IMG/VR virus record: IMGVR_UViG_3300025767_000015
Span: 1-61,065 of that record
DNA: 61,065 bases
Origin: a virus
Reading direction: 5' to 3' (one strand)
This document shows positions 1 through 61,065 of this stretch, one piece after another; the stretch's first letter is position 1; each line of letters opens with the position of its first letter. A program made the position numbers and the translations under genes. The notes beneath the pieces were generated by a model, which did not search any database, was not told the DNA's origin, and worked only from the letters and a program-made list of their open reading frames with translations.

Positions 1-143
1 CAAAAGATATGCATAAGAATGAGATTAAGAATGCTTACAATCAAGGAAAATACGATACAGAAGACATAGAACGTGGAGGTATGCCTAACTTTCTAACATT
101 TGAAGATTACTACAACGCAACCTTTAATACCGGAGAAAAATGA
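1..143 (+). CDS. hypothetical protein, 5' end cut by window edge
   Basis: An open frame enters from the left edge (frame 3) and ends at TGA 141-143. An ATG lies at 9-11, so the visible part is at least 44 codons, but the frame is open upstream and the real start may be outside the window. It reads through an acidic stretch and ends NATFNTGEK. The next gene starts inside its stop (ATGA overlap at 140-143), the coupling seen throughout this window, which supports it being translated. No family recognised. Confidence 0.5.
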   Translation, partial: KDMHKNEIKNAYNQGKYDTEDIERGGMPNFLTFEDYYNATFNTGEK

Positions 144-271
144 GTGATAAAAATAAAGAAACAGAGGTGTTAAGAGCTTCATTAATGAAGAAAGTTAGTG
201 AACTAAATAATAATGAAATTATATCTTTATATGATTACTTATCTGAATTCTTTAATACCAACGAGAAATGA
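140..271 (+). CDS. small hypothetical protein, 43 aa
   Basis: ATG at 140 overlaps the previous stop (ATGA) and its own TGA at 269-271 overlaps the next ATG at 268. The peptide is charged, starts MSDKNKETEVLRASLMKKV and looks helical with no membrane segment. No family recognised. Support is the gapless ATGA coupling on both sides and the lack of a competing frame. Its ending (FFNTNEK) resembles the ending of the preceding peptide (TFNTGEK); this may be chance or a small duplication. Confidence 0.5.
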   Translation: MSDKNKETEVLRASLMKKVSELNNNEIISLYDYLSEFFNTNEK

Positions 272-363
272 AACAGATTAAACAATTCTTTAAACACCTT
301 GCTTGGTTAGAGCAAGAAAGAGTAAAAGCAATGATTCATTGTGGTAGACCCACATCCATTTAA
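268..363 (+). CDS. very small hypothetical protein, 31 aa
   Basis: Begins at ATG 268 overlapping the upstream stop and ends TAA 361-363. The product is basic and amphipathic (MKQIKQFFKHLAWLEQERVK at its start). Function unknown. It is supported only by position in a chain of overlapping small genes, so it could be a chance frame. Confidence 0.4.
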   Translation: MKQIKQFFKHLAWLEQERVKAMIHCGRPTSI

Positions 364-373
364 TATTTTAATT

Positions 374-499
374 ATGGATTATTTACTAGGAATACTTTTA
401 ATCTTATGTGGCCTAATTAGCTCAGGATTAGTTATTAGCAGTTTTCATTATGGACATAGAAAAGACCAGGAAAGAAATCAAAAGAACAATTTTAATTGA
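374..499 (+). CDS. single-span membrane microprotein, 41 aa
   Basis: ATG 374-376 to TGA 497-499. The first about 23 residues form one hydrophobic span (MDYLLGILLILCGLISSGLV) followed by a polar, basic tail ending QKNNFN, giving an expected N-out/C-in inner-membrane peptide. It overlaps the next microprotein frame by 50 nt. No homologue recognised; phage microproteins of this shape often act on host membrane proteins or in superinfection exclusion, but nothing here identifies the role. Confidence 0.5.
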   Translation: MDYLLGILLILCGLISSGLVISSFHYGHRKDQERNQKNNFN

Positions 500-563
500 G
501 AAATTACTTTGGATTGTTATTGTAATTGATATTACTTTTGGACTATGGTTGATATTATCTTAG
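450..563 (+). CDS. single-span membrane microprotein, 37 aa
   Basis: ATG 450-452 to TAG 561-563, in a different frame from its neighbours, overlapping the previous gene by 50 nt and the next by 19 nt. A lysine/arginine-rich N-terminus (MDIEKTRKEIKRTILIEK) is followed by a hydrophobic span of about 17 residues reaching the C-terminus, a tail-anchored pattern with the N-terminus inside. The positive-inside pattern in an overlapping frame argues that it is real. Function unknown. Confidence 0.45.
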   Translation: MDIEKTRKEIKRTILIEKLLWIVIVIDITFGLWLILS

Positions 564-634
564 GAATTGTAGTAGTAGTAGCTTGGAATGGCTACTTAAT
601 TTATAAATGGAAACAGAATGAACCAAAGAAGTAA
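545..634 (+). CDS. single-span membrane microprotein, 29 aa
   Basis: ATG 545-547 to TAA 632-634. Hydrophobic residues 3-20 (DIILGIVVVVAWNGYLIY) are followed by a basic tail KWKQNEPKK. It overlaps the previous microprotein by 19 nt and the next gene by 17 nt. Third of three consecutive overlapping membrane microproteins. No homologue recognised. Confidence 0.45.
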   Translation: MVDIILGIVVVVAWNGYLIYKWKQNEPKK

Positions 635-905
635 AGATCACCACTTGAAAGTAACTCGTACAGTACTACTTTCACAACTACTACTGGAATCTCTTGATGA
701 TATCAAATCAACCCAATACTATAGGCAGGATGTAAAGAATCTTACTAATAATCTTGAAAAGAAATTAGAATCTTTTCTTATAATGCCTAACCAGTATTTA
801 TTACAAGGTGATAATGAAGTGATTATCAACAAGTTAAGCAGAGGATATGAAAAATTAGTTAATTTAACTTTAGATGAAATTTATGATGAAGACCCCTTGG
901 CATAA
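618..905 (+). CDS. hypothetical protein, 95 aa
   Basis: Soluble, mostly helical 95-residue protein beginning MNQRSKDHHLKVTRTVLLSQ with no membrane segment and no recognised motif. It overlaps the preceding microprotein by 17 nt, and the next frame opens within its last codons. Position in the early-type block of small genes suggests a host-takeover or accessory role, which is inference only. Confidence 0.6.
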   Translation: MNQRSKDHHLKVTRTVLLSQLLLESLDDIKSTQYYRQDVKNLTNNLEKKLESFLIMPNQYLLQGDNEVIINKLSRGYEKLVNLTLDEIYDEDPLA

Positions 906-1287
906 TTATGATAATCCAACAGACATGGTTCTTAAAAACCAAGTTGCTTTTGAAGCTGTTGGTAAAGAACTATCTCAAGCTTTAAACTTAAAGTTTGAAC
1001 AGATCAATGAAAGATATTCTTTTGGCACATGCTCAGTAGGTGATGAAAATGGTAGCCAAGAAGGTTACTCTCTTACATTCTTTTACAGAGATTTTATAGA
1101 TGAAGAGCATATCAAAGCTGCTAAAAGTGTTTTCCCTATGACTATAGGACACATTACTTTTAATTTCTTAACCGTATTTGATTATGATTACGATGATGAA
1201 AGAGACTTTATGCCTTCAGTAGGTTTTAGTGCTCAAGAATCTAACAGTAAAGCTGTCGTATCAGATCATGTATTTTTATATTGGTAG
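874..1287 (+). CDS. hypothetical protein, up to 137 aa (start uncertain)
   Basis: The frame is open from ATG 874, inside the preceding gene, with other in-frame ATGs at 883, 886 and 925. A start at 925 (MVLKNQVAFEAVGKELSQ) would avoid the overlap but has no clear ribosome-binding site. The protein is acidic and aromatic-rich with a D/E/Y-rich patch near residues 105-115 and looks like a small alpha/beta fold. No family recognised. The stop at 1285-1287 lies 2 nt before the next start. Confidence 0.6.
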   Translation: MKFMMKTPWHNYDNPTDMVLKNQVAFEAVGKELSQALNLKFEQINERYSFGTCSVGDENGSQEGYSLTFFYRDFIDEEHIKAAKSVFPMTIGHITFNFLTVFDYDYDDERDFMPSVGFSAQESNSKAVVSDHVFLYW

Positions 1288-1289
1288 AC

Positions 1290-1652
1290 ATGAAAAAACA
1301 AATTGAACAGATAAAAGAGTTTGAAAAAGCATTTAAGATTGATGCTAGCATGCAAACACCTTTTACTAAATTTAATCTTCTTTTAGAAGAGCTAGAAGAG
1401 TATGTATCCGCAGCTAAAGCTGATGATCAATTAGAAATAGCTGATGCTATTACTGATATGCTCTATGTTTTGTTTGGTTTTGTAACTAAACACCAACTAG
1501 AAGATAAGATTGAAGCTTTATTTGATGAAGTTCATTCATCTAATATGAGTAAATTAGATATTGAAGGCAACCCTATATACCGTGAAGATGGTAAAGTATT
1601 AAAGGGTGCTCTATATTTTAAACCAAATCTTCAAAAAATATTAGACGCTTAG
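1290..1652 (+). CDS. MazG-like nucleoside triphosphate pyrophosphohydrolase
   Basis: 120-residue all-alpha NTP-PPase of the MazG/PRA-PH superfamily. The metal-binding pattern is visible: LLEELEEY (about residues 31-38), then QLEIADAITDMLYVLFG (about 47-63), and the C-terminal block LFDEVHSSNMSKL ... GKVLKG ... YFKPNL typical of phage members. Such enzymes hydrolyse NTPs or dNTPs to monophosphates, adjusting nucleotide pools or lowering alarmone signals. I place the start at ATG 1290; the upstream TTG at 1281 would overlap the previous stop and adds only MVD. A second pool-type enzyme is encoded at 21272. Confidence 0.85.
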   Translation: MKKQIEQIKEFEKAFKIDASMQTPFTKFNLLLEELEEYVSAAKADDQLEIADAITDMLYVLFGFVTKHQLEDKIEALFDEVHSSNMSKLDIEGNPIYREDGKVLKGALYFKPNLQKILDA

Positions 1653-1656
1653 CTAT

Positions 1657-1666
1657 ACTCTAGAGT
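1657..1666. promoter_or_regulatory. 10-bp palindrome upstream of a promoter
   Basis: ACTCTAGAGT is a perfect 10-bp palindrome just after the MazG-like stop and about 16 bp before the -33 element of the promoter at 1682. Position and symmetry would suit a repressor or activator half-site pair, but a 10-bp palindrome can occur by chance. Confidence 0.3.
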
Positions 1667-1681
1667 CTATATATTTTAAAC

Positions 1682-1713
1682 TATTGTATAGGTATTAAAT
1701 AAGTTTATTTTTG
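1682..1713 (+). promoter_or_regulatory. Bacteroidota-type promoter
   Basis: TATTG at 1682-1686 and TATTTTTG at 1706-1713, separated by 19 bp, match the Bacteroidota primary sigma consensus TTTG-N19-21-TAnnTTTG. It points at the gene starting at 1730, with the ATG 17 bp past the -7 element, so the leader must be very short. It is the only clean match to the host-type consensus I found, suggesting that this unit is read by host polymerase. Confidence 0.6.
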
Positions 1714-1729
1714 TTTAAACGCCTGTATA

Positions 1730-1990
1730 ATGTTATACCAATTGCCTAGCGGTAAAGTAATAGAAATTAGTTTAGATCATTATTTGTCTATGACAGATGA
1801 AGAGCTAAATGAATTCACACGCTTAAGCTTAGGTAATACGGTAGAGAATCCTTTTGCTGGTTCAGCACTGGATGGTAAATACATGGCCTATGAAGATATT
1901 GAGGAAGATCTGGATACAGAACCTGATCTTACTGATATAGATATAGACATGAAACTCATGGATGAAGATTTTCAACGTGATGACATATAA
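1730..1990 (+). CDS. acidic hypothetical protein, 86 aa
   Basis: Starts MLYQLPSGKVIEISLDHYLS just after a host-type promoter and ends in an extremely acidic tail (DLDTEPDLTDIDIDMKLMDE). This is the first of three proteins in a row with acidic C-termini. Followed at once by two hairpins. No family recognised. Acidic tails of this kind occur in DNA mimics and SSB-type proteins, but there is no evidence for either here. Confidence 0.75.
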   Translation: MLYQLPSGKVIEISLDHYLSMTDEELNEFTRLSLGNTVENPFAGSALDGKYMAYEDIEEDLDTEPDLTDIDIDMKLMDEDFQRDDI

Positions 1991-2003
1991 TAACCTGCTA
2001 CCT

Positions 2004-2061
2004 TAAGCAATGGTAAGGACCCGTAAGTATACCATTAGAACTGCTTACGGGTTTATTTTTT
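2004..2061 (+). terminator. terminator hairpin with competing hairpin (attenuator-like)
   Basis: ACCCGTAAG (2019-2027) pairs with CTTACGGGT (2044-2052), a 9-bp stem followed by TTATTTTTT. A second fold excludes it: TAAGCA (2004-2009) with TGCTTA (2042-2047), and ATGGTA (2010-2015) with TACCAT (2030-2035), with a 6-nt bulge. The second fold uses the 3' arm of the terminator, so both cannot form together. Confidence 0.6.
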
Positions 2062-2069
2062 AACCTCAT

Positions 2070-2094
2070 GCCTCACATTCAGTGGGGCTTTTTT
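2070..2094 (+). terminator. second tandem terminator
   Basis: GCCTCAC (2070-2076), loop ATTCA, GTGGGGC (2082-2088) with one G-U pair, then TTTTTT (2089-2094). It lies 9 bp after the first hairpin's T-run. The T-run leads into ATTTAATAAAT, resembling the terminator-promoter fusions at other boundaries. Confidence 0.65.
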
Positions 2095-2111
2095 ATTTAA
2101 TAAATTTTATT

Positions 2112-2690
2112 ATGAACAACAAAGTAACAGTACAAGAAAACAAAGACGGTCAAGTAGTAAATGTAAATACTAATAATCCAGACTATGGATACGTAAGAGT
2201 AGGACAAACTATTTCTAGATTTAACTCAGATGGTTGGTTAAGTACAGAGACTCGTTCTTTTCTACTTAAAGGTAAATTAAACGAATTACAAAATTCAGGA
2301 TTATCTGCAGGATTTGAAATGCCAGGTAAACTTGTACGTCAAGAATCATTAGAACCATTTAGTGACTATAGTCAACCTAAAGTAGCTGGTGAAAGTGGTG
2401 TAGTATGTAAAGTAGATGGTCAACCTATTTACTCTCGTGTAGTATATGATAGATCAGGTACAATGGAAGATACTCTTATTGCACATGACAACAAAGAAGA
2501 AATCATAGCTGCCATAGCTGGTAACAATGTAAAGCCAATGATTAACCCTGCTGATATTTCTGAAGCATTTGAAACAGAAGCTACAGATTCTAAAGTAGAT
2601 AACTCTTTAAATGAAGAAGTTGAAGTTGAAGAAGTTATAGATGAGATAGAAGAAATAGAAGAAGATCTAGATACAGACTTCGTACTATAA
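2112..2690 (+). CDS. hypothetical protein with acidic C-tail, 192 aa
   Basis: I place the start at ATG 2112 (MNNKVTVQENKDGQ) because the longer frame from 2082 begins inside a terminator stem. The first about 150 residues look like a beta-rich fold with repeated VNVNTNN / GYVRVGQ / YSRVVYD strands; the last about 45 are almost all Glu, Asp and Val/Ile (EEVEVEEVIDEIEEIEEDLD). Beta fold plus acidic tail is SSB-like in outline, but no SSB motif is recognisable. It occupies its own unit between terminators, suggesting separate, possibly strong expression. Confidence 0.75.
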   Translation: MNNKVTVQENKDGQVVNVNTNNPDYGYVRVGQTISRFNSDGWLSTETRSFLLKGKLNELQNSGLSAGFEMPGKLVRQESLEPFSDYSQPKVAGESGVVCKVDGQPIYSRVVYDRSGTMEDTLIAHDNKEEIIAAIAGNNVKPMINPADISEAFETEATDSKVDNSLNEEVEVEEVIDEIEEIEEDLDTDFVL

Positions 2691-2698
2691 TTATATAT

Positions 2699-2739
2699 GG
2701 GGGGAGGAAACTCCCCTCTATATTTTTTGTATCTTTAAG
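2699..2739 (+). terminator. terminator fused to promoter-like element
   Basis: GGGGAG (2701-2706), loop GAAA, CTCCCC (2711-2716), extended by two weaker pairs, followed by TCTATATTTTTTG. The T-run runs into TTTTTTGTATCTTTAAG (2724-2740), one copy of the boundary element seen at several other unit starts, and the next ATG follows at 2755. Confidence 0.65.
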
Positions 2740-2754
2740 TCTTAATTAAAACCT

Positions 2755-3096
2755 ATGGAATACAATAGTTTTACACCTGAAGAGATCGTTTTTTTATATT
2801 TAAGACATAAAAAGTACATAACTGTACACAACCAGGTAGCTGAGTCTATTAGAGAACTTAACAAAGAAGGTGTTGAGACTAAGCCCTCTATTGAAGACTT
2901 AAAAGATAACTCTCATGTTTTATTATTAGAACAACTCAATGAAAAGTTAGAACCCATATTTGAAATCATTACGGATACTGACCCTGATCTACTTGAAAGA
3001 ATAGAAAAGGTAGTTGATAACCCTATGAATCTAATGGATGGTGAAGACTTTGATTTTGATGCTGATGATGATGAAGATGATTCAAATTTATTTTAA
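2755..3096 (+). CDS. acidic hypothetical protein, 113 aa
   Basis: Helical protein starting MEYNSFTPEEIVFLYLRHKK and ending in a run of Asp and Glu (DFDFDADDDEDDSNLF). First gene of the unit after the 2.7-kb boundary; its stop overlaps the next start at 3096. No family recognised. An overlapping minus-strand frame at 3023-3373 is a shadow. Confidence 0.7.
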   Translation: MEYNSFTPEEIVFLYLRHKKYITVHNQVAESIRELNKEGVETKPSIEDLKDNSHVLLLEQLNEKLEPIFEIITDTDPDLLERIEKVVDNPMNLMDGEDFDFDADDDEDDSNLF

Positions 3097-3500
3097 TGCA
3101 ACAAAGAAAAAAACCTTGTGCAGGCTGTGAGTCTGAACAATTCATTTGGAAAAGAGAAGGAAGAGACCTGTATTGCAGATCTTGTTGGAATAAAGTAAGA
3201 GCTAAAACAGATGATGCTCCTAAATTAAACAAGGTATCAGCTAGAAAGGCTTCAGAAGATAAGGTATATACTAAATTGCGTAGAGATTTCTTATTACAGA
3301 AACCTTTTTGTGAAGCTAGATTACCTGAATGTACTGTTAAAGGTACAGATATCCACCACACATATTTTGGCAATGACAGAAGTAAGTACTACTTGATAAC
3401 ATCTACATGGAAAACTGTGTGTAGATCTTGCCATAATCAAATTCATGATAAACTAACCCAAGAAGAATTACTAGAACTTGGATTAAAACGTAAAGATTAA
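3096..3500 (+). CDS. HNH-type zinc protein, probable endonuclease
   Basis: 134 residues with an N-terminal zinc ribbon (C8-x2-C11 ... C27-x2-C30), a linker, C72/C79, then an HNH-like core: DIHHTYFG (about 85-92) and VCRSCHNQIHD (about 108-118) supplying C109, C112, N114 and H117. HNH enzymes nick or cut DNA with one metal. It may be a homing-type enzyme or a recombination or packaging-type nuclease; position beside the SNF2 helicase slightly favours DNA processing. Starts on the last base of the previous stop. Confidence 0.7.
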   Translation: MQQRKKPCAGCESEQFIWKREGRDLYCRSCWNKVRAKTDDAPKLNKVSARKASEDKVYTKLRRDFLLQKPFCEARLPECTVKGTDIHHTYFGNDRSKYYLITSTWKTVCRSCHNQIHDKLTQEELLELGLKRKD

Positions 3501-3733
3501 TGTTTAGAATAACAGATAAAGTAAAATATACCTTAACAGCTAAGCTGACTATAGGTGATAAAACACAATCTATTATTACTTGGATCAACAGTAACCCTGT
3601 TCTTCTACAAAGACACTTAATTAAAACCCCTAGTATCAAATTAAATCCTCATGGTGAGGTTACTTTAAAAAAGAAACTAAATGAAGACACGGGAAGTAAT
3701 ACAAAAAGAAGCCCTAGAGGTAGCACTAAATAA
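3500..3733 (+). CDS. hypothetical protein, 77 aa
   Basis: Begins on the last base of the preceding stop (TAATG), starts MFRITDKVKYTLTAKLTIGD with beta-strand character, and has a basic tail. Its last 53 nt overlap the helicase start at 3681. No family recognised. Translational coupling and basic composition suggest a small nucleic-acid-binding partner, which is inference. Confidence 0.55.
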   Translation: MFRITDKVKYTLTAKLTIGDKTQSIITWINSNPVLLQRHLIKTPSIKLNPHGEVTLKKKLNEDTGSNTKRSPRGSTK

Positions 3734-4796
3734 CACCCGTTGTACTCTTGCAATATCTATGGGCGTAGGTAAGACACTCATAGGCTTGCAACACATGGCT
3801 AAAGTTTATAAGCCAGAATCTAAATTTTTAGTAGCAGCACCCAAACTTTCAATATTTGAATCATGGAAAGCTGATGCTGTAAAATTCAAACTATCATACT
3901 TACTTGATAGTATTACGTTTACTACTTACAGATCTTTAGAGAAACAAGAAGAAGCATATGATTACATCTATCTAGATGAATGTCATAGTCTTAAGTATAG
4001 TCATGATTTTTATTTGATGTCTCATAAAGGTGGTATACTTGGTTTAACCGGTACTCCACCAGAAAGAAGAGGCAATGAAAAATATGAAATGGTTTCTAAA
4101 CTTTGTCCCGTTATGTACAAGTTTGGAGTTGATGATGCTACAGAAAATAACATTCTCAATGATTACCAGATCATAATACACACTATGCCCATTAGTTCTC
4201 AAGACAACATGTATGTGAAAACTAAAACAGGAGGTTCATTTAAAACTAGTGAGGTAGCTCAATATAACTTTTGGAGTAGTCGTGTAGAAAGTTCTCCACC
4301 AGGTAAAGCTAAAGCAATAGCTTCTGTTCAGAGAATGAAATCTATGATGAACTTCAAAACTAAAGAAAGATATACCTCAGCTCTTGTAAATCAAATAGAT
4401 GACAAGTGTATCATTTTTGCAAATACTAAAGATCAAGCAGATACTTTATGTAATTACAGCTATCATTCTAGTAATCCAGATAGCAAAGACAACTTAGAAA
4501 GCTTTAAAGAAGGCCATATAAGACGTTTAAGCTGCGTTCTACAGCTAAGTGAAGGTGTAACTATACCTGACTTAAAAGCAGGCGTTATATTGCATGCTTA
4601 TGGTAATGAAACTAAAAGTGCTCAGCGTATTGGTAGACTCCTTAGATTAAACCCTAATGATAAAGCTACCTGTCACATCTTAGCATATGAAAATACTATA
4701 GACATGATGTGGATTAAGAAAGCTTTAAAGAGTTTTGACTCTAAAAAGATTAAGTATTATGATCATATAAATTTTACCTACAAAGACTATGAATAA
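3681..4796 (+). CDS. SNF2/DEAD-like superfamily 2 helicase
   Basis: 371 residues with both RecA-like lobes in compact form: Walker A SMGVGKTLIG (about 26-35), DECH box (99-102), TGTP (123-126), and lobe 2 with CIIFANTKDQA (about 243-253) and motif VI QRIGRLLR (315-322). The AxxMGVGKT context and a single short chain fit the SNF2-like helicases that recur in crAss-like phages. Expected to be an ATP-driven dsDNA translocase in replication or recombination. Much shorter than cellular SNF2 proteins. The next gene overlaps by 8 nt. Confidence 0.85.
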   Translation: MKTREVIQKEALEVALNNTRCTLAISMGVGKTLIGLQHMAKVYKPESKFLVAAPKLSIFESWKADAVKFKLSYLLDSITFTTYRSLEKQEEAYDYIYLDECHSLKYSHDFYLMSHKGGILGLTGTPPERRGNEKYEMVSKLCPVMYKFGVDDATENNILNDYQIIIHTMPISSQDNMYVKTKTGGSFKTSEVAQYNFWSSRVESSPPGKAKAIASVQRMKSMMNFKTKERYTSALVNQIDDKCIIFANTKDQADTLCNYSYHSSNPDSKDNLESFKEGHIRRLSCVLQLSEGVTIPDLKAGVILHAYGNETKSAQRIGRLLRLNPNDKATCHILAYENTIDMMWIKKALKSFDSKKIKYYDHINFTYKDYE

Positions 4797-5163
4797 TTTA
4801 CAAGTAACACTCACAAAGACAGACGGTAAACTATTATTTAGAAATACTACAGAAGAAAAAGCGTATAATGATTTTATACAAAATCTTCCTGAAGGGGCTC
4901 AAGCTGAAATCTTTATGAGTACGGATGCTAGTGGTAAGAGTACAAATAGCCAGCTTGCTAAAATACATAAGTCTATTAGAGATCTATCTGCATTTACAGG
5001 TAGTACCTTTGAAGACATGAAGCTAGAGACAAAAAGAAAAGCAGGACTTTATTCAAGCTCTGCTTCTCCTAAATCTTTTGCTGACTGCAGTAAAGAAGAA
5101 ATTAATCTTGCTATACAAGCAGTAATTGAAATTGGTGACTTTGTAGGAATTAATCTTCGTTAG
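4789..5163 (+). CDS. hypothetical protein, NinB-like at best
   Basis: 124 residues beginning MNNLQVTLTKTDGKLLFRNT. The central part STNSQLAKIHKSIRDLSAFTG followed by FEDMKLETKRKAGLY and a helical C-terminus recalls phage recombination-mediator proteins of the NinB/Orf type, which bind ssDNA and assist strand annealing. The resemblance is weak. Location after the helicase and before UDG fits a DNA metabolism role. Its end overlaps the opposing gene at 5150 by 14 nt. Confidence 0.6.
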   Translation: MNNLQVTLTKTDGKLLFRNTTEEKAYNDFIQNLPEGAQAEIFMSTDASGKSTNSQLAKIHKSIRDLSAFTGSTFEDMKLETKRKAGLYSSSASPKSFADCSKEEINLAIQAVIEIGDFVGINLR

Positions 5164-5425
5164 TTTCCTCAACGTCTTTCTCAGTAATCTTGTCTTGCTT
5201 CTTAGCTTCTTCTTCTATTTCACGCATAAGAACTACAACTGTTTGTAAATGAGCAACATACTCATCATCAATCTGATTGTTTTTAATTTTTTCAAAAACT
5301 TCAGTTACAAACTCAGGTTCTTTACCATCTAATAGATAGAACATAAGAGCTTGAACACGAGCGTAAAAGCTTCCGTTTACTTGGATATCAATGATATCGT
5401 CTTCTTTAATAGTACTAATAAGCAT
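5150..5425 (-). CDS. lone minus-strand hypothetical protein, 91 aa
   Basis: The only minus-strand gene between plus-strand neighbours here. The product (MLISTIKEDDIIDIQVNGSF...) has a beta-like start, a helical middle and a charged tail KKQDKITEKDVEETNED. No plus-strand frame competes across 5164-5430. Its start codon is 5 bp from the divergent start of the UDG gene and its 3' end overlaps the convergent gene by 14 nt, so it would make antisense RNA to both. Function unknown. Confidence 0.6.
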   Translation of the reverse strand: MLISTIKEDDIIDIQVNGSFYARVQALMFYLLDGKEPEFVTEVFEKIKNNQIDDEYVAHLQTVVVLMREIEEEAKKQDKITEKDVEETNED

Positions 5426-5430
5426 AATTC

Positions 5431-6132
5431 ATGAATAACGTTAAGTCTAATATAATAAACTCTGAGGAGTTTAGAGAGCTAATATACAAAAAGTTAGAAC
5501 CAACTGGTTGGAATACAGCTCTTAGAATGCATATTAAATCTAATCAGTTTATTACACTGCTGGATAATTTAAAAAATGAAGTAGATCTTAACAACAGATT
5601 TACACCTACGTTTAAGAATGTATTCAATGCATTTGAAACTTCATCTTATGATAGCACCAGTGTAATTTTATTAGGGTCTGAACCTTATTTAAGAATACAT
5701 GAAGCAGATGGCCTAGCATATTCTTGTAGCAGATTAGTAAGACCTAAAACATCTTTAGTAAATATTCAAAAAGCTATTGGTGAAAGTGTACCAAACAGTT
5801 TATGTAAAACCAACAGTCTTAGATACTTAGGAGATGAGGGTGTATTGCTTTTAAATACTTCTTTAACGGGTCAAATAAGTAAACCAAACAAACATGAGCA
5901 GTACTGGAAACCTTTTATAGCTCATTTACTTGATCATCTTAGTAGTAATAAACCTAACATGGTATATCTACTATTAGGAGAACAAGCACATTTTTGGGAA
6001 GACCTTATAGATAATACAGACAACATTGTTAAAGCACCTGACCCAAGTATTACTCCTTGGGAACATAATGATTGCTTTAATAAAGTTAATGAGATTCTGG
6101 TTTCACAGGAGTTGCCAGAAATTAAGTGGTAG
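5431..6132 (+). CDS. uracil-DNA glycosylase family protein with altered active site
   Basis: 233 residues with family-1 UDG architecture: VILLGSEPYL (about 78-87) aligns with the water-activating motif GQDPYH, EADGLAYSCS (91-100) with the GLAFSV segment, LLLNTSLT with LLLNTVLT, and a DPSITPW segment near the C-terminus where HPSPLS is expected. The catalytic Asp becomes Glu (E84) and the active-site His is missing (D204 area). UDGs remove uracil from DNA and occur in crAss-like phages. With these changes it may be a slow enzyme, a dU-binding protein, or specific for another base. Confidence 0.8.
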   Translation: MNNVKSNIINSEEFRELIYKKLEPTGWNTALRMHIKSNQFITLLDNLKNEVDLNNRFTPTFKNVFNAFETSSYDSTSVILLGSEPYLRIHEADGLAYSCSRLVRPKTSLVNIQKAIGESVPNSLCKTNSLRYLGDEGVLLLNTSLTGQISKPNKHEQYWKPFIAHLLDHLSSNKPNMVYLLLGEQAHFWEDLIDNTDNIVKAPDPSITPWEHNDCFNKVNEILVSQELPEIKW

Positions 6133-6151
6133 AGGGGAGCAATCCCTTCTA
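6130..6151. terminator. bidirectional terminator between convergent genes
   Basis: TAGAGGGGA (6130-6138), loop GCAA, TCCCTTCTA (6143-6151): a 9-bp stem with one G-U, starting in the UDG stop codon and ending 4 bp before the end of the minus-strand gene. T-runs are weak on both sides, so efficiency may be modest. Confidence 0.5.
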
Positions 6152-6155
6152 TCAT

Positions 6156-6758
6156 TTAAAATGGTAACAGCTTTCTTACTTTAAGATAGGCTCCTGCAGC
6201 TACTACAGCTATTAAAGCAAATACAAAAACTTTAAACTTTCTTTGAGCTGCAATTAGATCACCTTCTATTTCTTTAATAAGTATATTACGTTCTCTAACT
6301 GTAAGTTCTAAGTCAGATTTTAAAGAATCAAGTATGAGTATATCTTTTTTAAGAATGCTTTCTAATGATAGATCACGTACTGTTTCAGTCTTAGTAACTG
6401 TTTTATATTGAACTTTAACAGGGCAGCCTATTGATAAAACTCCTGCAGAATCTATGCTTAGAGTAGTACCATCTGTGAAAACAGTATCAATTTCTTTATA
6501 TAAAGTAATAGAATTGATAGCAGCTGAGTCAGATTGATATAGTGTATCCACTCTTGTTTCTACAACAGTATCATTGATACAGTAACCTTGACGTATAACT
6601 TCAATGGCTACAATATCTAACTTTGATTTATCTTTAAGTACTTGCTTTATTGGATTACACTGAAGGAGTAGCAATGCTGTCAGAATCAAGCAGCTTTTCA
6701 GGAATAATGGCAAAAAATTGAGGGATGAGAATTGTGTCTTCATGATTTTGGTTTTCAT
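6156..6758 (-). CDS. putative unimolecular spanin-like lipoprotein
   Basis: About 200 residues. From ATG 6758 (MKTKIMKTQ...) a basic start leads into a hydrophobic segment ending LLLLQC, a plausible lipoprotein cysteine with a non-standard residue at -1. A beta-rich periplasmic region and a coiled coil follow (about 125-175), then a C-terminal membrane span (VFVFALIAVVAAGAYL) with basic tail. N-terminal lipid anchor plus C-terminal inner-membrane span is the topology of unimolecular spanins (T1 gp11 type), which fuse the two membranes at lysis. Upstream starts at 6773 (ATG) and 6776 (TTG) and a downstream ATG at 6743 are possible. Overlaps the next upstream gene by about 100 nt. Confidence 0.55.
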   Translation of the reverse strand: MKTKIMKTQFSSLNFLPLFLKSCLILTALLLLQCNPIKQVLKDKSKLDIVAIEVIRQGYCINDTVVETRVDTLYQSDSAAINSITLYKEIDTVFTDGTTLSIDSAGVLSIGCPVKVQYKTVTKTETVRDLSLESILKKDILILDSLKSDLELTVRERNILIKEIEGDLIAAQRKFKVFVFALIAVVAAGAYLKVRKLLPF

Positions 6759-6975
6759 TTTGAGATACAGCATCAAACTTTATTCTTAATGCTTGAACTT
6801 CTTTTTCAAGATAGTCAATTTTAACCTGATCTCTCTCAGACTGAGCCAGTAACGTTTTAATATCCTGCTTCATTTCTTGCAGGCTTGTATTTAACATGCC
6901 TACTGCAAAAGCAAAAACAGCTGGTAAAGCCCAAGCTTTTACTGCTGTTATAACTGAAGAATCATTTGCACTCAT
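6655..6975 (-). CDS. short membrane protein with coiled coil, holin-like
   Basis: 106 residues: a polar start, one span at about residues 12-28 (AWALPAVFAFAVGML), then an amphipathic coiled coil (TLLAQSERDQVKIDYLEKEV) and a polar tail. The single N-terminal span and coiled coil resemble small phage holin or antiholin accessory proteins and Rz-type inner-membrane subunits. It heads a two-gene minus-strand unit with the spanin-like gene, and the last third overlaps that gene in another frame, as in Rz/Rz1 pairs. Role in lysis is inferred from topology and pairing. Confidence 0.55.
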   Translation of the reverse strand: MSANDSSVITAVKAWALPAVFAFAVGMLNTSLQEMKQDIKTLLAQSERDQVKIDYLEKEVQALRIKFDAVSQNENQNHEDTILIPQFFAIIPEKLLDSDSIATPSV

Positions 6976-7095
6976 GTGTACAATTTATTATCTTTATAGG
7001 CTCACTCTTTATGTAAAGAGCATAACATTACTAGCTGTTACTGTTAGTAATAATATACAAAAGATGAGCCACTTATCCTACAAAACTAAATAACA
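6976..7095. promoter_or_regulatory. divergent intergenic region with three-stem RNA/DNA structure
   Basis: 120 bp between divergent genes. GGCTCA (6999-7004) pairs with TGAGCC (7065-7070), enclosing hairpin CTCTTTA-TG-TAAAGAG (7005-7020) and TTACTA/TAGTAA (7028-7033, 7045-7050), a three-way junction of 72 nt. The minus strand also reads ATCTTTTGTATATTATTA (7065-7048), a copy of the boundary promoter-like element. TTATCCTACA (7073-7082) is close to a DnaA box (TTATCCACA). Could be promoters, an operator, or an origin. Confidence 0.5.
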
Positions 7096-7653
7096 ATGAG
7101 AAAAAAATATAGTAAGCATCACATTGAAGTTATTACTGAACAAGCGGCTTTAGAAAACCTTTGGGCTAATATTAAAGAAAATTATTCGGTAAGTGAAACT
7201 AGAGATAGATATAATGTCATGTATAGGCATTCAACAATGGTAGCCATAAGAGTACATGGAAACATATCCTTATCAATAATAGGTAGAATATTCAAAAGAA
7301 ATCATGCAACTGTTATTCATGCTCAGAAAAATCATGAGGCTAATTATAAATATGATAAAAGCTATAGAGAAATTTTCTTAGCAGTAGAGAAATTAGTTAA
7401 AGATGCTCTTGATGAATATGATTTAAGGCATGTAGAAATTCAAGACCTAAGTCAAACTTCTATGGATTACACATCTGTAGTAAGAGTATATAAGCAGCAA
7501 GTAAATGAACTTGAGCTAACTATTGCTAAACTTAAGTTAGAAGTTTCAGAAGCTAATACCTTAAGAGATCATGCAAATAAGAATGCTAAAGAGATTTACG
7601 AACGTAATAAATCTTTAAATGAATTAGTCATACGCTATAAAAATCTTATATAA
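7096..7653 (+). CDS. DnaA domain IV-like DNA-binding protein
   Basis: 185 residues. Residues about 33-85 match the DnaA C-terminal helix-turn-helix: ARxx-type helix (RDRYNVMYRHSTMVAIR), SLSIIGRIFKRNHATVIHAQK (about 58-78) where DnaA has the box-reading signature DHSTVxxAxxK. There is no AAA+ domain, so it cannot be an ATP-driven initiator alone. The C-terminal third is a coiled coil (ELELTIAKLKLEV). Likely a phage origin- or operator-binding protein opening the replication block; the next two genes are tightly coupled to it and lead into the DnaB helicase. Confidence 0.8.
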   Translation: MRKKYSKHHIEVITEQAALENLWANIKENYSVSETRDRYNVMYRHSTMVAIRVHGNISLSIIGRIFKRNHATVIHAQKNHEANYKYDKSYREIFLAVEKLVKDALDEYDLRHVEIQDLSQTSMDYTSVVRVYKQQVNELELTIAKLKLEVSEANTLRDHANKNAKEIYERNKSLNELVIRYKNLI

Positions 7654-8204
7654 TGAGTCAAATTAAATTTCTTGCATACCTAGCAAGCAAAGATTTAACA
7701 CCAAGTGAGTATGCTTATGCTTATTGTTATGTAAATCAAGTTGCAATTTTTAAGGATTTAAAAGTAGATCCTAATCTTTTACATAAGAAAAACATTTTAA
7801 TAAAAAATGGTGAAGGATGGCTACCCACTAAAAAAGCTAAGACTATTGTAAAGCAGTCAGAACTATTTTTTCTAAATGATGAAACCACTACCAAAACTTT
7901 TGATTCAAATAAACTTGGAGAGCTAGCAGAGTATCTTCAGTATGTTTTTCCAAAAGATAATGGTGAAGGTAGATTGCTAAGATCTAATAAGAAAGACATT
8001 ATGCAAACCCTTAGAAAGTTTTTTATAAAGTATGATCATGATATGAATACTGTAGCAAGAGCAACTGATGAATATGTTAGAGAACATATTGAAAATCAAA
8101 AGACTCATATACTAATGAACATTACATACTTTATATTAAAAAGCAATAGAAGTACTTTAGCTACTTATTGTGATGAAATAATTAATCCAGACGATAAGAT
8201 ATGA
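7653..8204 (+). CDS. hypothetical replication protein, possible helicase loader
   Basis: 183 residues, helical, starting MSQIKFLAYLASKDLTPSEY, coupled to the DnaA-like gene by a TAATG overlap and to the DnaB-like gene by ATGA. No ATPase motif is visible, so it is not a DnaC-type loader. The segment TLRKFFIKYDHDMNTVARAT looks like a helical DNA- or protein-binding bundle. Position exactly between an origin-binding-type protein and the helicase suggests an adaptor or loader; that is inference. Confidence 0.65.
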   Translation: MSQIKFLAYLASKDLTPSEYAYAYCYVNQVAIFKDLKVDPNLLHKKNILIKNGEGWLPTKKAKTIVKQSELFFLNDETTTKTFDSNKLGELAEYLQYVFPKDNGEGRLLRSNKKDIMQTLRKFFIKYDHDMNTVARATDEYVREHIENQKTHILMNITYFILKSNRSTLATYCDEIINPDDKI

Positions 8205-9211
8205 TTTTAGATGAACTTTCAACAACTATTGGAGAAGCCCTTGAAGCTTCTTACAAATACATAAAAGACAGAAGAGACGGAGAAGCTCCTTCATTACTAA
8301 CACCATTTACATTACTTAATGATAAAGGAGTTGAAGGTATCCAGTGGCAAAGTCATGTAGTTATTGGTGCAAGATCTGGAGTAGGTAAAACACTTATCAA
8401 AGATCAAATACTAAATGCTGCATTTAATTTAAATCCATATGATAACATTCGTGTATTAGATTTTAGTTTTGAGATGACTACTGAGTCTACAGGTTATAGA
8501 AGTATTCAAGCTCATCTGAAACAAGATAAGAGCATGCTTCTTAGTACTAACGGTAACAAAGTAGATAAGCAAACCTGTAAGAGAATAGAACTTGTCATAG
8601 AAAAAATGAATAAGATTCCTTGGAGCTTAATAGCAAAGCCATGTACTCTTGAACAAATAGAAGGAGTCGTTGATGACTGCTTTAAAAAGTTTGATAAAAA
8701 AGGAGATCTTAAAGTTATAATCTCTATAGATCATAGCTTACTAATTAAGAAAAGTAAGAATAGAAACTCTCATCAGACTATAGCTGCATACGGGGATCTT
8801 ATGACAGAGCTAAAGAAAAAGTATAACGTAATTATATTTACTCTTTCTCAGCTTAATAGAAACATTGAAGAAGGTAATCGTAAGATACCAGGTAGAGCAG
8901 AAAACTATCCTAACACTTCAGATATTTCTACAGCTGATGCATTATTGCACCACGCTGATTTCTTAATGATTCTTAACAGGCCTAGTGATTTTAACTTAAG
9001 ACTTTACGGTCCTGATAAAATTATAATACCTGAAAACAAAAACTATGTGGCGTGCCACGTACTTAAGAACAGGTCTGGAGAACAGTTTATAATACACATG
9101 AATGCTAACTATGAAAACTATGAATTTATTGAAATGACAGAAGAACCAGAAAAAGCTGAAGACAAAATGAAAGATCAAACATCAAAATTTAAAAATTCAT
9201 TTGTGCAATGA
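8201..9211 (+). CDS. DnaB-type replicative helicase (RecA domain only)
   Basis: 336 residues with Walker A GARSGVGKT (56-64), LDFSFEM (86-92, DnaB motif with catalytic Glu), Walker B VIISIDHSLLI (172-182), LSQLNR (215-220) and the C-terminal HVLKNRSGE (286-294) matching the arginine-finger region of superfamily 4 helicases. The N-terminal DnaB primase-binding domain is missing: only about 50 residues precede Walker A. Expected to unwind DNA 5'-3' as a hexamer. The primase is a separate gene at 11342. Confidence 0.85.
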   Translation: MILDELSTTIGEALEASYKYIKDRRDGEAPSLLTPFTLLNDKGVEGIQWQSHVVIGARSGVGKTLIKDQILNAAFNLNPYDNIRVLDFSFEMTTESTGYRSIQAHLKQDKSMLLSTNGNKVDKQTCKRIELVIEKMNKIPWSLIAKPCTLEQIEGVVDDCFKKFDKKGDLKVIISIDHSLLIKKSKNRNSHQTIAAYGDLMTELKKKYNVIIFTLSQLNRNIEEGNRKIPGRAENYPNTSDISTADALLHHADFLMILNRPSDFNLRLYGPDKIIIPENKNYVACHVLKNRSGEQFIIHMNANYENYEFIEMTEEPEKAEDKMKDQTSKFKNSFVQ

Positions 9212-9846
9212 CAACAGAAGAAAGAAAAATTAAAAAGGCAGAGCTGTATAAAATGTACAGTGATTACTTTACTGCCAAGAACATTAACCCATATTTCATT
9301 ACTAAGACTATTCGTAAAGAAGGTAATGGGGAACAGTATACTGCAGCTTCATTTTTTGAAAATGAGTTTAGTGTAACTGAAAAGTATGGTGAAGTTTACG
9401 TTGTAAATGTAAACTGGAGAGACATGAGTCCTTCAAAGTCTGATGATTTTAGCCTATACAAGTGGACATACAATCCTTACTGGAATGATCCTTCAGAAGG
9501 CTATGAAAAGATTGTAATAAATAGTAATGGTAATACATTTACTAAGTATGCTATTCCTATTGAAGAGTTTACAGTTGTAGGTAAAGGTGCTGAGTTTTGG
9601 AAAAGCTTTAGCCCTAAGACAGAACCAGAGCTACCTTTATTTGATATGAGTTCTATATCAGGTGTTAAACCTAAGCATGAACCTATTGAAGCTTCAGCAG
9701 CTTTTTCAGAAGCAATTGAAGATGAAGGTATGGATACATTAGTTAATAAGCTTACTGCTAAAGATCTATATGCTTTAGTTCATAGAAAGCCTATTAGCAG
9801 TATCCCAGGAATAAATGAATTTATTAATCGTGAAAACAATATCTAA
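9208..9846 (+). CDS. hypothetical protein in replication operon, 212 aa
   Basis: Joined by ATGA to the helicase and by TAATG to the Sak4-like gene, so it belongs to the same operon. The first half is beta-rich and aromatic (KWTYNPYWNDPSEGYEKI); the C-terminus is helical and ends in KPISSIPGINEFINRENNI. No recognised family. May be a helicase or recombinase accessory factor, from position alone. Confidence 0.7.
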   Translation: MTTEERKIKKAELYKMYSDYFTAKNINPYFITKTIRKEGNGEQYTAASFFENEFSVTEKYGEVYVVNVNWRDMSPSKSDDFSLYKWTYNPYWNDPSEGYEKIVINSNGNTFTKYAIPIEEFTVVGKGAEFWKSFSPKTEPELPLFDMSSISGVKPKHEPIEASAAFSEAIEDEGMDTLVNKLTAKDLYALVHRKPISSIPGINEFINRENNI

Positions 9847-10526
9847 TGGCACAAGCAGTATTAGTAATTGGGGAATCAGGTAGTGGTAAATCTACAGCTA
9901 TCAAAACCCTAGACCCAGAGGAAACATTTATCTACAATGTAGCTAATAAACCTCTACCTTTTAGAGGATGGAAAAAACGGTATCAGTATGAAGGTGAAAC
10001 CATGAACATGAGTAAACAAAATACTCCGTTAGGTTTGACTCAAAGTGTTACACAGTTATTGGAAGCAAAGCCTAACATTAAGAATATCATCATAGATGAC
10101 TTTCAGTATTTAATGGCTTTTGAATACATGAACCAAGCTGATGTTAAAGGTTATGACAAGTTTGTAAAGCTTGCCAAACAAATCTATGACATCATTAAGT
10201 TTACTGTAACTGAATTACCTGATGATATCTTTGTAGTATTTCTATCTCATGCTGAAGAGTCTGTAGACTTAGATGGGCGTAGAAAAATTAAAGCTAAAAC
10301 TATTGGTAAAATGATTGACAATGCTCTTACATTAGAGGGTTTGTTTTCTACAGTCTTGTTTTCTAAAGTTAAGCGCACTAAAGAAGGTGTTGAACATATA
10401 TTTGAAACCACTAACAATGGTGAAAATACATGTAAATCTCCTGACGGTATGTTTGATAAAGAAATACCTAATGACTTGCAGTATGTTAAAGAGTGTATCG
10501 TTAGATACGAAAATGAAGAAGAATAA
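9846..10526 (+). CDS. Sak4-like RecA-fold ATPase (recombination)
   Basis: 226 residues, a single RecA-like core: Walker A GESGSGKST (9-17), IIIDDFQYL (about 81-89) as Walker B, FVVFLSHAEE (about 129-138) as the following strand, and TIGKMIDN. The layout matches the Sak4 family of phage single-strand annealing or recombinase proteins, which often sit next to their SSB. The following gene at 10549 fits that partner role. Acts on ssDNA in recombination-dependent replication or repair. Confidence 0.75.
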   Translation: MAQAVLVIGESGSGKSTAIKTLDPEETFIYNVANKPLPFRGWKKRYQYEGETMNMSKQNTPLGLTQSVTQLLEAKPNIKNIIIDDFQYLMAFEYMNQADVKGYDKFVKLAKQIYDIIKFTVTELPDDIFVVFLSHAEESVDLDGRRKIKAKTIGKMIDNALTLEGLFSTVLFSKVKRTKEGVEHIFETTNNGENTCKSPDGMFDKEIPNDLQYVKECIVRYENEEE

Positions 10527-10548
10527 TAATTAGTAAAATCAAAAGAAA

Positions 10549-11250
10549 ATGTTAAGTACAAAAGGAATCACAACAGGTGGTAGTGGTAAGACTAGCCCAT
10601 TAATTAAGCCAGGAACTCACAAAGTAATGATCTATGATCTTTATTCAGAAACTCCTCCTTATGTTGATCAAAATAATCCAGATAGATTAAATGTAAATGT
10701 TCGTATTGAAACAGAACCAATTGAAGGTTTACAAGGTTGGGAAAGAAATAGAGATGAGCCTAGTGCAGGCATAGCTGAAGGACAAATTGGTATTGTATCA
10801 TTGAACCCTTACGGTTATTCTACCCGCACTTTACCAGATGGTACTAAAATAGACCGTGATGTTTCTATCTTACGCATTCTTAAAGCTTTAGCTAAGGCTA
10901 AAAATGTTGAAGATGAGTTAGATGCTATTGAAGCAAATACTATTGAAGAATTTGTATCTATGGCTAAGCATGTTATATGTGATAAAGAATACATCCACAT
11001 GGTTGTAGGTGCTAAGAAGTCAGCTTCTAATGGTTATTACAAGTATTATTTAGATTTAGCTCAACCTAAAAGCAGAACTGGTAAAGCTTTCAGTACTAAC
11101 CCTGATGAATTGTTTGCATATTCAGAAGAGAAAGATGTTTATATCACTCAGAAAGCTAAAGAATTAGCAGCTGAGAAAGCAGAAGGTTCTGAAACAGTAA
11201 ATGCTTTTGGTAGTAATAGTACTCCTAAAGGAAATGGATTTACTCTATAA
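10549..11250 (+). CDS. probable single-stranded DNA-binding partner protein
   Basis: 233 residues. Begins with a Gly/Ser/Thr-rich leader (MLSTKGITTGGSGKTSPLIK; the GGSGKTS is a loose P-loop look-alike without a Walker B). The middle is beta-rich (HKVMIYDLYSETPPY, VNVRIETEP, YYKYYLDLAQPK) and the tail low-complexity (NAFGSNSTPKGNGFTL), ending hydrophobic as SSB tails do. Placed straight after the Sak4-like gene and followed by a strong terminator. No sequence motif proves ssDNA binding; the call rests on fold pattern and neighbourhood. Confidence 0.55.
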   Translation: MLSTKGITTGGSGKTSPLIKPGTHKVMIYDLYSETPPYVDQNNPDRLNVNVRIETEPIEGLQGWERNRDEPSAGIAEGQIGIVSLNPYGYSTRTLPDGTKIDRDVSILRILKALAKAKNVEDELDAIEANTIEEFVSMAKHVICDKEYIHMVVGAKKSASNGYYKYYLDLAQPKSRTGKAFSTNPDELFAYSEEKDVYITQKAKELAAEKAEGSETVNAFGSNSTPKGNGFTL

Positions 11251-11277
11251 GATTTAGTAGTTCATAAAGCAAAGAAG

Positions 11278-11316
11278 AGAGGGGGCAATTAGCTCCCTCT
11301 TTTTTTATCTAATAAT
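11278..11316 (+). terminator. strong terminator with promoter-like 3' extension
   Basis: AGAGGGGGC (11278-11286), loop AATTA, GCTCCCTCT (11292-11300) with one G-U pair, followed by eight Ts (11300-11307). The T-run continues into ATCTAATAATT, similar to the terminator-promoter fusions at 2.7, 21.2 and 25.9 kb. Separates the helicase/recombinase unit from the primase unit. Confidence 0.75.
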
Positions 11317-11341
11317 TTTTTATAAGTTTACTGATGCTACT

Positions 11342-12328
11342 ATGATATCTACTAAGAACCTTATTGATGACATCCGTGAAATACCTTCACGCTGGATATT
11401 TGAATACTACTGGAACTTACCTCAGCCTTTAAATGGGCAGAGAGTTCAGGTGCCATCAATGTTTAATCCTACAGAAAGAACACCTTCAATGTATTTTTAT
11501 TTTGTAGAAGCACGTAATGATTATCGTTACAAATGTTTCTCTACAAATAATCAAGGAGATGGTGTAAATCTTCTATCTGCTACTAGGAATATAAGCAGTG
11601 GTCAAGCAATACAATTAATACTTACTGATTATAATAAGTATGTTTCCAAGCATGGACATAGTAAAATTAACAGAGAGTATTCTGATCACACCAGTTTTGA
11701 AGTATCTGATATTATTACAAGAGATTGGAATAAATTAGATCAAGACTATTGGACGTTCTATGGTATAAGTAGTGATACATTACACCAATTCAACGTTAAG
11801 CCTTTAGAATCTATTACAATGATAACTGAGACTAACTCAGGTAAAAGATATTCTACTATAAGCCACTCTAACATGTATGGATATTTTACAGCTGATGATG
11901 AATTGTATAAAATTTATCAGCCGCATAATAAAAAATACAAGTTTATGAAGTTGCAAGACTATCTTCAAGGAGTTAATCAACTTACATATGAGAAACCATA
12001 TTTAGTTATATGTTCTTCATTAAAAGATTGTATGTGTTTATCTGAGCTAGGTTACAGTAATATTGAAACTATTGCTCCAGACAGTGAAAATACCATGATT
12101 AAACCCATGTATATAGACACTTTTAAAAGCAGATACAAAGGCATAGTAACATTATTTGATAGTGATAAAGCAGGTAAAGAATCTTCATTGAAATATCTTA
12201 ATGAATATGGTATACCTACAGCGTTATTACCTATAATGAAAGATCTATCAGACGCAGTTGCTGTTAAAGGTATGGACCTTGTAAGAGAAACACTTACACC
12301 CATACTTAGAAAAGCACTATCTTTGTAA
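11342..12328 (+). CDS. DnaG-type primase with degenerate zinc domain and altered Toprim
   Basis: 328 residues. The N-terminus follows the CHC2 primase pattern (FNPTERTPSMYFYF ... YKCFSTNNQGDGVNLL; compare FHxEKTPSF ... HCFGCGxxGDV) but keeps only one Cys, so zinc binding is probably lost. A Toprim domain follows: LVICSSLKDCMCLSELG, where the catalytic Glu of the usual EGxxD becomes Ser, then VTLFDSDKAGKES with the DxD pair, and KDLSDAVAVKG. Makes RNA primers for replication. Its TAA at 12326-12328 lies 1 nt before the RusA-like start. Confidence 0.8.
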   Translation: MISTKNLIDDIREIPSRWIFEYYWNLPQPLNGQRVQVPSMFNPTERTPSMYFYFVEARNDYRYKCFSTNNQGDGVNLLSATRNISSGQAIQLILTDYNKYVSKHGHSKINREYSDHTSFEVSDIITRDWNKLDQDYWTFYGISSDTLHQFNVKPLESITMITETNSGKRYSTISHSNMYGYFTADDELYKIYQPHNKKYKFMKLQDYLQGVNQLTYEKPYLVICSSLKDCMCLSELGYSNIETIAPDSENTMIKPMYIDTFKSRYKGIVTLFDSDKAGKESSLKYLNEYGIPTALLPIMKDLSDAVAVKGMDLVRETLTPILRKALSL

Positions 12329-12329
12329 A

Positions 12330-12698
12330 ATGAAAGAGTTTTTTATTCCTTACAATTGCCCCTCATCAAAGAACAGTCGTCAATGGACTGGTAAATATTT
12401 TGTTGTAAGCAAAGGTGTACAGAAATGGAAAGCACTTACAAAACCTGTTTGGCAGAAATATAAAGAAGACTTCTTAAAAGCTATTGAAGGTAAAGACCTC
12501 CCTCTTAAAATAGAGATGGAATTTATTAGAGGTAGTAGACATAAGTTTGATTATATAAATCCTGCACAAACTATTCAAGATGAAATGGTGCATCACGGTT
12601 GGTTAGAAGATGACAACTGCACTATTATGATTCCTTATTTCAGGCCTTACAGCTATGATAAGGAAAACCCTGGAGTATACATTCGTATACTAGACTAA
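12330..12698 (+). CDS. RusA-like Holliday junction resolvase
   Basis: 122 residues. PYNCPSSKNSRQWTG at the N-terminus and the acidic core KFDYINPAQTIQDEMVHHGWLEDDN (residues 72-96) match the RusA pattern, with D74, D84 and D94/D95 as the metal ligands. RusA dimers cut four-way junctions, resolving recombination or replication intermediates before packaging. Fits between primase and polymerase in a replication block. Confidence 0.85.
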   Translation: MKEFFIPYNCPSSKNSRQWTGKYFVVSKGVQKWKALTKPVWQKYKEDFLKAIEGKDLPLKIEMEFIRGSRHKFDYINPAQTIQDEMVHHGWLEDDNCTIMIPYFRPYSYDKENPGVYIRILD

Positions 12699-12714
12699 TT
12701 TTAATTTACATACT

Positions 12715-13869
12715 ATGGCAGACATGAAAATGCTGTCACGGGTAAGTAAGGATTTGTTATTTGATGAGCCCTACTATGGGCATTTTATGTCAAGTCTTAA
12801 CAGATCCTTTAACCGTGACGTACCTACAGCTGGTGTTGCTAAAGATGGTATTGGAGTAAAACTTGTAGTTAATCCTGATTTCTTTGAAAGTCTTAGTGAC
12901 TTACATAGAAAAGGTTTAATTAAACATGAGCTACTTCATATTGCCTTTGGACACTTAATTATGCGTGATTCTTACGCAGACAAAGAGCTATTTAATATAG
13001 CTGCAGATCTAGAAATCAATCAGTATATACATCCTAACTGGCTACCAGAAGGAGGTATTACTATGGATTCTTTTCCTAATCTAAGTCTTCCTCTTAAAGC
13101 TGGTACTAAAAAGTACTATGAGCTTTTACAAGAAGAAAGAGATAAAGGAGATAATGGAGATCAAGATTTACAAGACATGCTTTCACAAGGAGGTCCTGGT
13201 AATCATGATTGGCAAGACTTTGAAAATCTTGGTGAAGCTGAACAGAAGCTTATACAAAAACAAGTTGATCATCAATTAGTTACAATTGCAGATGAACTTG
13301 AAAAACATAGTGGAAGTGTTCCAGGTGAACTATCAGGTCTTATTCAAAGACTAAAGTATGTAGAGCCTGCAAAGTTTGACTGGAAAGGTTATCTAAGGAG
13401 ATTTGTTGGAGCGTCTATTAAATCTTATACAAGAATACTAAGACGTAAGCCTAGTAAAAGATATCCTGATAATCCAGGTCTTAAAATTAAATATAGAAAC
13501 AGTGTGTTAGTAGCTATTGATACATCTGGTTCTGTAAGTGATAATGAAGTTAAGGAGTTCCTTAATGAAATACATCACATTAGTAAGACCGGTAGTCATG
13601 TAGACATCATTCAATGTGATACACAAATTCAAAGTGTAGAAGCTTTTAATCCTAAGAAAGATTTTAAAGTACATGGAAGAGGTGGTACATCTTTTCAACC
13701 AGTAATTGATTACTATAATAAGAATAGTAGACTCTATACTACTCTTATTTATTTAACAGATGGTGAGGCAAGACCTCCAGATAATTGTCCTAAAAGAACA
13801 TTGTGGTGTCACTCATCACTTTCAAGAATTAATCCTGACCTACCCGGTTACAAAATTAAATTAAACTAA
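12715..13869 (+). CDS. VWA-domain protein with HExxH motif (DUF2201-like)
   Basis: 384 residues in two parts. N-terminal part: RKGLIKHELLHIAFGH (about 65-80) contains H71-E72-x2-H75, a metallopeptidase-like zinc motif seen in DUF2201 proteins. C-terminal part: a von Willebrand A domain with an intact metal site DTSGS (269-273), GGTSF (T325) and LTDGE (D349). DUF2201 proteins are usually paired with MoxR-type AAA+ ATPases, as here with the next gene 7 bp away. Such pairs act as chaperone-like machines on metal or protein complexes; substrate unknown. Confidence 0.8.
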   Translation: MADMKMLSRVSKDLLFDEPYYGHFMSSLNRSFNRDVPTAGVAKDGIGVKLVVNPDFFESLSDLHRKGLIKHELLHIAFGHLIMRDSYADKELFNIAADLEINQYIHPNWLPEGGITMDSFPNLSLPLKAGTKKYYELLQEERDKGDNGDQDLQDMLSQGGPGNHDWQDFENLGEAEQKLIQKQVDHQLVTIADELEKHSGSVPGELSGLIQRLKYVEPAKFDWKGYLRRFVGASIKSYTRILRRKPSKRYPDNPGLKIKYRNSVLVAIDTSGSVSDNEVKEFLNEIHHISKTGSHVDIIQCDTQIQSVEAFNPKKDFKVHGRGGTSFQPVIDYYNKNSRLYTTLIYLTDGEARPPDNCPKRTLWCHSSLSRINPDLPGYKIKLN

Positions 13870-13876
13870 AATTACT

Positions 13877-15133
13877 ATGGCACAAGTAAATTTAAATTCA
13901 AATGAACTCAAAGAGTTTGCACAACACATTATTACATCTAACAGACAACTACAGTCAGAAGGTAAAAAGCCTGTAGCTGTAGAAGTTGTTGGTGAATCAG
14001 GTATTGGTAAGACTACCAGTATCTATCAAATTGCAGAACAACACAACTTAGATCTAGTAAAACTTAATCTTGCACAGATTGAGGAGCTAGGTGACTTGGT
14101 AGGTTTCTCTACTAAGGAGTACTACATGGCTAAAGAAGTTGCAGTAAAGAAAGGTGAAACATTAAACTTTTCATCTATTAATGCAGCTGACGCTATTAGT
14201 AATGCTTCATCTGGAGCATCTAAGAAAGTGGGTCAATGGGTTGATGCTGAAGCTGTTAAGATATTTCTTAATAACGGATGGTCAATGACTAAGAAAAAGC
14301 GTACTGCTTACTTACCACCAGAGTGGATTGCTGGTAAGAAAAATGGTGGTATTCTTTTACTTGATGACTGGAACCGTGCAGACCCTAGATTTATTCAGGC
14401 TGTTATGGAATTAGTTGACAGACAGACTTATATCTCTTGGTCATTGCCACAAGACTGGCATATCATTCTTACATCTAATCCAGATGATGGTAACTACATG
14501 GTTAACTCTATTGATGCAGCACAGAAGACTCGTTTCATCTCTGTAAACTTAGAGTTTAATGTGGATACATGGGCTGAATGGGCTGAAGAAGCAGGTGTAG
14601 ATTCTCGTTGTATTAACTTCATGCTACGTTATCCAGAAATGGTAACAGCAGAGTGTAATGCAAGATCTATTACAACTTTCTTTAATGCTATTTCAAGCTT
14701 TGATGACTTTTCTAAACATCTACCTATGGTTCAGATGATTGGTGAAGGCTCTGTAGGAGAAGACTTTTCTACTACATTTACTACGTTTATACACAATAAC
14801 TTAGATAAGCTAATTCATCCTAAAGAGATGTTAACTGCTGAAGAAAAGACTATGAAGTCTAAACTATCTAGCTCTGTTAAAGACAGTGATGGAGAGTTAT
14901 CTGCAGCAATTACATCTATTCTATCAACACGTCTTGCTAACTACACATTGCTTTATTCAAAGAGTAATACTGTAGACAAGAATCTTATTGATAGACTTAC
15001 AATGCTTTTGACTTCTGATTACTTTACTATAGATAACAAGTACATGATTGCACGTACTATTATTAATGGTAACCGTACTAAGTTCCAAAAGCTGGTAATG
15101 AATCCAGCAATTTCTAAAATGATAACTGAATAA
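13877..15133 (+). CDS. MoxR-type AAA+ ATPase
   Basis: 418 residues: Walker A GESGIGKTT (about 39-47), the substrate-loop region ELGDLVGF, Walker B GGILLLDDWNRADPRFIQAV (about 156-175), sensor 1 IILTSNPDDG and a C-terminal helical lid. LLDDWNRAD instead of LLDExNRA has Asp at the catalytic position. There is an insertion (about residues 85-150) compared with typical MoxR. Partner of the VWA gene upstream; overlaps the next gene by one base (TAATG). Confidence 0.85.
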   Translation: MAQVNLNSNELKEFAQHIITSNRQLQSEGKKPVAVEVVGESGIGKTTSIYQIAEQHNLDLVKLNLAQIEELGDLVGFSTKEYYMAKEVAVKKGETLNFSSINAADAISNASSGASKKVGQWVDAEAVKIFLNNGWSMTKKKRTAYLPPEWIAGKKNGGILLLDDWNRADPRFIQAVMELVDRQTYISWSLPQDWHIILTSNPDDGNYMVNSIDAAQKTRFISVNLEFNVDTWAEWAEEAGVDSRCINFMLRYPEMVTAECNARSITTFFNAISSFDDFSKHLPMVQMIGEGSVGEDFSTTFTTFIHNNLDKLIHPKEMLTAEEKTMKSKLSSSVKDSDGELSAAITSILSTRLANYTLLYSKSNTVDKNLIDRLTMLLTSDYFTIDNKYMIARTIINGNRTKFQKLVMNPAISKMITE

Positions 15134-16161
15134 TGAAAACAATTCAAGACTTAACTACTGAGGGGTTGGCTATTGCCAGCCCCAACGTCTTCAGACATTA
15201 CACAGTAACAGGTGGTGCTTTAGATGTATCTGAAAGAAGAGCTAGATATGGCGTAGGACCTATTGCTCAAAAGAAATCAGATATTAAATCTAAGCCTTTT
15301 ACTTATAATGCAAAAGACAGATACTTTATTGTAGGTGGTACTAAAACACCATACAGTAATATCAAAGCTTATATTCAAATGGCAAAGGGTAGAATAACAA
15401 AAGATGCTGATAAAGCTGATCATTTTGTTATAGACAACACTGTGTTTGATACTGCAGTATACTTTGAAAATTGTATTGAAACTAATACACTGAATACAAA
15501 TGAAACTGTATTAGTAAGTTCTGATAATAAGTATCCAAATTGGAATTCAGTTTTTAAACTGTTAGTGGCAAACAAAAAGGTATCTGAGTATGATGATTGG
15601 AATTATGTAAGCAAAAGAGTTTATGATTATAAGGCCTTAGTAGCTTTAGCAGTTATTAAAAACTACTCTAACAAAATAGTTACACCTTATGATTTAGGAA
15701 TTGCAACCGGTTCTATTACAGATCTTACTGATGATAACATAAAAGCTGTAATTAGAATGATTGCTTCTGGTAATCTAGAAGATACTTCTTTAGCAAATCA
15801 TATGATTAGTACGTTTGATTACAAAGCTTCAGAGCTTATGGCTTGGAAATTTTGTAGAGAACTTAATGTAGGTGGTAGAGTCTGGTATCTCAATAAGAGA
15901 ATGAAGTCTATCAGAGAATTCATTGATGAGGTATATAATAAGTATTCTCATCTTGACGTTACAGAGTTCTTTGAACGCTGTAGAAGAAGAGAATCTTTGA
16001 CACCTGAAGTGTTTGCATATTTACATAAAGATCTTCAAAGCAGAGTCCGTGTTTTACATAACCCAGACATTTGGTTTGTAAAATTTGAAATGAAAGACGA
16101 GTATAAAAATCTTTTAAAGGAAAATAGAAATGAGAAAAGTAAGACTAATATCGGGCAGTAA
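15133..16161 (+). CDS. MoxR-module accessory protein 1, unknown function
   Basis: 342 residues, coupled to the MoxR gene. A mixed N-terminal domain with GRITKDADKADHFVI (about 94-108) is followed by a helical middle and a C-terminal segment LTPEVFAYLHKDLQSRVRVL. The DKADxxVI motif and an LTP-start C-terminal helix recur in the next gene, so the two may be diverged paralogues. No known family. Probably a target or adaptor of the MoxR/VWA machine, judging from gene order. Confidence 0.7.
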   Translation: MKTIQDLTTEGLAIASPNVFRHYTVTGGALDVSERRARYGVGPIAQKKSDIKSKPFTYNAKDRYFIVGGTKTPYSNIKAYIQMAKGRITKDADKADHFVIDNTVFDTAVYFENCIETNTLNTNETVLVSSDNKYPNWNSVFKLLVANKKVSEYDDWNYVSKRVYDYKALVALAVIKNYSNKIVTPYDLGIATGSITDLTDDNIKAVIRMIASGNLEDTSLANHMISTFDYKASELMAWKFCRELNVGGRVWYLNKRMKSIREFIDEVYNKYSHLDVTEFFERCRRRESLTPEVFAYLHKDLQSRVRVLHNPDIWFVKFEMKDEYKNLLKENRNEKSKTNIGQ

Positions 16162-17227
16162 AGGCTCTTATGCATATGTTGTAAGTTCTGTTCCAAAAGA
16201 GGCTAGTGATTCTTTTTTAGAAAAGATTGATTCTTATAGAACTGTTTTAAAAAAGTCAGATAGTATTTACGTGTATCCTAAATCTTTAATTACTAGAGAT
16301 TTAATTAATGAAGTAAAAATTAAATACGATGCAACTAAAACTAGAAATATTGATAAAGCAGATAAGATTGTACTAAGTACGCCTTATATAAAAAGCTTAT
16401 TTAACTATCCAAGTAATGGTAGAGGAATTGGTAAAGTATTAAACAGAAAGGATATTCTAAGAGCAATTGATCTTATATTAGAAAACTGGGAAATACGCAC
16501 AGCTAACAACTATTATGGATACGCTAGAGAAAAAGTTCTTTCAGCTCAAATGCTTATTAAAGCTTACAGCTCTATACAAGATGAGAGTATAATTTTTGAT
16601 GGAGATAATTATAGTTTAGTAAATAGTATAATTTACACTTTAGATAGAGATAGTAATGATGAAGAAACTGAATTATACAATTCACTAATTGCAGACTCTT
16701 ATTCTGCTTATGTTACTGCTTCTGATTATAAAATTCTTTCAGGATTATTTAAAAAGCGTAACAAGGTTTTTACTGAAAATCAATTTCACAACTTGATAAG
16801 TAAAGATAATTGTATAGATTTTGAAACATATCAAAAGATATCAGTTATGCTGAAAGGTGGTGATCCTGATAAAGAACTTGCATTAACCTTAATGAGTAAT
16901 TATAACTGGAGCAAGAATTTAGATTTGTTAGGTGTACTGTGGTTAAATAATGAAGAAGCTATTCGTAGTACTAAAGCTTATGTAAGCTCAGCTTTTAAAG
17001 TTGTTAAAAATCAGCTGCGTGATTTAGAAACATATTCTTATGCATCACTAATTCAAAATCTGTGTAAAAAGAGTTTACTCACGCCAATAGGACTTGAAGA
17101 AGTTCTTAGAAGTCATGTAGAAAACCTTAACAAAATATACATGGTTACACAAGGAGGTGCTTTCACACTTACTACAGATAATATAAAACTAACACCAGAA
17201 TTAAATGAAATCAGATCTAAGTTATAG
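16130..17227 (+). CDS. MoxR-module accessory protein 2, unknown function
   Basis: 365 residues; ATG 16130 overlaps the previous gene by 32 nt. Begins MRKVRLISGSKGSYAYVVSS; KTRNIDKADKIVLS (about 66-79) parallels the motif of the preceding protein, and the end SLLTPIGLEEVLRSHVENL parallels its C-terminal helix. Mostly helical. No known family. The next gene starts 23 nt before its end, so all five genes from 12715 to 18140 are translationally linked. Confidence 0.7.
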   Translation: MRKVRLISGSKGSYAYVVSSVPKEASDSFLEKIDSYRTVLKKSDSIYVYPKSLITRDLINEVKIKYDATKTRNIDKADKIVLSTPYIKSLFNYPSNGRGIGKVLNRKDILRAIDLILENWEIRTANNYYGYAREKVLSAQMLIKAYSSIQDESIIFDGDNYSLVNSIIYTLDRDSNDEETELYNSLIADSYSAYVTASDYKILSGLFKKRNKVFTENQFHNLISKDNCIDFETYQKISVMLKGGDPDKELALTLMSNYNWSKNLDLLGVLWLNNEEAIRSTKAYVSSAFKVVKNQLRDLETYSYASLIQNLCKKSLLTPIGLEEVLRSHVENLNKIYMVTQGGAFTLTTDNIKLTPELNEIRSKL

Positions 17228-18140
17228 TTCAATTAACAAAATGCTATTCAGTCCTAAACTCTTTTACTCTCATTATATACTTAATGAAAGAGAAGAGAAG
17301 ATTGAATCATACCTTATTGAAGGTAAACTTGTACACTGTTTTATCCTGCAACCTGAAGAGTTTGATAACTTGTTTACTGTAGCTCCTGGGAAGGTTCCTA
17401 CAGCAAGCATTCTTAAAATCTTACACGCAGTACATAATCAAGTTTTAAATAGCTCTAAAGACCTTAATGATCATCATGATCTAATTCTTAAAGAGCTAAT
17501 CAACCAGAATCTTTACCAATCTTTTAAAGAAGATAGTAAGCGTCTTGATAAAATCTGTACCCCAGATGCTCAGGAATACTTTACATTCTTATTTAATCGT
17601 GCTGGTAAAGATCTTGTTGATTTTGAAACTGTAGAAAAATGTAAAGCATACGCTCAGGTAATGAGAGACTACGCCAATATAGCAGAACACTTAGAATTAA
17701 CTAAGTCAGATGCTTATAAAGTGTACAATGAGATTCCTTTAGAGTTTAAAAACTTCAAAGGAAACTTTAGCATGAAGGGTATTATAGACAGATTAGTCAT
17801 TGATGAATTTGGAAATGCTCAAATTATAGATGTAAAGACTACAGGTAAAACTGTAACTACATTTAATGAGAGCATAGACTTTTACAATTATTGGCTGCAG
17901 GCTGGAGTTTATTCTATCTTAGTAAACCGTATTTATAAAATACCGTTTGATAAAATATCTTACAGCTTCTGGGTAATAGATAAGTATGAGCAGGTTTATA
18001 ATTTTGGAGTATCAGACGAAACACTTACAAGTTGGATATCAAAAGCAGAAGAAGCCTTTGATAAAGTTACTTGGCACATAGAAAACGTTAGATATGACTT
18101 ACCTTATGAGCTTGCAAATTCTGAAAGACTTATGTTATGA
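17205..18140 (+). CDS. PD-(D/E)XK exonuclease (RecB/RecE-like)
   Basis: 311 residues with the RecB-family nuclease pattern: KLVHCFIL (H44) as the N-terminal histidine motif, NEIPLEF (E176), KGIIDRLVID (D195) and AQIIDVKTTGK with D209 and K211 as the catalytic D-x-K. Similar to phage exonuclease VIII/DUF3799-type enzymes. Likely resects dsDNA 5' ends for the Sak4/SSB recombination pair at 9.8-11.2 kb, or processes replication intermediates. Confidence 0.85.
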   Translation: MKSDLSYSSINKMLFSPKLFYSHYILNEREEKIESYLIEGKLVHCFILQPEEFDNLFTVAPGKVPTASILKILHAVHNQVLNSSKDLNDHHDLILKELINQNLYQSFKEDSKRLDKICTPDAQEYFTFLFNRAGKDLVDFETVEKCKAYAQVMRDYANIAEHLELTKSDAYKVYNEIPLEFKNFKGNFSMKGIIDRLVIDEFGNAQIIDVKTTGKTVTTFNESIDFYNYWLQAGVYSILVNRIYKIPFDKISYSFWVIDKYEQVYNFGVSDETLTSWISKAEEAFDKVTWHIENVRYDLPYELANSERLML

Positions 18141-18673
18141 TAAATAAAGTATCGTCCAAGTACATACAAAAGAGTAGTTTATTTCTTTATCCTCAATTAA
18201 AGCTTTCAGCTACAACTAGATATAAGCCATTGCAAACCTATACAGGTTTAAATAATGACATACATCCAGCAAGTAGTGCTTTGATACTGCAGTATAAAAA
18301 ATATAATTCTAAATCTTTTGTAAAATTTGAAGTAAAGGAACTGCTTAGCAATCAATACTTTATGGATAGGTTTGAAAGCAATGATCATTACGTTTATGTA
18401 TTTAATTTAAGTCATCTTAAGTCTAGCTATAATCATTTTTTAGCTGGTAAGTATTCTAAATTTTCTGAAGATGCTAAAAAACCTATACTGGATTATTACT
18501 CTGATGGTGACTTAATGACTGCTTATATTGAAAGCTATCTTTATCCAGAACTTTATTACGATGAGTATTCTAAAATGCTAAATGTATCTGAAAATGATCT
18601 TGAAAAAGTAATAGAACTTTGTGATAAACCTGATCTTAAAAAAGAAACACTAACTTTACAACTTAACAATTAA
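18137..18673 (+). CDS. hypothetical protein, 178 aa
   Basis: Joined by ATGA to the nuclease gene. Begins MINKVSSKYIQKSSLFLYPQ and has many Tyr and Phe residues in short strands, then an acidic helical C-terminus (NVSENDLEKVIELCDKPDLK). No family recognised. Position suggests a partner of the nuclease or polymerase. Confidence 0.7.
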   Translation: MINKVSSKYIQKSSLFLYPQLKLSATTRYKPLQTYTGLNNDIHPASSALILQYKKYNSKSFVKFEVKELLSNQYFMDRFESNDHYVYVFNLSHLKSSYNHFLAGKYSKFSEDAKKPILDYYSDGDLMTAYIESYLYPELYYDEYSKMLNVSENDLEKVIELCDKPDLKKETLTLQLNN

Positions 18674-18683
18674 AATTAAAAAA

Positions 18684-19169
18684 ATGTCAGAACAAACACC
18701 AACTTACGGAGAAGCTAGCCAAATTAATTGGACAGCTCCATTAAATATGATGCTTGTAGACTCTTATATGGGGCCTTACAAAACCTTTGCACTTGTTCCA
18801 TTATCTACAGACTGCCCATGGGTAGAAGTAATCTTTGAACCAACAGGTGGTACTTTAATTGCTATCTCTAGAGAAAAGAAGCAAACTTATAAAATGTTAC
18901 CTAAGCTTGATGATAACGGAGATCCTCAAGAATTAAAACTTATGAAGCGTAACGGTGGCCAAGCTTACAAAGAAGAAAGACGTCTAGTAGAAACATTCCA
19001 CGAGATTGTTATTACTGGTCTTGATTCAACACGTGAGTTTGTAAACCAGTTTGCAGTTAATGCAGACACTTATGACTTTGCAAAGTATATGAAACCTGCA
19101 GAAGATAATATCAATCAAAAGACCGGTGGCTTAACTTCATTACCAGGAAGCTCTCTCATTGTAGAATAA
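18684..19169 (+). CDS. hypothetical protein upstream of DNA polymerase, 161 aa
   Basis: Compact beta-rich protein (NMMLVDSYMGPYKTFALVPL; WVEVIFEPTGGTLIAISREK) with a glycine/serine-rich tail ending GGLTSLPGSSLIVE. The tail contains a short LTSLPG segment that could be a clamp- or polymerase-binding peptide, but this is speculative. The DNA polymerase gene starts 2 bp after its stop, so co-expression is certain and a polymerase accessory role likely. Confidence 0.65.
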   Translation: MSEQTPTYGEASQINWTAPLNMMLVDSYMGPYKTFALVPLSTDCPWVEVIFEPTGGTLIAISREKKQTYKMLPKLDDNGDPQELKLMKRNGGQAYKEERRLVETFHEIVITGLDSTREFVNQFAVNADTYDFAKYMKPAEDNINQKTGGLTSLPGSSLIVE

Positions 19170-19170
19170 T

Positions 19171-21171
19171 ATGAGTAGGCACTGGGTAATGGATTATGAA
19201 ACATTATCTGATTGTTTTGTAGCTGTATTTGAACATTATAAGGAAGATGAGATCAAAGTCTTTAGCGTCTGTAAATTACGTAATGACTTTCCAGATTTTG
19301 TTAAGTTCCTAAATGAAAATATAGTAAACAATGAGTGGCATGTTTCATACAACGGTTTAGCATTTGATGCCCAGGTTACAGAATATATTCTTGATAATCA
19401 CAAAGAGCTTAGGCTATTTGATGGAGGATACATAGCTGGTAAAATTTATGAGTTTGCTCAGGACACAATTGATCTTATGCGTAATAAGATGTGGCCTAAG
19501 TACAGTCCCTACAAAATGAGAGTACGTCAAATAGATGTATTTAAATTGAATCATTGGGATAACCCAGCTAAGATGTCTTCATTAAAGTGGATACAGTATA
19601 GTATGGATTGGTTTAATGTCCTTGACATGCCAATTCATCATACTGATTCTATAGATAATGCAGCTGATCTTGAAATGGTTATAGAGTATTGTGTTAATGA
19701 TGTTGCTAGCACTAAAGCTATTATGCAAATAAGCAAGCAACAAATTGCACTTAGAGCTACTCTAACAGATACTTACAATATTGATTTGTACAGTGCATCT
19801 GAACCACGTATAAGTAAAGAACTGTTTAGTTTCTACTTAAGTGATAACCTGAATATAGAAAAGAAGGTTCTTAAACAAATGCGTACACCAAGGCCAATGA
19901 TAAAGATTAAAGATCTTGTCTTGCCTTACATAAAGTTTGAAACTAAAGAGTTTAACGACCTGTTAGACTTCTTTAAGAGTAAGATTCTAAATACTGATCC
20001 AAGTAATAAATCAGGAACTAAGAATGCTTTATCTCATTCTGTAATATACAAAGGTGTAAAAACTGATTACGGATTGGGTGGTGTACATGGTGCTAATAAG
20101 AAAGGTGTTTACAAAAATGATGAAGATCATATTATTATGTCTTCTGATGTTACCTCTTATTATCCTAACCTTGCTATACGCAACCAATGGTCACCAGAAC
20201 ATTTGCCTAAAGAAGAATTCTGTAAGCTTTATGAATGGTTCTTTGATGAGCGTAAGAAGATACCTAAGAGTAATCCTATGAACTATGTTTACAAGATTAT
20301 TCTTAACTCAACTTATGGCCTCAGCAATGACGCAAATAGCTTTTTATATGATCCTGAATTTACAATGCGTATTACTATCAACGGTCAACTTAGTTTGACA
20401 ATGTTGTATGAAATGATTTGTGAAGAGATTCCAGGCTGTACTCCTATCATGCAGAATACAGATGGTCTTGAAACAATTATTCCAAAAGAGTATGAGCAAA
20501 AGTATTATGAAATTTGTGAACGTTGGGAAAACATAACAAATCTAAACTTAGAACACGACAAATACCAGAAGATTGTATTTGCTGATGTAAACAACTACAT
20601 AGCAGTATATGATTGGAAAGAGGTAGACTATTCCAAATGGAAACAGCTTAGAAAAGATAGACCAAATGATCTTTATAAAGCAACAGGAGGTAAGTTCTTA
20701 CATGCTACGGCAAAGTGTAAGGGCAGGTTTGAATACAGTAATCTAGCATTACATAAAAACAAATCTAAACTTGTTGTTGCAAAAGCTATATACCAATATT
20801 TTATTCATGGTGAATTACCTGAAGAGTATTTAGCTAGAAATAAGAACATACTTGATTACTGTATAGGAACTAAAGCTAAAGGAGATTGGAAACTTGAAAT
20901 CAGATCCATTAATAATGGAGAACATCAAGTAGAAAAACTTCAAAAGACTATTAGATACTATGTTAGTAAGAAAGGTGGGAAGCTTTTTAAGACTAACCCA
21001 GATGGAAGAGAACAGCAATTAGTTGCAGGTAAGTATCTGCAAACTATGTACAATGTGATAGAGGACAAAAAATGGGAAGACTATGATATTGATACTCAAT
21101 ACTATAAACAATTAATTGAAAAAGAAATCAACGGGATAATCCAAAAGGTTAGGCAGCTTGATTTATTTTAA
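19171..21171 (+). CDS. family B DNA polymerase with 3'-5' exonuclease
   Basis: 666 residues. Exonuclease motifs: MDYET (D8, E10), YNGLAFDAQV (D66), EYCVND (Y173-x3-D177). GLGGVHGA (301-308) lies before the palm. Polymerase motif A SSDVTSYYPNLAI (D326), motif B KIILNSTYGLS (K375 to Y382, G383), motif C MQNTDGLE (428-434) where the first Asp of the usual DTD is Asn (N429-T-D431). The set matches crAss-like polymerase B. Replicates the phage genome. Terminated by hairpins at 21190-21248. Confidence 0.9.
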   Translation: MSRHWVMDYETLSDCFVAVFEHYKEDEIKVFSVCKLRNDFPDFVKFLNENIVNNEWHVSYNGLAFDAQVTEYILDNHKELRLFDGGYIAGKIYEFAQDTIDLMRNKMWPKYSPYKMRVRQIDVFKLNHWDNPAKMSSLKWIQYSMDWFNVLDMPIHHTDSIDNAADLEMVIEYCVNDVASTKAIMQISKQQIALRATLTDTYNIDLYSASEPRISKELFSFYLSDNLNIEKKVLKQMRTPRPMIKIKDLVLPYIKFETKEFNDLLDFFKSKILNTDPSNKSGTKNALSHSVIYKGVKTDYGLGGVHGANKKGVYKNDEDHIIMSSDVTSYYPNLAIRNQWSPEHLPKEEFCKLYEWFFDERKKIPKSNPMNYVYKIILNSTYGLSNDANSFLYDPEFTMRITINGQLSLTMLYEMICEEIPGCTPIMQNTDGLETIIPKEYEQKYYEICERWENITNLNLEHDKYQKIVFADVNNYIAVYDWKEVDYSKWKQLRKDRPNDLYKATGGKFLHATAKCKGRFEYSNLALHKNKSKLVVAKAIYQYFIHGELPEEYLARNKNILDYCIGTKAKGDWKLEIRSINNGEHQVEKLQKTIRYYVSKKGGKLFKTNPDGREQQLVAGKYLQTMYNVIEDKKWEDYDIDTQYYKQLIEKEINGIIQKVRQLDLF

Positions 21172-21189
21172 TTACATTTGACACTTACC

Positions 21190-21262
21190 ATTACTTGTGC
21201 CCAAAGTAATATAGGGGAGCCAGACTTTTAGTTTGCTCCCCTTTTTTTGCCTATAATAAAAA
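21190..21262 (+). terminator. tandem hairpins ending the replication unit, promoter-like extension
   Basis: First hairpin ATTACTT (21190-21196)/AAGTAAT (21204-21210). Second GGGGAGC (21214-21220), 14-nt loop, GCTCCCC (21235-21241), followed by seven Ts (21242-21248). The T-run continues TTTTTTTGCCTATAATAAA, another example of the terminator-promoter boundary element; the next ATG is at 21272. Confidence 0.75.
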
Positions 21263-21271
21263 CACAACACA

Positions 21272-21586
21272 ATGACACTAGAAGAATTTAACCAACTGCA
21301 TAACGAGAGAGTTGAAAAAAGCCGTAGAGTTCTTATTGAAAAGAATCGTGAATACGGTACTGAACTAGATGTACTAGAAAGTTTTAAAGAACAATCTGAG
21401 CTAAGCATACACAACACTTCTCCAGCCATTGGATGGGAACTATTAGTAAAGCACTTATACTCTGTTAGACGCATTATAAGAGAGTATGAAGAGTCAGGTA
21501 GACAACCTACTAAAGAAATGATAGATGAAAAGTTTGGTGATGCCATCAACTATCTCATATTAATTGAAGCACTTTTAAAAGAATAA
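21272..21586 (+). CDS. MazG-like/DUF1599-type nucleotide pyrophosphohydrolase
   Basis: 104 residues, all helical. IEKNREYGTE (about 23-32), GWELLVKHLYSVRRI (about 56-70) and the closing DEKFGDAINYLILIEALL (about 85-102) match the small phage MazG-like/DUF1599 family associated with nucleotide pool control or base modification. Different in sequence from the enzyme at 1290. First gene of a short unit after the polymerase terminator. Confidence 0.75.
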   Translation: MTLEEFNQLHNERVEKSRRVLIEKNREYGTELDVLESFKEQSELSIHNTSPAIGWELLVKHLYSVRRIIREYEESGRQPTKEMIDEKFGDAINYLILIEALLKE

Positions 21587-21588
21587 CT

Positions 21589-21810
21589 ATGGAACAAAAA
21601 GAAAACTTCTACAAAGTTAGAATTAAAGTAACAGATGAATCTGAAAAGCCAGCTAGCCTATCTTATATAGTAAAAGCTAAATTAGTTTCTGAAGCAGACG
21701 CCAAAGTTAAAATGCACATTAGAAAAGTAGCAGAGAGCTTACAGTTAGAATCATATGATCTAATTATAGTAAGTATATCTGACATGAAAGTTGAAGACCT
21801 TATAGTTTAA
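21589..21810 (+). CDS. small hypothetical protein, 73 aa
   Basis: Starts 2 bp after the MazG-like gene (MEQKENFYKVRIKVTDESEK). A beta-alpha-beta pattern (FYKVRIKVT ... VSEADAKVKMHIRKVAESL ... YDLIIVSISDMKVEDLIV) suggests a ferredoxin-like fold of the kind found in small nucleic-acid-binding or regulatory proteins. Last plus-strand gene before the convergent boundary. Family not recognised. Confidence 0.65.
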   Translation: MEQKENFYKVRIKVTDESEKPASLSYIVKAKLVSEADAKVKMHIRKVAESLQLESYDLIIVSISDMKVEDLIV

Positions 21811-22122
21811 ACTAATAAAGTTTACTATCTTAGAGGTCTCAAACTTTTAAGATATGATAATGCTACTAGGATTTATTGCAATATTGTTTATTGCAAAAAC
21901 ATTAAGATAAAATACAAGGGAAGTTGTACATAAAGAAAACTCTTATGCTTAAAGGGTTTGAAGGTAATCCAGTCTTTTTTATACTGTATCCCAAGATTGT
22001 GTAAAGCAGTTTAAAAAGATTAAAACGCGTACAACATAATAATCATAGCGGTTATGGATTACAAAAGCCGGGAAGAGAATGTAGAGAGAGCTTATTAAGC
22101 GTTATAAGCTCTCTCTTTCCCG
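21811..22122. other. gene-poor convergent boundary
   Basis: About 310 bp between the last plus-strand gene and the last minus-strand gene. I see no convincing gene. Two tiny frames exist: 21854-21910 (18 codons, MIMLLGFIAILFIAKTLR, membrane-like) and an approximately 19-codon frame starting near 21946. TTTACTATCTTA (21821-21832) resembles the boundary promoter element. GTTGTAC near 21923 and GTACAAC near 22029 are complementary, so a small structured RNA is possible. Confidence 0.35.
22069..22122. terminator. large bidirectional hairpin between converging units
   Basis: AGAGAGAGCTTAT (22083-22095) pairs perfectly with ATAAGCTCTCTCT (22104-22116) over an 8-nt loop; CGGGAA (22069-22074) and TTCCCG (22117-22122) add a second stem across a one-sided bulge. 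It lies at the meeting point of the plus- and minus-strand units. No long T-run follows in either direction, so it may act as a processing or roadblock structure as well as a terminator. Confidence 0.65.
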
Positions 22123-22278
22123 TTATTCTTCCTCAAAAACATTAATACGTAATGTTAGTATACCTAAGAATACTTGATAAGTAGTCCACGGTATTTCTTC
22201 ATTAGCCCTTAAAGCCTCAAAGCCAATAGCTAACCTATCATGAGGCCAGTGAAATATAAGTTCTAATGTCCAGTTCAT
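22123..22278 (-). CDS. small hypothetical protein after PhoH, 51 aa
   Basis: ATG 22278-22276 overlaps the PhoH stop by one base; stop 22125-22123. The product begins MNWTLELIFHWPHDRLAIGF and ends TLRINVFEEE: an amphipathic beta-alpha pattern with no membrane span. No family recognised. Coupling to PhoH and the following terminator support it. Confidence 0.55.
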   Translation of the reverse strand: MNWTLELIFHWPHDRLAIGFEALRANEEIPWTTYQVFLGILTLRINVFEEE

Positions 22279-22964
22279 TATCTATAATCTTCGTACACTT
22301 TAAGTACAGGTTCAACAATTTCATGACGATGGTTTGTCTTAAGAGTAATAACTTTAAAGCCTTTAACCTGAGCTTCTAATGTATATAGAAAGCCAAAGCC
22401 AGAATCTTTTTTATTACGTAGATCTATCTGAGCTTTATCACCACATATAACCATAGTACTACCTTTACCTAGACGGCCAAGCATCATTTCCATTTGATTC
22501 ATAGTAACGTTTTGAGCTTCATCTAATATGATAAGAGCATCAGTAAACGTTCTACCCCTCATGAATGCAAACGGTACAATTTCTATAAGGCCTTCTTCAA
22601 CACACTTGTCAATCTTAACTTTATCATATAGTAAGTACAAGTTATGGTATATAGGAGCAAGCCACGGATCCATCTTTTCCTTGATATCTCCAGGAAGGAA
22701 ACCGATGTCTTCTTTGGCAACTGTTGGTCTGGTAATGATAATCTTTTCAATTTGCTTTGTAAATAAGAGATCCAACCCAGTTTGCACTGCCACCAGAGTT
22801 TTCCCACTTCCTGCCATACCCTGTAAGACAGTGATTGGGTTTTCAAGTATTTCTGCTTTTGCAAGTTTCTGCTCTTCATTGAGACTTATATTAAATTTAA
22901 TAGGCTTCTTAGGTCTTCTCTTTGCTTTAAATACCTCATCGTTGTGAGATCTAGCTGCTGCCAT
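22278..22964 (-). CDS. PhoH-like ATPase
   Basis: 228 residues, the PhoH/RNase-associated superfamily 1-like NTPase: Walker A LQGMAGSGKTLVAV (47-60), TRPTV (78-82), Walker B ALIILDEAQN (143-152), MLGRLGKGSTMVICGDKAQIDL (161-182) and NHRHEIV (211-217). Basic N-terminus (VFKAKRRPKK). PhoH is common in phages and linked to RNA metabolism and phosphate stress, though its function in infection is unsettled. Starts 2 bp downstream of the coiled-coil gene's stop, in the same operon as the two-component genes. Confidence 0.9.
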   Translation of the reverse strand: MAAARSHNDEVFKAKRRPKKPIKFNISLNEEQKLAKAEILENPITVLQGMAGSGKTLVAVQTGLDLLFTKQIEKIIITRPTVAKEDIGFLPGDIKEKMDPWLAPIYHNLYLLYDKVKIDKCVEEGLIEIVPFAFMRGRTFTDALIILDEAQNVTMNQMEMMLGRLGKGSTMVICGDKAQIDLRNKKDSGFGFLYTLEAQVKGFKVITLKTNHRHEIVEPVLKVYEDYR

Positions 22965-22966
22965 AA

Positions 22967-23533
22967 TTAATCTTTTTCTGTAGCATACTTGACACCCATA
23001 ATGGTACCAACTATACTGAATGAATTAGTTAACAATATACCAAATAAATTTGACCATGTACTTTCTATTATCTTAGAATCATACCCTTTAGCAAGTATAA
23101 ACAAATACAATACTGTAGTAAGTAATCCTACACCAACAATAATACCCAATGCTAATTTTACTATAATAGAGATCAACTCAAACTGAGTCTTTTTTTGCAT
23201 GACCTCTAAGTCATTCAATGCTTCATCCCGTAAGTTCTCAGCTTCTTTTTTAGAGTCTTCCAACTCTTTCATTTTATCTTCAAGATCTAAAAGCAAATTT
23301 TTATTTAAAATGTTTGCTGCTTCTAATTCTTTATTCTGAGTTTGAACTTGTTTAGTTATATCTAAACGCTTCCTCCTTTGAGATAAATCTTTCTTCTTAC
23401 ACTCTTCAATATAATCCTTAACTTCAGGATCAGAAGTCTTAGCCAACAACTTAACAAAGCTTCCTTCTATAAAAACTTTCTTAGCTTTAGCTTTCTTAAT
23501 GGCTTCTTTAATAGTGTCTTTAGAACTTATCAC
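22967..23533 (-). CDS. coiled-coil, two-span membrane protein linked to response regulator
   Basis: 188 residues. Residues 1-60 are basic and helical; about 60-118 form a heptad coiled coil (KQVQTQNKELEAANILNKNL onward) like the signalling helices of histidine kinases; two membrane spans follow at about 120-148 (IIVKLALGIIVGVGLLTTVLYLFILA) and 161-180, ending KYATEKD. No kinase or receiver domain. Overlaps the response-regulator gene by 4 nt (ATGA). A membrane output or scaffold partner of the receiver is the simplest reading of context; a holin-like role is an alternative. Confidence 0.65.
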   Translation of the reverse strand: MISSKDTIKEAIKKAKAKKVFIEGSFVKLLAKTSDPEVKDYIEECKKKDLSQRRKRLDITKQVQTQNKELEAANILNKNLLLDLEDKMKELEDSKKEAENLRDEALNDLEVMQKKTQFELISIIVKLALGIIVGVGLLTTVLYLFILAKGYDSKIIESTWSNLFGILLTNSFSIVGTIMGVKYATEKD

Positions 23534-23964
23534 CTATATACTTTAAACGGATTAGTTTTATTGACATAACCTTGATAGTCTTTATTAAACTCTTCTAGTC
23601 TTGGTTCAATGTCATCAGATTTAATAATCCAAAACTGTGCACCTACGGCTTTAGCTTTTTCAATTTCCCCGCTATCACTGCTGCTAGAAATAATGCCAAT
23701 AACACAACCATTTCCATAATCTTCATTTATTTTACGGATCATTTCTATACCATCAAAGGATGATCCTATTATATTTAAATCAACAAAAACACATTCAGGT
23801 CTTTCTTCACCGTTATCCGGGAACCAAGACTTAAACATTCTGTCAGCTTCATCAGAGCTGTCTAGTGATTCTATAGACAAGGCTATGTCTAACATGCTAC
23901 AGGCATCTTCAAATACCAGATGAAATAGGTTTTCATCATCTATTAGCATTAGTGTATCAATCAT
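23530..23964 (-). CDS. receiver-only response regulator (CheY/Spo0F-like)
   Basis: 144 residues, a single receiver domain and no output domain. LMLIDDEN gives the acidic pair D9/D10; VFVDLNIIGSSFDGIEMI gives the phosphoacceptor D62; GIISSSSDSGEI gives S93/S94 at the Ser/Thr switch; WIIKSDD gives K115, with Ser instead of the usual Pro after Lys. All four functional positions are present, so phosphotransfer should work. Overlaps both the histidine kinase gene and the coiled-coil gene by 4 nt. Output is presumably by protein-protein contact. Confidence 0.88.
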   Translation of the reverse strand: MIDTLMLIDDENLFHLVFEDACSMLDIALSIESLDSSDEADRMFKSWFPDNGEERPECVFVDLNIIGSSFDGIEMIRKINEDYGNGCVIGIISSSSDSGEIEKAKAVGAQFWIIKSDDIEPRLEEFNKDYQGYVNKTNPFKVYR

Positions 23965-24863
23965 ATCTCAATAATTATTTTAGTACCTCCCTCATCTCTT
24001 TTTTGAGCTCGTACATTAAATCCATGTTCTTTTAAAATTGCAATTGAGATATTAAGTCCCAATCCCGTACCACTTTCTTTTTGTCCTTCTTTTCTTACGT
24101 AAGGTTTACTGAGTTCTATAAACTCTTCTGAAGTCAAACCTCTACCATTATCTTCTATTAGGATACTTAAGCCTTCTGTAAAGCTATCTTTAATGCTAAT
24201 CTTTACATACTTCGTACCACTATCATTATACTTTAAACCATTCCGAATAAAGTTATCTATAGCTGTACATAGTAACGGCTCATTAATTTCAAAAGACACA
24301 TCTAAACTGTCATCAAGAACAACCTGATTCTTATATGCAGTCAGCTTAAGATAGTCTGACAAAATTTCTTTTATATTTTTTAATTCTTTATTTAACTGTG
24401 CATTCTCCTTTACGAGATTTGTAAATTCAAATACACCTGCGTATACTTTTTGAGCATGGTGTAACCCATCTGTAATTAATCTAAGAGGTGCACCTATCTT
24501 TAACTCCTTAATATCCTCATCTGTAAGCCTTCTATTAAGAGATTTAATCCCTCTTGGTAGATAAGTATTAATTCCACTATGCATGTCATGACGTATGATC
24601 TTTGCAGCATGTTCTAAATAGATGTTCTTCTTATTAAGATCCTTTCTAATCTCAGCTTTATTACTTAAGAACTCTTTTACTACCGTAAAAAACGGAGGCA
24701 TAAAGGCAATAACACTAAGCCACTCAAAGTAATGTGTAAACGTGCTGTGATGTATAACTTTAAAGACAACTAAACTTTTGAATACAAAAAATGTAACCAT
24801 AATTATAGTTGAACATAGTAGGCAAATTCTACTACGTAAAGATATACCAGCTAAAGCTCCCAC
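23961..24863 (-). CDS. membrane sensor histidine kinase
   Basis: 300 residues. Two hydrophobic spans (about 12-37 and 47-64) with almost no periplasmic loop, then a dimerisation helix with IIRHDMHSGIN (H92 or H95 as phospho-site), and a complete ATPase domain: N-box AIDNFIRNGLKYND (N204, N208), G1 EDNGRG (237-242), F-box KPYVRKEG (253-260), G2 GTGLGL (265-270). The short sensor suggests detection of membrane state or an internal signal. RHDMHSG differs from the common HELRTPL H-box. Its cognate regulator is the next gene. Nothing suggests decay. Confidence 0.9.
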   Translation of the reverse strand: MGALAGISLRSRICLLCSTIIMVTFFVFKSLVVFKVIHHSTFTHYFEWLSVIAFMPPFFTVVKEFLSNKAEIRKDLNKKNIYLEHAAKIIRHDMHSGINTYLPRGIKSLNRRLTDEDIKELKIGAPLRLITDGLHHAQKVYAGVFEFTNLVKENAQLNKELKNIKEILSDYLKLTAYKNQVVLDDSLDVSFEINEPLLCTAIDNFIRNGLKYNDSGTKYVKISIKDSFTEGLSILIEDNGRGLTSEEFIELSKPYVRKEGQKESGTGLGLNISIAILKEHGFNVRAQKRDEGGTKIIIEI

Positions 24864-25051
24864 TATAGCTTAGATTTCTTTAACCCTAGCTTTTCAAAAA
24901 GCCATTTGCTTGGACAAAACTTGGTCCATACGCCAACCTGAAGCATTGTAGAAACAAAAGCTACTAACCACCAAGACTCAATGAAGATTGCTGTAGTTAA
25001 AACTACAGACATCAATAAGTAAACGGCTCTAACAGAAGTCCAGTTTTTCAT
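24863..25051 (-). CDS. small DUF2892/YgaP-like membrane protein, 62 aa
   Basis: MKNWTSVRAVYLLMSVVLTT onward gives two spans (about 8-25 and 27-43) and the end KFCPSKWLFEKLGLKK, where CP-x-LxxxLG is typical of DUF2892 inner-membrane domains that often accompany rhodanese or sulphur-handling proteins. Starts in an ATGA overlap with the 41-aa gene and its stop overlaps the kinase start. May modulate the kinase, whose sensor is itself almost all membrane; that is inference from gene order. Confidence 0.7.
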   Translation of the reverse strand: MKNWTSVRAVYLLMSVVLTTAIFIESWWLVAFVSTMLQVGVWTKFCPSKWLFEKLGLKKSKL

Positions 25052-25173
25052 AAGTTTATTATTTGTGCTAATGCAATTTGAAATCTATACCACAATCGTA
25101 ATCTAAAAGAAAGATTTTTAAACTCTTTAGTTTTAAATAGATCTTCTAATTCTTTTACATCTTCTATTTTCAT
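25048..25173 (-). CDS. small hypothetical protein, 41 aa
   Basis: ATG 25173-25171 with a good ribosome-binding sequence (AGAGG, 1 bp before ATG) and stop 25050-25048 overlapping the next ATG. Charged N-terminal half (MKIEDVKELEDLFKTKEFKN) and amphipathic, basic C-terminal half (LRLWYRFQIALAQIINL). No membrane span long enough to be sure. Position between the DUF5675 gene and the signalling genes closes the only gap in this operon. Confidence 0.6.
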   Translation of the reverse strand: MKIEDVKELEDLFKTKEFKNLSFRLRLWYRFQIALAQIINL

Positions 25174-25183
25174 ACCTCTAGCT

Positions 25184-25654
25184 TTATACAGTATCGTAAT
25201 CTATATACTGAATAGTTACTTCTTCACCTTCTTCAAGTGCTTTAGCAATTGCAGGGTAAATTCTTTTATACGCCGTAGTACTTGCACCAATGAAACCATC
25301 ACTAGAGCCAAAATTCGTTTGTTGACTGCTACCAACAATGAGACACCCAGCAGTGTGTTCGTCAGTATTACCAGTATGAATAAGGATATACTCAAAGTTA
25401 GGCACATCACGTACCCATAACATTCCCTTGTGCATTTCCCCATATTTCTTTTCATACCTTCCATGAAAACCTCCTACCTTTCTAAGAGTGATTTTATATG
25501 TGCCAGCAGGAATTCGTGTTTCAGACATAACCTTTGTTTCTCTATACTCATCTTCAAGAGTGTAGCATAAAAACTTTCTTCCTTCTGTAACATCAAATAA
25601 AATACCGTTTGTGCTGTCGTCTTGACTGCTAATTCTTAATACTTCTAACTTCAT
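25184..25654 (-). CDS. DUF5675 protein, probable cell-wall enzyme
   Basis: 156 residues. The core IHTGNTDEHTAGCLIVG (about 92-108) resembles the L,D-transpeptidase active site (His ... Ser/Thr-x-GC), with H93, H100 and C104 as likely catalytic residues; RIPAGTYKITLRKVGGFHGRY and GMLWVRDVPNFEYI are typical DUF5675 flanks. Common in phages of Bacteroidota and likely to cut or remodel peptidoglycan as an endolysin. Sits directly after the holin-like gene with a 4-nt overlap, the classic lysis pairing. Confidence 0.75.
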   Translation of the reverse strand: MKLEVLRISSQDDSTNGILFDVTEGRKFLCYTLEDEYRETKVMSETRIPAGTYKITLRKVGGFHGRYEKKYGEMHKGMLWVRDVPNFEYILIHTGNTDEHTAGCLIVGSSQQTNFGSSDGFIGASTTAYKRIYPAIAKALEEGEEVTIQYIDYDTV

Positions 25655-25899
25655 TTTTTTGCAAACTTTTCAAGACCTGCAATACCAAATGAACCAAGTG
25701 TAATGATTACAAAAGAATTATAGATCCCTTCATTAATAACTAAATCTTTACCAAAGTAACCTGTAACCAAGTCAACTGTAGCAAAGACTACCATAACTGC
25801 AAAAGACATAAATCCAATGATGGTTTTTTCATTGTAATCATTTTCGTCTTTAAAGATGTCAGCAAACGCCATACACTTTAATTTTAATTTTTTAAACAT
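25651..25899 (-). CDS. holin-like two-span membrane protein
   Basis: 82 residues with two spans (about 27-47, IIGFMSFAVMVVFATVDLVTG, and 58-75) and a charged C-terminus KFAKK, the size and shape of a class II holin. A second in-frame ATG (M10, MAFADIFKDENDYNEK) could be the real start, giving 73 residues; dual starts are also common in holin/antiholin pairs. First gene of the 22.1-25.9 kb operon. Confidence 0.65.
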   Translation of the reverse strand: MFKKLKLKCMAFADIFKDENDYNEKTIIGFMSFAVMVVFATVDLVTGYFGKDLVINEGIYNSFVIITLGSFGIAGLEKFAKK

Positions 25900-25923
25900 G
25901 ATGTAATTTGTTGGTTCTTACAT

Positions 25924-25965
25924 ATATAAAATACAAAAAAAGAGGGGCTTATAAAAACCCCTCTT
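25924..25965 (-). terminator. terminator of the virion operon fused to promoter-like element
   Basis: On the minus strand AAGAGGGG (25947-25940 complement of CCCCTCTT at 25958-25965) forms an 8-bp stem over a 10-nt loop, followed by seven Ts. The T-run continues TTTTTTTGTATTTTATAT, matching the boundary element, 25 nt before the holin-like start. Ends the long virion operon. Confidence 0.75.
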
Positions 25966-25989
25966 GTTAAATGTTGAGATATTACACTA

Positions 25990-28900
25990 TTATCTCTTAA
26001 TCATTGCCGGAACAGCTAGTGTTGACTCAACACGTACTGCAGCATCTAAGTCTTTGTATACACCACCTAAACCAATTGTTTTAAATAATGAATTTACAAA
26101 TTTAGGTGAGTGCTTTTGTTGCCACTCTGCAGGACCAACACGTCTTGTATAGAATCCGGTAGAGTTACCTGCTAAGTAATCATAGGTTAAGTTACCTATA
26201 TTATACACCTGTTGAAGAGATGCTCCGTAAGATGAGAACGGCTGCTTATAAATACTTTGACCAGTTAAGAACAAGTTACCATACTTATTAAATGAGTATG
26301 GGTTAAATGAACTTGCTTCAATATTAGTTTGAATCAGCTGGTTGATAATATGCAACTCCATAAATGATACTGGATCAAAAGCTCTACCATCATCAGCAAC
26401 TCCTAAGAATGGAAGTGGTCCTGTAGCTGCTCTTAATTTAGACTTTGATTTCAGCTTATCATCATCTTCATCATAGTCAAATAAAAACTTAAGCATATAA
26501 TGAGCTAATAGACCCATAACTAACTGAGATGCTACATCAACACCTAAACGCTTTAATGCTGCTGTCTCAGTAGCACTACGTTTAATACCAGGACTAACAG
26601 AAGACTTGTCACCCATTGCGTAGTACATAATTAAATCTCTAGCATAATATAAAGATGTAAGGTAGTAACCTTCTTCATATACATTAAGATCAGACTGAGG
26701 ACGCTCTCTAGAAAACCTTCTCTGGAACATTGATATAAAGAACTTTCTCATAAAAGCTGCCTGCTTAAACAAGAAGTATCTGTCTGCCATTGGCTGATTG
26801 ATGTCTTTATAGTTACCCTGTAGTCTATCAAATACACCTTGGAACTTAATCTTGAAGTCATTAAAGTTATCACTATCAAGACCCCAAGACTCTTCTACAT
26901 CTTCTCTAATAGAAAGCTTACCATCTTTTAAAATCATCACATCATATAAAGATACTTTAGTACCATCTTTTAATGTAATCTTTTGAAAGTCCATCATGGC
27001 AAACAATAACTCTAAAGAAGCATTCATTTCCATTAACTTTCTTGCGGATAAAGCCCAGCTACCAGAAGCTGAATCTCTACCTAAAGTTCTGTACAATGGA
27101 TCAGCAGTCTTATCTAATTGACCATCTATATTAAATGCTTGTATAATCTGTACGTGTCTAGACTTAGTACCTCTATTATATATGCTTGCAGACAACTCAA
27201 CTGTAGCTTTAGATGCAATTGATTTACCTTTTCCAAGACTTCTAAAATTTAAAAACTGACCAGCTGCAGCTTCTATATTATTCTGTACAATAGCTGCAAA
27301 CCTGTTTTTTACAGCAGAAGAAATATTAAATGCAAAGTAACTATTAGCTGCAACTTTAGACATTGCCGTACCTACTTTCTTTACAGTATCCATTGCTTTA
27401 GGAGCAGCTCTGTCAGCAGCTGTATTAGCATAACGCTGACCTAACCAATCTCTTTCATACAAAGATCTGATTAAAGATTCTCTTACAGAGTTAGAACCTT
27501 TACCACTTGACAATACTACTGCAGCCTGATTTTTAAAACTTGTAGCAACGTTCTTCTTAATCTTATTACCACTTTCTAAAGCAGATCTAGGATCCTCTAA
27601 AACTTTAAGAAGCATTTGAGCAGTATCACTAGTATCAATAAGCATCTTATGCATGATAGTAGAGGTACCATATCTAGCAAGAGACTTAAACAAGTTTAAT
27701 GTTACAAGCTCATTATCCATCTTACTAATACCATGTAGTGGAATCTTATTAAGATCATCACCTACCAGTCCTTCATTTATTAAAAGCCTTACATCAAGAT
27801 TTAAACCTTTCTCTACATCTTGTCTTTGACCACCAGCTATACTCTGCTTGATATCTTTACCAGCTTCTTTTATTGCTGTAACTACACCTGCTCTAGTTAG
27901 ATTCTGAACTTTGTCATAGGTATCTCTTTCAAAACGTGGGACCTCATATCCTAGTTTACCTACATTAGAAACACGCTCTTGACTATCTAAATGCCATTTC
28001 TTAATTTTTTCTAAGAAGCGGAACTTAGCTGGATTAGTACGCTTTAATTCAAAGTATGCATCATTGATAAATGGATTACGTATTACAGTACCATCTTTAG
28101 CAGTTACTTCTTTTACTGAAATATTTGGTAGCCAGTCATCACTTCTAGACACAGAGACTGTTTCTCCTGGTATCTTTTCTACAGGATTAGCAAGTACTCT
28201 CTTTTTATATTTAACAGCTCTAGGAGTTCTGTAATACGTTTCTCCTGATAGCTTAGTAGATACTAGGTACTTATCCTTTGGTATCTTAACTGTCCAGATA
28301 CTGGTAGGCTCATTAACTATAGATGAGTTATATCCTCCTAATGTAGCATCATATGCAGTTTTCTTTATACCTCTATGGTTATTATTCCACCATTTAGCAA
28401 AAAGCTTATCTTGCAGTAAAGTATTAATAACACTAGTATCATTATTCATTTCTTTTATCTGATCTGAATTAATCTGTGTTCCAGCTTTTTGATCTGCTAA
28501 ATAGCCACCGCTTTTAAATAAAACATAAGCAGGGCTACTTTCCCCTTCTTCTTTTATTCTATCAAGATGTTCTTGCCAAACTTCAAAATAATATTCACTA
28601 AAAACTTTGTTTTTAAGACCTCTAACAAATTGAAGTAAAGAACCTCTTTCTGCTAATAATGCAGTAGTATCATCATTATTAACTCTGTTTTTATAAATAC
28701 TTCTAATCTCAGCTCTTTCTTCATCTGTAGCAGTACCCGCTTCTATTTTTTCATAGACCTCACTTATAAACTCATTTTGAGCTTTAGTAAGATTATTAGA
28801 TTGTATTTCTTCCTTTCTAATACTCTCTAATTCAATTTCAATAGCTTTAATTCTAGCTTGTACTTTTGGATCTAGATCAGCAGCTTCAATCTGTAAGTTG

Positions 28901-31446
28901 TTATCTCTAAAGCCACCCGTTAAATCTTGAAGTTCTTCATAAAGCTTATCCATTTTAGACATGCTCGTTGAAGCTAGCAGCTTAGATATCTCTTTTAATC
29001 TTTCATAGGCTTTGCTTTCTCGCTCCCTATACTCATCTTTTAAAGCAATCTCAGTATTATCTTCTATCCACTTTAAACGTAAATTTTTAAAGTCATCACC
29101 TTGTGGATCTAGTTCAGCCTCATATAAACTGTCTATATAACGCTCGTACTCTATTTCAAATAAACCCGGTATTTCTTCATAAGTATAAAACTCAGATACT
29201 GAACTTCTATGCTCCTTTAAAACCTTTGCAACCTCTTGTTCTTCTTTACTTTTTTTAGTACCATCTAAATTAGTTATTCTAAATAAATTTTGATAGTCTT
29301 TTAGAGCTTGCTCTTTTTCAGCAAACAAATCTGTTTCATCAACACCATTATCTAATACGCTAATTTTTGCATCAGCATATTTAATTTTTGCAATAGCCTC
29401 TTCTTTAGCAGCATAAGCTTGCTCTCCGTATTCAGCAGTATCAAAGATTTCATCAGCTTGTCTATGCTCTTTAGTTTTAGCATTGTGCATAAACTTCATA
29501 TAGAGCTTTTTCTTTGCCATTAATCTAACATACTCCTCTTCATTATTCTCTTGTACAGCTAGACTTAATTCTTCATTTATCTGCTTCCAAAACCACTTAT
29601 AATCTTTGTGAGGATTTAAAAAAGTGTATACCTTATGTTCTTCTACAGACATCAAATCTTTAACCTGATCAGATTGAGGCTTAACTTCTTTAGGTCTAAA
29701 GCTTTTGTCTAAGAATACAAGGCTTTCAAAAAACTCTGATTCACTTCCTGGTTTATAACCAACTTTAACAGCTTCATCATAAAGCTCATTAATCATATCA
29801 TTTAAATATGACTGAGCTTTGTTTTCTACTTTTGAAACATTCATTAAATGCCATTTAGCAAAACTTTGTACAACAGGATCTTCACTACGCACATAAGCTT
29901 CTACAGTAGAAATAAGAGGAGCATCTCCCATTTTATTTTGAAGTCGTTTTTTAATATCCTCTCTAGTAATAAAGTAAGTTGACTTCTTTTTTTCAAGAGC
30001 TTCTATAGCACTTTTACTATTTTTAGCTCTTGCTCTTTCCATTTGTTCTTCCCATCTGCTAGCACCATTTGCCATAAGACTTTTAGAAAGATTATTGTAA
30101 ACAAAGTCTGTAGAAATCTCTAAAAGAGATGTATATACATTAGTTTTTACTTGAGTAGCTTTATTAATAATCTCATTTAAATCTACTAAAAATGCATTAT
30201 CAGAAGTAATTCCATTCTGTGTAGCTAAATTATTCATATGTTCAGCCCATATAGATAAGCTCTCTGCAATTTTACTTACAGCCATTACTCTACCTAAGTC
30301 GTCCTGCTTTAAATCTTTTTTAGTATCAATACTAAAAGTCTCTAAATTACCTACTATACGTTGAGCATCTCTAATACCTTGATAAAGTACTCCAAGGTTT
30401 ACTCTGTAAACTTTTGCAATAACATCTTCAGCTTTCATATCAGGTGTAACCTTTTGAGCTTTACCAAGATCTTGTAATAGCTGTTCTATAAGATTACGAC
30501 TCTTTTCACTTTCTTTTATAGCAGGTATAATTTCTGGGTTATCTTCTACAAACCTCTTAGAAATACGAGCAATATTTTTTAGCTCACCTATTTGAGCATT
30601 AATAGCATTAGCATCTTGTTTAGCTAAAGCTTCTCTATAGGCAACCTCATCTTGTAAAAATTGTATAACAGAATCATTTACATCTTGTACAAAAGTGTAA
30701 TCAAATGTTTCAGTCTTTATTAGTTCAGCTAACCCTGCAATACTTGTATCTGCAGACATCTTGCTGACATTTACTGATTTACCAAACAGCTTTCTAAAGA
30801 ACTGCTTTATAGCATACATTACTTTATCAATGAACGACTTGTTTTCATTAAGCTGTACTGATTCAGTAAGAGCTCTTACAATTACTTCTTTCTTTCTGGT
30901 AACCTCATCAGCTTCAGCATAGAGTTCTTCTACTACTGTAGCAATATTAGATACACCTCTTGCTTCATTATAAAGCTTCTCAAACAATGCTGGATTTTCT
31001 TCAGCAATAGCATCTACTATAGGGTGACTAAACTCATGAAAAGCTGTAGACTCATTAAACTTCCCTTTAATTAAGTAAGCAGTACCTGCATGATAAAAAC
31101 CTTTCTGACCACTATAAACCTTACCCTGCTGCTCTAATAACTCTGTAGCTTCATCTACAGTTAGAATGCTATAAGTTCTGCCTGTATTCTCACTAAGCTT
31201 CTCCAGCAAGTTAGACATCATTGCATCAGCTGTATACTTATTGTAAGATCTTAACTCATTGTTCAAGAATACAGAAGGGCCTAACTCATTAGACTCTTCA
31301 ATACTTCTTGAATCAATTTTGTTTTCTACATCAGTAATAGATCTAATAGTACCGGACTCATAGAAATCACGATATGCTTCAATTTCACCTACAGAATCTA
31401 CTAAGTTTTTCCATTCTTGCAGGGAGGTATTAGGACATGCTTTCAT
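25990..31446 (-). CDS. giant virion protein with zincin domain, 1818 aa
   Basis: Begins MKACPNTSLQEWKNLVDSVG. A zincin metallopeptidase-like site STAFHEFSHPIVDAI has H137, E138, H141, with a downstream EELYAEADE segment that may give the third ligand, followed by an amphipathic helix block (KQFFRKLFGKSV). Long helical repeats fill residues about 250-1000; the C-terminal third is globular. In crAss-like phages, giant proteins next to the polymerase are virion-packaged and injected; Iyer and colleagues described zincins in such polyvalent phage proteins. Last gene of the virion operon, 2 bp after the polymerase gene. Enzymatic activity is unproven. Confidence 0.7.
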   Translation of the reverse strand: MKACPNTSLQEWKNLVDSVGEIEAYRDFYESGTIRSITDVENKIDSRSIEESNELGPSVFLNNELRSYNKYTADAMMSNLLEKLSENTGRTYSILTVDEATELLEQQGKVYSGQKGFYHAGTAYLIKGKFNESTAFHEFSHPIVDAIAEENPALFEKLYNEARGVSNIATVVEELYAEADEVTRKKEVIVRALTESVQLNENKSFIDKVMYAIKQFFRKLFGKSVNVSKMSADTSIAGLAELIKTETFDYTFVQDVNDSVIQFLQDEVAYREALAKQDANAINAQIGELKNIARISKRFVEDNPEIIPAIKESEKSRNLIEQLLQDLGKAQKVTPDMKAEDVIAKVYRVNLGVLYQGIRDAQRIVGNLETFSIDTKKDLKQDDLGRVMAVSKIAESLSIWAEHMNNLATQNGITSDNAFLVDLNEIINKATQVKTNVYTSLLEISTDFVYNNLSKSLMANGASRWEEQMERARAKNSKSAIEALEKKKSTYFITREDIKKRLQNKMGDAPLISTVEAYVRSEDPVVQSFAKWHLMNVSKVENKAQSYLNDMINELYDEAVKVGYKPGSESEFFESLVFLDKSFRPKEVKPQSDQVKDLMSVEEHKVYTFLNPHKDYKWFWKQINEELSLAVQENNEEEYVRLMAKKKLYMKFMHNAKTKEHRQADEIFDTAEYGEQAYAAKEEAIAKIKYADAKISVLDNGVDETDLFAEKEQALKDYQNLFRITNLDGTKKSKEEQEVAKVLKEHRSSVSEFYTYEEIPGLFEIEYERYIDSLYEAELDPQGDDFKNLRLKWIEDNTEIALKDEYRERESKAYERLKEISKLLASTSMSKMDKLYEELQDLTGGFRDNNLQIEAADLDPKVQARIKAIEIELESIRKEEIQSNNLTKAQNEFISEVYEKIEAGTATDEERAEIRSIYKNRVNNDDTTALLAERGSLLQFVRGLKNKVFSEYYFEVWQEHLDRIKEEGESSPAYVLFKSGGYLADQKAGTQINSDQIKEMNNDTSVINTLLQDKLFAKWWNNNHRGIKKTAYDATLGGYNSSIVNEPTSIWTVKIPKDKYLVSTKLSGETYYRTPRAVKYKKRVLANPVEKIPGETVSVSRSDDWLPNISVKEVTAKDGTVIRNPFINDAYFELKRTNPAKFRFLEKIKKWHLDSQERVSNVGKLGYEVPRFERDTYDKVQNLTRAGVVTAIKEAGKDIKQSIAGGQRQDVEKGLNLDVRLLINEGLVGDDLNKIPLHGISKMDNELVTLNLFKSLARYGTSTIMHKMLIDTSDTAQMLLKVLEDPRSALESGNKIKKNVATSFKNQAAVVLSSGKGSNSVRESLIRSLYERDWLGQRYANTAADRAAPKAMDTVKKVGTAMSKVAANSYFAFNISSAVKNRFAAIVQNNIEAAAGQFLNFRSLGKGKSIASKATVELSASIYNRGTKSRHVQIIQAFNIDGQLDKTADPLYRTLGRDSASGSWALSARKLMEMNASLELLFAMMDFQKITLKDGTKVSLYDVMILKDGKLSIREDVEESWGLDSDNFNDFKIKFQGVFDRLQGNYKDINQPMADRYFLFKQAAFMRKFFISMFQRRFSRERPQSDLNVYEEGYYLTSLYYARDLIMYYAMGDKSSVSPGIKRSATETAALKRLGVDVASQLVMGLLAHYMLKFLFDYDEDDDKLKSKSKLRAATGPLPFLGVADDGRAFDPVSFMELHIINQLIQTNIEASSFNPYSFNKYGNLFLTGQSIYKQPFSSYGASLQQVYNIGNLTYDYLAGNSTGFYTRRVGPAEWQQKHSPKFVNSLFKTIGLGGVYKDLDAAVRVESTLAVPAMIKR

Positions 31447-31448
31447 AC

Positions 31449-34400
31449 TTAAGCTATATTACATTTTTTGATTGCATCTAAAACTTCCTCATCAGTGAGT
31501 ATAGTATTTTCTAATGCTTCTTCTTTAACTGCTAAATCAGATTTAGAACCCATTTCTATACCGTAGTCTCTGTGAACTTTAGGTGTAGCTGTAGGATCTA
31601 ATTCTACTATCTCACCAGACTTAGAAAACTTAATAACTAAACTAAGTGATTCTTCCGGATTAACCATAACTGTAGCAACATATCTAGAGTTCTCATCTGT
31701 AGTCACAGCTCCTGATAAATCATAAGTAAGATCTCCTATAGTAACTTTTGTTTTGCTTTTTGCACCTGGTTCTACTTCTCTTTGAACACCCAGGTAAGTT
31801 CTGGTTTCTTGAATTCTTTTAAACTTTGATAAGAAATCTTGAGCTATTAATTTCTTTTGTGAATCAGACATTTTAGTAAATGAACTTAATGCATTACTAG
31901 CACTAACAGCTAAGTCTCTGTCTAAAAGATAAGGCATTAAAGAACCTTCATAAGATTCAAAGTTATCTTGTATAGCTATTCTTTCTGACAATAATCTAAA
32001 GAACACTGCAGTTGCACCACCCCCTTGAGATAACTTACGGAGGTCTTCTTTATATTCAGCAACGTCTTCTATAGTGTAAGACATTCTTAGCCCAACAGCT
32101 GAGCCTTCAGTATAAACTCTGATCTTTTCTATTAAGTCACTATCTGCAGTAGATGTTGCTTCTTCTTTTACAGAATTAAATAAGGCTGCAATATTATAAT
32201 TACTATTAGCATTAAATAAAACATCTATAGACTTACTGCGTATTAAAGATCTATGGGTCACTTCTTCATCTGTGCTTTCTGGTCTACTACCTTTAATAAT
32301 AGCCTTTTGCATTTCATGAATAATAAAGTCACCTTGAAATCTAAAAGTAACTCCATTTTCTTTTTCATATGATTTAAAACTACTTTTCTTTTGGTCAAAA
32401 AACTTTTGCTCTAGTAATGCTGAGTTTATAAGTAGCGTATTAGAATCCTCAACAAAAACAACAGGAGTATCTATTTTACCAGTAAATTCTATATTGCTAT
32501 TATAAAATAGTTTTGATTTACCAGACTTAAGATCTTCAAACGTAGTAGTGTTTTGATTTTGATATAAATAAGATTTAAAATGACTATTCAACTTATTAAA
32601 TAAAGCAGAACGATTTTTCTTGCTCATATACATAAGCTGCTCTTTACCAAAAGTCTGATAATTTTCTGTAAATGAACTGTAATCAAAAGCACTTACAGGG
32701 AACCAGTCTTTAAGCATTGACACCATGTTTCTATTTATTCTTTCATAAATACCTTGAACAGAAGTATCAGATATAATAGCAGCTAGTGGACCTGTAAAAT
32801 CACTAAGATTGTCTAGCCCTTTAACAGTTTGAATTGAATCTTGAATACTAGCAGCTTTAACCGTATCTACCTTTGTAGCTTTAAGTAAACTATTAATCTG
32901 ATCAAGCATTGGTTTAGCTTGTAAATACATAGCGTATGCTAGCTCTCCATCTTTATCATTTAACAACTCTTCTGTAGTAGGAGCTGTATTACTCTGATTT
33001 AATATTGTTTTAGTCCACCTGTGAGCCCATACCCAATTTATATCTTCACGGAAGTTTATTTCTTTTAAAACTTGAAGTTCTGGTGAACTCATTCCTAGAA
33101 GAGGATCATCTAATAAAAATAGTGGATCTTTCTTTTCAGCCTTTAGCTCAAACAATCTCTTCATTAAAGGTGTGTTAAGCATTGCTACAGCATAGTCATA
33201 ATTAACACCAGCTGCAATCATACTTAATAAAACCGGAGTAGACTGATAGTTAGCACCAATATTAAATACCCAAGCACCTTTAGCAATATCTACAAAACCG
33301 TTAATCAATTGCTCTACAATAGAGGTCTTTAAATTCTGGCCCTCTAAATCTGTATTCTTACCTAAACCTTCTTTTGGTACAGGCAGCATTAGATCTTTTG
33401 TATTTAATTCAAATAAACCATTGTCTCTACCTTCTATTACTTTTGGTAAACTTTGATCTATTCTAGAAAGTAAGGAAATAATAACGTTGTTAGCAGCTAC
33501 AATACCTAGAGTACGCTTACCTACAGAGTTTTCTTTTAACTTTCTAACATTAAAGTTGTAATCTAAAGCAGTACCTACAGTAGCTTCATCAGCTGTAGCA
33601 GCTTTATTACGACCTGCTAGTGTATTGTAAGACTTAGAATTCTCTCTTACTTGGTTAACATCATTAGGTTTAATTAAGTTAAGGTAGTTAGATTTATCTA
33701 GTACTATGTCTGTAATAGACTGAATCATATCATTCTGAGCACCACCTTGACCTTGCTTATCTAAGCTTACTACATATTTAATTTCAGGAACTAAATTCTC
33801 TGCCATTAGTATATCAAGTATAGCCATGTCTTGACTATCTAACGTATATACCGTTTCACCTTCATACTCACTGTCAATACTTTTTTTCTCATTATCTTTA
33901 ATAAAGTCTATGACGGTATCAACAGTGTAAGAATTAATACCCGCTGCAGGATACTTTTTACTAAGCTTCTCTATTTGAGTAGGGCTTAAGTAACCTAAAT
34001 TTCTTTTAGAGATTCTATCTGTTTTCTGTGGTACAGTTGCTTTAACATTAATACGCGGATAGAACAAAGTAAGCTTATCAACGTCAAAATCACCACCTGA
34101 TTTAACTGGTAACTCTGATGGTACTACAATAGCAGAACCATTTGCAGGATCTAAAAATTCAACAATCTCTAGAACCTCCATAGAGTTATGACCCTGTACT
34201 GGAATACGTACACCAGTAATAGTAATCATTCTACGGTTGTTACCTTTACTTAACCAAGCTTCATCTTTAATTGCTTCGTTAAGTCTGGCCAAAGTCTTAA
34301 TAGGTTTACCTTTATAACTCATTGCTAGCAGCTTTACAAAATCTCCTTGTAATGCTATTTTAGCTTGAGCAGCTATAATCTTTTGGCTACCAGACTGATA

Positions 34401-37400
34401 CGTATAGAATCGTAAATCATTAGAATATCCTATAGACGGAGCATCTAAGTTTTCCATAAAAGCAGAAGATACTTGTACAAGTGCTTCACCTTTAAGTTTA
34501 GTTCTAACAAGTCTCTTGTTAAAGATATTGATAATAATAGTTTCTATTCTATCAGCATTAGGTAGAGCATTAATGTTACCACCATTCTGCAATAAAACAT
34601 CTACTGCTTCAATTTCTTCTTCACTAGCATCTCTTTTATTTAGATCTCTTTTAACACGCTCTACTACTTTTCTAATACTTTCTGGATTCCTTTCAGCAAA
34701 TACATCCTCAAGCTTCTTTAACTCTAGATTTAAGTAGTTAGCCATGCTATCTAAGTATCTTTCATAAGCTTCAGCTGCAACCTCTTTACCAGGAATTATT
34801 TGCCCATTCTCATAGATGCCAACAGGTAATAAGTTTCTTAACTGACTTGATGCTGTAGCTTTACTTTTAAATGTATCCTTTACAAGAGTTACATCTTTAA
34901 GATAATTAAAGTGTATAACATTAATATTGCTAGCAAAATCTGTAGCTATTTGACCCTCATCCTTTAATTTTCTAATAGATTGACCTTGATCATTAGTTTC
35001 AAATTCATAAGGTTGTACTTTTTCATGTACATTGTTAACCTTACTACCAGACTCAAATACTACATAGTCTACTTTTGACTTGACCATAGCATCATGAATA
35101 ACATCTGCGGCCTTTTTAGGTTGTCCTTTAGGTGTAGGTATGATAGGCTTAAGAGAGTACTTGTGAAGAGCTGTAGCGTGTGCTTTTTTACCAGCTATTT
35201 CTGCATTAAGAATAGGACCATAGTACTGATACTTTCTTACTGCAAAAAACTTTTTAGCTGCAATAGCATCTTCTATGGTAATCTCACCACCTTCAGCCGC
35301 AGCTTTTACAATCTTTAAATATAATGGTTCATGATTTTTCCAGTCCCAAGATTGTGATGCTATAGCTAACTGTCTATAAGAATCTAATGTTATAAATGCC
35401 TGAGCATCTGCTTCATTATAGTTATTCTTATAGTCATCTATCAATGCTTGAATCTTTTCTTTAGGTACATTGTTTTCTTCACCATACTTTATAAGAGTTT
35501 CTACAAAACTTGAAGAAAGAACACTGCTATCTTTAGAAACATTATTATCTAGATCAGTAAGAATAACAGTATTACCTGTACCATCATACTGTTTTGTTTC
35601 AGATTTCTTTAAACCTAAAACCTGTTCTGCATATTGATTACCTTGAGAATTAATAAACTCTTGAATGCTTTCACCAGTATCAAATAGTTTACCTGTAGAT
35701 GTTACGGCATAACGTTTAGTAAAATCATTAGCATCTTTAAACTGAGCTAAATCTCCTACAAATAGAGCAGCAATTTCTGAATTGATTAACCAGTTGTTAA
35801 TCATCATATTTCTAATAACTATCTCTACGTTTTCTCTTTGACTTAATTCAAGATCAGGTGCTACATCTTCATTAATAAGATTACTAATCTTATCGTAGTT
35901 TACTTCATTTAATAAAGCATCTACCTTTCCTTGAAAATATGCCTCTAAAGTATTTGCAAAAGCGTTTTCATTTTCTTTATACCAATCCTCAAAATTCTGA
36001 CCTTCTTCTATAAGTGCAGTTACTACCTGATCTTTAGATAGTAAACCTTCCACTTCATTAGAAAATATAGAGCTGAATAAACCAAGCTCTTTCCCTACTC
36101 TTTGAATATTAGTGTCTGCATCTTTATTGTTAAGAGCATTTTTAATATCTGCTTTTAACTTAGCTTTAAAAAATGATAAAGCAGGTTGAATGCTTTTTCT
36201 AGATGCTTTTATAAATAGTCCTTTTTTAGCACCTATTGCACCTGGTATTGTACCGTTTACATTAAGCATGTAAGATGTGCTCTTATCAGAAGCTCTAAAT
36301 TGTTCTGAGTAACCACTCAAAAACATAGAATGTAAATCTGATATAATCTTACTTGATGTAGTAAGGTTGGCATTTTTCTGAGCAGTTCTTTCTGTAAACA
36401 CTCCTAATGCACTTTGAATAACAAGCTCTACAGCTCTAGACTTAGGTCTAGCTCCATTAGGAAACATTGCCTTCATCCAAAAAGATGCTTCAACATAAGG
36501 ATTTGTTTTAGGATCTAAGTGAGATAAGGCTTTATTACTTTCAATCTCATCTTTAGTTTGCAATTGATTAATTGCTTTTACTACTTGAGATTGAGTACTA
36601 TTTAAACTTAAGTCATATACGTTCTTACCATCGGCTGCAATTTTTCTAGATATTGACATACCTGGAGTAAGACCTAATACGTAATTAAGTAAACTATTAA
36701 TAGTACCATATTGACCGCTATACTCTATACCCTTAGTTTTATTCTTTCTAGCCTTTCCTAATGTTTTAACAGGTTCTGTAATCTTTGTGGCTCCTTTCCC
36801 TAGTATAGGAATTAAGTTATCTTTTACATCAGCATAAAGAAGCTGAAAATTTGATACTACTTCAGGTCTACTTAAATAAGCATCTAACTCTAAAGTGTAC
36901 TGTAATGGTATACCTAAGTCTTGTATAAAAGCAAACAGTTTACCAGAACGCAATAAGTCTTCTTTTTCATACTTGCTAAGTACTTCCTTATAGTTAACAC
37001 CATTTGGGTTATCATTAGCAAAACGACCTTGAAGCTGCTTTTTAATTCTTGATGTATCTCCTTCTGGATTTTTAATAACAACCTTAACTGTACCGGCATC
37101 ATCAGTAGCAAACGTTTGCTTGTTAGCAATAAATGCTAAGTTAAAGGCTTGCCACAATTTACCACTAAGCAGTTGCTTAATAGGGTCACTACTATTAATA
37201 GCACCTATCTGATCTAGTATATGTTCATATACATTGTTATATCTGCGACCTGAATCTTTACGTTTTGTATTTTCTTCTCTTAATGCTGTAAGCTTATCAA
37301 AAAGTTCTTCTCTTGTAAACACATTAGCTAGACCTGTCTGTACATCATTATATACTTTACCGAAGCTGTAAATCTTTGGAAATCCAAATCTATCTCTAAC

Positions 37401-40400
37401 CACTTGACCATCTGCTGTTCTTTCAGGAACTGTAGATAAAAGCAATTTAACACGCTTATCCATTAGCTCTAACTGTGAAAACTCATTACCAGATTTATCA
37501 TAAGCCTCAAGAAGATCATCTAAAGTTTCTGCATCATCTAACTCAGAAGCTTCATCAGCATTTTCAATAGTCTGAGAAAATACAGACATTAATTCAGAAT
37601 TCTGTAAATGATAAGAGACAGTGCTAAAGCGTGACCCTGCTTGTTTAGTTTCTGAAACAGACCCATAACTTTCTATAGCATCTTCAAGAATGTTAATACT
37701 TTCTTGAAGCTCTAGCTGTTTAACTTGATCTTTTTCAGCTAATGTTAATTCATCTAGCTGTAATTCTAAATCAATCTTAGCAAGCTCTAAATTATCTTTT
37801 ACTTCTTCATATAGAAGCTCTATGTTGTTTAGATCTTCAAACAGTACATTAACATCAGCATCCATCTTTTCCATTATAGAAACTATAGCACTATCCATTG
37901 ATTCTTTTACAAACCTTGAATTAGCAGATGAAATAGTAGTACCGTCTTTTAACTCTATACCTTTATTTAAAGTAATAAGCATAGCATTGTCCCATTCAGC
38001 ACCACGCTCTTGTACTATATTACCAGACTTAAGGTTCTCATACATTTCTGTTACCGCATCATAAGCTTGAGTACGTTCTAAACCTTTAATGATAAACGAT
38101 CTGTTACCAAAGAGAGCCTTAAGCATCTCTAGTATCTTTTTAAAGATAGAGTTAATAGCTTTTGATTTACCTAACACACGTTTACCATCTGATAACATGT
38201 ACTTACGGAAATCTTCAGCAAGCTCCTCTTCAATTTCTAAGAAAGTTTTCTTACCTAATATCTTAGACGCTTCATTATATAAGCTTACCTTTTCTTCTTT
38301 AGTAAGTACTAGTTGTGAAAACCCGTGCCATGCTTCATGATATGCATCAGTAAAGTTAGACCCAGCATAAAGAGTAATACCATTACTACCCCAGGTTGCT
38401 AAAGCTCCTGAGTTAGCAATACCAAACGCTCTGTTAAGAGGAACAAACTTAGATAAAGGATGAGTAGACCACCATTCCTCTGCGGCCTTAATTTCTTCTG
38501 CAGTAGCAGCATTACTTAAGCTATCTAACTTATTTAATAAGTCTCCTCTTGAAATGCGTCTTTCAGATCTTTCTTGTATTTCTGCACGCTTAGCTCTTAA
38601 CTTTTCTATTCTAGCTTGCTTTTCTTTTTTCTGCTTATCTGTAAGAGATTGTTGAGGAGCTTCTGTCTTTTTAGTCTGACCAAAGCCTAGCATCAATTGA
38701 GTACTATCTTCTTTAGCCTGTTTAACTTTTGCTTTAGTAACCTGTCTAACTGCAGAAAAGTCTCTAGCATATTGTATATCAGCATGAGCTGTTTGCAATC
38801 CCTGACCACCTTTAGAATTAAAGTACGTAGCAGCATTTAATCTATAATACTTGCGTATAAACTCCTCTCTTGATATAGATTGAAATTCTATAGAATCATT
38901 TACTACTTTAGGTATCGTAATATTATCTAATGTAATAACGTTATTTAGAAAGATCTTAGAAATAATATCTGAAACCTCTGCTTCAGTTAACTCATCTACA
39001 AATTTATTTTTACGGCTAAAAAATAATCTACCGTCTTTAATGCTGACATGAGGAGCATTTTCTGATTGCAACCAACCATTCAAAGCATCTACTACAAGTT
39101 CAGGATCTAGAGCACTGCTAACTAACTTAACAGTGTCAGTGAAAAGAGTGTCTCCTTCTATCTTATTAGATATAAAGCCTATTGCATTAGATTCAACTAA
39201 AGCTAAATAATCATAACCATCAATGTCTAAGAACATTCTTGACATCATGATAGGATTACCTTTAGCATCTACACCAGGAACTTCTTTTACAACTCCATCT
39301 TCATCAGTAACCCTTTTAACAATCTGCTCATCTTTAATTACAATTTTATTAATTGATAAAGGACCTGATTGATTTTCTAAATAAGCAATCTGTTGTTTAT
39401 TAACCCCATCTCCAGCATATCCTAAATATCCTCCAGTAATCTGTAAAGTATACTCTGTACTAGGATCATTCATTATAGTAGAGTAAACATCAGCATGCAA
39501 AAGAGCAGCTTCCTCACTTGCTTTTTGAACCTTACTAGGTCTTCTAAACCAAGAGTGAGCTAAATAATCACCGCCTTCAGTTACTTCACCTTCTGAATTT
39601 ATTCTGACAGGCTTTCCTGTTTGTTTATCTATGTATAGAATTACAACTGCTGTAGAATATAGATCTGCTCCGTTTTCAGGCTTTACCTTATCTTTTTCAG
39701 ATATAGTACTACCATGTACTAAACGTAACTCATACTTGGAATTACTTATAGATACTTTTTGACGTGCTTGTCCAGGAGATAATGAAGACTTGTTAGGCAC
39801 TTCTTCCCTAACAATACCTCTTCTAAACTGACCATTAGCTTTTACAATAGGATCATCTATGTATTGACCCGCAGTTCCTTTAGCCGTAGATACTGGAGAA
39901 AAGCTGCTTTCTTTATTTGCAGTAGTGTCTGGATCTAAACTACTACTAACCTCATAATTTTGAGGTGCTTGCTCTTCTCTTTTTCCTTTATTATTTTGTT
40001 CTTCTTGCTGACGCTTTTGTGCTTCTTTGGCTCTTCTCTTTTTTTCTTCTTCAGATACAAATTCTTCACCAGTCTTTGTAACTCCTAGATATTCAATAAG
40101 TTTCTCAGCACTGTTTTTTCCGTCAAGTAATTCTTCTAAATCCGCTATTTCTGCAATGCTAGGTTTTAAAAGCTTTTTAAATCTTTTACTAGTAAATGCA
40201 ATTGTTAAAAGCTGAGGAAAACTTTTAACAAACGTAAAAGCCTTTTCAGGTGTCATCAACAGAGTACCGTCTTTTGTTTGAATAGATAATAAATCCTTAT
40301 ATGAAGCTTTCATAAAAGGCTTCAAAGAAAAGTTTACATCCTTATCAAGATAAACTTCAGTCAATTTTTTATTAGTGTAATTGACTGCCTGTGTTACATT

Positions 40401-40427
40401 CTTTTGGCTAAAGCTACAGTACTTCAT
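31449..40427 (-). CDS. giant virion RNA polymerase with zincin module, 2992 aa
   Basis: Catalytic motif GGDFDVDKLTLFY with D2113, D2115 and D2117 as the metal triad, preceded by the double-psi barrel block RIPVQGHNSMEVLEIV; this is the pattern of the single-chain virion polymerase of crAss-like phages (phi14:2 gp66). Residues 1-650 carry a Glu/Lys/Gln-rich linker (about 130-170). A zincin site TDAYHEAWHGFSQ (H697, E698, H701) with downstream EEELAEDFRKYM is followed by an amphipathic block like that in the 1818-aa protein. Expected to be packaged, injected, and to transcribe early genes. Longer than phi14:2 gp66 as I recall it. Confidence 0.88.
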   Translation of the reverse strand: MKYCSFSQKNVTQAVNYTNKKLTEVYLDKDVNFSLKPFMKASYKDLLSIQTKDGTLLMTPEKAFTFVKSFPQLLTIAFTSKRFKKLLKPSIAEIADLEELLDGKNSAEKLIEYLGVTKTGEEFVSEEEKKRRAKEAQKRQQEEQNNKGKREEQAPQNYEVSSSLDPDTTANKESSFSPVSTAKGTAGQYIDDPIVKANGQFRRGIVREEVPNKSSLSPGQARQKVSISNSKYELRLVHGSTISEKDKVKPENGADLYSTAVVILYIDKQTGKPVRINSEGEVTEGGDYLAHSWFRRPSKVQKASEEAALLHADVYSTIMNDPSTEYTLQITGGYLGYAGDGVNKQQIAYLENQSGPLSINKIVIKDEQIVKRVTDEDGVVKEVPGVDAKGNPIMMSRMFLDIDGYDYLALVESNAIGFISNKIEGDTLFTDTVKLVSSALDPELVVDALNGWLQSENAPHVSIKDGRLFFSRKNKFVDELTEAEVSDIISKIFLNNVITLDNITIPKVVNDSIEFQSISREEFIRKYYRLNAATYFNSKGGQGLQTAHADIQYARDFSAVRQVTKAKVKQAKEDSTQLMLGFGQTKKTEAPQQSLTDKQKKEKQARIEKLRAKRAEIQERSERRISRGDLLNKLDSLSNAATAEEIKAAEEWWSTHPLSKFVPLNRAFGIANSGALATWGSNGITLYAGSNFTDAYHEAWHGFSQLVLTKEEKVSLYNEASKILGKKTFLEIEEELAEDFRKYMLSDGKRVLGKSKAINSIFKKILEMLKALFGNRSFIIKGLERTQAYDAVTEMYENLKSGNIVQERGAEWDNAMLITLNKGIELKDGTTISSANSRFVKESMDSAIVSIMEKMDADVNVLFEDLNNIELLYEEVKDNLELAKIDLELQLDELTLAEKDQVKQLELQESINILEDAIESYGSVSETKQAGSRFSTVSYHLQNSELMSVFSQTIENADEASELDDAETLDDLLEAYDKSGNEFSQLELMDKRVKLLLSTVPERTADGQVVRDRFGFPKIYSFGKVYNDVQTGLANVFTREELFDKLTALREENTKRKDSGRRYNNVYEHILDQIGAINSSDPIKQLLSGKLWQAFNLAFIANKQTFATDDAGTVKVVIKNPEGDTSRIKKQLQGRFANDNPNGVNYKEVLSKYEKEDLLRSGKLFAFIQDLGIPLQYTLELDAYLSRPEVVSNFQLLYADVKDNLIPILGKGATKITEPVKTLGKARKNKTKGIEYSGQYGTINSLLNYVLGLTPGMSISRKIAADGKNVYDLSLNSTQSQVVKAINQLQTKDEIESNKALSHLDPKTNPYVEASFWMKAMFPNGARPKSRAVELVIQSALGVFTERTAQKNANLTTSSKIISDLHSMFLSGYSEQFRASDKSTSYMLNVNGTIPGAIGAKKGLFIKASRKSIQPALSFFKAKLKADIKNALNNKDADTNIQRVGKELGLFSSIFSNEVEGLLSKDQVVTALIEEGQNFEDWYKENENAFANTLEAYFQGKVDALLNEVNYDKISNLINEDVAPDLELSQRENVEIVIRNMMINNWLINSEIAALFVGDLAQFKDANDFTKRYAVTSTGKLFDTGESIQEFINSQGNQYAEQVLGLKKSETKQYDGTGNTVILTDLDNNVSKDSSVLSSSFVETLIKYGEENNVPKEKIQALIDDYKNNYNEADAQAFITLDSYRQLAIASQSWDWKNHEPLYLKIVKAAAEGGEITIEDAIAAKKFFAVRKYQYYGPILNAEIAGKKAHATALHKYSLKPIIPTPKGQPKKAADVIHDAMVKSKVDYVVFESGSKVNNVHEKVQPYEFETNDQGQSIRKLKDEGQIATDFASNINVIHFNYLKDVTLVKDTFKSKATASSQLRNLLPVGIYENGQIIPGKEVAAEAYERYLDSMANYLNLELKKLEDVFAERNPESIRKVVERVKRDLNKRDASEEEIEAVDVLLQNGGNINALPNADRIETIIINIFNKRLVRTKLKGEALVQVSSAFMENLDAPSIGYSNDLRFYTYQSGSQKIIAAQAKIALQGDFVKLLAMSYKGKPIKTLARLNEAIKDEAWLSKGNNRRMITITGVRIPVQGHNSMEVLEIVEFLDPANGSAIVVPSELPVKSGGDFDVDKLTLFYPRINVKATVPQKTDRISKRNLGYLSPTQIEKLSKKYPAAGINSYTVDTVIDFIKDNEKKSIDSEYEGETVYTLDSQDMAILDILMAENLVPEIKYVVSLDKQGQGGAQNDMIQSITDIVLDKSNYLNLIKPNDVNQVRENSKSYNTLAGRNKAATADEATVGTALDYNFNVRKLKENSVGKRTLGIVAANNVIISLLSRIDQSLPKVIEGRDNGLFELNTKDLMLPVPKEGLGKNTDLEGQNLKTSIVEQLINGFVDIAKGAWVFNIGANYQSTPVLLSMIAAGVNYDYAVAMLNTPLMKRLFELKAEKKDPLFLLDDPLLGMSSPELQVLKEINFREDINWVWAHRWTKTILNQSNTAPTTEELLNDKDGELAYAMYLQAKPMLDQINSLLKATKVDTVKAASIQDSIQTVKGLDNLSDFTGPLAAIISDTSVQGIYERINRNMVSMLKDWFPVSAFDYSSFTENYQTFGKEQLMYMSKKNRSALFNKLNSHFKSYLYQNQNTTTFEDLKSGKSKLFYNSNIEFTGKIDTPVVFVEDSNTLLINSALLEQKFFDQKKSSFKSYEKENGVTFRFQGDFIIHEMQKAIIKGSRPESTDEEVTHRSLIRSKSIDVLFNANSNYNIAALFNSVKEEATSTADSDLIEKIRVYTEGSAVGLRMSYTIEDVAEYKEDLRKLSQGGGATAVFFRLLSERIAIQDNFESYEGSLMPYLLDRDLAVSASNALSSFTKMSDSQKKLIAQDFLSKFKRIQETRTYLGVQREVEPGAKSKTKVTIGDLTYDLSGAVTTDENSRYVATVMVNPEESLSLVIKFSKSGEIVELDPTATPKVHRDYGIEMGSKSDLAVKEEALENTILTDEEVLDAIKKCNIA

Positions 40428-40444
40428 TTTTATACTTTTATGAA

Positions 40445-43400
40445 TTAACAGATATCATCTGCAAATGGATCATCTACTGGATTATTGTCATAACTAGAAA
40501 GAATGCTTTCTGCATTGCTTTCTACAGTATCTGATACATTTTCTAAATCTTCATTTACTTCTTCAGTTACCTCTGGTACAGTTTGTTCAGTAGCATTAGC
40601 ATTTAAACTAGCCATCTTATTACTAATCATATCTCGTAATACTTTCTTTTGCTCATCTGTTAAAATAGATGAAGAGTCAACATCTAAACGTCTAGCTTCC
40701 AAGGTAGTAATTTTCTTGCTTCTATTGATTCTATTACTAAGAGTTTTAAATTCTTTTTCAGCTTCTTTACGCTCCTCTTCACTAATATCAGAGAACCCTT
40801 CTTCTATAGTTTCTCCTATATTTTCTACAACAACTTCTTCTACTTCTCTAAAACCTTTAGCAGCATCTCTAGCTTTTTGAAGTTCTACCTCTGTAACACT
40901 TCTACCAGGACCATTCATAAACTGAGAAAGAGTAGAAATACGTTCTTTTGGATTTGCAGTTCTATATTTAGTATACTCCTCATTAAGCTTAGATAAAAGA
41001 CCCTTTAGTACTTCTGGCTGATCTTTAAATTCTTTTCTGATCTGAGCTTCTTCATAAGTTATTTGCTCAGGAGTTTCTTCTTCTACAGCTTCTACTTCTG
41101 GAGTTTCCTCTACTTCTTCTACAGTTTCTTCTGCTTCACCTTTAAGTTTTTCTTCTGCGTCTTTCTTAGCTTCTTCTTGAAGTAAGTTGTAACGATCAAA
41201 AATATCTTGAATCTTATCCCATGTTTCAGTGCCTTCTATTACTTGAGATTCTAAGTTTACATCATCACTATTAGGATCTGCTAAAAACTTAGTAGGAATA
41301 ATACCTTCATTTACAAACTTAAACAAGCTGCTTTCAGATTCTGGTATACTTGCATCAGTAATACTTTCATTAAATATTACCACTCCTATATCAGCAAGGT
41401 CTTCTAAAACATCTTTACGATCTTGAACAGTAGCACCATTTAATGCTGCAAACTGATCTGCAAGATTTACTGCAAATAAATCAAACAACTGCTTATTAAT
41501 CTCTAAGAAAAACTTACGGAAATTTTCTGGATCAGATAAATTTGTTACAGCCTGGTTAAAAGCTGTATTCATTTCTTCTACTCTATTGTAGTCTACAATC
41601 TGCTTAAGAAGCTTTTCTGCTTTAAGACCATCTACAGACGAGTTAGTCTTATTACCATAGTAGTTAAGTACATTTTTAAGAGCCAAAGATAATTCCTTGT
41701 ACCCTTCAACTTTATTTAAATCTGCTCTACCTTTTACAGCTTCAAGATTTGTTTTAAATTGATTAAAGGCTTTTTCATATGTACTAAAGACAGCTTCTTT
41801 TTTAGCTACATCTGATAACTGTTGTTCTGCTGCTTTTATAGCTTTGTCATTAGAAACTTTATCTTCTTTAGTTTCTGTTTCTGCACCCTTTAAATTAGCA
41901 ACTTGAGCAGTAAGAGCAGCTTTTTCATCAGCTAATCTTTTTAATTCACTTTCCAAAGTAAAACTTAAACCCTTGTTATCAGCACTAATGTTAAATAGTG
42001 GGCTGACATCTGAAGCTAGCATTGAAGCTACAGCAGGATCATCAGATGCGGCTTCTGCTATTTCAGAAAGTCTTTCTAGTGATCTCTTATCATTGTGGTA
42101 AGAGTATACTAGTGTTTGTTTAGCAAGTTCAAAAGCCCCTGCAGCTATCTGCATTTCTTTTCTTTCTTCACCTGTAATATTAGGATCTAATAAAGCATCT
42201 GCATAATAATTACCGTAAGTCTTATCTACATAAGCTTGTGTACCTACAATGCTTTTAGTTCTTTTAGTTATATCATCAATAACTTTTTCTGCAGCAGCTC
42301 TGTTTTCTGCAGGTATAGCTTGTAATAACTCTTCATCAGATAGCTGTTTATGATTATCTAAAGCCTCTAAGAAGTTATCTACAATCCCTTTTTGAGATAG
42401 TGCCGATATGTAGGTAAATAAAGATTCATCTTTAATAGATTCAAATGCCATACGGTCATCTAACTCTAAAGCTATACTCATACCTTTTTGTGCATCAGCT
42501 TGAGCTTTTAATGTAACCAGTTCTGGAGCTAATGCTTCAATTACGTTAGCACCTTCAGAGTTAATTAAGTTTACAAGATCAGAATTAAAGTTTTTATCTT
42601 TTTCTAAAGATGCTTCATATTTTTCTAAAGCACTTTTATTAACCTTACGGTATCCAGCTTCTATAGCTTCTCTACCAGCTTGAATAACATTACCTCCACC
42701 AGATATTATACCACCACCTAAGAAACCTCCTAAAAATGCTTCTAAACCTTGTTGTGAAACTTGTGCTGCAAGACCGCTAGCTATTTCTTTTTTAGCTAGC
42801 TTCATTCCTGCTATTTCAGGACGCAAATAAGTTTTAGCAAAATAATCTTCAATAGCTTTAGATGCAGACTCTTGATAAATTTCTTGAACCCCTTCACTAA
42901 TATTTGCAGAGAAATATGAGCCTAGACTACCTAATGCATATCTAGCCATGTCTTTATCAGTAAACATTTTTACAAATGCTTGCCCCCTACTTAATTCTTG
43001 AGCTGTTACATTCAAGCCTACACCAGCTGCTTTACCTCCAGCTTTTTCTCCAGCCTTTGTTGTAATAGTACTGTAAACACTTTTAGATTTACCTGCACGC
43101 ACTTTCATAGTCTTAGCAGCATTACCATAAGGTAGTGCCAAACTATTAAATGTTATATTATTAGTAAGATATATAAATGGAAGGTTAGCCCAGTAATCTA
43201 CATTACCAGCTTCTGTAGCTTGGTTATCCATTGATGCTAGTATTTCACCTGATGGCATAAAACCATTAGCAGCAACATACTCACTTACTAATCTATCTTT
43301 AATACCCTGTCTTACACCTGATGCTTCAACCATTGACTCATCATTAGATAGTCCCGCAATTCTTAAATCACGATAGACAGCACCAAATCCTTTTATACTT

Positions 43401-44323
43401 GCCAAACTAGCAACAGCATCTGCAGCCTTACCTGCAGAAGTAGCAGCCTTAGATTGAGTAGACGCTCCTTTAATAAAGTTATAAGTATTAGGAGTAAATG
43501 CTCTAGTTAAAGCGTTTCCTGTATCTGCAACTCTATTATAAATTTGTTTAGCAGAAAGTGCATCTCTAAGCTTGTCTACATTTTTAAGTGTTTCAAAAGT
43601 TCCTTTAACAGCTTTACCAAAACCTTTTACAGTTCTGACACCAGCCATAGTTAATGAACCACCCAAAGTTTCTGGTGCAACTGCTGCCAACAATAAATCT
43701 TCTGCAGCAATAGCTCCTATAATACCTAAAGTATAATTCATATTATACCCAAGGTTAACAGCCATCTGACCTAATCCTCCTCTAGTAGACATTGCCATTT
43801 TAGCTGAGTGAGTCATAAGCTCCCCCTTATCATACGCAATATTACTAGGATCAAGTGTACCAGAATTACCAAACATTCTTAGACCCCCTCCAAAATTATC
43901 TAAGAATACTTCACCCATTACAGGGAAAAAGTATTTAGAAGCCCTAACAAAGTCTCCAGTCCACGCTGTATTAGCGTTATAAAAACTTTCATTATCTTTT
44001 AAAGTAGAAAACCCAAGCCTTGAATAAGCTGGGTGAGAAGTATATCTTTCAACATTCTGAGCCTCCTTATTAAATGCTAAAGTCTTTTGCTTAGCATAAG
44101 TAGGAGCCATATCTATCACAGGTTTTTGAGTACCTGCTGGCATGTTAGCACTAATATTTAATAAGCTTCCTGTATTAGTAGGAGCCACATTATCAAATGC
44201 TCTAACATTAAAGTTTATGTCTTCTGCTTTTTGCTGAGTACCCTGCAATAAGGAAGATTGAAACTTAGCTGCATCTTTGTAAGCATTATTACCAAATGAC
44301 AAAGACTTATCCTGATCTTCCAT
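40445..44323 (-). CDS. large virion internal/ejection protein, 1292 aa
   Basis: Starts MEDQDKSLSFGNNAYKDAAK. Hydrophobic glycine-rich segments near residues 195-230 (GIIGAIAAEDLLLAAV) and 525-545 (EAFLGGFLGGGIISGGG) look membrane-inserting, and a Glu-rich region lies around 1050-1100 (EETVEEVEETPEVEAVEEE). Long helices between. Membrane-active stretches in a giant virion protein next to the polymerase fit an ejection or cargo protein that forms a channel for polymerase entry. No enzymatic motif. Sequence family not otherwise recognised. Confidence 0.7.
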   Translation of the reverse strand: MEDQDKSLSFGNNAYKDAAKFQSSLLQGTQQKAEDINFNVRAFDNVAPTNTGSLLNISANMPAGTQKPVIDMAPTYAKQKTLAFNKEAQNVERYTSHPAYSRLGFSTLKDNESFYNANTAWTGDFVRASKYFFPVMGEVFLDNFGGGLRMFGNSGTLDPSNIAYDKGELMTHSAKMAMSTRGGLGQMAVNLGYNMNYTLGIIGAIAAEDLLLAAVAPETLGGSLTMAGVRTVKGFGKAVKGTFETLKNVDKLRDALSAKQIYNRVADTGNALTRAFTPNTYNFIKGASTQSKAATSAGKAADAVASLASIKGFGAVYRDLRIAGLSNDESMVEASGVRQGIKDRLVSEYVAANGFMPSGEILASMDNQATEAGNVDYWANLPFIYLTNNITFNSLALPYGNAAKTMKVRAGKSKSVYSTITTKAGEKAGGKAAGVGLNVTAQELSRGQAFVKMFTDKDMARYALGSLGSYFSANISEGVQEIYQESASKAIEDYFAKTYLRPEIAGMKLAKKEIASGLAAQVSQQGLEAFLGGFLGGGIISGGGNVIQAGREAIEAGYRKVNKSALEKYEASLEKDKNFNSDLVNLINSEGANVIEALAPELVTLKAQADAQKGMSIALELDDRMAFESIKDESLFTYISALSQKGIVDNFLEALDNHKQLSDEELLQAIPAENRAAAEKVIDDITKRTKSIVGTQAYVDKTYGNYYADALLDPNITGEERKEMQIAAGAFELAKQTLVYSYHNDKRSLERLSEIAEAASDDPAVASMLASDVSPLFNISADNKGLSFTLESELKRLADEKAALTAQVANLKGAETETKEDKVSNDKAIKAAEQQLSDVAKKEAVFSTYEKAFNQFKTNLEAVKGRADLNKVEGYKELSLALKNVLNYYGNKTNSSVDGLKAEKLLKQIVDYNRVEEMNTAFNQAVTNLSDPENFRKFFLEINKQLFDLFAVNLADQFAALNGATVQDRKDVLEDLADIGVVIFNESITDASIPESESSLFKFVNEGIIPTKFLADPNSDDVNLESQVIEGTETWDKIQDIFDRYNLLQEEAKKDAEEKLKGEAEETVEEVEETPEVEAVEEETPEQITYEEAQIRKEFKDQPEVLKGLLSKLNEEYTKYRTANPKERISTLSQFMNGPGRSVTEVELQKARDAAKGFREVEEVVVENIGETIEEGFSDISEEERKEAEKEFKTLSNRINRSKKITTLEARRLDVDSSSILTDEQKKVLRDMISNKMASLNANATEQTVPEVTEEVNEDLENVSDTVESNAESILSSYDNNPVDDPFADDIC

Positions 44324-44327
44324 GGAA

Positions 44328-47300
44328 TTACCTATTTAATTCATCCGTACTATATACAGCACCGTTATCTTCATTATATAATCTTTCAGCCTCCTCTTGG
44401 TTAGCTTCAAAAAGCATTAACTCATTATATAGATTTTGACTAAGATATCTGTAATTTATTGGATTTGCTACTAGGCTAGATGGAGATTCATAAGTTACAG
44501 TTCTATATTTTCCTGTCTTAGGATTAAATTCTTTTTGAGTAGAAGTGTAATTTAAAAGTTTATTTTCAGCATCATATTCTATACGAACTGCATTATTATT
44601 TAACTGAATAGTTTCTATTCCATTTGTTGTTAATGCCGTAAAATTTTCAATGTCTTCTGAAACAGGTAAATTCATCATACCTGCTACACCTTCTGGTATA
44701 AACAAAGTAGCTTTACTATTATTACCATCAACACTAAATTTAAAACCAGGATCATCAGCAGTACTAGATACTCCTTGCAACCATCCTGTATTATAATTTA
44801 TCTCTACGATTGCACCTGATTGATCATTTCCAAAGTCAACAGCAGATAACACTTTAAATGTAGCTCTTGGATCAGATGTTGCTGTAGAAGTTTTAGCGTC
44901 ATTTTTAACTTTAATGTCCTGATAGAATCTACTAAAAACAGAATAAGACATTCTTTCTTGATTCTTATCTCCTTTAATCTTACCTTTTTTAAAGGCTTCT
45001 GCTTTTTCAGGATTAAATTCTCCAGATGATATCACAATATCTCCTGACTCTAAATATCTATTTAAAGTTGCCAGCATTACTTGTTGCTCTACCTGTGCTG
45101 TTTTATTAGGTAAAGCAGAATTTGGTGCAACATCAAGATTACTAGAAATAATTTCTATAGCATCAGGAGCACCGTCTAAAATAACAGCAGTAGGATTAAG
45201 CATACTTACTGCAGATTGAGATGCAGGATCTCTTTTATAAAAGTCTTCCACTAAAGTTAATGCTTGATCATAAAATTTACCAAGACGTCTAGTTGATTTA
45301 ATACCTTCTCTTGCTTCTAAACCTACAATACTTTGTGGATTTTCTCGTGCGTCTTTTATATAAGGCCTAAGTAGTTCACTTCTTTTATTATCTGATAAAT
45401 TTTCCCATGCTGTTCTGTAACCTATTATTTCACCTCTATCGTTTTTTATAGATACTTGTTTTTCGTCAGGTGGTAAAGAGTTCATGTAATCAGCTTTAGC
45501 TAACTTTTCACTAGCCTCTAGTATATCATTAAACGAAGGTTTAATAGGAGTATTACTAAGATTCAAAACTTGTTCTGCTACAATGGGATCTATGTCACCT
45601 GCTTTATAAGCATCCAACACATTTTTTTCAAATTGTTTTTTACTTTCAATTCCAGTTTCTGAATCATACATGTAACGAACTAACGGTGCTGTACTAGCCA
45701 TAGCATCATTTGAATTTAAAGCAATTTCTGCCTCTACATTCTTAAATGAATTACTATAAGATTGAGCTACCGTACTTTCTGCTTTTATGTAAGCAGCTTC
45801 TTTTCCTTTCCATTTATTTAAAGCTTGTTTTACTTGAGGATACTCTGAAGCTAGTATACCTTCTTTATCAAGCTTATTAAAAAAGTCTAAAACTCTCTGT
45901 GTTTCTTGACCAGCTAACTCAGATTCACTAGTTCTTTCCCACCACGCAGATGCAGATGTAACATCTCTAATACCAGTATTAGGTATTTTTTCAGTTGTCA
46001 TTTCATCCGGGTGCTTCGTATTGTAAAGCTTAGTATAAGTACCAATTAAATCTACAAGATCTTTATTAAGTTTTACTTGTTTTTGTTTTAAAGCATTTTC
46101 ATTAGTCTCAACTACAGTTACATCTGTATCTGTATCAGAAATATATGTAATGGGTGCAGTATCACTACCCGGTAATAAACCCTGACTAACAGAAGGAGAA
46201 TCTGAACCGCTACCTGTAGATTTATCTTTTCTAGCATCTACCCACTTACCATAGTTAGGTGTAGCTTTATAGCCAATGCTATAATCTTGCATAGCATAAT
46301 CTGTAGCAGCAGCATTTAGGTCAGTCTCATATGCAGCTTTACCCGCTGTTCTGTATAGGGAGCTTATATCTTGTATAGCAATACTCACTTGCTTAGACTC
46401 GTCTACTATAGATTTATGCTCTTGACTAAATCCAGCTTCTTCTGCTGTAATCTTTAAATATTCCATATGTTCTTTAGAACCTGGAATAATACCAACCTTT
46501 GTAGCCTTGCTTTCGTAGACTCTTTTCTTAGCGTTATTAACTGTCCTTGCTTCTTCTAACTTAGCTTTTTTATTAGCTGCTACTGAAGGATCTATAGTAG
46601 ATTGATACTTATCTGTTACTTGTGCTAAAGCAGCTTGATAACCAACTTGAGGAATTAGTTCTTGTAGTTCAGATTGAACTTGAATATAACCCTGCTGCTG
46701 ATAATACTCTTGAATGTAAGGGTCGTTATTAAATACGTTAGCTAGTCTGCTGTAAGCTAATGGAGTAATCTCTTTACCATTAGTTTCTGTTACCATAAAA
46801 GGCATAAGATTACCAGCAGCATCTGTTGGTTTAGATTCTCTTTTAAGGCTAAACCCATTTTTTTTAGCAATCTCTAAATACCTTTCAAATAGATTGATAT
46901 TATCTACAAATGATAAACTTTGAGATGCCATGCTCTTACGAGTTTCAGCATCTGACATTTTAAACTCTTCAAGTTTTAGTTGAGCAAAAATGTTGTTGTT
47001 AGCATTATATCTAGCACGGTCTTCTGAATCAGAACTGTTTTTAAAATTAGCATTAGCCTGCATTAAGGCCGTAGCTTTAGACGTAAACGTTGCATCTGCC
47101 ATAATATTTTCATCCTGCAATAAAGGATTAAATATTTGTCTTGCAGCTATTACATTTTCTTCTAAACTTAAATCTACAGAAGCTAGCTTTTGTATTTGAT
47201 TTTGAGCATCTTTAATAAACTGATCTTTCTTAGCAATATTGCTTTCATCAGTAAGAGGCAAGTTGGCAATTGTAGAGTAGGCTTGACTTACAGCCATTCT

Positions 47301-47417
47301 ACCTTGATTGTAACGTTCTTGTTTAACGCTTAACCAATTTTCCATCAATTCAAAATTTGGAGTATAAAGCTCCAAGTCTGGAATGTTACCTTGTATATTG
47401 GGAATAAATGTTGCCAT
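44328..47417 (-). CDS. large virion internal protein, 1029 aa
   Basis: Starts MATFIPNIQGNIPDLELYTP, conserved-looking for cargo proteins, then mostly helical (QERYNQGRMAVSQAYSTIANL) with a beta-richer C-terminal region. No membrane span and no catalytic motif. Starts immediately downstream of a promoter-like element (47427-47447), so the set from here to the zincin protein may form one late transcript. Role as capsid or tail cargo is inferred from size, composition and position. Confidence 0.65.
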   Translation of the reverse strand: MATFIPNIQGNIPDLELYTPNFELMENWLSVKQERYNQGRMAVSQAYSTIANLPLTDESNIAKKDQFIKDAQNQIQKLASVDLSLEENVIAARQIFNPLLQDENIMADATFTSKATALMQANANFKNSSDSEDRARYNANNNIFAQLKLEEFKMSDAETRKSMASQSLSFVDNINLFERYLEIAKKNGFSLKRESKPTDAAGNLMPFMVTETNGKEITPLAYSRLANVFNNDPYIQEYYQQQGYIQVQSELQELIPQVGYQAALAQVTDKYQSTIDPSVAANKKAKLEEARTVNNAKKRVYESKATKVGIIPGSKEHMEYLKITAEEAGFSQEHKSIVDESKQVSIAIQDISSLYRTAGKAAYETDLNAAATDYAMQDYSIGYKATPNYGKWVDARKDKSTGSGSDSPSVSQGLLPGSDTAPITYISDTDTDVTVVETNENALKQKQVKLNKDLVDLIGTYTKLYNTKHPDEMTTEKIPNTGIRDVTSASAWWERTSESELAGQETQRVLDFFNKLDKEGILASEYPQVKQALNKWKGKEAAYIKAESTVAQSYSNSFKNVEAEIALNSNDAMASTAPLVRYMYDSETGIESKKQFEKNVLDAYKAGDIDPIVAEQVLNLSNTPIKPSFNDILEASEKLAKADYMNSLPPDEKQVSIKNDRGEIIGYRTAWENLSDNKRSELLRPYIKDARENPQSIVGLEAREGIKSTRRLGKFYDQALTLVEDFYKRDPASQSAVSMLNPTAVILDGAPDAIEIISSNLDVAPNSALPNKTAQVEQQVMLATLNRYLESGDIVISSGEFNPEKAEAFKKGKIKGDKNQERMSYSVFSRFYQDIKVKNDAKTSTATSDPRATFKVLSAVDFGNDQSGAIVEINYNTGWLQGVSSTADDPGFKFSVDGNNSKATLFIPEGVAGMMNLPVSEDIENFTALTTNGIETIQLNNNAVRIEYDAENKLLNYTSTQKEFNPKTGKYRTVTYESPSSLVANPINYRYLSQNLYNELMLFEANQEEAERLYNEDNGAVYSTDELNR

Positions 47418-47426
47418 ACTTCTATA

Positions 47427-47447
47427 TTATAATATAGTAAAAAATTT
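47427..47447 (-). promoter_or_regulatory. promoter-like element with palindrome
   Basis: The minus strand reads AAATTTTTTACTATATTATA ending about 10 bp before the ATG at 47417. It contains a perfect 14-bp palindrome TATATTATAATATA (47423-47436) and matches the elements at 50786-50804 and 60504-60522. No terminator hairpin precedes it. Confidence 0.45.
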
Positions 47448-47475
47448 CTAGAGTTTAATACACCTAAAAAGTTTA

Positions 47476-49410
47476 TTACCTCTTTATAAATTTACTTAAA
47501 TTAAATGAACTGTAACCTTGACCCCCTTTACTTTTTTTAGACTGCTCTTTAGTTCTAGGCATATTGCCTGCAATATTTTGCTGCAGCTTCATGTAGTCAG
47601 CTATTTCATCTTCATCAATAAGAACTTGACCTGTAGGAGATACAAAATATCCTTGCTCTGTATATGGGTTAATAGCAGCGTTAGGATACATATCAGACAA
47701 CATTGCAGTTTCTCTAGGGTTAGATATAAATCTATTTAAAGACTTAGCTAGCAAAGCTCTTCTTTGATTATCCTGTGCAGCTTTAGATTCATTAACTGTA
47801 GCAGTATCTATTCTTTGCTGTCTATTTTGACCAGCATTAAACTCAGATACTTTATTTAAAAACTCAGTATTAAATAATTCAAACTTATTAGCAATTTGAG
47901 CATTAGCATTTGAATATCTGGCTAAAGTATTAGCTTGATTAGCTGCAAGTTTACCTTGCATTAATGATAAATTAGCTCCAAGATTTTGACCTCTTCCTTG
48001 TAAAGCAAGAGCTTGTGCATTTATTGCACCTACCTCTTGATTAGCTTGTAACTCTCTCTCAGGATCCAAGAATACAGGGTCAACTAAATTAGGTTGTAAC
48101 CTTTGAGTATAACCATACTCCATAGGAGTTCTCATCATAGCAGCAGCAGCTACATTAACTCCATCTTCTAAGAAGTAACCTCCAGGTTCATTTTCAACTT
48201 CAATATACTCTGGAGTACCTGGTGCAATAGGCTCTTCTGCTGGCACTTCTTCTGCAGGTGCTAGAGATAATAAAGTCTTAGCAGTGTTGTCACCATATAA
48301 ACCATCGTCTTTAGATAAAGCACCTTCTTCACCAGTAGCAGTAAACTGCATTCTTTGTACTATATCATTATCTGCAAAATCAGGATTATATTTAAAATCT
48401 GCTAAAGTAAGTGCTGCAAATTGAGCTAGTTTAATGTCTTTTTCTGAAAGAGAGTTTAGGTCTAAATCTTTAGTAGCTTTTTTATAAGCAGCATTTCTAC
48501 CAACCTTATTGTATCTATCCCAAGATTCTTCATCAATATTTAAACCTTTGTCTCTAAACGTATAGTTCTGCTTTTGCATGTTCATGAGAGCATCTCTCAT
48601 CTCTTGCTTAGTAGCTTTACTTTTAGGATTTTTAGTTTTGTAGTTTTTATAAGTAGCATCTAACAGCTGAGAAAACTCATCAGTATTAATTAAGTTTTCA
48701 AAGTCTTCATAGTTTTTTGTAAACTCACCAGCAGTTTGATACTTGTATTTCTGACCACCCTTGCCGTAAGTCTCCTTACCATACCCAGCCATCATATCTG
48801 CCATCATATCACGCTGTTCTATTTCAGCGTTAATCATTTCAACTTGCTCAGGTGTGACACCATTACGATTTAAATACGGTAAAGCAATTTCAGGAATACC
48901 TCCTTCAAAATCTTTCTTAGATTCTTGTACCATTGCTAACTCCCCTAGCTTAGTAAGTTTAGCTTGAATGTTTCTTTCAGCTGTAGATTTAGCCATCTTA
49001 TCAGCATCAGCATCTTTTAAAACTTTATTCTCTTCACTAATGTCAAACTTTTTAAGACTTGCAATAGCAGCAGGAGTCATAGATTTCTTACTAGTATTAG
49101 TAAACTTTTTAAGATCTTCTCCTTTTAATGACATAGATTTATGATCACTAAAAATAAATGACTTTGGAGGAAGATTAAGAGGAGTACCCCCTTGGCTGTG
49201 TTTCTTACCACCAATCTTATAGTGCTCAGGTATACTGTTATTATCAAGATCTGCTACAACAGTCTCTCCCTTTTCTGCTTCTAAATTAGCCGCAGCTCTA
49301 GAAGTAGGATTTAAAACAGGTTGCCCTCCCTTTTCCATTGACTTAACAATTTTACCATTAGGCAATCTTTTAAATCCTTCAGGTAATTTATTGATCTTAA
49401 TCTTTTTCAT
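47476..49410 (-). CDS. virion structural protein with GG motifs, 644 aa
   Basis: Starts MKKIKINKLPEGFKRLPNGK. Early part has GGKKHSQGGTPLNLPPKSFI and KGETVVADLDNNSIPEHYKI, a domain style recurrent in crAss-like virion proteins. Motifs MEKGGQ, YGKGGQKYKYQTAGE (about residue 215-230) recur in the next genes. The C-terminal third is a long helical region rich in Gln, Asn and Ala (residues about 470-580). Probably an internal or minor structural protein. Stop overlaps nothing; the next gene upstream ends at its start. Confidence 0.6.
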   Translation of the reverse strand: MKKIKINKLPEGFKRLPNGKIVKSMEKGGQPVLNPTSRAAANLEAEKGETVVADLDNNSIPEHYKIGGKKHSQGGTPLNLPPKSFIFSDHKSMSLKGEDLKKFTNTSKKSMTPAAIASLKKFDISEENKVLKDADADKMAKSTAERNIQAKLTKLGELAMVQESKKDFEGGIPEIALPYLNRNGVTPEQVEMINAEIEQRDMMADMMAGYGKETYGKGGQKYKYQTAGEFTKNYEDFENLINTDEFSQLLDATYKNYKTKNPKSKATKQEMRDALMNMQKQNYTFRDKGLNIDEESWDRYNKVGRNAAYKKATKDLDLNSLSEKDIKLAQFAALTLADFKYNPDFADNDIVQRMQFTATGEEGALSKDDGLYGDNTAKTLLSLAPAEEVPAEEPIAPGTPEYIEVENEPGGYFLEDGVNVAAAAMMRTPMEYGYTQRLQPNLVDPVFLDPERELQANQEVGAINAQALALQGRGQNLGANLSLMQGKLAANQANTLARYSNANAQIANKFELFNTEFLNKVSEFNAGQNRQQRIDTATVNESKAAQDNQRRALLAKSLNRFISNPRETAMLSDMYPNAAINPYTEQGYFVSPTGQVLIDEDEIADYMKLQQNIAGNMPRTKEQSKKSKGGQGYSSFNLSKFIKR

Positions 49411-50765
49411 TAGTCTAATAATTCTATATCAGCACCTGCTGCAATTAATGCTTTTAAAGTCTCCTCATCTACCATGCTAGTTTGACCGCCACTCATAAAC
49501 TGAGATTGAAATTGTACAGGTACATAGTCATCTGGTCTAAAGATGCCAGTGTTTATATCATAGTCACCTCTATTATTACCAGCAGCCATTGGTATAAAGT
49601 TATCAGTCAGCATATTCATTCTTTGCTGTGATTCTATACGTTGTGCTTTAGCACTATCAATAAATCTGTTTAACATGCCTGCACCAGCAATTCTTCCAAC
49701 AGCGTTAAGCATCTTGTCATTACCATTGCTTTCTTCTTCTGTTTCTATTTCTGTTTCTTTAGTAGCTGGCTTTTTTAAATCTATTGGTATTAAACTTAAC
49801 TCAGGACTAGCTACATCAAATCTAGGTAAAGACTTAGGTTGTGCACCTCCTATAAATGTATCTGTAACAGTCACCTCATCTAGCATTGTAGATTCAGGCT
49901 GCATTAATGACATTTCCTCATCTGTAAAAGGATCTTCAAGGGTTTGCCCAGCAAATTGATATTTCTTTTGACCACCACAAGAATAGCACTCACCACCTAT
50001 ACCCATGTTATCTAGTATCTGCTGTTGTACTTGAGGAGGAAGTGCTTCAAATCCAGGATTGTTTGTACCACCTTTAGCATATCTTTCTCCACCACGCATC
50101 ATCTCTTGCATTTCATCTTCATGGAGATAACCCATTTCTTTCATTTCAAGATGATCTTCCATTTTTTCTGCCATGTAACCTTTTCCAGTATTTGGATCAT
50201 ACATCATATGAGATTCAAACTCTCCACCTTCTGCCCAAGTACCAAATCTTTTATGCCAGTATAGTGGGCTAAATGGATCTTTAGCTTTAGCAGAATCTTT
50301 TCCACCCATTCTATCCCAAAAGTTTTTCTTTCTTTTTGCAGAACCATGTTGACTAAAGTCTTTCATTCCTTTATAACCACCATGAACAACTTTGTACTTA
50401 TCACCTTTTTTAGCAAGTACCATCCATTTTTTACCAGGACGTGTAGATTTCTTTTTAGCTCCTACTTTAGTAAAGCCTTTGTTTTTATAACGTTGTGGTA
50501 TACCGCCACCTTTAGCATACTCTTCCATGTCAGTGTCTTCACCACCATACATGTAGGCACTGTCAGCATATGATACACCTCCGTACATATACTCTTCAGG
50601 TATTTCCATACCTTGCTCAGCTTTTCTATAACCTCCACCACGTTTCTTGTAAGTCTTTACAAGCCAGGCAGAACCATATGCAGATGGCCATCTATCAAAT
50701 TTTCTTTTAGCTTCAGCTTTTACTGCAGCATAAAGTTTCTTATTTGTGGGAATATTTTTAGACAT
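49410..50765 (-). CDS. virion protein with DUF5872-like domain and YGG repeats, 451 aa
   Basis: N-terminal YAAVKAEAKRKFDRWPSAYG (12-31) and WLVKTYKKRGGGYRK resemble DUF5872. A conserved basic block follows (KKWMVLAKKGDKYKVVHGGY; DPFSPLYWHKRFGTW). Repeated short motifs: MYGGV, MYGGED, YAKGGG, AEGGEF, MRGGERYAKGG, CYSCGGQKKYQFAGQ, MSGGQ. A CxxC (C-Y-S-C) may bind metal. Role unknown; probably virion-internal because of its neighbours. Preceded by a promoter-like element. Confidence 0.6.
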   Translation of the reverse strand: MSKNIPTNKKLYAAVKAEAKRKFDRWPSAYGSAWLVKTYKKRGGGYRKAEQGMEIPEEYMYGGVSYADSAYMYGGEDTDMEEYAKGGGIPQRYKNKGFTKVGAKKKSTRPGKKWMVLAKKGDKYKVVHGGYKGMKDFSQHGSAKRKKNFWDRMGGKDSAKAKDPFSPLYWHKRFGTWAEGGEFESHMMYDPNTGKGYMAEKMEDHLEMKEMGYLHEDEMQEMMRGGERYAKGGTNNPGFEALPPQVQQQILDNMGIGGECYSCGGQKKYQFAGQTLEDPFTDEEMSLMQPESTMLDEVTVTDTFIGGAQPKSLPRFDVASPELSLIPIDLKKPATKETEIETEEESNGNDKMLNAVGRIAGAGMLNRFIDSAKAQRIESQQRMNMLTDNFIPMAAGNNRGDYDINTGIFRPDDYVPVQFQSQFMSGGQTSMVDEETLKALIAAGADIELLD

Positions 50766-50785
50766 AACTAGTTACGATATCTCAA

Positions 50786-50804
50786 TTATAATATACAAAA
50801 TTTA
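50786..50804 (-). promoter_or_regulatory. promoter-like element
   Basis: The minus strand reads TAAATTTTGTATATTATAA, sharing TATATTATAA exactly with the element at 47427-47447 and TTTTGTATATTAT with the one at 7048-7065. It lies 20 bp before the ATG at 50765. Confidence 0.45.
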
Positions 50805-50820
50805 TAGCAGACTACCATAT

Positions 50821-52323
50821 TTACAGGCCTTTAGGTGTGTAAGTATAGTGCTTCTCACCTCCATACATAAAAACTTTACCTTTACCTAATTCCTTACGTG
50901 CAGCAAACCATGCTCTTTCTTGAGTGTCATATTTACTATAATCAGGCAGTGACTGACCTCCTTGCTTTTTAAGCTCTGCATAACCACCTTTTATACCTTT
51001 TACTTTTGATTTATCAACGCTTGTTCTAAATGACTTTCTATCTCCTTTAGCTTCTACATTTTTATGACCCGTCAACCAAAGATCTTCTATAGATGTTTTA
51101 CCATCAGCATAGTCTTTTAAAACGGCATCTGATTCTATTAAGTTTACTAAAAATGCAGTGTACTGTTGCTTTGGAGTAAGTTGATCTGCAGAAGTAGCTT
51201 TTAATATATCCTCATCCACTTCTAACTCTAAAGCATTTGCTACAGTTTTATAACGGTTTTGAAATGTTTTAAAGGCAGGACCTTCAAACTGAAACATACC
51301 TCTAGCAGGACCATCATCAGCTTGTTTCATCTTAGGGTTCATAGTATGCCAAGACTCATGGTATGCTATAGTATCAGCTGTATTACCCCAAAAGTCTTTA
51401 GTATTACCTCGGCTATCTACTAAATAGTCTAAAGTATTATCTAAATCTAAAACGTTACTTTTAGGTTTAGAAGACTTTGCATTTACAATTCTATTTTCAA
51501 GGCTGTCCTCTACAGGACCTGTTACCATAGGATAAACTTTATCTTGAATTGGACCAGGAGTTAAAGACGGAGGACCTACTTGTCTACCTGTCTGATACTT
51601 TTCTTTTTTCCAAGAACCTTCATCAGCAAACTTAATGGCAGCTTTTACATTCTCACCAAAGTCATATACTTCACCACGTTTAAGAGCTTCCTCATACGCA
51701 GGATAAAAACTACTATCTTGAGACATGTCTATCCAAGTATTATCTTCATTTTGGAATAGAGTAGGAAAAGCTACCCAACCTCTACCATCTACATACTCTC
51801 TAGCCATTAGATGAGTAGATACAGAATTATCTTCATTTTTTCTTACACCATTACGTCCTACAACTTCAATACCTTCTTGTGCACGTTTATGATTGTAGTT
51901 AATACGCTTACTTGAAGTCTTAGACTTTTTAAACTTAGCTTTCTCAGCAGAAGACATTTCTTTAGTAGTTTTAGGTGTAGTTTTATTTACACGTTTACTT
52001 GGTCTACATGCTGGGTAGGGTCTACCATTTTTGTCTTTACCAGATCTACCACACTTCTTACCTGTTTTAACGTCAACCCATTCTTCTGCAAACCACTGAG
52101 TGAGGCCACCAGAACCATAGGCAGGTAACTCTGTAACGTAATCTCCTTGAAATTCATATTCACTACCAGGATACATAAGCTCAGAATTACCCAAGTTATC
52201 AATACCAAGTACAGGAAAGTCTACTCCAATCATACTAATCCTATTAGAAGGAATAATATTATAATCATTGTTTACGTCTGGAGAATTTCTTCTATATCCT
52301 GTTTTTGTAACCCGACCTTTCAT
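50821..52323 (-). CDS. virion-associated lysozyme-like protein, 500 aa
   Basis: Three parts. N-terminal about 110 residues with GLTQWFAEEWVDVKTGKKCG and PYPACRPSKRVNKTTPKT, a cysteine-bearing block common in phage and algal-virus proteins. Middle block ARSTHLMA-type (STHLMAREYVDGRGWVAFPT; FGENVKAAIKFADEGSW). C-terminal lysozyme-like fold: TIAYHESWHTMNP (E about 323) and GPARGMFQFEG (about 339-349), the catalytic Glu and GxFQF pattern of transglycosylases. Likely digests peptidoglycan at entry. Ends KVFMYGGEKHYTYTPKGL, sharing the YGG motif of its neighbours. Confidence 0.7.
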   Translation of the reverse strand: MKGRVTKTGYRRNSPDVNNDYNIIPSNRISMIGVDFPVLGIDNLGNSELMYPGSEYEFQGDYVTELPAYGSGGLTQWFAEEWVDVKTGKKCGRSGKDKNGRPYPACRPSKRVNKTTPKTTKEMSSAEKAKFKKSKTSSKRINYNHKRAQEGIEVVGRNGVRKNEDNSVSTHLMAREYVDGRGWVAFPTLFQNEDNTWIDMSQDSSFYPAYEEALKRGEVYDFGENVKAAIKFADEGSWKKEKYQTGRQVGPPSLTPGPIQDKVYPMVTGPVEDSLENRIVNAKSSKPKSNVLDLDNTLDYLVDSRGNTKDFWGNTADTIAYHESWHTMNPKMKQADDGPARGMFQFEGPAFKTFQNRYKTVANALELEVDEDILKATSADQLTPKQQYTAFLVNLIESDAVLKDYADGKTSIEDLWLTGHKNVEAKGDRKSFRTSVDKSKVKGIKGGYAELKKQGGQSLPDYSKYDTQERAWFAARKELGKGKVFMYGGEKHYTYTPKGL

Positions 52324-55300
52324 TATCTATGGGAGTAATTTAGTTTAGCATTTGTCAATCTAATACGCAGCTTGTTATTGCCTGATACGTTTCTTCTTAA
52401 GAACAATCTATTATTGTAGTGACGGAACTTCTTATGCTGGTGAGCATCTTTAGTGTAGTCAAGATTAAAGTCATTTAATGTTCTAACATAACCGTTAGCA
52501 GAAGTATTCCACACATTACGGGTTACACCACTAAACTCACCTCTATCTCTTGTGATATCATAGAACTGATTAAACCTATACTTATTCTCTTCTTTACTGT
52601 ATAGAATATCTATACTAGAAGTATTAACTTTAGGGTAGCCTAAAATAGCTTGAGGGTCATTCTTAGGAGAGATGTTTAACCTCAGCATACCAGACACTTG
52701 TTCAGAGTTGTAAACTACAGCTCTATCAAAGTTTTGATCAAGTACATGATACTCATCTTTACAGTTAGGTTTGTATCTATAAGCTTCTAATTGATATTCA
52801 AAGCTTCTAATAGTACTAACAGCCTGTCCTGTATTAATGATCTGCTCTAATTCAAATGGATAATCTTCACCATAGTAGTTACCAAAACTTTGACAATTGC
52901 TATTATGAATCCATATACCGTTACCCTTAACAGTCATAAAGTTGTTTCTACCTGGTAACATAAACTCAGGATGCCAATCATGGAATGATATCCAAGCATT
53001 ACGCTTAACATCATAACTAACTGTCCAACTAGCTTCTTCAAAGTAATCAGGGTCTCCTAATTCTACTACAGAGTTTCTGATCATAAACCTGTTTAAGTCA
53101 TCATAAACAAGCTTGTCTTCAAATCCAGGCTTAACAGAATAATCTTTTTTACTAATGTAAAGCATTGCGTTCTTGTTATCATAGATAGTAGAAACACCAA
53201 CACCTGTTACAGGGTTATCTGTTAGATTGAACTCTGGGAAAGAATCTTGAATTTTATAAGGTAGATACTTAGCAAACCACCACTTCATTCCTGCACCGGT
53301 AATGTCTTCTAGACCTTTACCATATTTAAATATTTTACCTTGATTCTGAGACACGTAGTAAATACCTGCAGGAGTAGCACTAATTGCTAATCTGTTTTGA
53401 GAGCTACCATATTCATAGGAAGCATCTACATTCACTGTGTTTCTAATCTTCTGACTTGGATCAAATAAACCACCGTCTCCAATAGTTATTTCTACACCTG
53501 CTTCAGATTGTAAAGTATCTGCACCAGCAAAGAACATAGGAGATTCTCTGCGTAGCATAATTAATGCACCAGCGTTACCAATAGGTTTCACTGCTGTTAT
53601 GGGGCTCTTAAAGTCTTGATAGTTGTTAACCAGGAAGGTTCTCCAATTATCTACTTTAAGAGTCTGTTCTTGAGGCAAAGAGTAAATCAGCCTATTAGGG
53701 TAATATGTATGACAATCTTCAGATATTTCTGGATCATAATCTCTTGTCTGTATATTACCCATACTAACATTATTAGTAAAGTAATATCCAGCTGATAAAG
53801 AGAAGTCATACTTAAAATGATTACCTGCTGTTATCTCATCTGCACGGAAGATACGTTGTAAGTCTGTATATTCTCTATCGTCATAATGACGTGTTCTTGG
53901 TTCATCGTCATGGTCTCTGTAAGCACAGTTAATTTCTGACTCTACAAAGAACTCTTTTATTCCTGAGTTAAACAAATAAAAATAACCTTTAGCTAAGAAG
54001 AAACCATTTGGTGATATAGGTCTATCTAAATTGTGTAAATCAGAAGGCAAAGTATCTATTTCATCTTGTACATCATCATTACTAGAAAGTTTTAGACCCT
54101 TAATAGCGTTTTTAATGTTAGTAATACCTGCTCCAATAGACTGACCTAATCCTTCTACAAAGTTATCAAATTTATATTCTTCAGTATTAATGTAATATCT
54201 AGGATAAGGAACATTAATGTGTTGACGATAATCATATTCCTCTCCGTCTGTAAACTCTTTACCTGCTAACCAATCATTAAAAAAGAACATAGTATTCTTT
54301 TCTGTATACTTAGTAATATATACATCACCACCAAATAGTATATCAGTTTTAAACTGACTAGCTACTTGATAAGTATCAGGTAATAGCTGAACACACCCAG
54401 TTAAAGATTGAGCAATATTTTCTAGTTGACCATATTGATTCTCATTCTGAATCTTAATACCTACGTATTTGGAAGAAATAGGATTAGCAAACTTTTTTGC
54501 TTTTACTGCTTTTAAACTTTTATCCCAAAAACCAGCACTTCTTAAGGTATACTTACTTTTATCTTCTATATTTGGATCTGAAATATTAGAATCAGTTTCT
54601 ATAGTTACAGATCTAGTTCTTAGATAATTGTTTATACTTCTACTAGTACCATAGCTGTAGTTTTGATTCTTAATGTATATAGCATTATTAAGCTTTCTTC
54701 TGGTTTCACCAGTTTGAGAAGGAATAAAATTATTATACAAGCCATGACTAATATGTTGGAGTGCATATTGTCTATAAGGATTAACAGACCTAAGTAAATC
54801 TAATGCTTCATTAGCACCTTGTCCAATAAAGGTTATAAGAGCTGGAATTATACCAGCTAACTTTAAATAACCAGGAAGCTCATTAAATTTAGACGAAGTA
54901 GTAGTATCTGCATACTCACCACCTAAAGGCCCAGCTATTGCATATTTACCAATTTTTGCAATAGTATCATTACTTGTAAGTTTACTTAAAAAGTTTATAC
55001 CAGTACTTTGTAATGTTGCTTCTGCTCCAGACGCAAAAAAAGCAGCACCTGCACCTATTACACCATTAATATTACCACCAGATACTTTTGGAAAAGTTAT
55101 TGTTTTTGTACTTTCACCTGCCAATCCTTGAACAGCATTACCTAGACCTAGCAATACTGAAATAAGCATTGTAGTATCAGAAAGCAATTTATGTTTTGGA
55201 TGCTTATGTGGATCTATAAACTTCCCTTCAGCTAAACCAGAAACTTCACCGTATATTCTAAGTTCTGTACCAGATAAAAACGGATGTTTAAATTGAGTAT

Positions 55301-57104
55301 CAGGAGAATGAAAGGTAAAGTCTTTTTTACTATAGGTATCAATAGCAAATTCATTACTTTTATTTCTACCAACTTGTCTAAGTCTACCGTCTTCTGGGAA
55401 TACACTTGTTAGATATGGATCAGGTCTTAAGTCATTAAATGGATAATTAGCATATAGTCCTTTTCTGTCTGAATCTGGTATATCATACTCAAACATATTA
55501 TTGATAATACCCTTAGCAATAATAGACTTGTTACCTTTTCTAGATCCCCTAAGAATCTCATAACCAACAATACCAGCAATAAGATTACCATCATTATCTA
55601 CCGGTGGCTGTATACTGCTAAACTCTACACCTAATACATTGATCTTAGTACCACCTTGATTGTGTCTAGGTGTTACTGTATCATCAGGCATCTTGTGATG
55701 TCTAATAGGCTTACCACATAGTGCACCCCATACTTCTGGCTTATTATCTGGATAACGTTCTGTAGACTCCCAGTAACCCATTTTACCACGCTTAACAACC
55801 TTACCACCATCTGATAAAGTTTCACCACCTAGACCTGTTACTGTAGCTGTATTATATACTTGCCATCTCTGTTGCTTCTCAGCTTCCCAAATTTCTACTC
55901 CGTCTGGTGCAAGCTCATCTACATCTTGAGCAATTGCTTGCCTTCCTGGTATATGATATGAACTAGATTTTTCACCAGTACTGTACACCCATCTAATAAA
56001 AAAGGTATATTGTTCATCACGCATGTAGCCAGCATTGCTACCAGAATCTCTATAATAGTCTGCATTATATTCTACTGATACCCAGTTAGTTCTAATCTTA
56101 TTAGCTAACAGCTGGTAATTAAAATCAAATTTAGTTGTAGGACCTACACGTAGTAAATAATTTGTTACTGTATAAATAGCATCTGACTTTTCATATGCTG
56201 GACTACGCAATAAAAGCTGCTCAAGAGGTATGGCAACTAAACGTTGATCTATACTATCAATTGTAATCTTAGTAGCTTGAGTAGAGTAGTAACCAAATGT
56301 AGAAGCACTAGTTTGCTGATTAATAAATGTAATAACAGCAACTTCAAACTCATCAAACCTATCAACATCTAAACCTTCTATATTAACTTCAATAGATCCT
56401 ACAGAATTCTCATGAAAGAATATAGACTGCAAGTTAGATGCTGCTATATAATCAGTTACTCTAGTACCATTAATAGAGTATGCAATCATTACCTGATAAG
56501 TACCATTGAGTAGTGTACCTATCTCTCCTTGCTCTATAGTAAGACATGGAGTATCCATTAGTCTTGCTAAACGAATTTGCTCACCATCTAAATCTGCGGT
56601 AGGTGTTTCTACAACACAATCATCTACTACCCTCTTTGTAACCTTGTAAGGTATGTTATCTATGTTGAGAGTTCTAGAAGGATTCTTACCATCATCCCAG
56701 TATAGCTGCCAAGTGCAATCATAGTTTTCTTTAGAAGCACCCTTAATCAAATGATTTTTATCAAAGGATAAAACTTTATCATTAACTAGTTTAGAATAAG
56801 TGCACTGACTTTCATCAAATAAACCTATCTCACTGTTAATGTTATCTGTAGAAAAAATAGCCCACTTATCATCGTATAAATGAATAGACCCTATAATATC
56901 ATAAGGAACTTCAGCACACAATCTATTTGAAGACTCATTCTCTAACGTTCCAAAGTCTCCTTCTGTAGAGTTGTTAACTGCATTTCTTGCATGAACCCAA
57001 GTACCAGGAGTTTGAAATGACTCATTGGTATCCTGCACCATTCCTTTTACAAAAGAATCAGTGTGTGTATTTTGCTGGGTATTAGGAGTCTGCTTCTTTG
57101 CCAT
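52323..57104 (-). CDS. large tail hub/stabilisation (muzzle-like) protein, 1593 aa
   Basis: Starts MAKKQTPNTQQNTHTDSFVK; the region SFVKGMVQDTNESFQTPGTW and HARNAVNNSTEGDFGTLENE is typical of the crAss-like stabilisation protein related in role to P22 gp10, called muzzle protein in the crAss001 particle. Rich in beta strands and aromatic residues throughout, consistent with repeated propeller blades. A helical, glycine-rich hydrophobic insert lies around residues 640-780. Expected at the tip of the short tail. Overlaps the lysin gene by one base. Confidence 0.75.
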   Translation of the reverse strand: MAKKQTPNTQQNTHTDSFVKGMVQDTNESFQTPGTWVHARNAVNNSTEGDFGTLENESSNRLCAEVPYDIIGSIHLYDDKWAIFSTDNINSEIGLFDESQCTYSKLVNDKVLSFDKNHLIKGASKENYDCTWQLYWDDGKNPSRTLNIDNIPYKVTKRVVDDCVVETPTADLDGEQIRLARLMDTPCLTIEQGEIGTLLNGTYQVMIAYSINGTRVTDYIAASNLQSIFFHENSVGSIEVNIEGLDVDRFDEFEVAVITFINQQTSASTFGYYSTQATKITIDSIDQRLVAIPLEQLLLRSPAYEKSDAIYTVTNYLLRVGPTTKFDFNYQLLANKIRTNWVSVEYNADYYRDSGSNAGYMRDEQYTFFIRWVYSTGEKSSSYHIPGRQAIAQDVDELAPDGVEIWEAEKQQRWQVYNTATVTGLGGETLSDGGKVVKRGKMGYWESTERYPDNKPEVWGALCGKPIRHHKMPDDTVTPRHNQGGTKINVLGVEFSSIQPPVDNDGNLIAGIVGYEILRGSRKGNKSIIAKGIINNMFEYDIPDSDRKGLYANYPFNDLRPDPYLTSVFPEDGRLRQVGRNKSNEFAIDTYSKKDFTFHSPDTQFKHPFLSGTELRIYGEVSGLAEGKFIDPHKHPKHKLLSDTTMLISVLLGLGNAVQGLAGESTKTITFPKVSGGNINGVIGAGAAFFASGAEATLQSTGINFLSKLTSNDTIAKIGKYAIAGPLGGEYADTTTSSKFNELPGYLKLAGIIPALITFIGQGANEALDLLRSVNPYRQYALQHISHGLYNNFIPSQTGETRRKLNNAIYIKNQNYSYGTSRSINNYLRTRSVTIETDSNISDPNIEDKSKYTLRSAGFWDKSLKAVKAKKFANPISSKYVGIKIQNENQYGQLENIAQSLTGCVQLLPDTYQVASQFKTDILFGGDVYITKYTEKNTMFFFNDWLAGKEFTDGEEYDYRQHINVPYPRYYINTEEYKFDNFVEGLGQSIGAGITNIKNAIKGLKLSSNDDVQDEIDTLPSDLHNLDRPISPNGFFLAKGYFYLFNSGIKEFFVESEINCAYRDHDDEPRTRHYDDREYTDLQRIFRADEITAGNHFKYDFSLSAGYYFTNNVSMGNIQTRDYDPEISEDCHTYYPNRLIYSLPQEQTLKVDNWRTFLVNNYQDFKSPITAVKPIGNAGALIMLRRESPMFFAGADTLQSEAGVEITIGDGGLFDPSQKIRNTVNVDASYEYGSSQNRLAISATPAGIYYVSQNQGKIFKYGKGLEDITGAGMKWWFAKYLPYKIQDSFPEFNLTDNPVTGVGVSTIYDNKNAMLYISKKDYSVKPGFEDKLVYDDLNRFMIRNSVVELGDPDYFEEASWTVSYDVKRNAWISFHDWHPEFMLPGRNNFMTVKGNGIWIHNSNCQSFGNYYGEDYPFELEQIINTGQAVSTIRSFEYQLEAYRYKPNCKDEYHVLDQNFDRAVVYNSEQVSGMLRLNISPKNDPQAILGYPKVNTSSIDILYSKEENKYRFNQFYDITRDRGEFSGVTRNVWNTSANGYVRTLNDFNLDYTKDAHQHKKFRHYNNRLFLRRNVSGNNKLRIRLTNAKLNYSHR

Positions 57105-57105
57105 C

Positions 57106-57969
57106 TTATCTTAAAGTTGGGGTGCTCTTAAACATGTTTACATACTTGTCATACTGTGAACGTCTGTTCATACTCCAGATTTTTTGCAATTCAGCAAAGT
57201 CTGGTGTATTTACAAATGACAACGCATTGTTTCTTGCAGCTCTTAGACGAGCTTCAATTAAGTTTAATTGCTGTGATACAGGCTCTCCTGCAAAAATCAT
57301 ATTCTCTAGTATACGTTGCTTAATAGCATACTCATAGTATTCATTTACTAGAGGGTGATCCATAACTACAAGTTCTCCTGTAGAGCTTTCCATTTGAGAT
57401 TGGTAGTTAATATAAACCTGACCACTGGTAAAGTTTGTATAAACAAATCCATCTCTAATTTCTATTTGAAACTGACTATCGTTCCAACGACTGTTAGGGC
57501 ATTTATCTGAAACACCTTGACCTACAGCTTTTACTTTAGCAAAGCTTTCATAAACCTTTACTTGAGTTTTACTTTTTTGAATAAGCTGGTAGTAATCACC
57601 ACAGTCATTCATACATACAGATGTATCTACAGGGCAACCATCAGAATCTAATGCTACACTACCCTTATCTAAGATTACATCTTCTATTAATGTACCAGAA
57701 GGAACAGAGCTTTCTACTCTATACTTACCGGTCATGTATGCAAAGTTTAAAGAATAAAAGTTATTAGGCATCTTAGCCTTACCCTTATCTATATCTAAGA
57801 TAACTTGTCTAGATCTTTGGACTCTAACTCCTAAGTCAAAGTTAACTCTCATTGCAACTTTAATAAGCTGCTGAGGTTCTATCATACCTTCTAAAGCATA
57901 AGTAGAGAAGTCAATACTTACTTCTTCTATTAGCTGATCAAAGGTTCTATATTGAATATTAGCTGCCAT
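57106..57969 (-). CDS. tail adaptor/ring protein, 287 aa
   Basis: Starts MAANIQYRTFDQLIEEVSID. Helical N- and C-terminal bundles surround a beta region (YSLNFAYMTGKYRVESSV; DSQFQIEIRDGFVYTNFTSG), the pattern of crAss-like ring or tubular proteins that join portal to tail hub. Sits directly before the muzzle gene and after a second adaptor gene, sharing one base with the latter. Assignment from order and fold impression. Confidence 0.6.
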   Translation of the reverse strand: MAANIQYRTFDQLIEEVSIDFSTYALEGMIEPQQLIKVAMRVNFDLGVRVQRSRQVILDIDKGKAKMPNNFYSLNFAYMTGKYRVESSVPSGTLIEDVILDKGSVALDSDGCPVDTSVCMNDCGDYYQLIQKSKTQVKVYESFAKVKAVGQGVSDKCPNSRWNDSQFQIEIRDGFVYTNFTSGQVYINYQSQMESSTGELVVMDHPLVNEYYEYAIKQRILENMIFAGEPVSQQLNLIEARLRAARNNALSFVNTPDFAELQKIWSMNRRSQYDKYVNMFKSTPTLR

Positions 57970-58640
57970 TATCTAGAGATATTTTGATTATCATGTTTAC
58001 CATCACTAGGAAGTTTTGCAAGACCTGACATAGTTTGAAGCACTTGAGCTTCTATTTCTGCAAACAAAAAGTCTGGTACGTTAAACTCTTGCTCTTGTCT
58101 AATAAGGCAGTCATCTTCTACATCACAGTTCCACTTAGTAATATCATCTTCAAATACTCCTTCTATCTTAATAGCATCCCAATCAACGTTAGGAAAATAC
58201 AGATAGCCATTTAAAAACCAAAAGTATTTAGTAGTGTTGTATCTAAAGGTTGAACCCTTAGTCATAGAAGTGTAAGTACCCGGTTGTGTAGGCTGAAGCT
58301 CAATACCTCCATCAATAGAGCTAACAGTTCTAATTAATGGACCCCAGTAACCTTGCATGAAATTAGGAAGCTTAGCTTTAGTACGTTTAATAGTACACCC
58401 TGACTTAATACCAGAACACTGAGCTTCTATTTTATCTACCTCTATAAGTTCTACAAAAGGTAAAGTTTTAAATACACTGTTAAATTTCATTAGCTTATTT
58501 GTAGAATCTTGTCTACGCATATAAACTGCAGTGTATTTAATTATAAGGCTGTAGATATATCTATCCGTTAAGAAAGCATCTTGCCTTGAGCTTTTAAATT
58601 GGTTTCTTACTCTTGAAACGATCTCACCAATTGTTGCCAT
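57969..58640 (-). CDS. tail adaptor protein (P22 gp4/T7 gp11-like role), 223 aa
   Basis: Starts MATIGEIVSRVRNQFKSSRQ. Helix-rich N-terminus (DAFLTDRYIYSLIIKYTAVY) then a beta sandwich with TFRYNTTKYFWFLNGYLYFP and several Cys residues, then a closing helix, as in head-tail adaptors of podophages. In crAss-like genomes a gene of this type precedes the tubular and muzzle genes. Next to the IHF-like or unknown gene at 58642. Confidence 0.6.
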   Translation of the reverse strand: MATIGEIVSRVRNQFKSSRQDAFLTDRYIYSLIIKYTAVYMRRQDSTNKLMKFNSVFKTLPFVELIEVDKIEAQCSGIKSGCTIKRTKAKLPNFMQGYWGPLIRTVSSIDGGIELQPTQPGTYTSMTKGSTFRYNTTKYFWFLNGYLYFPNVDWDAIKIEGVFEDDITKWNCDVEDDCLIRQEQEFNVPDFLFAEIEAQVLQTMSGLAKLPSDGKHDNQNISR

Positions 58641-58641
58641 A

Positions 58642-59235
58642 TTAATCTAGTTCAAACTCATTATACTCATCTATTGAGTTAGCATAGTTTCTAGTTTCAA
58701 TCTTACGATCTACAACTTTAGAAAATATGTCAGTAACTCTCACAGTATCAGTGAGTTGAACATAGCGCATATAATTGTCTGGGAAAGTTTGTGCAACAGA
58801 TCTTTTAAACTGTCTTACTCCTTGGAACCCCCATATGTCTCTAAATGCAAACTTATATTTAGCGTGATAGTTGCTGTACATAATTTTAGCAAGACGGTTA
58901 TCTGTCTCCCAGTTTTGATTATGTACAGTTAATCCTAGTTTAGCAGACTCTTTAAAGTTTATATTGTTTTTATGTTTTGAAGCTGGTGTGCTTGCTATAA
59001 ATAAAAACCCTATACCATCTGGAAGCTCTACCCCGTCTCTATTTTCTATGACCTCTTTCCAAACAGCCTCATTAAACTGTTTAATTATTTCTTTAAAGTG
59101 GTCAAGATCTATTTTCTTATAACGAGGATACTTCTCTTTAAATTCTTCTAACAGTTTACTATTCAATACACTAAATACCTTTTCCCTATATCGGGGAGCA
59201 TTTAAATTAGGTTTCTTATACGGCTTGTTACTCAT
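58642..59235 (-). CDS. virion-block protein, possible HU/IHF-like, 197 aa
   Basis: Starts MSNKPYKKPNLNAPRYREKV. The segment LDHFKEIIKQFNEAVWKEVI followed by ENRDGVELPDGIGFLFIAST resembles the second helix and first strand of HU/IHF proteins (helix, then GxVxLPGxG). IHF-like genes do sit next to tail genes in crAss-like phages, but the rest (residues 95-197) is longer and not HU-like. Treat as hypothetical with a tentative DNA-binding fold. Confidence 0.5.
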   Translation of the reverse strand: MSNKPYKKPNLNAPRYREKVFSVLNSKLLEEFKEKYPRYKKIDLDHFKEIIKQFNEAVWKEVIENRDGVELPDGIGFLFIASTPASKHKNNINFKESAKLGLTVHNQNWETDNRLAKIMYSNYHAKYKFAFRDIWGFQGVRQFKRSVAQTFPDNYMRYVQLTDTVRVTDIFSKVVDRKIETRNYANSIDEYNEFELD

Positions 59236-59282
59236 AGATACCTACTTATAATTTACTGAAAATACAGGAAGAATCAAAGAGA

Positions 59283-60482
59283 TTACCCTGCTATGTGAGA
59301 AAACTCTGCAACCTTTCCCCGGTTAAACTCATGCACCTCTAATACTGCAGCTTTTTTACTACCTACAAATTTATTATGGTAGTGCCAGTAATCAGAGTTA
59401 GAAAGACTAGGCATGATCTTAACAGAGAAGCCATTGATTTCATTTTCAGTAATAAACACAGACGTTCTTTTCTGATGATAATGTCCTGTATATAGAGTAC
59501 GGTAGATTGTCTTACCCCATTCTTTTGGATATTCAGAAGCATATACTCTATCAGAGTTAGCAGTGTTTACATCTCCATGCTCAAAGGCTAAGAAGTTATC
59601 TCCAAATAAATGAACCTTACGCTCTCCATACTCTACATCATAGTGAACGTTTTCAATGTGGATGCTTTTAGATATAGCATGAGCTAAATGCCAAGAGGAT
59701 AATCTATCATGATTTCCAGGTATAAATACTACCTGAAGATTCTTAGCAACGTGAGACAGTTGGACTATAGACCATACTACTGCATCATAAGCCTCTAGAT
59801 AGGCCTGTATTGGATCTTTATCGTTTTCTACTGGTGTACCCTTAGTTGTAGTTTTAGCAAACGTATCAGCGTTTAAAAGGTCTCCTCCAATTACGTAGTA
59901 TAAAGTGTTTAAATCATATGCTTGACTAGCCTTCATTGACACTTCTGTAATAGACTCTTTAAATCTTAAGATTACATCATTGTTATTTTGTTTACCAAAG
60001 TGAACATCCTGAACACTAAAAACCCCACAGTAATTAAGATTGTCTTTCTTTTTACTTGGGGGTAAGGATACTACTTCAAAACTTTTAGGCTCGTATCTTT
60101 CTAGAATTTCTTCAACTATACTTACATCTTCAGCTTTCTTTTGAGTAATTAAAGCTGATATAATCCAATGATTAGATTTTTGCTTATTCCAATATTGAGC
60201 AAGCTTCCATCTAGTAGTATCAATATTTAAAATTTTAATTATATCTTCAGGAGACTTTGGTTCTGTTGCAGATACAGCTTGAATTTTTGAAGAACCACTT
60301 TCTAAATTTACGTTTTCAGAAATGACCCCAACCTTTATACCGTCATCTGTAATAGTTTGATCTAATACCACAGCCTTTAGTGATAAATAATCTTCTAAAG
60401 AAATACCAATTCTATCAGCAGAAATTTGAGAATTCTTTTTCCACTTAAGTGACTGCTTTACCTTATCTAATAATGAAGACAT
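59283..60482 (-). CDS. calcineurin-like metallophosphoesterase, 399 aa
   Basis: The phosphoesterase site is complete: FSVQDVHFGK (D-x-H), VIGGDLLNAD, FIPGNHDRLS, AFEHGDVNT and LYTGHYHQK (GHxH). An N-terminal helical region of about 140 residues includes a possible HTH (WIISALITQKKAEDVSIVEE). Related in core to Mre11/SbcD and RNA phosphatases. In a virion block it may process DNA or RNA ends during packaging or entry; substrate unknown. First gene of its unit, after a terminator and promoter-like element. Confidence 0.82.
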   Translation of the reverse strand: MSSLLDKVKQSLKWKKNSQISADRIGISLEDYLSLKAVVLDQTITDDGIKVGVISENVNLESGSSKIQAVSATEPKSPEDIIKILNIDTTRWKLAQYWNKQKSNHWIISALITQKKAEDVSIVEEILERYEPKSFEVVSLPPSKKKDNLNYCGVFSVQDVHFGKQNNNDVILRFKESITEVSMKASQAYDLNTLYYVIGGDLLNADTFAKTTTKGTPVENDKDPIQAYLEAYDAVVWSIVQLSHVAKNLQVVFIPGNHDRLSSWHLAHAISKSIHIENVHYDVEYGERKVHLFGDNFLAFEHGDVNTANSDRVYASEYPKEWGKTIYRTLYTGHYHQKRTSVFITENEINGFSVKIMPSLSNSDYWHYHNKFVGSKKAAVLEVHEFNRGKVAEFSHIAG

Positions 60483-60503
60483 ATGATACTGATTTATAGT
60501 TTG

Positions 60504-60522
60504 TTAAATATAGTAAAAAATC
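60504..60522 (-). promoter_or_regulatory. promoter-like element
   Basis: The minus strand reads GATTTTTTACTATATTTAA, 21 bp before the metallophosphoesterase ATG and directly after a terminator. Matches the 47427-47447 copy over TTTTTTACTATATT. Confidence 0.45.
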
Positions 60523-60532
60523 TTAATAATAG

Positions 60533-60592
60533 AAAACCCCACCGTTAGGCAGGGTTTTCATTGTAGGTCACGAAAAACCAACAAAACGTGAC
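60533..60592 (-). terminator. tandem hairpins after the fibronectin-III gene
   Basis: Just after the stop, GTCACG/CGTGAC (60567-60572, 60587-60592) encloses a U-rich loop. Then AAAACCCTGCC-TAAC-GGTGGGGTTTT (minus strand, 60558-60533) forms an 11-bp stem ending in Ts. The two imperfect positions are G-U on the minus strand but A-C on the plus strand, so it works only for minus-strand transcripts. Confidence 0.7.
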
Positions 60593-61065
60593 TTATGCTT
60601 TAGTAGTAACCTCAATAGTTAAAGAATAAAAAGGACCAGGAGCCCCGCCATTAAGAGTTGAAGCTACTTTAATATAATACTTGGTAGAAGAAGTAAGGTT
60701 TATCAACTGATAAGAATCTTTCTGAGCATCTACGCCAGTGATATCAGTCCAAGTAGTATTGTCTGTAGAATACGAAATAGTATAATCCCATGCATCACCA
60801 CTATTGTCCCATTGAAAGTCAATAGTAGTATCGGTTTTAGCAATTGATTCAATCCAGTAAGGAGCATGCACCGTGTCAACACCTGTAAAGCTTGCAAGTG
60901 CAATTTCACGTAGCACCATCATCTGCATAAACCTAGAGAGTCTATCTCCACTAACTAGTGGGAAGTCTGCTAGGTCATCACCTTGATACCTTACACAAGC
61001 AAAGTCTACTACTGTGTCACAAGGTTCACCACCTGGACAATCTGGATAAACTGGATTTATTCTTA
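60593..61065 (-). CDS. fibronectin-III-like virion protein, N-terminus beyond window
   Basis: The frame is open to the right edge, so the start is outside; 157 codons are visible. The first visible part (RINPVYPDCPGGEPCDTVVD and QGDDLADFPLVSGDRLSRFM) looks like a structural-protein domain with paired Cys. The end is an FN3 fold: IDFQWDNSGDAWDYTISYST, WTDITGVDAQKDSYQLINLT, TKYYIKVAS. FN3/Ig-like domains decorate phage capsids and fibres, binding polysaccharide. An internal ATG at 60928 would give only the FN3 part and is unlikely to be the real start. Confidence 0.65.
   Translation of the reverse strand, partial: RINPVYPDCPGGEPCDTVVDFACVRYQGDDLADFPLVSGDRLSRFMQMMVLREIALASFTGVDTVHAPYWIESIAKTDTTIDFQWDNSGDAWDYTISYSTDNTTWTDITGVDAQKDSYQLINLTSSTKYYIKVASTLNGGAPGPFYSLTIEVTTKA

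Follow-up and report, generated by a model that had tools for sequence, protein, structure and literature searches.

The window analyzed here, a single IMG/VR virus record of 61,065 bases taken at its full length, carries on its minus strand a cassette of four genes, which encode a small membrane hairpin (TM62), a histidine kinase (HK), a response regulator (RR), and a coiled-coil membrane protein (CC) (Table 1). An initial annotation had placed the kinase and the regulator as a two-component pair in a gapless phage operon. Both reading frames lie at the coordinates it gave, with the catalytic residues that it named, and "gapless" is essentially right, as the 132-nt gap upstream of TM62 is occupied by a 41-aa open reading frame; HK and RR overlap by 4 nt (23961-23964), as do RR and CC (23530-23533). 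The pair does belong to a phage operon, but it is part of a larger cassette that went unnoticed and that also includes TM62 and CC. We regard the observation as confirmed and as larger than first described: as far as sequence can tell, this is a phage signaling cassette with a dedicated membrane partner.

Table 1 Features of the cassette and of its neighbors in the window
Feature	Position	Strand	Description
PhoH	22278..22964	-	Same operon, past CC
CC	22967..23533	-	188 aa: N-domain, coiled coil, two C-terminal membrane helices
RR	23530..23964	-	144-aa receiver-only response regulator, phospho-acceptor D62
HK	23961..24863	-	300-aa membrane histidine kinase
TM62	24863..25051	-	62-aa membrane hairpin with invariant CPS
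41-aa open reading frame	25048..25173	-	No known function; read from sequence
DUF5675 protein	25184..25654	-	PF18925, 4.7e-27; Tlde1_dom, 0.0044
82-aa small membrane protein	25651..25899	-	Holin-like in size and position

The virion proteins encoded in the window are similar to their counterparts in Cellulophaga phage phi17:2 and in Flavobacterium phages. The window is also syntenic with a contig of 103,840 bp (G538), whose large proteins are homologs, by phmmer, of gp105, gp104, and gp102 of phage phi14:2 (Crassvirales); from their position and size we read these three as terminase, portal, and capsid. Because the syntenic contig has these phi14:2 homologs, assignment of the window phage to the crAss-like phages, already presumed in the initial annotation, is supported at a level above family. 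Synteny with a phage contig of this length rules out contamination by host DNA. The window phage also encodes three giant late proteins of 2992, 1292, and 1029 aa (31449-40427, 40445-44323, and 44328-47417), for which a PHROG search returned zero matches.

HK matches the Pfam model HATPase_c (PF02518; E = 1.8e-15) and has all of the N, G1, F, and G2 boxes, together with a phospho-acceptor histidine, H92, in the dimerization helix. The best Foldseek match of its AlphaFold2 model (pLDDT 80.8) is the DHp-CA portion of HK853 (4jav; 245 columns, E = 4e-10). H92, which lies in the H-box motif RHDMHSGIN, is invariant across 31 aligned relatives, as are N204/N208, the DNGRG box, and GLGLNI, so that the H-box and the four further boxes are intact, as had been described. 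Of the profiles proposed for recognizing the pair, HATPase_c and Response_reg were matched by the kinase and the regulator, respectively, but no HisKA-type dimerization model in Pfam matched HK. Best matches and fold are nevertheless those of histidine kinases, which rejects another kind of GHKL protein (gyrase, MutL, or HSP90). At about residues 9 to 65, HK has hydrophobic helices separated by a short loop; in the structure model the predicted helices span residues 9 to 33 and 41 to 112 and the loop comprises some 7 residues (34 to 40). Two membrane helices with a short extracytoplasmic loop are the build of intramembrane-sensing kinases, which often need an accessory membrane protein. A hydropathy scan found an N-terminal membrane segment in nearly all kinases of the family. 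Given this build, and given the FAD-sensor-like PAS inserts of relatives described below, HK looks designed for sensing the state of the membrane or the cell, a role that the initial annotation had suggested. Near the C terminus, two kinases of the family (L019:2176-3285 and L033:881-1996) carry an extra segment of ~60 residues, inserted after the G2 box and before the last strand.

The RR of the window matches the Pfam model Response_reg with an E value of 4.9e-7, barely above the curated cutoff, and all 40 aligned RR relatives match it as well (best, 8e-12). D9, D10, D62, S93, S94, and K115, which the initial annotation had singled out correctly, are identical in 79 of 79 distinct sequences and make up the acidic pair, the phospho-acceptor aspartate, the S/T switch, and the lysine of a receiver. 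With neither a DNA-binding nor an enzymatic output, RR is a stand-alone receiver; HK and RR together have the sequence hallmarks of a two-component system. Purifying selection acts on both genes (dN/dS = 0.091 for RR and 0.20 for HK), and this, along with the residue conservation, excludes chance open reading frames or decaying genes. Pairwise distances of HK and RR are correlated (r = 0.63, Mantel P = 0.001). On these measures, HK and RR are confirmed as a genuine pair that appears to be maintained by selection.

CC consists of a conserved N-domain (EG..LK ... Q.QN), a coiled coil, and a pair of membrane helices at the C terminus (STWSNLFGILLTNSFSIVGTIMGVKYA). Its second membrane helix is the most conserved segment of the protein (mean conservation, 0.94) and is nearly invariant, and CC adjoins RR in 111 of 113 loci. 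Homology of CC to holins is unsupported by profile comparison: hhalign gave a probability of ~1% against both neighboring holin-like families, and no Pfam holin model matched. A structure search of the PDB with the CC model (pTM 0.33) was empty. On the other side of the pair, TM62 abuts or overlaps HK and is present upstream of roughly 70% of the kinases examined. In 14 of 38 members it has weak similarity to YgaP-like membrane segments (best, 2.2e-5), and its adjacency makes it a probable accessory of HK. The Bacteroidota-type promoter motif TAnnTTTG was found upstream of TM62 in 4 of 68 cases, below the count in shuffled sequences (10), and no internal promoter is shown.

More than 500 stretches in IMG/VR encode relatives of this family. 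Confirmed relatives number 530 for a single RR query and 155 for HK, at least 569 for CC, and at least 537 for an RR alignment query. Far from being absent in close relatives, the pair recurs as HK-RR-CC across 113 non-redundant loci, on one strand and in constant order (HK in 107, RR in 110, and CC in 111), with junctions that mostly overlap or abut and with TM62 usually preceding the three genes. Carriers can otherwise be very dissimilar: the content that three contigs (G543, G545, and G548) have in common with the window is essentially the cassette, plus PhoH in two of them, where G545 was compared across 60 kb of its 187 kb. Because such carriers share little except the cassette, yet the identity of RR averages 80% across the family (HK, 68%; CC, 59%), we read its spread as modular exchange under strong constraint. 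The collection of cultured phages searched holds no relative of the cassette; there, the HK query finds generic kinases of at most ~32% identity, and the RR and CC queries find none. The plasmids searched hold no relative either. The initial statement that phages rarely carry a full pair therefore stands for the cultured-phage collection but not for uncultured viromes, where the family exceeds 500 matches. Among the proteins of uncultured phages in UniProt/BFVD, A0A8D9FRZ3, A0A6J5L941, and A0A6J5L9N4 are kinases 45 to 62% identical to HK; they are annotated just as histidine kinase or BaeS, and we found no account of the cassette, the receiver, or CC in connection with them. A search of the open-access literature found no paper on a kinase-receiver cassette of crAss-like or other phages.

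Occurrence in otherwise unlike phages is also what would be expected of exchangeable accessory functions, and the coiled coil and two membrane helices of CC have the build of a membrane effector. The cassette might thus serve superinfection exclusion or anti-defense, with CC blocking incoming phage DNA or countering an abortive defense once the kinase senses perturbation of the membrane. However, PADLOC gives no match at a meaningful E value, so the cassette was rejected as a defense system, and in the window phage it lies among late-type genes and not in an obvious early region. We consider this explanation rather improbable.

Cellular genomes were scanned with near-exact peptides, from which remote relatives may escape. 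Among 84,980 species genomes there were two matches, one in a phage-like contig (L146) and one in a Bacteroidetes chromosome contig (L147); the single match among 395 sampled Bacteroidota genomes comes from the same genome as the latter. A bacterial reservoir of the cassette was rejected, this chromosomal copy being the sole cellular one in the near-exact-peptide scans of species genomes, Bacteroidota, and plasmids. In the tree it clusters with two further loci that branch deeply, although the midpoint root has a support of 0.63. The bacterial locus (L147:5709-9090) encodes, in order, a triple-PAS kinase, an RR that is 64% identical to the phage RR, and a 349-aa protein whose N terminus is the CC N-domain (E = 6.8e-21, profile positions 3 to 109), fused to HisKA-HATPase. 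Because the CC N-domain is joined here to a second histidine kinase, CC is likely to be the output of RR. From this fusion, seen in one bacterial genome, we infer that the N-domain may be a modular connector through which RR reaches different outputs, namely another kinase in the bacterium and a membrane-helix pair in the phages; CC is most simply read in this way.

The same bacterial locus, with RR between two kinases in a phosphorelay-like arrangement, lends something to a host-directed role, in which HK and RR would tap host two-component systems as phosphate donor or sink and reprogram host expression, CC serving as a membrane anchor. A stand-alone receiver could act as a phosphate shuttle, and RR is far above HK and CC in conservation, as if held by a conserved partner. 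However, the cassette nearly always supplies its own kinase and CC, and no close cellular relative of RR was found in the 395 sampled Bacteroidota genomes except in the bacterial locus itself. In addition, the membrane helix is the most conserved part of CC, which a mere anchor would not require. We judge a host-directed role to be unlikely. Because HK and RR come with their own CC and TM62 in phages that have little else in common, a self-contained circuit is more likely than the rewiring of host phosphorelays suggested in the initial annotation.

About half of the kinases of the family have a long N-terminal part, and 17 of 20 long kinases scanned contain a PAS domain between the membrane part and the H-box; the HK of the window has no PAS domain. 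PAS inserts of two long kinase variants were compared with the PDB (best entries, 3ewk, 8dik, and 2gj3). The first matches MmoS (5e-21), Aer (1e-15), and NifL (3e-11) best, and MmoS and Aer are also the best matches of the second, so that both variants are closest to the FAD-PAS redox sensors. Because the key FAD-contact residues of Aer, as judged by eye, are not all present in the inserts, FAD binding is no more than a candidate property. Redox-sensor-like inserts would suit a cassette that senses redox or energy state and, instead of lysis, tunes the supply of nucleotides (ribonucleotide reductase) or another part of late metabolism. In 22 of 113 loci (e.g., L153), a 569-aa protein resembling the ribonucleotide reductase large subunit by eye is encoded nearby, ~4 to 5 kb upstream, often with a small-subunit-like gene. 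At that typical distance, though, such genes are not close companions, none is near the cassette in the window or at most loci, and the constant partner of the cassette is a membrane protein. We therefore give metabolic timing only a slim chance.

The surroundings of the cassette point instead toward the cell envelope. In the window, it lies downstream of the DUF5675 protein and the 82-aa small membrane protein. An H..GC motif in the DUF5675 protein, together with its weak match to Tlde1 (0.0044), suggests an L,D-transpeptidase-like wall enzyme and makes a peptidoglycan-active lysis enzyme probable. The 82-aa protein had zero matches in Pfam and PHROG; 48 of the 113 loci have a relative of it close to the cassette. 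Cell-wall enzymes of four Pfam families (Amidase_2, GH19, M15_3, and DUF5675) occur beside the cassette, a Phage_holin_4_1-like gene (weak match, E = 0.0014) is near 49 loci, and an endolysin-type cluster or a Phage_holin_4_1-like gene lies within 6 kb at 67 of 113 loci. On long contigs, a recognized lysin is located within 3 kb of RR in 9 of 19 cases versus 1.67 expected (P = 5e-6); when near relatives are grouped by hand, the figure is about 6 of 13 (P = 5e-4). Among the long contigs that have a recognized lysin, however, about half carry the cassette far from it, at distances of up to ~70 kb (one contig-end case excluded). Single-linkage grouping by common flanking genes places an endolysin nearby in 4 of 19 groups, with 85 loci falling into one heterogeneous group. 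Because other contigs have the cassette elsewhere and independent groups are few, we take lysis as the best single lead to the role of the cassette, short of proof. Cellulophaga phage phi14:2, a cultured member of the Crassvirales, encodes a TM-coiled coil-PAS protein (gp089; L216:20355-20984) beside a GH19 endolysin; this neighborhood and that of the receiver of Alteromonas phage V22, considered below, point in the same direction as the lysis link.

The reading that we favor, and to which we give about an even chance, is a self-contained phage signaling cassette in which TM62 and HK would sense the membrane or the redox/energy state and RR would act via CC at the membrane, on the timing of lysis or on another late membrane event. 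In the chain of events that we infer, which takes in phosphotransfer, RR-CC binding, redox sensing, and lysis control, TM62 and the two-helix HK would read host membrane state or redox/energy supply, with the added PAS domain doing the sensing in about half of the family. HK would autophosphorylate at H92 and hand the phosphate to D62 of RR. RR, having neither a DNA-binding nor an enzymatic output, would then alter its binding to the N-domain or coiled coil of CC, and this binding would switch the conserved pair of membrane helices in CC. Most likely, the circuit would serve to control when the envelope is disrupted (lysis), or else some other late membrane event. More tentatively, we put forward a phage-specific system, exchanged among otherwise unlike tailed phages, in which the kinase and the stand-alone receiver would directly gate CC as a membrane effector and so time the breach of the envelope by host redox or membrane state, a two-component control of lysis without transcription.

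The accumulation of holin is generally considered to determine when most phages lyse their hosts. Our analysis suggests that in phages a sensing circuit of bacterial type acts directly on the host membrane, perhaps for timing lysis, and there is a realistic chance that the cassette gives phages a new means of controlling what happens at the envelope. If so, many phages, the crAss-like ones included, would measure host physiology and answer it posttranslationally. The parts of the cassette are small and their soluble domains are at hand, which makes phosphotransfer, RR-CC binding, and membrane effects directly testable.

Several known systems resemble the cassette in part. HK853-RR468 of Thermotoga maritima has the same DHp-CA architecture and the canonical receiver residues found in the phage RR; the phage pair differs from it in being phage-borne, in its RHDMHSGIN H-box without a HisKA Pfam match, in its fixed membrane partner, and in the lack of a DNA-binding output. 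The FAD-PAS redox sensors Aer, NifL, and MmoS are the best matches of the PAS inserts in two phage kinase variants, but the phage PAS sits in a membrane kinase and the HK of the window is without one. LiaFSR and BceRS comprise intramembrane-sensing kinases with accessory membrane proteins, and the phage HK is like them in its two membrane helices, very short loop, and neighboring small membrane protein; unlike in those systems, TM62 is weakly YgaP-like rather than LiaF/BceB-like, and RR has no LuxR/OmpR output. LytR is a transcription regulator that binds DNA, in contrast to the phage RR, which has no output domain. The LytST-LrgAB system, outlined in PMC3507848 as bacterial two-component control of holin-like proteins, nevertheless parallels the cassette in tying a kinase/receiver system to holin-like membrane proteins. 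Among cultured phages, Alteromonas phage V22 (PMC7289586; MN877442) carries ORF30 (L235:25749-26198), annotated as a hybrid kinase-regulator although its 149 aa make up just a receiver, and flanked by a papain-like amidase/TM gene on one side and by spanin-like (by eye) and small TM genes on the other. It differs from our loci in having no cognate kinase or CC homolog near ORF30, and tblastn with RR misses ORF30; like them, it places a stand-alone phage receiver among lysis-type genes, and it offers this arrangement in a phage that is in culture.
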